Source: a bacterium (lineage in GTDB: Bacteria; Patescibacteriota; Microgenomatia; Woykebacterales; RBG-16-39-9b). From it: DNA of 32,291 nt. Of this stretch, positions 1 to 32,291 are shown piece by piece. The stretch lies in contig JAUYID010000009.1 in assembly GCA_030704665.1 (NCBI GenBank), positions 128,163 through 160,453 on the forward strand, read 5' to 3'. The notes under the pieces are model-generated. The model was not told the DNA's origin. It was given only the letters and a program-made list of their open reading frames with translations, and ran no database searches. Positions within the stretch are counted from its first letter, which is position 1. Every line of letters starts with the position of its first letter. Made by a program: the position numbers and the translations under genes.

Positions 1-647
1 GAAGCAGGGACAAATTTTGGTTTCTCTGTCCCACCGAGTTTCTTTGTTTCCGCAGTTTTTTTGCTAGTGGTGGGTTTTGTTTCCTCAGTCTGAGTAGCAA
101 CTGGCTTTGTGGTAGAAGCTTTCGTAGTATTCGAGCTCACACCACAATCTTTGGTCATTTTGCTTGCATTTCCTGAAGCAAAGTCGGCGACCCAATAATA
201 AGTTTTGTTTTTGCTTCGGTAAGAGTTGGCCACGCCAACGCGTTTGTAGCTGCTGGTGAGCATGATTGCATTGTGACCGGCTGAAGCCTTCCAACCAGAA
301 AAAATCTTTTGGGCGGAATTACTCTGATTAGTCAAAGAAGCAATGTTTTCTCCTCTTGAGCCGCCTGAGACTCCAAAGCTGTCCATGCGGGTGAAAGGAT
401 TTCTTCCCAGTGAATCAGTATGGCTAAAGTAGCCTTTGGCAGCCATGTCTCCCGCCATCCAGCAGGCCGCGTTAGTTAATTTTTGATCGGTGCTCAGTTT
501 GCCAATACCTTTGCTAGTACGGTAGTTGTTGATTAAATTGACCAGATCAGTGTTGAGAGAAGCAGAGACCGAAGTAGAGGCAACTAGAGAAATAGTTGCT
601 AAAGAAAAAAAGAAAATTGAGCACAGCAAAGCTTTGCGCAGCAGCAT
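1..647 (-). CDS. Secreted CAP/SCP-domain protein, 3' part beyond window
   Basis: The reading frame is open from an ATG at 647 down to base 1, so about 215 residues are visible and the C-terminus is missing. The N-terminus is a signal peptide (basic MLLRK, then a hydrophobic stretch, then a small-residue region ending near SVSAS). Residues 30-165 look like a CAP domain: a NLINNYRTSKGIGKL start, SHTDSLGRNPFTRMDSFG, GENIASL, and GWKASAGHNAIMLTSSYKRVGVA, so the usual His and Glu of the CAP cavity are present. After Cys168 comes a low-complexity Thr/Lys/Ser linker that probably leads to a wall- or membrane-binding part outside the window. Bacterial CAP proteins are exported and of mostly unknown activity. 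No clear promoter or SD was found upstream. Confidence 0.88.
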   Translation of the reverse strand, partial: MLLRKALLCSIFFFSLATISLVASTSVSASLNTDLVNLINNYRTSKGIGKLSTDQKLTNAACWMAGDMAAKGYFSHTDSLGRNPFTRMDSFGVSGGSRGENIASLTNQSNSAQKIFSGWKASAGHNAIMLTSSYKRVGVANSYRSKNKTYYWVADFASGNASKMTKDCGVSSNTTKASTTKPVATQTEETKPTTSKKTAETKKLGGTEKPKFVPA

Positions 648-784
648 AAAAGGGAAGACGATCTCTTACTCTCCATACTGCCAAGAGCTTGCTTGAAAGT
701 CAAATCAACATTTTGCCCAACACTACGGGATAAAACCAAATTCGTTGAACCTAAAGAGTAGTAAATAACAGTATCTTATAGTAA

Positions 785-813
785 TTGACTTTTAGCCTTG
801 TTTATGCTAGAAT
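785..813 (+). promoter_or_regulatory. Sigma70-type promoter of GC-rich orphan gene
   Basis: TTGACT (785-790), a 17-base spacer and TAGAAT (808-813). It is preceded directly by CTTATAGTAA, an upstream element also found at the promoter of the third GC-rich gene near 32151. The predicted start near 820 gives a leader of about 140 bases. Confidence 0.75.
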
Positions 814-868
814 AAACGGGTTAAATTCGCTCCTTGAAAATATTCAGTTGTATTTTTCCTTCCCTCGT

Positions 869-912
869 GGCTACCAATCTGGTTGTTGAAAACAGTAGCT
901 AGGTTGGTAGTC
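869..912 (+). promoter_or_regulatory. Hairpin in 5' leader of orphan lipoprotein gene
   Basis: GGCTACCAATCT (869-880) can pair with AGGTTGGTAGTC (901-912) over 12 bases in RNA, with two G-U pairs and a 20-base loop. It lies between the promoter and the SD, so it may act on mRNA stability or translation. The role is inferred. Confidence 0.5.
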
Positions 913-959
913 ATGAAGCAATCACGCATTGAATTGATGCGTTAGCACAGGAGGAAGCA

Positions 960-1526
960 GTGTTCAAATCAATCAGTCTCATCGTGGTCGCCATGGTGGC
1001 GATTCTTTTCGTCGCCTGCGGCGGTGATGACAACGACGAGGTCCAACAGCTCAACGAGCAGATCGACGCCCAGGCTGCGCAGATCGCGACCCTGCAAGAG
1101 CAGGTGAAGGATCTTCAAGCGGGTCAACTGACCCCAAACGACATCGTTTCAGCCATAGACCAAGGGTTCTCTGACCGGCGGGTTGGTTACAGCCTGACGA
1201 CCCGAGCTTCAGCGGTTGACGTTGACGGGCAGAATCGGCAGTTTGTAGCGTTCGTCGCCTTCGATGCGAAGATCGCGATGGCCGAGCAGTACCTTAAGGC
1301 TGGTCAGGTGCAGAATGCCAAATACCTTGCCGAGGTGGCTCTATCAGATCTCGGTCTTGTTAGCTGCAATGGCGGGAGCATAGAGGTTGCCGACTGGGCA
1401 TTCCCAAGGGAGCTACTGGAGCTGGTCTCGGACCTAGCCCCGCTTTACACCTTCGATTTCCAAATGCTGGAAGGCGAACATTACAAAACCGTAATCACCT
1501 TCCAGGCGCCGAATCCGGGCTGCTGA
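960..1526 (+). CDS. Putative lipoprotein, GC-rich orphan
   Basis: GTG start with a textbook SD (AGGAGG at 949-954, 5-base spacer). The 188-residue product has a short hydrophobic signal ending in FVACGG, a plausible lipobox with Cys20, so it is probably a lipid-anchored surface protein. Residues 27-56 form a heptad-like, Gln-rich coiled coil. The rest is globular with no family I recognise, although SLTTRASAVDVDGQNRQFVAF and FDFQMLEGEHYKTVITF look like beta strands. The gene is strikingly GC-rich: bases 1021-1080 are 38/60 G+C by count, against 27/60 in bases 5041-5100 of a neighbouring-type gene. With its own promoter, hairpin leader and terminator it is a self-contained unit, possibly acquired from elsewhere. 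Confidence 0.8.
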   Translation: MFKSISLIVVAMVAILFVACGGDDNDEVQQLNEQIDAQAAQIATLQEQVKDLQAGQLTPNDIVSAIDQGFSDRRVGYSLTTRASAVDVDGQNRQFVAFVAFDAKIAMAEQYLKAGQVQNAKYLAEVALSDLGLVSCNGGSIEVADWAFPRELLELVSDLAPLYTFDFQMLEGEHYKTVITFQAPNPGC

Positions 1527-1653
1527 CACCACGGCGACACCAACTGAATAGTACAAGGAGTGGGCGGACGGCGAGGCAAAGAGCAATCTTTACTGAGGCT
1601 ATCCTTCCGTTCATTCCCAAGACATGATTAATTTAATGATGTTTTAGGAAGAG

Positions 1654-1682
1654 AAACGACTCAGAGACGGGTCGTTTTTCTT
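1654..1682 (+). terminator. Rho-independent terminator of orphan lipoprotein gene
   Basis: Stem AAACGAC (1654-1660) and GTCGTTT (1671-1677) with a 10-base loop, followed by TTTCTTTGGG. The tail resembles those of the terminators at 29252 and 31598. Confidence 0.75.
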
Positions 1683-1823
1683 TGGGCAAAAACCTGCGAA
1701 AGTGACTTTAGCTAGGACAAAACTCACGATCGTTGATTTTTGTTGGTTTTGTCAGTTGAAGAAATTGACTATTAGGTTCACGTTTAGTAAATAAAGCGTA
1801 TTTCCCTTTTTTCGAAAAGAGTT

Positions 1824-1829
1824 TACAAT
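1824..1829 (+). promoter_or_regulatory. -10 box of fpg, near-leaderless
   Basis: TACAAT ends 7 bases before the ATG at 1837, so transcription should start at or beside the start codon. There is no SD. Confidence 0.5.
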
Positions 1830-1836
1830 AGCGCTC

Positions 1837-2679
1837 ATGCCAGAGCTACCAGAGGTTGAACTGATTCGAAGCCAACTTGATGAGGAAGTAATCGGCAAGT
1901 TCATAACTGAGGCTGTTTTTGATTCTGAAAACGGCAATTCCCTCAAACTGCGTCAAACTCGTGACCTAGAAGAAATTTTGCCTGGTAAAAAGATTCTCAA
2001 AGCGAGAAGAAGAGGGAAGTACTTGTTTCTTTCTTTGACCGATGGGTATCACCTGATGTTTCATTTGAAGATGACCGGACGGTTGCTTTTGCGTGAAAGA
2101 AATAGTCCTATAGATGAGTATTTACGACTGACGGTAAAACTTGATGATGGCCGTGAATTGCGCTTTACCGACCGAGCTAGATTTGCTGATTGTTTCCTTT
2201 GGGACAAAGATAATTTGCTAGAACTGGATAAAAAATTAGGACCAGAGCCGGAAAAAGCTAACCCAGAGTATTTGTTAAATGCTTTGCGTCAAACATCTGT
2301 TACAAACATCAAAGAAGCCCTTTTGGACCAGTCAATCGTTGCTGGAGTTGGCAATATTAATGCTGATGAAGCTCTCTTTGTTGCCAAGATAAATCCAAAA
2401 CGGGGTCCAAGAGAGCTTACTGAGCTGGAGGTTAAAGCTTTGTTGAATTCAGTTAAGCAGGTTTTGGAAAAAGATTTGTCTAATGGTGGCAGCACGATCG
2501 ACAGTTATTTAAATCTTTACGGACAACCGGGCAAAAACCAAGAATCTTTTTATGTTTACGGTCGGGGTGGTCAGAGTTGTCGAGAGTGTGGCACAGTGAT
2601 CAGTTACACCGAAATCAACAGCCGCAGAACCCATTTTTGCCCAAACTGCCAACCTGATAAACAACTGAGCCTATTTTGA
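1837..2679 (+). CDS. mutM: Formamidopyrimidine-DNA glycosylase (Fpg/MutM), copy 1
   Basis: This bifunctional glycosylase/AP lyase removes 8-oxoguanine and other oxidised purines. At 280 residues it has normal length. The N-terminus is MPELPEVE, giving the catalytic Pro2 and Glu3 exactly behind the Met, which fixes the start. Lys61 in RRRGKYLF is the usual beta-hairpin lysine, GVGNINADE is the helix-two-turn-helix signature, and the C-terminus holds a zinc finger of the pattern C-x2-C-x16-C-x2-C (CRECG...HFCPNC) with the expected Arg before THFC. No SD is present; a -10 box lies 7 bases upstream, so the mRNA is probably leaderless. A second, diverged Fpg follows at 2821. The two differ in sequence throughout, so they are old paralogs, not a fresh duplication. 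Confidence 0.96.
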   Translation: MPELPEVELIRSQLDEEVIGKFITEAVFDSENGNSLKLRQTRDLEEILPGKKILKARRRGKYLFLSLTDGYHLMFHLKMTGRLLLRERNSPIDEYLRLTVKLDDGRELRFTDRARFADCFLWDKDNLLELDKKLGPEPEKANPEYLLNALRQTSVTNIKEALLDQSIVAGVGNINADEALFVAKINPKRGPRELTELEVKALLNSVKQVLEKDLSNGGSTIDSYLNLYGQPGKNQESFYVYGRGGQSCRECGTVISYTEINSRRTHFCPNCQPDKQLSLF

Positions 2680-2750
2680 ATTAAGAATTGAGAGTGCAGA
2701 ATGCAGAATTTCTGATAAAATACTTCCAGTTTCGATTTATCGCAGTTAAA

Positions 2751-2810
2751 TGTCATTCTGAGTGGAAAGAAGAATCTCCTGAGATCCTTCAACAATGTTT
2801 CAGGATGACA
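2751..2810. repeat. 60-bp interspersed palindromic repeat
   Basis: The ends TGTCATTCTGA and TCAGGATGACA are inverted repeats matching at 10 of 11 bases, and the inner part has GAATCTC/GAGATCCTTC-type arms. This resembles a palindromic repeat seen in many unrelated bacterial genomes (TGTCATTCTGAG...TCAGGATGACA). Its right end touches the SD of the second fpg, and an in-frame TGA for that gene lies inside it (2806-2808). Only one copy was noticed in this window. Confidence 0.7.
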
Positions 2811-2820
2811 AGGAGGAATT

Positions 2821-3642
2821 ATTCCGGAATTACCAGAAGTTGAAACAATTCGCCGCGATCTGGAAAAAGAAATTGTTGGTCACAAAATTGTGGATCTTTG
2901 GTACGATGTGCCGAAAATGCTACAGCCTTCGACAGCCAAAGTTGAAACGATCGTGGGCCGCCACATTGTTTCTGCTGGAAGAATCGGAAAATTACTCTTA
3001 CTCGGTATCGAAAATGACGGGACAATTGGGATTCACTTGAAATTATCGGGAAGACTCTTCATTCGCAAACAAACTGATCCAGAAGATAAATTTACCCACG
3101 TTATTTTCAAGCTTGATGACGGCCGCGAACTACGCTTTACTGAATTTCGGAAATTTGGTTACGTTAAATTGATTGAGAATAGTGTTGAACTTACCGAAAT
3201 CAAATCCAAGTATGGGCCCGAGCCTTTGACAGCTGATTTTACCTTTGACGCTCTTAAAAAAGTCATCAGCAAAACCTCACGGGCGGTAAAGACAGTAATT
3301 ATGGATCAGACTAAAATCGCTGGAGTAGGTAATATTTATGCTGATGAAGCGCTTTGGTATGCTAAAATTCACCCAGAGACGGCTAGCGCATCTCTAAACG
3401 AAGCCGAAATCGAAGGACTTTATCAAGGTATTATCAAAGCTATTGAGCAAGGCATCGCGGATCGTGGTACTAGTGTTGATGATTATCTGGATATTTACGG
3501 TCGGGAAGGCAACCATCAGAAAAATTTGAACGTTTTTCGGGGTCACGGTGAGCCTTGTCCGAGATGTGGAACAATGATTAAAAAAACTCGCGTTGGTGGT
3601 CGGGGAACCCATTTTTGTCCAAACTGCCAAGTTAAACTTTAA
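2821..3642 (+). CDS. Formamidopyrimidine-DNA glycosylase (Fpg/MutM), copy 2, ATT start
   Basis: Second Fpg-family glycosylase, 273 residues. In this frame the sequence PELPEVETIRRDL begins directly after ATT at 2821, preceded by AGGAGG (2811-2816); an in-frame TGA at 2806-2808 leaves no ATG, GTG or TTG upstream. As catalytic Pro2 must follow the initiator, ATT is the likely start. The first in-frame ATG (2890) would delete the catalytic N-terminus. Lys57 in AGRIGKLL, GVGNIYADE and a zinc finger (CPRCG...GRGTHFCPNC) are intact, so the enzyme looks functional. GT2 starts 3 bases after its stop, so it likely heads the operon fpg2-GT2-GT4-folD. Substrate preference relative to copy 1 cannot be told. 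Confidence 0.88.
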   Translation: MPELPEVETIRRDLEKEIVGHKIVDLWYDVPKMLQPSTAKVETIVGRHIVSAGRIGKLLLLGIENDGTIGIHLKLSGRLFIRKQTDPEDKFTHVIFKLDDGRELRFTEFRKFGYVKLIENSVELTEIKSKYGPEPLTADFTFDALKKVISKTSRAVKTVIMDQTKIAGVGNIYADEALWYAKIHPETASASLNEAEIEGLYQGIIKAIEQGIADRGTSVDDYLDIYGREGNHQKNLNVFRGHGEPCPRCGTMIKKTRVGGRGTHFCPNCQVKL

Positions 3643-3645
3643 AAT

Positions 3646-4359
3646 ATGGAGTATTATTTTCTTTCCATCGTCATACCCGCCCTCAACGAAGAAAAGTACT
3701 TGCCAGCGTGTCTTTCTTCACTTAACTCACAGGATTACCCAAAAGATAAATATGAAGTGATTGTCGTCAACAACGACTCAACTGATCGGACCGCCGAAAT
3801 TGCTACCGAAATGGGAGCCAGAGTCGTCTCTTGTCACGAAAAAGGGGTCGCCGCAGTGCGGCAAGACGGTTACGAGCAAGCCAAGGGGGAAATTTTTGTT
3901 GGGACTGACTCAGATACTGTTCAGCCAACAGACTGGCTGTCGAGAATAAACGAGCTTTTCCAATCTGATCCAAGTTTAATTGCAATTACTGGGGGAGCAG
4001 AGTTTAATTCGAATAGTTTGCTCAACCAATTTCTAGCCAAAGAACTTTTCCCAATCAATTTACAGATCATGTTTGCCTTGGGCAAACAATCTCTTAGCGG
4101 TTTCAATTTTTCGGTTAGGAGAGACGCTTTTGAGCAAGTTGGAGGCTTTGATACAAGCTTGGCTTCCGCTGAAGACGTTGATCTCGGAGTCAGACTGGGA
4201 AAAATAGGTAAAGTTAAATTTATCCGCAGTTTGGTCGTAACGACCTCATCACGAAGAATCGACGCTTCAAGGGTTAAGTTTTTTACCCATCATTTGCGCA
4301 ACGTCATTAAATTTATGATTCTCGGTCAAAAGCCAGAAAGTTTTGAAAACATTCGTTAA
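3646..4359 (+). CDS. Family 2 glycosyltransferase
   Basis: A 237-residue GT-A fold enzyme: FLSIVIPALNEEKYLPACL at the N-terminus, VNNDSTDRTAEIA for nucleotide-sugar binding, the metal-binding DSD at residues 88-90 (GTDSDT), and SAEDVDLGVRLGKIGK as the ED motif near the C-terminus. It transfers a sugar from a nucleotide donor to an unknown acceptor on the cytoplasmic side. No transmembrane segment is evident. It follows fpg2 by 3 bases and precedes a GT4 enzyme by 5, so both transferases probably build one glycan or glycolipid. The translation initiation signal is weak and coupling to fpg2 is likely. Confidence 0.92.
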   Translation: MEYYFLSIVIPALNEEKYLPACLSSLNSQDYPKDKYEVIVVNNDSTDRTAEIATEMGARVVSCHEKGVAAVRQDGYEQAKGEIFVGTDSDTVQPTDWLSRINELFQSDPSLIAITGGAEFNSNSLLNQFLAKELFPINLQIMFALGKQSLSGFNFSVRRDAFEQVGGFDTSLASAEDVDLGVRLGKIGKVKFIRSLVVTTSSRRIDASRVKFFTHHLRNVIKFMILGQKPESFENIR

Positions 4360-4364
4360 ATACT

Positions 4365-5630
4365 ATGCGCGTGGGATTTTTTACTGAAACATATTTACCA
4401 GAACTAAATGGGACATCGGTAACTTTGGCTTATGCCAAAAAAGAGCTTGAAAGGGCTGGTCATGAAGTCTATATTTTCGCTCCCAAAGTCAAAGGTTATC
4501 AGGAGAAAGACCCAACTGTCATGCGGCTAAACTCAGTGAAGCTTGTTGCTTCTGAGCCAGAGCAAAGAATGGCTCTGCCAATCCCGAACGAGTCCTTTCG
4601 AAAAACCCTGAGAGTTAAGCTTGACCTAGTTCACGCCCACGGCGGTGGTTCTTTCAGTTTCCTTGGTTATCAACTCGCCTTGGCAAAGGGGTACCCCTTT
4701 ATTCTTACTTACCACGCCTTTTTGAAGCACTACACGCACTATTTTCTCAATGGCCGGCTCGTCAACCCAAGAATGGTGGAGACAGCCAGTCGAGTTTTTT
4801 GTAACCAAGCTGATGTCGTCATCGCTCCAACTGAAAAAATGAAAGTTGAGCTTGAAAGTTACGGGGTGACCAAACCAATTGAAGTTGTTTCCAATGTTTT
4901 TGATTTGAGCCAATTCGGCCAGGCCAAAAAAGGTTTTCTCCACAAAAAGTTAAAAATAGACTCGGGAAGGCCGATTCTTCTGACCGTCTCACGGCTTGGA
5001 AAGGAAAAAAATATCGATTTTCTTTTTCGTAGTTTTGCTCGTGTTGCCAAGAAAGACGCGAGTTCAGTTTTTGTTGTTGTAGGCGATGGTCCTGAAAAAG
5101 AGAATTTAAAAAAACTTGCTCAAAAATTAAAAATCAGCTCTCGGGTCAAATTCACTGGCTATGTCAGCAAAGAAAGTCTTCCTGAAGTTTATGCCGATGC
5201 CGAGATCTTTCTTTTTGCTTCAAAAAGTGAAACTCAGGGAATGGTAATTCCAGAGGCAGCTGCCTCCGGACTACCTTTTGTGGTAGTTCAGGATCAAGCT
5301 TTTGTTGGAGTGGTCGAAGACGGGCGTAATGGCTTTGAAATTAAAGGTAAAGAAAGTGATTTTGCCCAGAAAGTGCTTGAATTGCTTAAAAATACCGAGA
5401 AAAGAAAAGCTTTCGGAGACTATTCAAAGCAGTTGATCAAAGAAAATTTCTCGGTCGAGGACAGTATTGACAAACTTATTAAAGTTTACGAGCAAGCCCG
5501 AGAAATCCGTGCTCAGAAGCCGCGCTTGAGTAACAAGATTCAAGGCAGAGTCAAAGACTTTGCGAGTCTTTTTAAAGTTGTCAAAGAGCTGAACAAAAGA
5601 ATAGGATTTTTCAATGGTAGTGATAGTTGA
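4365..5630 (+). CDS. Family 4 glycosyltransferase
   Basis: A 421-residue retaining GT-B enzyme. The N-terminal domain starts RVGFFTETYLPELNGTSV, typical of GT4 lipid and alpha-mannosyl transferases, and contains LDLVHAHGGGSFSFLGYQLA. The C-terminal Rossmann domain has ILLTVSRLGKEKNIDFL, VGDGPEKENLKKLA and the E-x7-E type motif in SETQGMVIPEAAASGLPFVV. Similar enzymes glycosylate diacylglycerol or phosphatidylinositol, so a membrane glycolipid is a fair guess, not a demonstration. Its 3' end overlaps folD by 17 bases. Confidence 0.92.
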   Translation: MRVGFFTETYLPELNGTSVTLAYAKKELERAGHEVYIFAPKVKGYQEKDPTVMRLNSVKLVASEPEQRMALPIPNESFRKTLRVKLDLVHAHGGGSFSFLGYQLALAKGYPFILTYHAFLKHYTHYFLNGRLVNPRMVETASRVFCNQADVVIAPTEKMKVELESYGVTKPIEVVSNVFDLSQFGQAKKGFLHKKLKIDSGRPILLTVSRLGKEKNIDFLFRSFARVAKKDASSVFVVVGDGPEKENLKKLAQKLKISSRVKFTGYVSKESLPEVYADAEIFLFASKSETQGMVIPEAAASGLPFVVVQDQAFVGVVEDGRNGFEIKGKESDFAQKVLELLKNTEKRKAFGDYSKQLIKENFSVEDSIDKLIKVYEQAREIRAQKPRLSNKIQGRVKDFASLFKVVKELNKRIGFFNGSDS

Positions 5631-6438
5631 CGGTCGAGCTCTGCGTGATCAAATCCTCCAAGAACTAAAAAGAGAAATCGAAACTAAAAAGCTAGAACCA
5701 AGGCTAGCTGTTGTCCAGGTGGGAAATGATCCCGCGAGTAGTCGGTATATCGAACAAAAAAGAAAAGCCGCTGAAGAAATTGGGGCGGGTTTGGTTCATT
5801 ACAAGCTTGATCAGAGCCTTAGTTTTCCAGAAATAAAAAAGTTAATTGCACGCTTGAACCGCGACAAAACTACTAACGGAATTATTGTCCAGCTACCCTT
5901 ACCTTCGCAGCTGAAAGCGCAGGAAGTTACAAACTTAATCAGCCCAAGCAAAGATGTTGACGGGTTAGTTGAAGATTCTCCCTTTGAGCCAGCGACCCCG
6001 GGTGCGGTGCTGACGATTTTGAACCACTACCAAGTTCAAGTTAAAGGGAAAAAAGTGGTTGTCCTCGGTCAGAGTAATCTCGTGGGTAAACCCTTGTCAG
6101 ACAGGCTCGAAAAAATGGGAGCAAAAGTTACTCGTCTTGACATTGATACACCCCCTCCGCTTGAGCCTTTGGTTGAGCAAGGGGATGTTGTCGTCAGTGC
6201 TGTCGGAAAGATTGGTCTGGTCAGTCCAAAGATGGTTAAAGAGGGTGCAGTGGTGATTGATGTTGGGACCAATTTGGATACGAAGACAGGAAAACTGGTA
6301 GGCGATGTAGATTTTGAGGCGGTTAAAGACAAGGTCAGCCTAATTACTCCGGTTCCGGGTGGGGTTGGGCCCATGACCGTGGCGATGCTGATGAAAAACC
6401 TTGTGGAAGCTGCTGGCAATCAAGAAACTTTGAAGTGA
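5614..6438 (+). CDS. folD: Methylenetetrahydrofolate dehydrogenase/cyclohydrolase FolD
   Basis: Converts 5,10-methylene-THF to 10-formyl-THF in two steps in the cytoplasm. The 274 residues show the N-terminal catalytic domain with the Y-x3-K pair (Tyr45, Lys49 in [11 protein letters not shown]), [10 protein letters not shown], and SPSKDVDGL, then the Rossmann domain with [14 protein letters not shown] and the C-terminal [11 protein letters not shown] signature. It starts inside the GT4 gene with AGGA a few bases before the ATG. Its 3' end overlaps the convergent clpB by 19 bases, with no room for a terminator between them. Confidence 0.97.
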
Positions 6439-8558
6439 ATCTTGCCATTAACTAACCTTGCTTCGACCTTATCTCCCTTTTTCACTTTGCCTTCAATTAT
6501 TTCCAAAGACAGTTCGTCGAGGATTAAATCTTGAATCACTCGTTTCAGGGGACGGGCTCCGTAGACAGGGTCGTAGCCTTCTTTAGCAATTTTGTCGGCG
6601 ACTTCCTTGCTTACTTTAAGTTCAATTCCTTGTTCTTTTAGTCTTTGCACCACTCGATCAATTTGAAGATTAGTTATTTCCCGAATTTCTTTTTCTCCTA
6701 GAGGCTCAAAAACGACAATTTCATCGAGTCGGTTCAAGAACTCAGGTCGAAAGGTGCCCCGCACGAGCCCCAAGAGTTCTTCTTCCATGATGGCCGGGGT
6801 TTTCCCAGCATATTTTTGAATAATGTCACTTCCCAAGTTGCTAGTCATAATGATAATCGCATTTTTGAAATCGACCGTCCGTCCACGCCCATCAGTGAGA
6901 CGGCCCTCGTCAAGAACTTGGAGAAGAGTGTTGAAAACTTCAGGATGAGCTTTTTCAATTTCATCAAACAAAATGACTGCGTAGGGCTTACGTCGGACTG
7001 CTTCGGTGAGCTGTCCGCCTTCCTCATAGCCAACGTAGCCGGGAGGAGACCCGATGAGTCGGGCGACAGCGTGTTGCTCCATGTACTCGCTCATGTCGAG
7101 GCGAACCATGGACTTTTCGTCATTAAACATAAATTCGGCGAGAGAGCGGGCTAGTTCAGTTTTTCCGACTCCGGTGGGCCCGAGGAAAATAAAGGATCCA
7201 ATCGGTCTTGACTCTTCGGAAATACCGGCTCTGTGGCGTCTGATTGAGTTCGAGACCGCTTTAATAGCTTTTTCCTGATCAACCATACGTCTGTGGAGCT
7301 CATCTTCCAGGTGAGAGAGTTTAGAGGCCTCGGACTGCAGAAGGCGGTTGACGGGTATTCCAGTCCAGCGTGAGACAACAGACGCAATATCGTCAGCGCT
7401 GACTTCTTCTCGTAGAATCTGGCCGTCCTTGGAAACTTCTTTTAGTTTTTTATTAAATTCTTGGACTTCCTTCTCGAGTTGGGGGATTTTACCGTATTTA
7501 AGTTCGGCCGCTTTGTTGAGCTCAGCTTCGCGTTCAGCTTGTTCAAGGGCGACTTTAGTTTTTTCTAGTTCGGCGGATTTGCTGCGTAAGTTGGTGATAA
7601 CTTCCTTTTCAGCCCGCCAGTTTTTCTCCATCTCAGTAGCCTTAGTTTTCAACTCTTTGATTTCAGCTTCAAGTTTAGTTAAACGTTCCTTTGAAGCGGG
7701 GTCTTTTTCTTTTTTCAAAGCTTCTTTTTCAATCTCGAGCTGGATGAGACGGCGCTTCATCTGATCAAGTTCAGTGGGCATGCTCTCGACTTCCATTTTG
7801 AGAGCGGCAGCGGCTTCGTCAACTAAATCAACGGCTTTGTCGGGTAGCAGTCGCCCAGAGATATAACGAGAGGAAAGTTGAGCGGCCGCAACAAGAGCAC
7901 TGTCGGTAATCCTGATTCCATGGTGAACTTCGTACTTTTCTTTGATACCCCGCAAAATTGCCACTGTGTCTTCAATTGAAGGCTCTTCCACCAGTACTGG
8001 TTGAAATCTTCGCTCAAGAGCGGGGTCTTTTTCAATATACTCGCGGTATTCTTTGAGGGTGGTGGCTCCAACAGTGTGTAGTTCACCACGAGCGAGGGCC
8101 GGCTTGAGAATGTTGGCGGCGTCGACTGCACCTTCAGCTTTGCCCGCACCGACGACAAGGTGAAGTTCGTCAATAAATAAGATGTACTTGCCGGACTCAG
8201 TTATTTCCTTCAAAACCGCCTTGAGGCGTTCTTCAAACTCGCCGCGAAAGGCTGCTCCGGCTAGAAGAGAGGAGATATCGAGTTGAAAAATCTCGCGGTT
8301 TTTGAGGGTATCGGGGACGTCTCCGGCGACAATGCGTTGGGCTAAACCTTCAACAATGGCGGTCTTGCCCACGCCAGCTTCACCAATAAGCACCGGATTA
8401 TTCTTCGTACGGCGAGAGAGAACCTGCATGAGGCGGCGAATTTCTTCATCACGACCAATGACTGGATCAAGAACCCCTTCCTTGGCGAGTTGAGTCAGGT
8501 TACGACCGTAAACTTCAAGAGGTTTTTCCGCCACTTGCGGTTGCATTGGGATTTCCAT
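6420..8558 (-). CDS. clpB: ClpB-type disaggregase lacking the N-terminal Clp_N domain
   Basis: AAA+ disaggregase, 712 residues from the ATG at 8558 (a GTG two codons upstream is also open). Walker A1 is GEAGVGKT (residues 59-66), Walker B1 ILFIDELH, then a long Glu/Lys-rich coiled-coil middle domain (about 255-390) that marks it as ClpB, not ClpA or ClpC. NBD2 has GPTGVGKT near residue 455, [14 protein letters not shown] and the sensor TSNLGSD. No IGL/ClpP loop was noticed. Bacterial ClpB is usually about 860 residues; the missing 145 correspond to the N-terminal substrate domain. The start sits 6 bases after a -10 box and no further coding precedes it, so the short form is genuine. CIRCE over the -35 implies HrcA heat-shock control. 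Confidence 0.95.
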
Positions 8559-8564
8559 AGGCAC

Positions 8565-8593
8565 AATTTAGCACAAAACTCTAGCACTTGCAA
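8565..8593 (-). promoter_or_regulatory. clpB promoter
   Basis: Read on the minus strand: TTGCAA (8588-8593), 17-base spacer, TAAATT (8565-8570) with an extended TGC just before it. The ATG at 8558 follows the -10 box by 6 bases, so the mRNA is leaderless or nearly so. Confidence 0.75.
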
Positions 8594-8607
8594 GACAGAA
8601 GTGCTAA
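8581..8607. promoter_or_regulatory. CIRCE operator (HrcA site)
   Basis: CTAGCACTT-N9-AAGTGCTAA, very close to the consensus TTAGCACTC-N9-GAGTGCTAA with the exact 9-base spacer. It covers the -35 box of clpB, as expected for a repressor site. hrcA itself is not in the window. Confidence 0.88.
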
Positions 8608-8739
8608 GTAACCAGTACCCTATAACATAATTACTCTGGGATGAAATCGCTTGGAGAGAAATAGACCTCTAGTTAATCAACTGTTTATAGTAACTTATTT
8701 TTAAGGTAAATAAAACTGAATTTCGAGACTTATAGGGTT

Positions 8740-8767
8740 GGGACGGGAAGTAATGAGTTCCCGTCCC
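8740..8767 (-). terminator. Strong hairpin after GC-rich island 2
   Basis: GGGACGGGAA (8740-8749) and TTCCCGTCCC (8758-8767) form a perfect 10-bp stem with an 8-base loop, just downstream of the minus-strand orphan gene. It lacks a clear U-tract on either strand, so it could be a terminator or an mRNA 3'-end stabiliser. Confidence 0.5.
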
Positions 8768-8805
8768 GAAAAGACTGCCTCTAGCTGACTTTCACCCGGA
8801 TCGAG

Positions 8806-9057
8806 TTAGTCGTCAGTACTAGTAGGAGTCGGTGTTGCGCCTCGGAGAGGAGCGTTGTCGATCTTCTCGAAAGGGCCAAGTGGTGTGCCCTCAGAGTTAA
8901 CCGCCGGCATGCCGTTCTCATCGAGATCGGCAGTCTTGGTTTCGGTGATCGTGTTCAGCCCAGTATTGAGGCCAACAATACCTAGCCCCAAAACTAGCGC
9001 AATGATCACCACTACCGCTTGGATCTTCCGCTTTCTTACGAAACTCTTGATGTCCAT
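8806..9057 (-). CDS. Small single-pass membrane protein, orphan
   Basis: 83 residues: a basic N-terminus (MDIKSFVRKRKIQ), one hydrophobic helix of about 20 residues (AVVVIIALVLGLGIVGLN), then a polar, acidic, Pro/Thr-rich tail. The charge pattern suggests cytoplasmic N-terminus and external tail. The SD-like GAGG lies 7-10 bases before the ATG. It follows the larger orphan gene by 11 bases and shares its high GC, so the two form one operon. No family was recognised. Confidence 0.75.
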   Translation of the reverse strand: MDIKSFVRKRKIQAVVVIIALVLGLGIVGLNTGLNTITETKTADLDENGMPAVNSEGTPLGPFEKIDNAPLRGATPTPTSTDD

Positions 9058-9068
9058 CTTACCTCAAT

Positions 9069-9935
9069 TCACGGCATTCCCGGACCCTTGGTCGGGGACA
9101 TGATGCACTTGCTGCCCGGTCCGACGGTGAGTGAGGTCGACAGGTACTTGTTCTGGACCGTGTAGACCTTGTAATCGAGGATGAACTTCTGCTTGGCACT
9201 GGCGTAGGCCTGCCAAGGGTAGGTCAACCACTTCGGTCCCACGATTGATGCCGCTCCCGACACCTTCCAATTCAGGTAGGCGTAGGTTTCGATATCAACT
9301 GGATCCCAGTCCTGAATAGTCCCGTAGATGCTCACAAGCCAGTCTTGGCGCTGAATCAGTCGAATCAGCTTCTGGCCAGTGATGTTTTTCGCATAGGCCT
9401 CGGCGGTACAGTAATACCAGCCAGAAACCACGCTTGATGTCGTGACTGACATTGCGGATATCTCACTACTGCCCCTTTGGGGGCGGCAACCATGCTGACG
9501 GACACGATTCCCGAACTTCTCGAAGCTAAGACCTTCCTTGAAGCGCTTGAGTTTCGGCCGGCCTTGCTCGTCCCTGTCGTCCGGATCTGGCAGAGCCGGT
9601 GGAAGCAGGTTCGGGTTGTCGGTCATCACAGCGGTGACAACCACTTCGACCGGAGCGTTCCGCTTGACCATCTCGATAAAGGCAGCCTCTTCCTGTGGTG
9701 TTGCCACCCGGGATTCCTCTGCATGTTTGGCCTTGAATTCGGCCATCGCCGAGACGAGAAAAGCGTTGCGATCTTCCACCGTAGTTGGCTCAGTGAAGGA
9801 AACCACCCGGTCAGCGCAGTTGACGCTTACCGTTCGGTCTTGCCGACCTTCCTTGGCTTGGGCGGTGAAGTTGGATGCCCCGGCGGCGAGTATCGCCAAC
9901 AGGGCAAAGATGGCAATAATTAGGCGGGATTTCAC
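9069..9935 (-). CDS. Secreted orphan protein, GC-rich
   Basis: 288 residues from a GTG at 9935, with GAGGT about 9 bases upstream. The N-terminus is a signal peptide (MKSRLIIAIFALLAILAAG, cleavage probably near FTAQA). The mature part has an acidic, Pro-rich stretch (PPALPDPDDRDEQGRP) and a C-terminal half rich in Tyr, Trp and Ser that looks beta-stranded. Cys residues at about 40, 149, 172 and 280 could form disulfides. No family was recognised. GC is high (39/60 in bases 9541-9600 by count), unlike flanking clpB and the Fic gene. A leader of some 250 bases precedes it. Confidence 0.78.
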   Translation of the reverse strand: MKSRLIIAIFALLAILAAGASNFTAQAKEGRQDRTVSVNCADRVVSFTEPTTVEDRNAFLVSAMAEFKAKHAEESRVATPQEEAAFIEMVKRNAPVEVVVTAVMTDNPNLLPPALPDPDDRDEQGRPKLKRFKEGLSFEKFGNRVRQHGCRPQRGSSEISAMSVTTSSVVSGWYYCTAEAYAKNITGQKLIRLIQRQDWLVSIYGTIQDWDPVDIETYAYLNWKVSGAASIVGPKWLTYPWQAYASAKQKFILDYKVYTVQNKYLSTSLTVGPGSKCIMSPTKGPGMP

Positions 9936-10275
9936 CTTAAACCTCGTATTACACCCTAGTGGGGTACTGTGCCCTCTATGGCGCGGGGTGGGCTAGTGGC
10001 CCAATCCTTTGAGGAACCAGCCGAGAGATTTGCCCTCTCGATAATACACGCTCGCTTCCTATTCGAGCGGCTATGCCCTCCCTAGCACGATGAGCGAACT
10101 CATTCCTGCTCTCGAAAGACATTACCGTTCTAAATAGACCTCTCTTTCTTTGCCTTCGCTTCAGTAAGTCCTCAGGTCGGACTCTGCTGGATACATTATA
10201 GTACTATAAGTCTAATGTCTCCCTTTCATAAAGATTTCTGCGGTAAAAGTGCGGGAAATATGCTAAAATTAAACT
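9936..10275 (-). promoter_or_regulatory. Long structured leader and promoter region of island 2
   Basis: Reading leftward, a TATAAT at 10195-10200 lies in a perfect 14-base palindrome (TTATAGTACTATAA, 10196-10209); no good -35 was seen. The following 250 bases up to the GTG are GC-rich and hold three successive hairpins: ATGAG/CTCAT closing a TTCG tetraloop (10090-10103), CGCTCG/CGAGCG (10049-10069) and CGAGAG/CTCTCG (10022-10040). GAGGGCA occurs three times (10074-10080, 10031-10037, 9970-9976). It could be a structured leader or a separate small RNA. The right end carries the divergent Fic promoter. Confidence 0.5.
10262..10269 (+). promoter_or_regulatory. Extended -10 box of the Fic gene
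   Basis: TGCTAAAAT-type extended -10; TAAAAT is 10264-10269. The GTG start follows by 6 bases, so a leaderless mRNA is predicted. Confidence 0.6.
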
Positions 10276-11334
10276 GTGTTTAGACCAAAATTTACTATCA
10301 CCAACAATATTCTAGGTAACGTTGGGAAAATCGAAGCCGCGCGAGAAGTGATTGAAAACTCTCCTCTGGTTCCAGCTTGGGAAGCAAAATTTCGGCAAGA
10401 AGCAGTGATTCGGGCGGTCCACTATGGGACTCATATCGAAGGGAACGACCTTAGTTTTACAGAAGCAAAAGATGTTCTAGAAGGAAAGGAAGTGACTGCT
10501 CGGGAGAGAGACATTCAAGAAGTTCTCAACTATCGGGGTGTAGTCGACTATATTAACAAAGAGGGAACCAAGGAACGTCCGCTTGATACGGAAATGCTTC
10601 TGCAAATCCACCAGCTGACCGTCAACAAGCTTGTCCCAGAAGACCAAGTCGGCAGTTTCCGCCAAGTTCCAGTGGTGGTCAAAGGAGTAAAAACTGGTCA
10701 AGTTACTTATTCACCACCACCACCAGCCGAGGTAGAAAAGCTAGTTGAAGACTTACTTTCATGGGTAAATTATGAGGAAGCGAAGGAGATATCTCCTTTA
10801 TTGAGAGCGGGTGTGGTCATGTACGAAATTGTTCGGATTCACCCTTTCACCGAAGGGAATGGTCGGACTGCCAGGGCTCTGGCAACACTCTTGCTCTTCA
10901 AAGAAGACTACGATGTCAAAAGGTTTTTCTCTTTGGAAGAGTACTACGATGAAGATATAGGGGCTTATTATGACGCTTTGCAGGCTGCCTCAAAACAGCT
11001 AATTAGTGACGAGAGTGAAAGAGATCTGACCAGTTGGCTTGAGTATTTCATTGAAGGTCTGGCGATCGAGATCAACCGCATCAAAGACAAGGTCAAAAAA
11101 CTCTCAGTTGACCTTCGACTCAAAGGAAAGCAAGGACAGATCGTTCTCAATGAGCGTCAAATCAAACTTATCGAATATATGGACCAGTACGGGCAAATTA
11201 CTAATAAAGAATGGCGAGCGCTTTTGCCCATGGTCAGTGACGATACTATTCTGCGGGAGATGAAAGATTTGCTGAAGAAAAAACTGGTTAGAAAAAAGGG
11301 TTCAACCAAGGCAGCAATTTACTTACTAAAATAG
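10276..11334 (+). CDS. Fic-domain protein with C-terminal winged helix
   Basis: 352 residues from GTG. The Fic core motif HPFTEGNGR begins at His189, with all catalytic residues, so AMP or another nucleotide moiety is likely transferred to a protein hydroxyl group. The N-terminal part has THIEGNDLSFTEA, the region of the autoinhibitory helix of class II Fic proteins; the Glu is present, although the Ser/Thr normally four residues before it is Gly, with Thr three before. The C-terminal 60 residues (LNERQIKLIEYMDQYGQI through KKLVRKKG) form a winged helix like those of DNA-binding Fic proteins. No antitoxin gene is adjacent, consistent with intramolecular inhibition. The target is unknown. Confidence 0.92.
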   Translation: MFRPKFTITNNILGNVGKIEAAREVIENSPLVPAWEAKFRQEAVIRAVHYGTHIEGNDLSFTEAKDVLEGKEVTARERDIQEVLNYRGVVDYINKEGTKERPLDTEMLLQIHQLTVNKLVPEDQVGSFRQVPVVVKGVKTGQVTYSPPPPAEVEKLVEDLLSWVNYEEAKEISPLLRAGVVMYEIVRIHPFTEGNGRTARALATLLLFKEDYDVKRFFSLEEYYDEDIGAYYDALQAASKQLISDESERDLTSWLEYFIEGLAIEINRIKDKVKKLSVDLRLKGKQGQIVLNERQIKLIEYMDQYGQITNKEWRALLPMVSDDTILREMKDLLKKKLVRKKGSTKAAIYLLK

Positions 11335-11344
11335 TTAAGTTGGG

Positions 11345-11623
11345 CTAAACAATATTAAAGCCAGTGAAGTCGCCAAACTCTTTTTCACCTTTAACCCATT
11401 CAATCTTAACCTCTTCAATCTTGGAAAGCTGCGGTCCAGATTTAGCTACCAAAACTAGTTGTTCCAAGTCTTTTTTCTTACCCTCAGCCAGAACTTCAAC
11501 GCTACCGTCAGTGTTGTTGCGAGCCCAACCGGTTAAACCCAGATTCAAGGCGTAGCGACTGACAAAAGAGCGGTAAAGGACTCCTTGAACTTTTCCGGTC
11601 ACCAAAATCTTGACTTGATCCAT
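11345..11623 (-). CDS. acyP: Acylphosphatase
   Basis: 92 residues, full length for the family, which hydrolyses carboxyl-phosphate bonds of acyl phosphates. The GKVQGVLYRSF motif carries the catalytic Arg, and GWARNNTDGSVEVLAEG carries the catalytic Asn. It is convergent with the Fic gene (10-base gap) and divergent from gpsA. A TACAAT box with upstream TGC (11630-11638) ends 6 bases before the ATG, so the mRNA is probably leaderless. Confidence 0.95.
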   Translation of the reverse strand: MDQVKILVTGKVQGVLYRSFVSRYALNLGLTGWARNNTDGSVEVLAEGKKKDLEQLVLVAKSGPQLSKIEEVKIEWVKGEKEFGDFTGFNIV

Positions 11624-11629
11624 TTAGTT

Positions 11630-11638
11630 ATTGTAGCA
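11630..11638 (-). promoter_or_regulatory. Extended -10 box of acyP
   Basis: On the minus strand TGCTACAAT, ending 6 bases before the ATG; no SD is present. Confidence 0.55.
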
Positions 11639-11670
11639 ATTTACCGGTTTAAGTTGAAGAGAAATTTAGT

Positions 11671-11676
11671 TAAAAT
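11671..11676 (+). promoter_or_regulatory. -10 box of gpsA
   Basis: TAAAAT, 8 bases before the gpsA ATG; no SD is present. Confidence 0.5.
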
Positions 11677-11684
11677 TAACTTTA

Positions 11685-12653
11685 ATGAAAGTCGGGGTAA
11701 TAGGTGCTGGGGCTTTTGGGACTGCTTTGGCAGTACAGCTAATTAAAAATAAAAATGAAGTGCTGCTTTGGTCTTTTGAAGATAAGGTTGTAGAGGAAAT
11801 AAATCAGCTTCATCAAAACAATACTTATCTTGCCGGAGTTTTGTTGCTCAGGAAACTAAAAGCAAGCCAAGACTTAAAAAAAGTGATAAATTGGGCCGAA
11901 ATAGTTTTTAATACCACCCCGGTTTTTGCGACTCGGTCTACTTACAAAGGAATCAATTTAAAGGGAAAAGTTTTGGTTTCAGCTTCAAAAGGAATTGAGA
12001 AAGAAACTCATCAGCTTTTGCACGAGATTTTTGGACAAACTCTGGAAGGGGCTTTCCAATACGCAGCTTTGTCAGGTCCAAGCTTTGCTCGCGAGCTTGC
12101 TGTTGGGGAGATGACCGCTGTTTCTCTGGCTAGCAAGGAGCCAAAAGTTTCTGAAAATGTAAAAAAACTTTTGGAAAGTTCAAACTTCCGGGTTCAAATT
12201 GTCGATGATGTAGTTGGAGTTGAGCTCGGAGGAGCACTAAAAAATGTTTTGGCAATTGCAGCTGGGATCTGCGCTGGGGCGGGACGAGGCAAGGATTTTC
12301 AGGCAGCAATTTTTGTGGAAGGTTTAAACGAAATGATTGCTCTTGGTGAAAAGATGGGGGCGGAGAAGCAAACGTTTTACTCCTTAGCTGGTCTTGGGGA
12401 TCTCTTTTTGACCTCAACGAGCGACCAATCACGCAATTTTAACTTTGGTTTTCAACTTGGACAAGGTGACAGTGTTCAGAAAGCGTTAGCTGGGAAAACG
12501 GTTGAAGGCGTTGGGAGTGCTGAGAGCGCAGCTTACCTGGCGGAGAAACACAGTATCAAGGCTCCTCTTTTTGAAAATATCTACGCCGTTACTTCTGGAA
12601 AAAAAGAAGCAAAAAAGGCTCTGGTCGATATTTGGTCAGCCTTGGAATTTTAA
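11685..12653 (+). CDS. gpsA: NAD(P)-dependent glycerol-3-phosphate dehydrogenase GpsA
   Basis: Reduces dihydroxyacetone phosphate to sn-glycerol 3-phosphate for phospholipid backbones, in the cytoplasm. The 322 residues begin with the dinucleotide fold MKVGVIGAGAFGTALA; NTTPVFATR and SASKGIE follow, then ALSGPSFARE, and the catalytic Lys in VELGGALKNVLAIAAGI. SLAGLGDLFLT is the conserved late motif. This suggests that the cell makes glycerol-phosphate lipids despite its probable small genome. The mRNA looks leaderless, and the stop codon is inside a terminator stem. Confidence 0.96.
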   Translation: MKVGVIGAGAFGTALAVQLIKNKNEVLLWSFEDKVVEEINQLHQNNTYLAGVLLLRKLKASQDLKKVINWAEIVFNTTPVFATRSTYKGINLKGKVLVSASKGIEKETHQLLHEIFGQTLEGAFQYAALSGPSFARELAVGEMTAVSLASKEPKVSENVKKLLESSNFRVQIVDDVVGVELGGALKNVLAIAAGICAGAGRGKDFQAAIFVEGLNEMIALGEKMGAEKQTFYSLAGLGDLFLTSTSDQSRNFNFGFQLGQGDSVQKALAGKTVEGVGSAESAAYLAEKHSIKAPLFENIYAVTSGKKEAKKALVDIWSALEF

Positions 12654-12681
12654 GTGTAAAGAGGCGTAACTTAAAATTTTT
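12646..12681 (+). terminator. Rho-independent terminator of gpsA
   Basis: AATTTTAAGT (12646-12655) and ACTTAAAATT (12669-12678) form a perfect 10-bp, AU-rich stem with a 13-base loop and a T-run. The stem includes the gpsA stop codon. Confidence 0.65.
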
Positions 12682-12744
12682 GCATAGTACAAAATTTCCG
12701 ATCGTGAATAATTGTTGGATGTTATCGTTTTCTAACCTTATGGT

Positions 12745-12752
12745 GGTATACT
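12745..12752 (+). promoter_or_regulatory. Extended -10 box of the DNA ligase gene
   Basis: TGGTATACT-type extended -10 with TATACT at 12747-12752. The ATG at 12770 is 17 bases downstream, so a very short leader is predicted. Confidence 0.55.
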
Positions 12753-12769
12753 AAGCTCGAAATTGAGTA

Positions 12770-14524
12770 ATGAAAACTATGAAATTTTCAACTCTTGCTG
12801 ATTATTTTGAAAAATTGGAAGCTGAAACCAAGCGCAACGAGCTTGTCCAAATTCTTTCTGAGTTGTTTAAAAAATCTTCTCCTGCGGAAATTCCCGAAAT
12901 TGCTTATTTGATACAAGGCAGAGTGGCCCCTTTCTTTGAAGCAACTGAGATTGGCATGGCGGAGAAAATGGTGGAGCAGGCGATCTCGGCGGCTTATGAT
13001 TTAGAGCGGGATGAAGTTAAAAAGCTTGCCACCAAAAGAGGAGATCAAGGAATTGCAGCCGGAGAACTAAACAAAAAGAAGGGTATTAAAGACAAAGGAC
13101 TGACTGTCTCTGAGGTTTTCAAGCAATTGCGAAAAATAGCAGAGACTTCAGGGGAGGGGTCCGTTGAAACCAAAATAGGGCTTTTGGTGAGCTTACTTAA
13201 GCAGATTGGACCAGAGTCCGCTAAACACCTGGTTCGAGTCCCCCTTGGGAAAACTAGATTAGGGATTGGCGATCCAACAGTTTTGGACAGCCTTAGTTTT
13301 GCCAAAGTTGGAGACAAATCCTTGCGTAAGGATTTGGAAGAAGCCTACAACAAAACTAGTGACCTAGGTTTTGTCGCTGAGACTTTTTGGAGTAAAGGAC
13401 TGAAAGCGATCAAGGCAGTTGAGCTTATTATTGGCAAACCAGTTCGTCCGGCTCTGGCGGAGAGACTCCCTGATGCTGAAGCAGTTGTCAAGAGAATGGG
13501 AGAAGAGTTTGCGGTTGAGCCAAAGTTTGACGGTTTTCGTTGTCAGGTTCATAAAGAAGGTGAAAAGGTCAGAATCTTTTCGCGTAACCTCGAAGACTTT
13601 ACTAGCTCCTTTCCTGATTTGGTTGAAGGAGTAAAAACTGAAGTTGCGGCCAAGAGCTTTATCCTGGAAGGAGAGGCAATTGCTTACAATCCGTTAACCA
13701 AAGAATTTTTACCTTTCCAGGAAACTACCAAGCGCCGCCGCAAATATGGAGTTGAGGAGGCAGCTGAAAAGGCTCCACTCAAGCTTTTTTGCTTTGACTT
13801 ACTTTATTTAAATGGAAAGGATATTACAGGGGAGCCCTACGTGGAGCGAAGAAAAAAATTGAAAGAGCTCATTAAAGATGATTCCCAGACGATCATGGAG
13901 GCAGTGGGAAAAATGGCTCACAAGGCTGATGACTTGACCAAGCAGTTTGAAGAAGCGATTTCGGAAGGTCTTGAGGGAGTAATGATTAAGCGCTTGGATT
14001 CTACTTATCAAGCTGGAGCAAGAAACTTCAATTGGATCAAGTTCAAACGCCAGGCAGGCGGTGAGCTTGAGGACAGTGTTGATTGCGTTATTCTCGGCTA
14101 TTTCTATGGAACAGGGAAGAGAACCAATTTTGGTGTTGGAGGTTTGTTTTTAGGAGTTTATGACGATAAAGCAGACAAATTCCTCTCAATTAGCAGACTT
14201 GGAACGGGATTGACAGATGAAGAATTCCGGACAATGAAAACAGAACTGGATAAGATAAAGGTCTTCCACAAGCCGGCTCGGGTGGAAGCACTGATCGAGC
14301 CTTCGGTTTGGGTCGAACCAAGGCTAGTAGCTGAGATTTTTGCTGATGAGATCACTCGTAGCCCGATTCATACCGCTGGCAAGGATAAAGAAGGGATTGG
14401 CTATGCCCTTCGTTTTCCTCGGTTAGTTAAATTCCGAGGCTCGGATAAGAGGGCTGAAGACGCAACTACCGTCAAAGAGATTGAACAGATGTTTCAGGCA
14501 CAGAAGAAAGTTAAAGTAAGTTAG
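12770..14524 (+). CDS. ATP-dependent DNA ligase, archaeal/eukaryal type
   Basis: 584 residues, the length of archaeal replicative ligases. An N-terminal DNA-binding domain (about 1-195, with FKKSSPAEIPEIAYLIQG and LGIGDPTVLDSLS) precedes the nucleotidyltransferase domain, where KFDGFR carries the adenylated Lys252; EGEAIAY, LFCFDLLYLNG, EGVMIKR and WIKFKR are motifs III-V. The OB domain ends with the alignment FADEITRSPIHTAG and RFPRLVKFR. It seals nicks using ATP, unlike the NAD-dependent LigA of most bacteria; whether LigA also exists cannot be seen. An internal Met (12779) is an alternative start. The malic enzyme gene follows directly. Confidence 0.96.
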   Translation: MKTMKFSTLADYFEKLEAETKRNELVQILSELFKKSSPAEIPEIAYLIQGRVAPFFEATEIGMAEKMVEQAISAAYDLERDEVKKLATKRGDQGIAAGELNKKKGIKDKGLTVSEVFKQLRKIAETSGEGSVETKIGLLVSLLKQIGPESAKHLVRVPLGKTRLGIGDPTVLDSLSFAKVGDKSLRKDLEEAYNKTSDLGFVAETFWSKGLKAIKAVELIIGKPVRPALAERLPDAEAVVKRMGEEFAVEPKFDGFRCQVHKEGEKVRIFSRNLEDFTSSFPDLVEGVKTEVAAKSFILEGEAIAYNPLTKEFLPFQETTKRRRKYGVEEAAEKAPLKLFCFDLLYLNGKDITGEPYVERRKKLKELIKDDSQTIMEAVGKMAHKADDLTKQFEEAISEGLEGVMIKRLDSTYQAGARNFNWIKFKRQAGGELEDSVDCVILGYFYGTGKRTNFGVGGLFLGVYDDKADKFLSISRLGTGLTDEEFRTMKTELDKIKVFHKPARVEALIEPSVWVEPRLVAEIFADEITRSPIHTAGKDKEGIGYALRFPRLVKFRGSDKRAEDATTVKEIEQMFQAQKKVKVS

Positions 14525-14551
14525 TTGCTCGTAAAGGCGACTAAAGGAAAA

Positions 14552-15697
14552 ATGAAAAAAGATTACGGCAAATTAGCGCTTGAACAAACGAAAAAGACAA
14601 AAGGTAAGCTTGAGATTCGTTCTAAGGTTAATCTAGAGAGCAGAGAAGACCTCGCAACTGCCTATACTCCTGGCGTCGCCGCAGTTTCTAGGTTACTTGC
14701 AGAAAAGCCAGAACTGGCCTCCCAATATTCAATCAAAGCTAACTCAGTGGCTGTGGTTTCTGATGGCTCGGCAGTTTTGGGTTTGGGTAACATTGGTCCT
14801 TTGGGAGCCTTACCAGTCATGGAAGGGAAGGCGATCCTCTTCAAAGAGTTCGCCGGAGTTGATGCTTATCCAATCGTCCTTAATACTCAGGATCCTGATG
14901 AGATTGTTAAAACCGTCAAAAACTTAGCCCCTGGTTTTGGCGGAATTAATCTGGAAGACATTGCCGCCCCGAATTGCTTTTATATCGAAGACGAGCTACA
15001 AAATCTTGGAATTCCTGTTTTTCATGACGACCAACACGGTACTGCGGTAGTTGTGCTTGCTGCTCTAATTAACGCGGCTAAAGTGGTCGGTAAGGAGATG
15101 AAAAATTTACAGGTAGTTATTAACGGAGCGGGAGCAGCCGGACAAGCAGTTGCCAAAATTTTGCTTGGCTTCGGAGTAAAAGAGTTAATTTTAGTTGATT
15201 CTAAAGGGGCAATTTACACCGGACGAGGTCAGCTGGATCGTAACAAAGAAAAACTTGCGCAGCTAACTAACAAAGACAGGGTTGTTGGGCAACTGGATAA
15301 AGCGATCGCGGGTAAGGACGTTTTTATCGGAGTTTCCAAGGCGGGTTTGTTAACGCAGGGAATGGTTCGCTCAATGAATGAGGCGCCAATTGTTTTTGCG
15401 ATGGCCAATCCGAACCCAGAGATAGAGCCCGCTTTAGCTAAAAAAGCTGGTGCGGTGGTGGTTGGAACGGGAAGAAGTGATTTTCCCAACCAAATTAACA
15501 ATGTCTTGGCTTTCCCGGGAATTTTCCGAGGAGCCCTTGACCGAGGGGCCAAGAGGATTACCAAGGAGATGAAATTGGCCGCAGCCTTGGCTTTGGCTAA
15601 GGAAGTTGGCAGACCACACAGTGAGCAAATTGTTCCCTCACCCCTAGACAAAAAGGTTGCTAAAAAGGTAGCAGCTGCAGTTTACAAAGCAGCTTAG
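14552..15697 (+). CDS. NAD(P)-dependent malic enzyme
   Basis: Oxidatively decarboxylates malate to pyruvate. The start chosen is the ATG at 14552, preceded by AAAGGA; a TTG at 14525, directly after the ligase stop, would add 9 residues. The 381 residues are those of the short bacterial type. Seen: TAYTPGVA with the catalytic Tyr, SIKANSVAVVSDGSAVLGLG with the catalytic Lys, FAGVDAYPIVLNT, the metal-binding INLEDIAAPN and PVFHDDQHGTA, then the cofactor fold VINGAGAAGQAVAKILL and MANPNPEIEP. Its stop codon overlaps the convergent RibD-type gene by 4 bases. It probably links malate to pyruvate in a reduced metabolism. Confidence 0.95.
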   Translation: MKKDYGKLALEQTKKTKGKLEIRSKVNLESREDLATAYTPGVAAVSRLLAEKPELASQYSIKANSVAVVSDGSAVLGLGNIGPLGALPVMEGKAILFKEFAGVDAYPIVLNTQDPDEIVKTVKNLAPGFGGINLEDIAAPNCFYIEDELQNLGIPVFHDDQHGTAVVVLAALINAAKVVGKEMKNLQVVINGAGAAGQAVAKILLGFGVKELILVDSKGAIYTGRGQLDRNKEKLAQLTNKDRVVGQLDKAIAGKDVFIGVSKAGLLTQGMVRSMNEAPIVFAMANPNPEIEPALAKKAGAVVVGTGRSDFPNQINNVLAFPGIFRGALDRGAKRITKEMKLAAALALAKEVGRPHSEQIVPSPLDKKVAKKVAAAVYKAA

Positions 15698-16470
15698 TTT
15701 TCGACTTGGACTGATTGATAGAGTTCATTTGTTTCGGGGACGTAAAAAATAGAGAGTGGAGTTAGCTTTTTAAGCTCACCCTTTTTAAAAGTAGCCCCTT
15801 GTAAGAAGGTCTTGATGCCTTGGTTTTCTGATCCAGAAACGAGAGTGTAAGAAAGAGTTTGATAGATTTCATCAACAAGGCCAGCTCGGACAAATTCAGC
15901 TGCAATACTTGGTCCGCCCTCAAGTAAAAGCCTTTCAACCCCAAAGCGAGTGCGGATGATCTCAGCTAAAGCTTTGAAATCATTATCCGGAAAGGTGAAA
16001 ACTTTTCTGCCTGTCGCTTGAATTTTTTTGATATTAACTTTTGGAGCTGATTCCGAGACAAAAACGACCGCTTCGTAGTCAGGATTGTTAAAGAAAGCTT
16101 TTTTGAGAGGTAAATCAGCACCTTTTTTGGAAATAACTGCACCAATTGGGTGCTTACTGAAACCTTCTTTTTCTCTGATTGAAGAAAGTTCATCTCTGTC
16201 TACTTTTGGTTCTGAGCTAGAGAGACGTAAAGTTTCCGCTCCATTCAAAACCATATCGGCTCGGGTACGCAAGACTTTCATCAGGTATTTATCCAAGTTG
16301 CTACCCAAACCGGCTTCAGTTAAACTCAAATCATCTTGAGGTAAATTGACCTTGCCGTCAAAAGAGCTGACCATATTAATTCTCACCCCTGGCCTTTTCG
16401 AGGTTGCTTTTGGCCAGGGACGGGTCAAGTAAGCTCTAACTATTTCGTTGGTGGCTAAACGGATTTCCAT
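15694..16470 (-). CDS. RibD C-terminal-type reductase (DHFR fold)
   Basis: 258 residues from the ATG at 16470, preceded by AAAGG with a 5-base spacer. RPGVRINMVSSFDGKV and RTRADMVLNGAETLR are the start of the NADPH-dependent pyrimidine-reductase fold of RibD/RIB7, and RLLLEGGPSIAAEFVRAGLVDEI is its conserved closing motif. It likely reduces the ribosylamino-pyrimidine phosphate of riboflavin synthesis, but DHFR-like homologs of other function exist, and no deaminase domain or other rib gene is nearby. A TTG at 16524, 6 bases after an extended -10 box, opens the same frame and would add 18 residues (MSCQPKAASFLTK...); a terminator-like hairpin lies in that stretch. Confidence 0.85.
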   Translation of the reverse strand: MEIRLATNEIVRAYLTRPWPKATSKRPGVRINMVSSFDGKVNLPQDDLSLTEAGLGSNLDKYLMKVLRTRADMVLNGAETLRLSSSEPKVDRDELSSIREKEGFSKHPIGAVISKKGADLPLKKAFFNNPDYEAVVFVSESAPKVNIKKIQATGRKVFTFPDNDFKALAEIIRTRFGVERLLLEGGPSIAAEFVRAGLVDEIYQTLSYTLVSGSENQGIKTFLQGATFKKGELKKLTPLSIFYVPETNELYQSVQVEN

Positions 16471-16538
16471 TATTGCCTTTATTACTTTAGTTAAAAAAGA
16501 AGCTGCCTTTGGTTGGCAGCTCAAAAGTGAATTTTACA
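16471..16538 (-). promoter_or_regulatory. Leader with terminator-like hairpin before RibD-type gene
   Basis: On the minus strand TGTAAAAT (-10 box at 16531-16536) is followed after 6 bases by TTG, then GCTGCC-AACCAAA-GGCAGC and TTCTTTTTT (hairpin and U-tract, about 16491-16520), then AAAGG and the ATG at 16470. No other minus-strand gene lies upstream, so a terminator here can only act as an attenuator of this gene. The mechanism is inferred. Confidence 0.5.
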
Positions 16539-16608
16539 TTGGCTAGGTTAACACCAAAGACTCTCACTGTCAAAGCCCGGCCCTACTTGCTTTTATTTGA
16601 CTTTAATT

Positions 16609-16614
16609 TAAAAT
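16609..16614 (+). promoter_or_regulatory. -10 box of the EndoQ-like gene
   Basis: TAAAAT, with TTGCTT 16 bases upstream (16587-16592). The ATG at 16624 follows by 9 bases and has no SD. Confidence 0.55.
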
Positions 16615-16623
16615 CAACTAACC

Positions 16624-17904
16624 ATGAAATTTGTTGCTGATTTACACCTCCATTCTTCTTACGCACGCGCAACTGCAAAAAATTTAGATTTTAAAACCCT
16701 TTCTACTTGGGCACGTATCAAAGGCATCAACCTCCTTTCTTCAGCTGATTTTACCCATCCACTTTGGTTTGAGGAAACTAAGCGAATGCTTGTAGAGGAT
16801 GGAAGTGGTTTGTTTGATTTTGATGGTTTTAAGTTTATTTTAGGAGCTGAGTTAAGCAGTATTTTTAGTCAAGGAGGTAAACTGCGTAGAATCCACTCCC
16901 TGATTTATACACCTGATCTAGAAAGTGCCGAAAAGATAAACAAAGAACTATTGAAAAGAGGAGCGAAGCTAGCTAGTGACGGGCGACCGGTGGTTGGTTT
17001 ATCAGTAAGGAATTTACTAGAGATAATTTTAGAAGCAAACGAAGATTCAATCCTGATCCCGGCTCATGCCTGGACTCCTTGGTTTGGTTTGTATGGAACC
17101 AACTCCGGCTTTGACAGCATCAAAGAGGCCTTTGGTGATCTAGAGAAATATGTTTACGGGATAGAAACCGGACTTTCAAGTAATCCAGAAATGAACTGGA
17201 GAGTCAGGGATCTTGACCAGCGTTCAATTGTTTCCTTTTCTGATGCCCACTCGAGTGCAAAAATGGGTCGAGAAGTGACTATTTTTCAGGAGGAGCTTTC
17301 CTACCGAGGTTTACTAAGAGCCTTAAAAAACCAGAAAATCGAGAGAACTTTGGAGTTTTTTCCGGAAGAGGGAAAGTACCATTTTACCGGCCATCGCGCA
17401 TGTTTTATTCGTCACTCGCCGCACGAAACTGCTAAGCTAGGTTTGATCTGTCCGAGGTGTGGAAAGCCACTGACAATTGGTGTGATGCACCGACTTAGTC
17501 AGCTGGCCGAACAAAATAGACCCGAAGGTTTTTCTGATCCACAGCGACCAGGTTTTCAAATGATGGTACCCCTTTTGGAAATACTAGCTGAGGTGCTTGG
17601 CTCTCCGCCTGCCAGTAAAAAAGTAATGCAAGACTATCAAAACCTCATTAAAGAGTTCAAAAATGAGCTCAACATTCTTTTTGAGGTCAAAGAGGGAGAG
17701 CTGGAAAAAAACCACTCGCCTCGCCTCGCTCAGGCAATTGCTAAAGTTCGAAAAGGTGAGATTGTCATCGAGCCAGGTTACGATGGAATTTTTGGTGTCG
17801 TCCAGATCTGGCCGGATGAAAGAGTAGTAAAGAAGAAGATAGAGGCTCAAAGGCAGAAAATTACGGCTAAAGAAGAAACAAATCAAATAAGCCTTTTTGA
17901 TTAA
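16624..17904 (+). CDS. PHP-domain endonuclease Q-like protein
   Basis: 426 residues, the length of archaeal EndoQ (TIGR00375-type). The PHP metal site is visible in order: DLHLHSSYARA (His8, His10), SSADFTHP, LGAELSSIF, RRIHSLIYTP, IPAHAWTPWFGLYG and FSDAHS. A zinc-binding segment (HRACFIRHSPHET and LICPRCGKPLTIGVMHRL) and a helical C-terminal domain follow, as in EndoQ, which nicks DNA 5' of uracil, hypoxanthine or AP sites. The C-terminus ends in NQISLFD; a short QxSLF-like motif of this kind often binds the DNA sliding clamp, and EndoQ is known to work with PCNA. Specificity cannot be proved from sequence. The mRNA looks leaderless. Confidence 0.85.
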   Translation: MKFVADLHLHSSYARATAKNLDFKTLSTWARIKGINLLSSADFTHPLWFEETKRMLVEDGSGLFDFDGFKFILGAELSSIFSQGGKLRRIHSLIYTPDLESAEKINKELLKRGAKLASDGRPVVGLSVRNLLEIILEANEDSILIPAHAWTPWFGLYGTNSGFDSIKEAFGDLEKYVYGIETGLSSNPEMNWRVRDLDQRSIVSFSDAHSSAKMGREVTIFQEELSYRGLLRALKNQKIERTLEFFPEEGKYHFTGHRACFIRHSPHETAKLGLICPRCGKPLTIGVMHRLSQLAEQNRPEGFSDPQRPGFQMMVPLLEILAEVLGSPPASKKVMQDYQNLIKEFKNELNILFEVKEGELEKNHSPRLAQAIAKVRKGEIVIEPGYDGIFGVVQIWPDERVVKKKIEAQRQKITAKEETNQISLFD

Positions 17905-17911
17905 AAAAGAT

Positions 17912-17917
17912 TATACT
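17912..17917 (+). promoter_or_regulatory. -10 box of the 17927 gene
   Basis: TATACT, 9 bases before the ATG; no SD is present. Confidence 0.5.
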
Positions 17918-17926
17918 TAAGTAAAG

Positions 17927-18301
17927 ATGCCCAATCTAGCCGACCTTACTTCAAAAGCAAAAGAAAAGTTAACTCTCTCATCCAATGAAGAAGTAGTGGT
18001 TGCGGAAAAGTATGAAGGCAGTGATAAAGTCATTGCCTGTCTAGCCTACGTTTACTTTGTTTCGGCCGCGGTCCTTCTTCTTCGCCATGACAATTCTGAG
18101 TTTGTACGCTTTCATGCCAAGCAGGCCTTTGTTCTTTTAATTATCGCTTTGCTCGTTTTATTAATTGCACCTGGAACCTGGAAGTACGGTCTTAATGGGG
18201 CGCTTTTTTTGGTTGCTCTTTATGGAGCAGTGCGGGCTTTTCAAGGCAGAAGATGGACCGTTCCTTACTTTACAAGTATCGCCAACTCAATCGAGATTTA
18301 G
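17927..18301 (+). CDS. Small membrane protein, DUF4870/Tic20-like
   Basis: 124 residues. A soluble N-terminus of about 35 residues is followed by KVIACLAYVYFVSAAVLLLL-type hydrophobic helices (three in all) with the sequence SEFVRFHAKQAFVLLI between the first two. Short membrane proteins with an RFHAKQA-like motif are common in bacteria and grouped in DUF4870 or Tic20-like families of unknown role. The PAP2-like gene follows after 12 bases, so they are probably co-transcribed. Confidence 0.8.
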   Translation: MPNLADLTSKAKEKLTLSSNEEVVVAEKYEGSDKVIACLAYVYFVSAAVLLLRHDNSEFVRFHAKQAFVLLIIALLVLLIAPGTWKYGLNGALFLVALYGAVRAFQGRRWTVPYFTSIANSIEI

Positions 18302-18313
18302 AAAGGAAAGCAC

Positions 18314-18904
18314 TTGATCAAACAGACTGCTAAATTACTAAGTGCCTTTTTTGAGCCTTATACAGTAGCAACGGTGACTTTAATTTTTGTGGTGCAAAGC
18401 CTCAGAGCTCCCTTGAGCGAAAAGTTTGTTTGGCTTCTGACCGTCTTTTTCTTTGGTGCCTTGCCGCCAATACTGGTTCTTGTTTACGAAAAAAGAAAAG
18501 GCAAAATCAGCGATTGGTTTATTTCCAACCGAGCAGAGAGAAGAGATGTCCAACTCGCCTGGGTCTTCGGTGCAACGAGTGTCACTGCTCTGGCCCTGAT
18601 TTTTGATTTGCCTCGCACTCTTCAGGCTCTAAGTTTAACTTTCTTTTCCTTAAGTCTTGGTATGAGCGTGGTCAATTTTTATTGGAAGGTAAGTGTCCAC
18701 ACCGCGATGATTACTTTGGCGGTTTTAAGTATGGTTTTGATCTATTCGTCGAGTTGGGCCTTTCTTTTCCTCTTGATACTTTTCGTAGCTTGGGCGCGGG
18801 TTCAAGTTGGAGCTCACACTTGGTCCCAAACCAGCGGTGGTGTCTTTTTAAGCTTAATAATCACATATTTTTGGTTTAACTATTTTGGCTTGGCTACATT
18901 TTAA
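18314..18904 (+). CDS. PAP2-like membrane protein
   Basis: 196 residues from TTG with a good SD (AAGGAAAG). Five or six hydrophobic helices. The C-terminal part KVSVHTAMITLAVLS and ARVQVGAHTWSQTSGGVFLS matches the later PAP2 motifs (SxH-like and R-x6-H), although the first PSGH motif and the usual Asp of H-x3-D are altered (Gln here). Family members dephosphorylate lipid phosphates or polyprenyl pyrophosphates at the membrane. Activity is uncertain because of these changes. It forms a pair with the preceding small membrane protein. Confidence 0.75.
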   Translation: MIKQTAKLLSAFFEPYTVATVTLIFVVQSLRAPLSEKFVWLLTVFFFGALPPILVLVYEKRKGKISDWFISNRAERRDVQLAWVFGATSVTALALIFDLPRTLQALSLTFFSLSLGMSVVNFYWKVSVHTAMITLAVLSMVLIYSSSWAFLFLLILFVAWARVQVGAHTWSQTSGGVFLSLIITYFWFNYFGLATF

Positions 18905-18986
18905 TTTAAATATTCGCCAAGACAAAACAGTCGACGTCTATTTCGGACTGGCAACCTTTTAGATTCTAAGGACAGCTTAAAAATTT

Positions 18987-19020
18987 GCCAATTCAGTATT
19001 CTTAATTCATAATTCTAAAT
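18987..19020. repeat. AATTC-type short repeats
   Basis: A run of AATTC-like units (AATTCAGTATTCTTAATTC and so on) just before the next gene. Similar runs lie at 2678-2716 and, in frame inside mnmA, at 23115-23147. Confidence 0.4.
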
Positions 19021-19024
19021 TACA

Positions 19025-19471
19025 ATGTTGACCACTCCACATTTGTTAGTTGGTGCGGCAATTGGGGCTAGCCTGGGGCCAGAAAAAAGCCTTTTGGTTG
19101 TGCCAGTTGCTGGGGCTTCACACTTTGTTTTTGACTGGATCCCACACCTCATGGGCTTTATTGAAGTTGAAGATCTTGATAAAAAGGATGTTCTCTTTGT
19201 AGTCGGAGATGTGCTTCTCGGGGTCGGGCTACTTATGGTCCTTTCCTTGGGCAACACAAACTGGGAAATCCTTTGGATTGGAGCTTTGGCTTCGGTTCTG
19301 CCAGATTTTCATCATCTTGTCAAGGTAATCTTTGGTCCAGAGACACTAAAGAAATACACTAAGGCCCACCTAAAATTCCACTATCAGAAGGAAATGAACG
19401 TCATTACAGGTATGTCTACCCAAATAATCACCTGTGTGATTGCAACGGCCACTATTTTGCTCAAAAAATAA
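19025..19471 (+). CDS. Membrane protein with His/Asp-rich motifs, YdjM/DUF457-like
   Basis: 148 residues. TTPHLLVGAAIGASLGP at the start, ASHFVFDWIPHL, and VLPDFHHLVKVIFG match the arrangement of His and Asp residues in the membrane-bound metal-dependent hydrolase family (YdjM/DUF457). Three or four hydrophobic helices are visible. Function is unknown. The start ATG follows a CATAAT box (19008-19013) by 11 bases; no SD is seen. Confidence 0.72.
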   Translation: MLTTPHLLVGAAIGASLGPEKSLLVVPVAGASHFVFDWIPHLMGFIEVEDLDKKDVLFVVGDVLLGVGLLMVLSLGNTNWEILWIGALASVLPDFHHLVKVIFGPETLKKYTKAHLKFHYQKEMNVITGMSTQIITCVIATATILLKK

Positions 19472-19494
19472 AGTTCTGGAAAGAGCCTTTTTCG

Positions 19495-19523
19495 TTGACA
19501 AAGTGTACCTGAACAACTATAGT
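19495..19523 (+). promoter_or_regulatory. Promoter of the rhodanese-VWA operon
   Basis: TTGACA (19495-19500), 17-base spacer, TATAGT (19518-19523). A predicted start near 19530 gives a 70-base leader containing the short ORF at 19537. The arrangement is nearly the same as at 24432. Confidence 0.82.
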
Positions 19524-19536
19524 TTATCTTAGAACA

Positions 19537-19614
19537 ATGAGCTGCCCAAAAGCTTCTTACACCTCAATTATCACCACAACAAACTTTTCTGAAGCAAAAT
19601 GTTGGATTATTTAG
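19537..19614 (+). CDS. Putative 25-residue leader ORF (contains Pro-Lys-Ala-Ser)
   Basis: ATG 13 bases after the -10 box; the peptide starts MSCPKASYTS and stops at TAG 19612-19614, overlapping the next gene's start by 16 bases in another frame. A similar ORF (MFFLPKASPEQ) lies at the same place in front of the 24545 operon, and the bases CTGCCCAAA-GC-TCT are shared. It could be a translated leader peptide, or a conserved RNA element that merely looks like one. Confidence 0.45.
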   Translation: MSCPKASYTSIITTTNFSEAKCWII

Positions 19615-20237
19615 CAACACAGCCTCTCATAGCCTCGTTCTTGGTGATTATCATCGTTACCCTTGTCCTAGCCTTCGCTTTTCCAAGTTTGGTGAAAATC
19701 ACTGAGAATACTTTTTGGAACAATCTTTCCCACCAAGCGAGAAAGCTCAAAAGAAGACTTAAGGATCATCCAATCCAATCAACTATTATAGCTGTTTTGC
19801 TGGTTGTTGTTCTTGCTGGGGGTTACTACTTGTACCTGAGTTCCCAGAGCGTAATTTACTTATCAGGCAGTGAGCTTAAGTCAAGAAAAGCAAGCAATTT
19901 GCAAATTTTGGAAAAAGAAGGCGTGGGCGCCTCAAGAAAAGCTCAAATTTATTTACTTGATATTCGAAGTCGTGACGAATATATAGAAGAGTATATCTTG
20001 GGATCAGCAAGCTTACCGGCCGAAAGAGCTAAAAAAGAAGCTTACCCAATGGACAAAAAATACATCCTGGTGGTTTTTGGTAGCCAGAACAGGTTTGATG
20101 AAGCTAAAGAAACGGCTGCCGCGATTATCAAGAACGGGAAAGAAAGTGGTTACCAGGGAAATGTTTTTTTGATCAAAGACGGCTTTGAGGGTTTGAAGAA
20201 GGCTGGACTGAAAACAGCTAGAGGAGCTATTTACTAA
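19599..20237 (+). CDS. Membrane-anchored rhodanese-like protein without active-site Cys
   Basis: 212 residues. Two hydrophobic helices (about 10-32 and 60-82) are separated by a basic stretch, so the C-terminal domain lies on the same side as the N-terminus. Residues 95-205 have the rhodanese pattern YLLDIRSRDEYIEEYILGSASLP and ILVVFGSQNRFDEAKETAA; the loop that normally holds the catalytic Cys has no Cys at all. It is thus a non-catalytic rhodanese fold, perhaps a binding domain. Its stop overlaps the ATG of the VWA gene by one base, implying coupled translation and joint function. No SD is evident. Confidence 0.8.
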   Translation: MLDYLATQPLIASFLVIIIVTLVLAFAFPSLVKITENTFWNNLSHQARKLKRRLKDHPIQSTIIAVLLVVVLAGGYYLYLSSQSVIYLSGSELKSRKASNLQILEKEGVGASRKAQIYLLDIRSRDEYIEEYILGSASLPAERAKKEAYPMDKKYILVVFGSQNRFDEAKETAAAIIKNGKESGYQGNVFLIKDGFEGLKKAGLKTARGAIY

Positions 20238-22618
20238 TGAAAAAAACCCTTTTTCTGCGAATTATTATCGTTTTGTCTTTGCTTTTTAATTTTCTTTCCG
20301 GTTTCCCTTCGTCAAACCTGGAGCCTGTTCGTGCTCAGGAATCAGACCCTATCTGTCCAGAACCTCAACCAGTCCAAAAACTAGGGGAGTCAATACCACC
20401 TGGCAACGACCTTTTCCCTGGAAGCGATGTCAAAGTGACTTTGAGGGTTGAGGGTGGGTGTAGTCAGATCAGAACAGCAACAGATATTATTTTGGTTCTT
20501 GATGTGACTGGTAGTATGAACTTTCTTTGGGGTCCGTGTCCGATAGTCGGTGGAGTAACAAGATGCGATCTGCGACCAACCAAGCTTGATTCTGCGAAGG
20601 CAGCCTTAACGAGCTTTGTCAACAAAACCAACGAGGATAAAGGCGCGACCGATCCGGGAGATTACGTTGGTTTAGCTACTTATGCAGGCCCTACTACGTG
20701 TACTGGCAATGGCTTCGGTGGGTGTAAGGAAACAACTCTTTGCCCGTCCTTAACTTCCTGTGCTACCTTGGTTTACCCCATTTCAAATATGACCAATGCG
20801 AACAAAACCGCTCTTATCAACGCGATTAACTCTGTTACAGCCAAAGGTTCAACCACGATTGGTTCTGGGGTAAGAATGGGCAACGATGCACTCATTAACC
20901 GCAGGATAGCGGATGCAGCTATGATTCCTCCTCGTAGTGCCATGCAGGTAATGGTTCTGGCAACTGATGGAAATCAAAATACCGTACCAAGTCCTTTCGA
21001 GGCTGGAATTATGTCGACAACTATAAACCAAAAGTTTCTTGCCTTTTCTATTGGTATTGGAGATGATGCCAAAACCGCTAGCACCCCAATCGGAACCTAC
21101 TGCTCGGGTTGTCCGGACGGGATTTCCAGTGTGCAAATAAACCCAGATGGAAGGTCGAGCGGTGAAGAAGTGATGAAGGATATTGCTTGTCGAACTGATC
21201 AGATTGATCCTGATACGACAAAAAGATGCAACTTTTCAGACAAGGTAAATAAAGGGCCGGCTGTAAACAACGAGTACAACCCCCGGAACTATTTTTATGC
21301 GGCCGGAGATGCGCAGCTGACCACCATCTACAATACTATCATTGGTAGATTGCAGCTCCCCAGTAGCTATCTGATGTACGAAGCTCCAAATGTTTGTACT
21401 GTACCGGGTGACTCAACTTCGTGCAACAGCGGCGACTTATTCATCAGTTACTATTGGAACCCAAGTAGTGTCAAAATTGAGGATTGTAGTACTCCAGGTG
21501 TGCCATGGCCAACTGGAAAAGTAGTTTTAATTGGTCCCCGTTTCTTTTTCGTAGGCTTTACCAATGTACCAGTCGGCAAAACTGTTTGTGTTAGTTTTGT
21601 GGCCAAAATCAGAGACGACGATGCCTTCATCGCCCTACTTGCTGGTGACGAAGCGAACTTCGATTTAAACAACCCCAGGTCCAGGCTAGCAGCTGTTGAT
21701 CCTCGAAAGCCCGAATGCGACTATGTCTTTGAGTGTTTGAGGGATTTGAACTCTTCTCCGATCACAGATATAAACGAGGGTTCGGCAACGGTCAAAAGCC
21801 CAGCTTTTGGTTGGCTCAAGACTGATCATGGCAACGTTGGCTCTTTTACTGACATGCAGCTGAGGAGAAATCTTGCTATCGCCGACCCAACTGAACCCTA
21901 TACTTTATACAATACTGAATATCTCGGTATTAGTAATGGTAGTTTGAACAGCCCCCCAAACTACTTCTTCCGTTCTTTCAAAAAATGGGTCGTACCAAAC
22001 TACACGAACTTGAACGTTTATCCAAATGTTACGGTGGGTGGAAGTATTTATGACAAGCTTTTGGCTGACAGCGAAAAGCGCTGCGTGATAAACACTTTAA
22101 CAAACGATACTCCCGGAGCGGTGAGTTCCGCCGCCAGCGGGACCTGTAAAATTTCCCGTTACACTTCAGCTAGTTCCTTTGACATTGATTCGAGTTGGTC
22201 TTCAACCTACAGTGGTAACTCCTCGATCGTCTTTATCGAGAATGCAGACCTGCTTTTTTCTGAAGATTTGCGCTTAGCAGCTGGTAAAGGCTTGATTTTT
22301 GTAGTCAAAAAACAAATCCGCATCGTCAATGACGGAGCCGATCGTATTGATGCCGTTCTCATTTCCGATGGACAGTTTATAAGCAGCCGCACTTCCTGCA
22401 CTACCCCAAATGTTACTTCAGACCCGCTCACCGTAAATGGAGCAATTTATGTCTTTGGTAGTCGTGCTGCCGGAGAAAACGCTGCTTGTTTCAACCGAGT
22501 CTTGACTAACAACTTTACTGACCCTTCAGAGATTATTAACTACGACCCACGCTATCTTTACCTCTTTCGAGAAATAATCGGCAACTCTCGGCCGGTTTAC
22601 TCTGAGCTCGCCCCTTGA
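20237..22618 (+). CDS. Large secreted VWA-domain surface protein
   Basis: 793 residues with a signal peptide (MKKTLFLRIIIVLSLLFNF..., cleavage probably near VRAQ). The VWA domain (about 80-300) has the MIDAS motif DVTGSMN, the Thr in GSTTIGSGVRMG, and LATDGNQN, so a metal-dependent adhesive site is intact. Many Cys residues suggest disulfides. A linker domain follows, then from about 560 a C-terminal module beginning YLGISNGSL and KKWVVPNY, with strand-rich repeats (GLIFVVKKQIRI, IDAVLISDGQF, LTVNGAIYVFG) and the end INYDPRYLYLF...YSELAP. The 1346-residue protein at 25045 has a related C-terminus ending KELSP. Its job is probably in surface attachment. Confidence 0.88.
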   Translation: MKKTLFLRIIIVLSLLFNFLSGFPSSNLEPVRAQESDPICPEPQPVQKLGESIPPGNDLFPGSDVKVTLRVEGGCSQIRTATDIILVLDVTGSMNFLWGPCPIVGGVTRCDLRPTKLDSAKAALTSFVNKTNEDKGATDPGDYVGLATYAGPTTCTGNGFGGCKETTLCPSLTSCATLVYPISNMTNANKTALINAINSVTAKGSTTIGSGVRMGNDALINRRIADAAMIPPRSAMQVMVLATDGNQNTVPSPFEAGIMSTTINQKFLAFSIGIGDDAKTASTPIGTYCSGCPDGISSVQINPDGRSSGEEVMKDIACRTDQIDPDTTKRCNFSDKVNKGPAVNNEYNPRNYFYAAGDAQLTTIYNTIIGRLQLPSSYLMYEAPNVCTVPGDSTSCNSGDLFISYYWNPSSVKIEDCSTPGVPWPTGKVVLIGPRFFFVGFTNVPVGKTVCVSFVAKIRDDDAFIALLAGDEANFDLNNPRSRLAAVDPRKPECDYVFECLRDLNSSPITDINEGSATVKSPAFGWLKTDHGNVGSFTDMQLRRNLAIADPTEPYTLYNTEYLGISNGSLNSPPNYFFRSFKKWVVPNYTNLNVYPNVTVGGSIYDKLLADSEKRCVINTLTNDTPGAVSSAASGTCKISRYTSASSFDIDSSWSSTYSGNSSIVFIENADLLFSEDLRLAAGKGLIFVVKKQIRIVNDGADRIDAVLISDGQFISSRTSCTTPNVTSDPLTVNGAIYVFGSRAAGENAACFNRVLTNNFTDPSEIINYDPRYLYLFREIIGNSRPVYSELAP

Positions 22619-22698
22619 AGAAAATTAAGAGTTCAAACTCAAGCTACTTCTAAAACCACCACTCCACCCACAAACACTAGATAGCAACGACAATTTTT

Positions 22699-22706
22699 GC
22701 TAAAAT
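22699..22706 (+). promoter_or_regulatory. Extended -10 box of mnmA
   Basis: TGCTAAAAT-type extended -10; TAAAAT is 22701-22706, 9 bases before the ATG. No SD is present. Confidence 0.6.
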
Positions 22707-22715
22707 CCTTCGGTC

Positions 22716-23843
22716 ATGAGGAGAAAAGTAGAAAAAAATAAAGAGCCAAGCAAGCGTGTCCTTGTGGCAATGAGTGGAGGAGTGGATAGCTCGGTAGCTG
22801 CCGCCTTGCTCCAAAAACAGGGCTACCGGGTTGAGGGCGCCTACATGCAGTGTTGGAGTAGCGGTCCCTATTGTTCGACTGAGAAAGATCGGTCTGATGC
22901 GCTTCGAGTTGCAACTCAACTAGATATACCTTTCCAGGTTTTCGATTTCGAGAAGGAGTACAAAGAGGCAGTTCTTGATTACTTCTTCGCGCAGTACCAA
23001 GCTGGCCGAACTCCAAATCCTGATGTTGCTTGCAACCGAGAAGTAAAATTTGGAATTTTTCTTCACAAAGCCTTAGAGCTGGGTTTTGATTACATCGCGA
23101 CCGGACACTACGCGAGAATTCAGAATTCAGAATTCAGAATTAGAAATGTCCCATTGGGAAAAATTGAGTTCAAAAAAACTTACAAGTTACTAAAAGGGGT
23201 TGACCCTGCCAAGGATCAATCGTATTTTCTTTATACCTTGGGGCAAGAACAACTCAAACACACTCTTTTCCCGATTGGGGAGTACAGGAAAAAAGAGGTT
23301 CGGGAGATCGCTGGGAGCTTGGGTTTGGTGGTTGCAGACAAAAAAGATAGCCAGGGGATTTGCTTCATTGGACCGGTGAATGTAGCAAGTTTTTTACGAC
23401 AAAATCTTAAAACTAGACTCGGAGATGTTGTCAGTCTGAATGGAGAAGTGCTTGGTAGGCATGATGGTTTAGCTTTCTACACTATTGGCCAGAGAGAGGG
23501 GATAAGAATCAGTTCTAGCCTCCCTCATTACGTCGTCAGAAAAAAAATAACAAGCAATGAGCTTGTGGTCGCCCCAATTGGCTCTGAGGCAATTTATTCA
23601 TCCCAAGCTCAAATCACAAATCTGACTTTTGTCGCCGACGAAAAGCCCAAGCTACCCCTAGCCTGTCAGGTAAGTTTGCGCTATCGACAAGAGCCCCAAG
23701 ATTGTCGGCTTCGCGAAGACGCCAAGCAGACCTACAGCCTCGACTTTAAAAACCCCCAGCGAGCGGTCACAGAGGGACAAGCAGCGGTTTTCTTTGTTGG
23801 GGAGCAAGTCCTGGGTGGAGGAGCTATTGAAAAAACTTTCTGA
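22716..23843 (+). CDS. mnmA: tRNA-uridine 2-sulfurtransferase MnmA
   Basis: Thiolates U34 of Lys, Glu and Gln tRNAs, using ATP and a sulfur relay. The 375 residues show the PP-loop SGGVDSS (20-26), PNPDVACNREVKF with catalytic Cys106, TGHYARI, DQSYFLYTL, DSQGICFIG with Cys216, and a C-terminal beta barrel (RYRQEPQDCRL). The segment after GHYARI (IQNSEFRIRNVPLGKIEF, about 135-152) is longer than usual and is coded by AATTCAGAATTCAG repeats, apparently an in-frame repeat insertion in a variable loop. The sulfur donor is not in the window. Confidence 0.96.
   Translation: MRRKVEKNKEPSKRVLVAMSGGVDSSVAAALLQKQGYRVEGAYMQCWSSGPYCSTEKDRSDALRVATQLDIPFQVFDFEKEYKEAVLDYFFAQYQAGRTPNPDVACNREVKFGIFLHKALELGFDYIATGHYARIQNSEFRIRNVPLGKIEFKKTYKLLKGVDPAKDQSYFLYTLGQEQLKHTLFPIGEYRKKEVREIAGSLGLVVADKKDSQGICFIGPVNVASFLRQNLKTRLGDVVSLNGEVLGRHDGLAFYTIGQREGIRISSSLPHYVVRKKITSNELVVAPIGSEAIYSSQAQITNLTFVADEKPKLPLACQVSLRYRQEPQDCRLREDAKQTYSLDFKNPQRAVTEGQAAVFFVGEQVLGGGAIEKTF
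23115..23147 (+). repeat. In-frame AATTCAG tandem repeat inside mnmA
   Basis: Three and a half copies of GAATTCA-like units that code for the loop IQNSEFRIRN. They are similar to intergenic AATTC runs at 2678 and 18987. Confidence 0.6.
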
Positions 23844-23918
23844 GGGTGCTACGATTCCACATCAGAGTTAGTTGTTATAAAAAGTAATATAAAATAGTAG
23901 AAAGACCGGTTAAAGCAG

Positions 23919-23924
23919 TAAAAT
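23919..23924 (+). promoter_or_regulatory. -10 box of the 23931 gene
   Basis: TAAAAT, 6 bases before the ATG; no SD is present. Confidence 0.5.
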
Positions 23925-23930
23925 ATCAAA

Positions 23931-24368
23931 ATGCTAGCTTTTATATCAGAAGCCTACAGAAATATAACAATTTTCCACCCAAGTTTTTGGTTTAGTTCAA
24001 GAGTAAGTGTTCGTCTTGATCAGCTCTATATTTATATTGCCTTTGTGCTCGTTTTGCTTGGTTTTAGTATTTTTTTCTTGATCCTAAGCAAACTCAGAGA
24101 CAATCCTTTTCTGCGGAAATTTTATTCGAAGCTGTCCTGGATTATATTTACCTTTGGTTTTGTCGCCGCCCTTCTCTCCTTTTTTCGTCTTTTGGGAGCA
24201 GGAGCACTCTCGGCGCGGGGAGTTTGGATCCTTTTTTTCTTCGCCCTCTTTTTTGTGGGCTATCTGAGCCTGCTTGAGTTTTACAAAAAGATACCAGAGA
24301 AAACGTCTCACTACGAGACTGACCAAATCAAAAAACGCTACCTACGTCCCTTCAAGAAGCGAAAATGA
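23931..24368 (+). CDS. Small integral membrane protein, unknown
   Basis: 145 residues with three hydrophobic helices (about 33-55, 67-90 and 97-117) and a strongly basic C-terminus (IKKRYLRPFKKRK), which should lie in the cytoplasm. No family was recognised. It has its own -10 box and a terminator, so it is probably a single-gene unit. It stands between mnmA and the second giant-protein operon. Confidence 0.72.
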   Translation: MLAFISEAYRNITIFHPSFWFSSRVSVRLDQLYIYIAFVLVLLGFSIFFLILSKLRDNPFLRKFYSKLSWIIFTFGFVAALLSFFRLLGAGALSARGVWILFFFALFFVGYLSLLEFYKKIPEKTSHYETDQIKKRYLRPFKKRK

Positions 24369-24382
24369 AGTTCCCTTGGTTT

Positions 24383-24410
24383 TAAAGCCGCAGCTTTACA
24401 ATTTTTTCTT
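24383..24410 (+). terminator. Rho-independent terminator of the 23931 gene
   Basis: TAAAGC (24383-24388), tetraloop CGCA, GCTTTA (24393-24398), then CAATTTTTTCTT. Confidence 0.75.
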
Positions 24411-24431
24411 ATAAATAACTGTTTTTTAGAT

Positions 24432-24460
24432 TTGACATAGGTTGAAACTAAACCTATACT
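24432..24460 (+). promoter_or_regulatory. Promoter of the second giant-protein operon
   Basis: TTGACA (24432-24437), 17-base spacer, TATACT (24455-24460). The spacer region contains a dyad, AGGTT-N7-AACCT, that could be an operator. The region after the -10 box resembles the operon at 19495 (TTAGA before ATG). Confidence 0.85.
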
Positions 24461-24471
24461 TTTAGTTAGAC

Positions 24472-24552
24472 ATGTTCTTTCTGCCCAAAGCCTCTCCAGA
24501 GCAAATATCCTCTTTTAGAAAAATTCAAAAATTCTTTTCCAACCATGGATAA
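24472..24552 (+). CDS. Putative 26-residue leader ORF (contains Pro-Lys-Ala-Ser)
   Basis: ATG 11 bases after the -10 box; the peptide starts MFFLPKASPEQ and ends at TAA 24550-24552, overlapping the start of the next gene by 8 bases out of frame. See the counterpart at 19537. Confidence 0.45.
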   Translation: MFFLPKASPEQISSFRKIQKFFSNHG

Positions 24553-25048
24553 GCAGATCTTTACCACTAAAAATTTTTTAAATTTAAATTTAGCTGATCT
24601 AAAGGAAAGATTTAACAAACCGAAATATTGGGGAGTGGCTTTTGCCCTTTTTCTTTTTTTGGGGCTCTCTCTTCTTGGTTTGGACTTTTACCTTTCTCAG
24701 ACAAAAAAAACAGCTGAAAGCTCACAAAGAGGGGAAAAAGTCTTTGAAAAACAAGACCCAACTACTTACTTTGAGGCAGTCTTTTTTGGTTACGACAGCG
24801 GCAAAGGAACAATCTTAGTTCAAGTGACCAAGAACGGTTTGTCGAGCCAAACCGAAGTAAAGGTAAATTCTACAGTTTCAGTTGAGCGGATTGTTTATGA
24901 AGCCAAAACTCAGCTCGTTAAATCAAAAACAAAAATTTCTTTAGCAGAGATTAAACCCGGTGAAAACGTTCGTTTGGTTGTCAAAAGAGCGGATACCAAG
25001 TTTGATTTCTCAACGTTGAAAGAAATTCAGGTGCTGGAGTCAAAATGA
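24545..25048 (+). CDS. Single-pass membrane protein, unknown
   Basis: 167 residues: a 35-residue cytoplasmic part, one hydrophobic helix (YWGVAFALFLFLGLSLLGLD, about 35-56) and an external domain of about 110 residues with alternating strands (GTILVQVTKNGLSS, EVKVNSTVSVERIV, KPGENVRLVVKRA). The domain is small and strand-rich; no family is recognised. Its stop TGA overlaps the ATG of the giant protein gene (ATGA), so translation is coupled and the two proteins probably act together, like the rhodanese-VWA pair. Confidence 0.78.
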   Translation: MDKQIFTTKNFLNLNLADLKERFNKPKYWGVAFALFLFLGLSLLGLDFYLSQTKKTAESSQRGEKVFEKQDPTTYFEAVFFGYDSGKGTILVQVTKNGLSSQTEVKVNSTVSVERIVYEAKTQLVKSKTKISLAEIKPGENVRLVVKRADTKFDFSTLKEIQVLESK

Positions 25049-28000
25049 GAGCATTAACTATAAATTTCAGAGCCAGCAAACTTCTTTTGAGACTGCTCAC
25101 TCTTGGTTTTTGTTTGTTGGCCTTTTTGCTTCTGGTTAGAGGCGCGCAGGCAGCACTCGTTACCAACACCATCAACCCGGACGACATTTTGAACGACCGA
25201 CCAGAAACTTTTCTGGGTAGTGATGGTTTTGTCCGGGCTATCTACCACGACAGCAACCAAAAAATAATCTATGTACAATGTCTCTCGGATATTTGTACGA
25301 CTTCCACCCGAACTGAGCTCAACATTGGTTCGGGAGTAGTCAACAACGGCAATGTCGTTGCTTACAAAAAAAGTGGTGGGGACTTGCGAATTTTTTTCAT
25401 CGCAACTGATGCGGGTGTGCACACTCTGCGCAGAATTGATTGCGATACGGCTGATACTTGTACCTCGGCCTCGGTTGTTTACACTTTCGGCAATTTTATC
25501 TTTGGTGCCCACGCTCTCTCGGTTGATAAAGACAGTAACAATCAGGCACGTTTTTTGATCACTCTGACTGACATTACCTCTGGAACTCCAGCTCAGAGAG
25601 TGGCTTTTTACTACTGTACTGGGGAGTGTGTTTCGGGTAGTGTTACCCAAAGTTTACTTTACGGAACTAGTTTCGCGGGGGCAGGTTTTTACGTTCCAAA
25701 AATCGTTATTTCGGCTGGAAACTTTCCGCTCCTTGCTTTTCAGCAGCAAACCACGACCACGGCTGGTCAAATGCGTTATGTTCAATGTACCGCTACCACT
25801 TGCTCAACTAGAGTCAACACCACCATCGAGAGCTATTCGGTGACCTCATCCATGATTATGGGTGTGGCTGATATGGTGATAAAGGGGGATAGCTTTCCGT
25901 TTATTGTCTACTCAAGAATTTTGGATGGTACTTTGGTTGGTAAGATAGTCACTTGTAGCAACGCTTCCTGTAGCAGCCGAACCTCAGCTGACATTACCAA
26001 TGGCAATATGCCACGTTTACTCAAGATGGGCGACAATACGCTGCGGGTTTTTTATCAGCTTAATTCTGCACCGACAGAACTGCACTACAAAGTTTGCTCT
26101 GCAAATGATTGTACGGGGGCAACCGATACTTTGATTGAGGCTTACAATTCAATTTGGCCTGGGCCTTTTGTCAATATTGGCGGTTTTCCGCAGGCGGTTT
26201 TCAACTCCAATCCAGGTGGGGGAATTGATTTGCGGATGGCTTGTGGACTGGAAGGTCCAGTCTGTCCTTCTCCAAACCTAGTGGTTCGTAACGCTGGGGC
26301 TGAGATGTCTCCAGCAATTACTTATACCAGCCCCGTCATCGTCAACACCAACGTGAACTTTACTTTTACCAATGTAAATGCTGGTCCAGGTGTTTCAGCT
26401 GACAGTGTGACTCGAGTGACGGTCGCTTGTGCCAGTCCGCCTTGTAGTACCAATGATGCGGAGAATATTACTATTAGTGGTATTGACCCATTCTCGGCAA
26501 GCCCAGTACAAACTTTTACGACCAATTTCAATACGACTGGTAGCTTTACCCTCACCTTTCAAGCTGACTACCAAAATGACAATTCTGAATCGAACGAAAC
26601 TGACAATAGTGTTTCAATCGTCGTCAACGTCTCCCCACCAGGGGTAGTGTCTTACACGATCTCTGTCTCACCCTCAGCTCGGGCGGTAGCGCAGGGAAGT
26701 TTTTACGACTACACCGTGACCGTCAATGTCACCTCTGGGGCTCCGGCGGCGATCAACCTAACTGCCAACGATCTGACTGGCAAAGGAATTACCCAAACCC
26801 TGACCCCAGCTAGTTTGGCGTTTGCTGCAAATGGGTCTCAGACGGCAAGTCTGCATGTTGTAGTTTCGTCAGGGACTTCACCAGACCCACCGAACAACCC
26901 CTATACACTGACAGTCAGCGCCACAGTTTCTGGTCTACCAAATTCGACTCAGTCAGCCAACACCAAATTGGGGGTGATAGCAGCGGGAACAGGACCCTGG
27001 TTGCAAACAACGGGTGGTGATTTGGGATCAAGGGGACCAATCACCCTGACTGTTCCTGCTAAAAAGTTTTTTCCCAATCCAGTCACACAAGATGGAACGA
27101 TTGAAAGTGACGGTGTAAATGGGATTTGCAGGGTCGGTTCCGGGAGTTTTGTTGGTCCGACTAATTCAATTACCGCTGGGAAGAATGGTGATAGATTTAA
27201 TGCTACTGGCTTCATTGGTTTTGATACTGCAAATATAGTTGGTAAAACTGTTGTTGGTGCTAAACTTACCCTAACGGTTAAAGAAAAGAACCTTGTCTTC
27301 TCTGCTACCGACTTTGACGTAACTTTGTATAAACAAAACTGGGGTCCAACTCTCGATCCAGGGTGTGGTCCCGGAACTGATGTGGCTAGTAATGGTGGTG
27401 TCGAAACACCACCCGGTCCGACTTTTAACACCAGTTCGATCACTGCAGCTGGGCAAAAAGTAATTATCAATTTAACTGATTTGTCTTGGATAAGTAGTTT
27501 TGCTAACGATGGCTTTACTGGATACAGAATTATTGGCGCACCTTCAGGTTTTACTGCCTTCGGTTATGTTGCTTTTTACCAGGCAGAAGAGGGTAGTCCC
27601 AATGCCCCAATTTTGGAAGTTGATGTGTCTGATTACTATACTCATACCGATTATTTGGGTATTTCCGAAAGTAGCATTGCCGCTGGTTTTTCTTCAGCCA
27701 AACGTTGGGTTGTACCAAATTACGCGAGTAGCAATATCAACTCAGTCGTGCCAGTGGGGCAGGATGTTTATAGCTATCTCTACGGTAAGTTTGGGGGAGA
27801 CAAGGCCACTGTTCTTGACCCAACTGCGATCTGCAGCCCACCCTCGACCTTTGGTTTTACTTCCTACGGCTTTCGCAACGATCTAGTTGGAAACAGCGGA
27901 GGCAACGCAACCAACTGTGTGCTAACAGATCTGAACGGCTCTGGAACGGCTCATTTAAATTTGTTTAGTTCGGGTGGGACAGTCGACAACGGGGTCTTTA

Positions 28001-29085
28001 TTTTCAAAGGAGATGGAACTCACAATGGGGACTTGACCTGGAGCGTGGCTGACCCCGACGGTGATGAGTACACTATCCCTTCTGGGAATCCGACCATAAT
28101 CTTCGTGACTGGAAACTTCTATATCAACACAGCGATCAGAGTTTCAAATAGCAAAAAGTTTATTTTCATCGTCAAAAACGATTCGAACAACGATGGTAGC
28201 CTCGATACGGATGATGCCATCCAAGTCAATCCTACGGTCAGTCGTTTGGACGGCTTTTTCCTGACTAGGGGTAAGTTCAACTCCTTCAAATGGATCAACG
28301 AGCGCAATCAGACCCGCTACGACCGCGCCCGCACGATTGAGGATAAAATAAAAGAGTATCGTGCCTTCAAAGGCAACTACCCACCCAGTTCTTCAAGCTA
28401 TGATACTAGTGACGGTTGTTCTTGGAACACGACTCCAACCAATTGGTGGTATGAACCAGTTGCCAGTGGTGGTTTGGGGCCAGTCGGAAATACCAACTGG
28501 GATGGAAAGACTAGTGGAGTAAACAATATTGCCGGCCCGTGTACGTCGGCGCAGGGTTTGAGGTATGAATTGAATCGAAATGATATATCAGGATATACAC
28601 CAATCGACATCAATTCCTACAAAGATCCAACCAACGGAACCGCAATTCCTGGGAAACCAGCTGTACCGAGACCAAAGAAATTTGCTCTGCGTTACGCTGG
28701 AATTGCGGTTGGTGGGTCTGCAACCGCCAACGCTTATGACATTTTCTTTTCTACCGAAGATGATGCTGGTGCTGACGGAGCCTCAACAGCACCCGACCCG
28801 GAGTTTCATATGTGTGGTGGAAATTACAACGCTTCTGACTCTTACTTGCGTAGTGAGTTTAGTCAATATTGTTATATCCATCGCTTGGTCGTCAACGGTG
28901 GTCTTTACGCTGAGGGTGGCTTTTCCTTGGGTAGGGATCTCCACGATGAAAACAACTCAAGCATTCCGACCCACCCCCCGACCCCGGCTGAGCAAGTTAA
29001 TCTCGATCCGGCCTTTTACTTCATTTTCGCCAAGACTAAATTTCTTGGTAGCCAAGGAACAATTTCTAAAGAACTCTCCCCCTAG
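25045..29085 (+). CDS. Giant secreted protein: seven-repeat propeller, CARDB, Ig-like, C-terminal module
   Basis: 1346 residues with a signal peptide ending near RGAQA. Residues 40-405 hold seven repeats of about 46-60 residues, each with a close Cys pair (CLSDIC, CDTADTC, CTGEC, CTATTC, CSNASC, CSANDC, CGLEGPVC), as expected of a disulfide-pinned seven-bladed beta-propeller. Then: a CARDB-like domain (about 407-532, PNLVVRNAGAEMSP, NESDNSV-like end), an Ig-like domain (536-642), a DNRLRE/CBM96-like domain (about 672-865, GFIGFDTANIVGKTVVGAKL), and the C-terminal module shared with the VWA protein (YLGISESSI, KRWVVPNY ... KELSP). The latter contains a pilin-like stretch (RTIEDKIKEYRAFKGNYPP, about 1090). 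Likely an extracellular adhesin or fibre protein. Confidence 0.87.
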   Translation: MRALTINFRASKLLLRLLTLGFCLLAFLLLVRGAQAALVTNTINPDDILNDRPETFLGSDGFVRAIYHDSNQKIIYVQCLSDICTTSTRTELNIGSGVVNNGNVVAYKKSGGDLRIFFIATDAGVHTLRRIDCDTADTCTSASVVYTFGNFIFGAHALSVDKDSNNQARFLITLTDITSGTPAQRVAFYYCTGECVSGSVTQSLLYGTSFAGAGFYVPKIVISAGNFPLLAFQQQTTTTAGQMRYVQCTATTCSTRVNTTIESYSVTSSMIMGVADMVIKGDSFPFIVYSRILDGTLVGKIVTCSNASCSSRTSADITNGNMPRLLKMGDNTLRVFYQLNSAPTELHYKVCSANDCTGATDTLIEAYNSIWPGPFVNIGGFPQAVFNSNPGGGIDLRMACGLEGPVCPSPNLVVRNAGAEMSPAITYTSPVIVNTNVNFTFTNVNAGPGVSADSVTRVTVACASPPCSTNDAENITISGIDPFSASPVQTFTTNFNTTGSFTLTFQADYQNDNSESNETDNSVSIVVNVSPPGVVSYTISVSPSARAVAQGSFYDYTVTVNVTSGAPAAINLTANDLTGKGITQTLTPASLAFAANGSQTASLHVVVSSGTSPDPPNNPYTLTVSATVSGLPNSTQSANTKLGVIAAGTGPWLQTTGGDLGSRGPITLTVPAKKFFPNPVTQDGTIESDGVNGICRVGSGSFVGPTNSITAGKNGDRFNATGFIGFDTANIVGKTVVGAKLTLTVKEKNLVFSATDFDVTLYKQNWGPTLDPGCGPGTDVASNGGVETPPGPTFNTSSITAAGQKVIINLTDLSWISSFANDGFTGYRIIGAPSGFTAFGYVAFYQAEEGSPNAPILEVDVSDYYTHTDYLGISESSIAAGFSSAKRWVVPNYASSNINSVVPVGQDVYSYLYGKFGGDKATVLDPTAICSPPSTFGFTSYGFRNDLVGNSGGNATNCVLTDLNGSGTAHLNLFSSGGTVDNGVFIFKGDGTHNGDLTWSVADPDGDEYTIPSGNPTIIFVTGNFYINTAIRVSNSKKFIFIVKNDSNNDGSLDTDDAIQVNPTVSRLDGFFLTRGKFNSFKWINERNQTRYDRARTIEDKIKEYRAFKGNYPPSSSSYDTSDGCSWNTTPTNWWYEPVASGGLGPVGNTNWDGKTSGVNNIAGPCTSAQGLRYELNRNDISGYTPIDINSYKDPTNGTAIPGKPAVPRPKKFALRYAGIAVGGSATANAYDIFFSTEDDAGADGASTAPDPEFHMCGGNYNASDSYLRSEFSQYCYIHRLVVNGGLYAEGGFSLGRDLHDENNSSIPTHPPTPAEQVNLDPAFYFIFAKTKFLGSQGTISKELSP

Positions 29086-29108
29086 TTAATTTGAACTTAA
29101 GGCCAGGC

Positions 29109-29137
29109 TTGACAAAGATAGTGTCTTGAAATAGAAT
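29109..29137 (+). promoter_or_regulatory. 16S rRNA promoter
   Basis: TTGACA (29109-29114), exact 17-base spacer, TAGAAT (29132-29137). It starts 24 bases after the stop of the giant protein gene. The predicted transcript start near 29144 gives a 520-base leader before 16S. Confidence 0.82.
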
Positions 29138-29189
29138 GAGCTGGCCCTTTGGATTTCTCTTTAATTAATCCTTCCGGGCAATCTATGTA

Positions 29190-29260
29190 AGTCTCTCTTT
29201 ACAGTAATTTCCTGTAAGACCAAGTGCGAAAGAGACTAGTTCACTAGGCTCTTTTTGTTT
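29190..29260 (+). promoter_or_regulatory. Attenuator- or nut-like leader of 16S rRNA, with terminator-like hairpin
   Basis: AGAGACTAG (29231-29239), TTCA, CTAGGCTCT (29244-29252) and CTTTTTGTTTGGG form an intrinsic terminator with one mismatch. It lies after the 16S promoter. Upstream AGTCTCT (29190-29196) can pair with AGAGACT (29231-29237) across a small hairpin (TTACAG/CTGTAA, 29199-29217), a competing fold. The GCTCTTT at the 3' arm also resembles a boxA. It may instead simply end transcription from the giant protein gene. Confidence 0.55.
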
Positions 29261-29333
29261 GGGAAGAGAAGCTTCGATTCGCACCTTGCCAACTTAATCA
29301 ATACAAATGTTTTTGTAGAGATTATTGAAGTTC

Positions 29334-29560
29334 TTCAAAATGTATACTTTGCTTTTGCAAAGACTGCATCTTGAGTTCCAAAATAAATAAACTTCTTTGC
29401 GAGCTTTGCTTACAAAGAAAGTTCATACTTTGCAAATTCAAAATGTAAACCCCGATGAAAAATCGGGGACTGCATTTGAGCTTTGTAAGCTCGAAATGTA
29501 GCAGGAACCCGATTTCTTAAGTTTTGACTAGCTTTTGAAATCGAGAACCGCAATTCAAAC
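29334..29560 (+). repeat. Modular hairpin repeats upstream of 16S
   Basis: Modules of the form AAAATGTA - variable short hairpin - ACTGCAT occur at 29337-29368 (inner hairpin ACTTTGC/GCAAAG) and 29438-29476 (inner hairpin CCCCGAT/ATCGGGG), joined by TTTGAGC...GCTCGAAATGTA palindromes. They are inverted relative to those downstream of 16S and could pair with them to make the precursor processing stem. Confidence 0.65.
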
Positions 29561-29663
29561 CAAATTAGTCAGATCAAACAATTCGATTTTGAGTTCGATT
29601 TATCGAACAAGAAATATCGTGCCTAAGTTAATTTATTAATTTAGAGCGTTATTTTTATCGAAA

Positions 29664-31246
<1,583 letters not shown>

Positions 31247-31576
31247 CTTTTTTTGAAACATAAAAAAGATAATAGGGAGAAATCTGGAAGTAGTTCTTCC
31301 AGCAGTTCGCCAATTCACGAAACGGCGAACAGGTCAGCCCCACTGACGAGTTCAGTGGGAAGATTGCAGTTCTAGTTCTTGCTACATTTTGGGTTTGCAA
31401 CGCAAATACAAAATGCAGTCTTTGCGCAAGCAAAGTATACATTTTGAGATTGCAAATCTCGAAACGCAGTCGTTCCCGAAAGGGAAGGTTTACATTTTGA
31501 GCTTGTAAAGCTCAAAATGCAGAGTTTGCTTTTGCAAATTCTACATTTGATTAGTCAATGGGTAACATCCCGCCAG
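31247..31576 (+). repeat. 16S trailer: successive hairpins and modular repeats
   Basis: Hairpins GGAAG/CTTCC (31286-31300), GTTCGCC/GGCGAAC (31304-31330) and CCCACTGA/TCAGTGGG (31339-31359) are followed by four modules (31383-31418, 31411-31445, 31467-31498, 31516-31552) of the TGCAT - hairpin - ATGTA type, inverted relative to the upstream set. The module at 31411-31445 is almost an exact reverse complement of 29337-29368. No protein gene was seen here. Confidence 0.65.
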
Positions 31577-31580
31577 AAAG

Positions 31581-31606
31581 ACCTCGCGCAAGCGAGGTTT
31601 TTCTTT
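31581..31606 (+). terminator. Rho-independent terminator of 16S transcript
   Basis: ACCTCGC, GCAA tetraloop, GCGAGGT (31581-31598), then TTTTCTTTGGG. It closes the 16S unit before any 23S gene. Confidence 0.88.
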
Positions 31607-31621
31607 GGGTAAAATAGGCAA

Positions 31622-31643
31622 CAAAAAACGACCGATTAGGTCG
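31622..31643 (-). terminator. Terminator of the 31752 orphan gene (minus strand)
   Basis: On the minus strand CGACC, 5-base loop, GGTCG and TTTTTT. Two further small hairpins (AAAGCC-GAGA-GGCTTT at 31718-31733, CGGATT/GAATCCG near 31676-31700) lie between the stop codon and this site. Confidence 0.7.
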
Positions 31644-31751
31644 CTCTTCTAAAAAGTAATAAATCGAGTTCGGGAGCGGATTCGTCATGAAACAAATCCG
31701 GTGCTAATGAAAGCACAAAGCCTCTCGGCTTTCTCCCTTCCTCGGTTGGTG

Positions 31752-32084
31752 CTAGCTGGTCTTGATTGTGACGCTTACCTCCTTAACCTCGTCCAAATCT
31801 GCGGTCTGGTAGGCTTCCTCGATGTCCCTTTGGACACGGAAGGCCAGACGGCTGTTCGAGATGAGGAAGTTGCAGGAAGTGCCAGCAATTTCGATCTCCT
31901 CTACTGGCTTGAACTGTTCGTCTGGCCGCGACCTCTCGCCGGTGATCTTCATTACGATCGCCCAGCCACTGATCCTTCGCACCTGAATTCTCTTGTCCTT
32001 GGTGCGAATTTCCACTGTGGCAGGTAGATCGAGCCAGCTGTCCAGCTGGACGTTCAGAGTCTCTGCGAAGTTAACTGTAGCCAA
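31752..32084 (-). CDS. Small soluble orphan protein, GC-rich island 3
   Basis: 110 residues from TTG at 32084, chosen because AGGAGG lies 5 bases upstream (32090-32095); an upstream ATG at 32144 in the same frame would fall inside the promoter. No signal peptide or membrane helix. The N-terminal two thirds (VQLDSWLDLPATVEIRTKDK, RRISGWAIVMKITG, VEEIEIAGTSCNFLIS) look strand-rich; the end is acidic and helical (VQRDIEEAYQTADLDEVKEV). No family was recognised. It shares SD strength, a TTG/GTG-type start and a promoter element with the orphan lipoprotein gene at 960. It lies antisense just after the 16S unit. Confidence 0.75.
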   Translation of the reverse strand: MATVNFAETLNVQLDSWLDLPATVEIRTKDKRIQVRRISGWAIVMKITGERSRPDEQFKPVEEIEIAGTSCNFLISNSRLAFRVQRDIEEAYQTADLDEVKEVSVTIKTS

Positions 32085-32122
32085 TGTTTCCTCCTGGCTA
32101 AAATTCCAACCGATTGTCCTAT

Positions 32123-32151
32123 ATAATGGCAGATTTGAGCACAAAAGTCAA
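32123..32151 (-). promoter_or_regulatory. Promoter of the 31752 orphan gene
   Basis: On the minus strand TTGACT (32146-32151), 17-base spacer, CATTAT (32123-32128; TTATAT two bases on is an alternative). Preceded by CCTATAGTAT, nearly the same element as at the 785 promoter. Confidence 0.65.
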
Positions 32152-32252
32152 ATACTATAGGATTAACTTCGTTAGAATCCTGCGCTTTGTGACCAAAGCT
32201 AGGGATTTATTGATTCGGAGGCAATGTGGTGTTAAAATACTCGAGATTTAAT

Positions 32253-32291
32253 GGGCGATTGGCTCAGTGGTAGATTAGGTCTCTGGTTTGA
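32253..32291 (+). tRNA. Possible tRNA 5' part, cut by window edge
   Basis: GGGCGAT-TG-GCTCAGTGGTAGA looks like a tRNA acceptor strand, positions 8-9 and D-loop. The expected GAGC of the D-stem is GATT, so pairing is imperfect, and the anticodon arm is incomplete. The isotype cannot be given, and it may not be a functional tRNA. Confidence 0.4.

Follow-up and report, generated by a model that had tools for sequence, protein, structure and literature searches.

Short ORFs and a CTGCC motif at probable leaderless starts of surface-protein operons in Woykebacterales

Two operons for giant surface proteins lie in the 32,291-nt stretch of bacterial DNA analysed here (the window), and in each a short open reading frame (ORF) stands between the promoter and the first gene. 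What are these short ORFs, and do the two leaders have an element in common? A preliminary description had proposed a shared leader peptide containing Pro-Lys-Ala-Ser, or a shared RNA element, that controls surface-protein expression. The features concerned are collected in Table 1.

Table 1. Features of the two surface-protein operons and of the region before the RibD-type gene (window positions)
Feature	Position	Strand	Remarks
Terminator-type hairpin, outside the element	16500..16522	-	8 bp stem; fold z -2.76 against shuffles
Operon 1 promoter, TTGACA-N17-TATAGT	19495..19523	+	consensus match 11/12
Short ORF 1, MSCPKASYTSIITTTNFSEAKCWII then stop, 25 codons	19537..19614	+	ATG 13 nt past -10
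CTGCC core within CTGCCCAAAAGC, locus 1	19542..19546	+	18 nt past -10
Operon 1 first gene, membrane-anchored rhodanese-like protein, 212 aa	19599..20237	+	without Shine-Dalgarno sequence
Surface protein, 793 aa, vWA domain; carries the family's C-terminal domain	20237..22618	+	
Operon 2 promoter, TTGACA-N17-TATACT	24432..24460	+	
Short ORF 2, MFFLPKASPEQISSFRKIQKFFSNHG then stop, 26 codons	24472..24552	+	ATG 11 nt past -10
CTGCC core within CTGCCCAAAGCC, locus 2	24481..24485	+	20 nt past -10
Operon 2 first gene, 167 aa, one likely membrane anchor	24545..25048	+	without Shine-Dalgarno sequence
Surface protein, 1346 aa, CARDB domain; C-terminal domain common with operon 1	25045..29085	+	

The C-terminal domain common to the two giant proteins was present in 213 of the 374 genomes of the class. 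It ends in ...(E/D)PRYL.LFR..IG....Y.E.AP in both proteins (20237-22618 and 25045-29085) and class-wide, and it has the look of a tail dedicated to sorting or anchoring. A GTDB scan with the single rhodanese protein of operon 1 gave no match, and a scan with a rhodanese alignment gave only Candidatus Woykebacteria bacterium GWB1_45_5 (G001) and distant rhodaneses.

The promoters of the preliminary description were present and correctly placed at both operons, and they were the top two among 25 promoter-like matches in 15600-32291. They are of the ordinary type, as found also at 29109-29137, where a third TTGACA-type promoter lies upstream of the 16S rRNA and the rRNA operon. The short ORFs, likewise, were found 11-13 nt past the -10 boxes as described. 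ORF 1 overlaps the main ATG at 19599 by 16 nt and ORF 2 the main ATG at 24545 by 8 nt (ATGGATAA), both out of frame. An end close to or overlapping the main start is one of the marks of a leaderless short ORF or 5'-terminal AUG leader.

The string CTGCCCAAA was indeed common to both leaders, at 19542 and 24481, followed by AGCTTCT and GCCTCT, respectively. On its own, the likeness between the two leaders was marginal (local score 13, shuffle p 0.044); a local score of 11 was reached by 161 of 1891 leader pairs within the same genome. The 16-base leader pattern matched the genome 14 times and its reversed control 8 times, which is no enrichment.

Neither leader folded better than its shuffles (z 0.18 and 0.27), and neither short ORF contained a run of regulatory codons or of one amino acid. 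No terminator-like site was listed in either leader and no attenuator hairpin was seen. A search of the window against Rfam gave only the 16S rRNA above the gathering score, leaving both leaders without a match. The tetrapeptide, which occurs in both short ORFs, speaks for a conserved peptide; these results spoke against a conserved peptide or folded RNA that regulates by stalling or attenuation.

A third example had been proposed upstream of the RibD-type gene, where the letters MSCQPKAASF are indeed present. We rejected it, since these letters are those of a minus-strand hairpin, GAGCTGCC-AACCAAA-GGCAGCTT, followed by CTTTTTT; the ORF opened by the TTG extends RibD in frame and is not a separate leader. 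The start of RibD is more likely the ATG at 16470. The hairpin (16500-16522) sits on the RibD strand between a possible promoter and the gene, and is possibly an attenuator or the terminator of a short RNA. With this example reduced to a hairpin, the peptide proposal lost a further support.

Two copies of another leader, 85 nt long, were seen elsewhere in the same genome, after strong promoters at L031:1537-1621 (+) and L062:14423-14507 (-). They are nearly identical over the 3' half, and their folds beat the shuffles by far (z -2.8 and -3.8). Each has a 14-codon ORF that starts near the 5' end and ends in the CCAACTAAGTTGG hairpin. No Rfam match was found for this leader and at most a weak match in the relatives compared. 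It is a candidate structured RNA.

The homologous operons of relatives were then compared with the window loci. Six loci, from G001 (three operons), G003, G005 and G006, were selected by protein homology and not by motif; each genome represents a different genus of the family, and G001 is the closest relative of the window genome. In operon 1 of G001, the ortholog of gene 19599 starts 11 nt past the -10 box, that is, leaderless. The main ATG lies 9 nt past the -10 box in operon 2 of G001, 8 nt in its third operon (G001:C12), and about 10 nt in G003 and G005. Thus, in these three genomes the ATG at the position of the window's short ORF is the main gene's own start, and a separate leader ORF is absent, as there is no room for one between promoter and main ATG.

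On the other hand, CTGCC was found shortly past the ATG in five of the relative loci (ATGGATCTGCCT, ATGGATCTGCCC, ATGAAGATTGCGAAGCTGCCG, ATGAGCCTGCCT and ATGCTGCCC). The homologous operon of G006 lacks CTGCC and opens with a different small ORF. This ORF (L023, minus strand, from the ATG at about 3371 downwards) is leaderless, has 34 codons and encodes one apparent membrane helix (MSEPAVDEQKKELLFYSVGTLALLFFVVILYFYI). The TTAGA before the ATG was dropped as a part of the element, for it is not common to all relatives.

The preliminary description had named the absence of a PKAS-like ORF or of CTGCCCAAA upstream of homologous operons as what would speak against it. Because the relatives have no room for a leader ORF, the peptide part of the proposal fell; no such ORF precedes the homologous operons of the four sister genera. 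The CTGCC part of CTGCCCAAA stood, as a nucleotide core beside a leaderless ATG. Conservation of a Pro-Lys-Ala-Ser leader peptide is not supported, and a stalling peptide or folded RNA, largely refuted, now appears very improbable. What is common to the window and its relatives is, on this comparison, apparently a start signal and not a leader peptide.

The position of ATGs relative to promoters was examined in an unselected 588 kb of the family. Past the -10 boxes of 135 promoters, ATGs peaked at 5-15 nt, and none was present at 16-20 nt. Such a peak is the signature of leaderless starts, and leaderless initiation is, judging from this spacing, common here. The ATGs of the window's short ORFs (13 and 11 nt) fall inside the genome-wide peak, which suggested an AUG near the transcript 5' end at both loci. 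In a larger set of 194 promoters, to which searches for promoters and for the motif had also contributed loci, 39 are followed directly by an ORF of 60 codons or more, and 19 by a near ATG with a short ORF alone, about the level given by the ATG background.

CTGCC was located 13-23 nt past the -10 box, just downstream of the ATG, in five of six homologous loci and both window loci (7/8 together). Among 5000 sets of eight drawn at random, none had a 5-mer common to seven members. Within 10-29 nt past the -10 box, the motif occurred in 5/6 homologous relatives against 7/91 other leaderless genes (p 7e-5) and 17/666 other promoters (p 1.4e-7), values that are somewhat flattering, as the relatives' -10 boxes were chosen by eye and the -35 box of G003 is weak; the background came from sampled stretches of genomes. 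The likeness of the two window leaders is made significant only through the relatives and, as far as these sequences indicate, only for CTGCC.

The motif was also enriched across the order. Downstream of TTGACA promoters in ten whole genomes, 52 CTGCC sites were found at +10-24, compared with 18 at +45-59 and with 21 sites of the reverse complement GGCAG at +10-24. This is an enrichment of about 2.5-3 times over two controls, in which the effective numbers are smaller since the 52 sites include some orthologous sets. The sites peaked 13-15 nt past the -10 box. Beyond the order, the class gave a mild excess, at least 89 at 10-24 against at least 49 at 25-38 among the matches listed. In homologous operons of other families of the class, CTGCC was present in only 1 of 31 promoters, and the link to surface operons is therefore at the family level. 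As to a pairing of CTGCC with 16S rRNA, which we rejected, the complement GGCAG occurs at four sites in the 16S rRNA, none near the 3' end. One orthologous promoter of G001, G005 and G003 (L138, L143 and L150, respectively) has a conserved GATAGT just past the -10 box and CTGCC downstream; it precedes a gene of about 222 aa (VTLQDYINLSQ...).

Does the motif act through its bases or through the amino acids that it encodes? Among the 52 order-wide sites, the 21 with a preceding ATG showed no frame preference (8/9/4), and 31 had no preceding ATG, placing the motif in untranslated leaders as well. Six of the seven surface-operon cases have CTGCC as Leu-Pro in the frame of the ATG. For this Leu the relatives always use CTG, a codon that accounts for about 10% of their Leu codons. 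Short ORF 1 retains the bases in another frame (Cys-Pro). The mixed frames, the 31 sites without an ATG, the constant CTG codon and the different frame of short ORF 1 together favour CTGCC as a signal at the level of nucleotides rather than peptide. The six in-frame cases may nevertheless have a protein-level or ancestral cause.

A nucleotide signal could also be read from DNA. CTGCC would then be a site in the initially transcribed region, or a regulator's operator, that co-regulates surface-protein promoters without a role in translation. The sites lacking an ATG, the peak at 13-15 nt and the mild class-wide excess are all compatible with such a site. In the surface operons, however, CTGCC always follows a leaderless ATG. 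An operator of five bases alone would also be short, and the flanking sequence showed no conservation. We consider a purely DNA-level site improbable.

We interpreted the two window loci as leaderless translation-start modules, in which the short ORFs would hand ribosomes to main genes without Shine-Dalgarno sequences. A sigma-70-type promoter places the expected 5' end of the transcript a few nucleotides before an ATG, as for many genes of the family, and CTGCC lies within about 15 nt of that 5'-proximal ATG. In the sister genera, this ATG is where the first, membrane-anchored gene of the operon begins; the window genome has it open instead the 25-26-codon ORF that ends 8-16 nt inside the main gene. 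On the proposed reading, ribosomes would load at the AUG of the 5' terminus, pass through the short ORF and start again at the main AUG that it overlaps. The short ORF would thus serve for ribosome entry, and the sequence of its peptide would matter little. CTGCC would be a nucleotide signal, located within the first 15 nt or so of the mRNA or in the DNA of the initially transcribed region, and would either help leaderless initiation or co-regulate the class of surface-operon genes. Both the role of CTGCC and the coupling are putative parts of this reading.

Alternatively, CTGCC may be real and the short ORFs accidental, with the main genes translated independently from their own ATGs. The near-chance frequency of promoters with a short ORF alone (19/194), the lack of conservation of the leader ORFs in relatives and the marginal similarity of the two leaders are as expected from accident. 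Against it, both ATGs fall in the leaderless peak, where the relatives begin their first gene, and the two short ORFs each stop no more than 16 nt from the main ATG. The missing Shine-Dalgarno sequence at both main ATGs was not accepted as proof of coupling, since it is also missing from 10 of the 17 genes with long 5' UTRs. As short-only ORFs occur at about chance frequency and many long 5' UTRs are without a Shine-Dalgarno sequence, we put the leaderless module with a coupled short ORF at a probability of about 0.45 only, and we regard accidental ORFs as unlikely, though with a real share of the probability.

The short ORFs might also encode the real N-termini of the first genes and be linked to the main frames by a frameshift, either through programmed slippage or through one-base assembly errors in A runs. 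The start of short ORF 2 resembles those of the relatives' first genes (M..LP: MDLP, MSLP, MLPR and MKIAKLP), a -1 slip at A_AAA (19596-19599) would fuse short ORF 1 to the main ATG, and no stop codon interrupts the frame of the second main gene as far back as 24470. However, one locus would need a -1 shift and the other a +1 shift, and neither contains a known slippery heptamer. Alignment of the gene 1 ortholog requires no extension beyond about six residues, and the other genes of the window look intact. A frameshifted N-terminus is judged improbable, less likely than either coupling or accident.

The leaderless-module reading has a more far-reaching form. CTGCC would be a new recognition element of mostly leaderless mRNAs in the order, mainly those of large surface-protein operons; the window genome would carry it on detached leaderless mini-ORFs that feed ribosomes to the main genes. 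We put this forward as a doubtful proposition.

The start of translation in Patescibacteria has hardly been described, and no literature on leaderless mRNA in these bacteria was found beyond a passing mention. Leaderless starts, on the present data, seem to be a main route in the family, with surface-protein mRNAs apparently marked at their 5' ends by a short motif. Both would bear on the annotation of gene starts and on surface-protein expression in these probably host-dependent cells. If functional, CTGCC would offer a simple system in which to test sequence signals of leaderless initiation. A separate observation on gene starts concerns the second formamidopyrimidine-DNA glycosylase gene of the window, which has an apparent ATT start at 2821-2823 (+) (AAGGAGG-AATT-ATT CCG GAA TTA CCA GAA GTT, IPELPEVE). 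Automated calling would therefore begin this gene too late, at GTG 2890.

Short ORFs with a 5'-terminal AUG that affect the downstream gene are known from E. coli and mycobacteria (PMC9031893). In Escherichia coli leaders such as that of ptrB (Beck and Janssen 2017, cited in PMC9031893), a short frame begins with an AUG at the 5' end, distinct from the main start, and this AUG affects how the gene just downstream is translated, which resembles the arrangement proposed here. The organism and gene are unrelated, however, and no CTGCC is known there as far as the cited passages go; the window's short ORFs overlap the main start, and their mechanism is putative.

In mycobacteria, polycysteine leaderless short ORFs precede operons (Canestrari et al. 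2020, cited in PMC9031893) and are thought, according to the passages cited, to affect the downstream genes. Their Cys runs sense cysteine by attenuation, whereas the window loci have no amino-acid run, attenuator hairpin or conservation of the ORF. Downstream CA repeats, which enhance translation of mRNAs both with and without leaders (Martin-Farmer and Janssen 1999, cited in PMC9031893), are like CTGCC a short nucleotide motif just past the start codon of a leaderless mRNA; the window sequence is a different one and its effect putative. By analogy with these systems, the window elements would be functionally of the same kind as 5'-terminal AUG leaders, and CTGCC and the taxonomic setting would be new.
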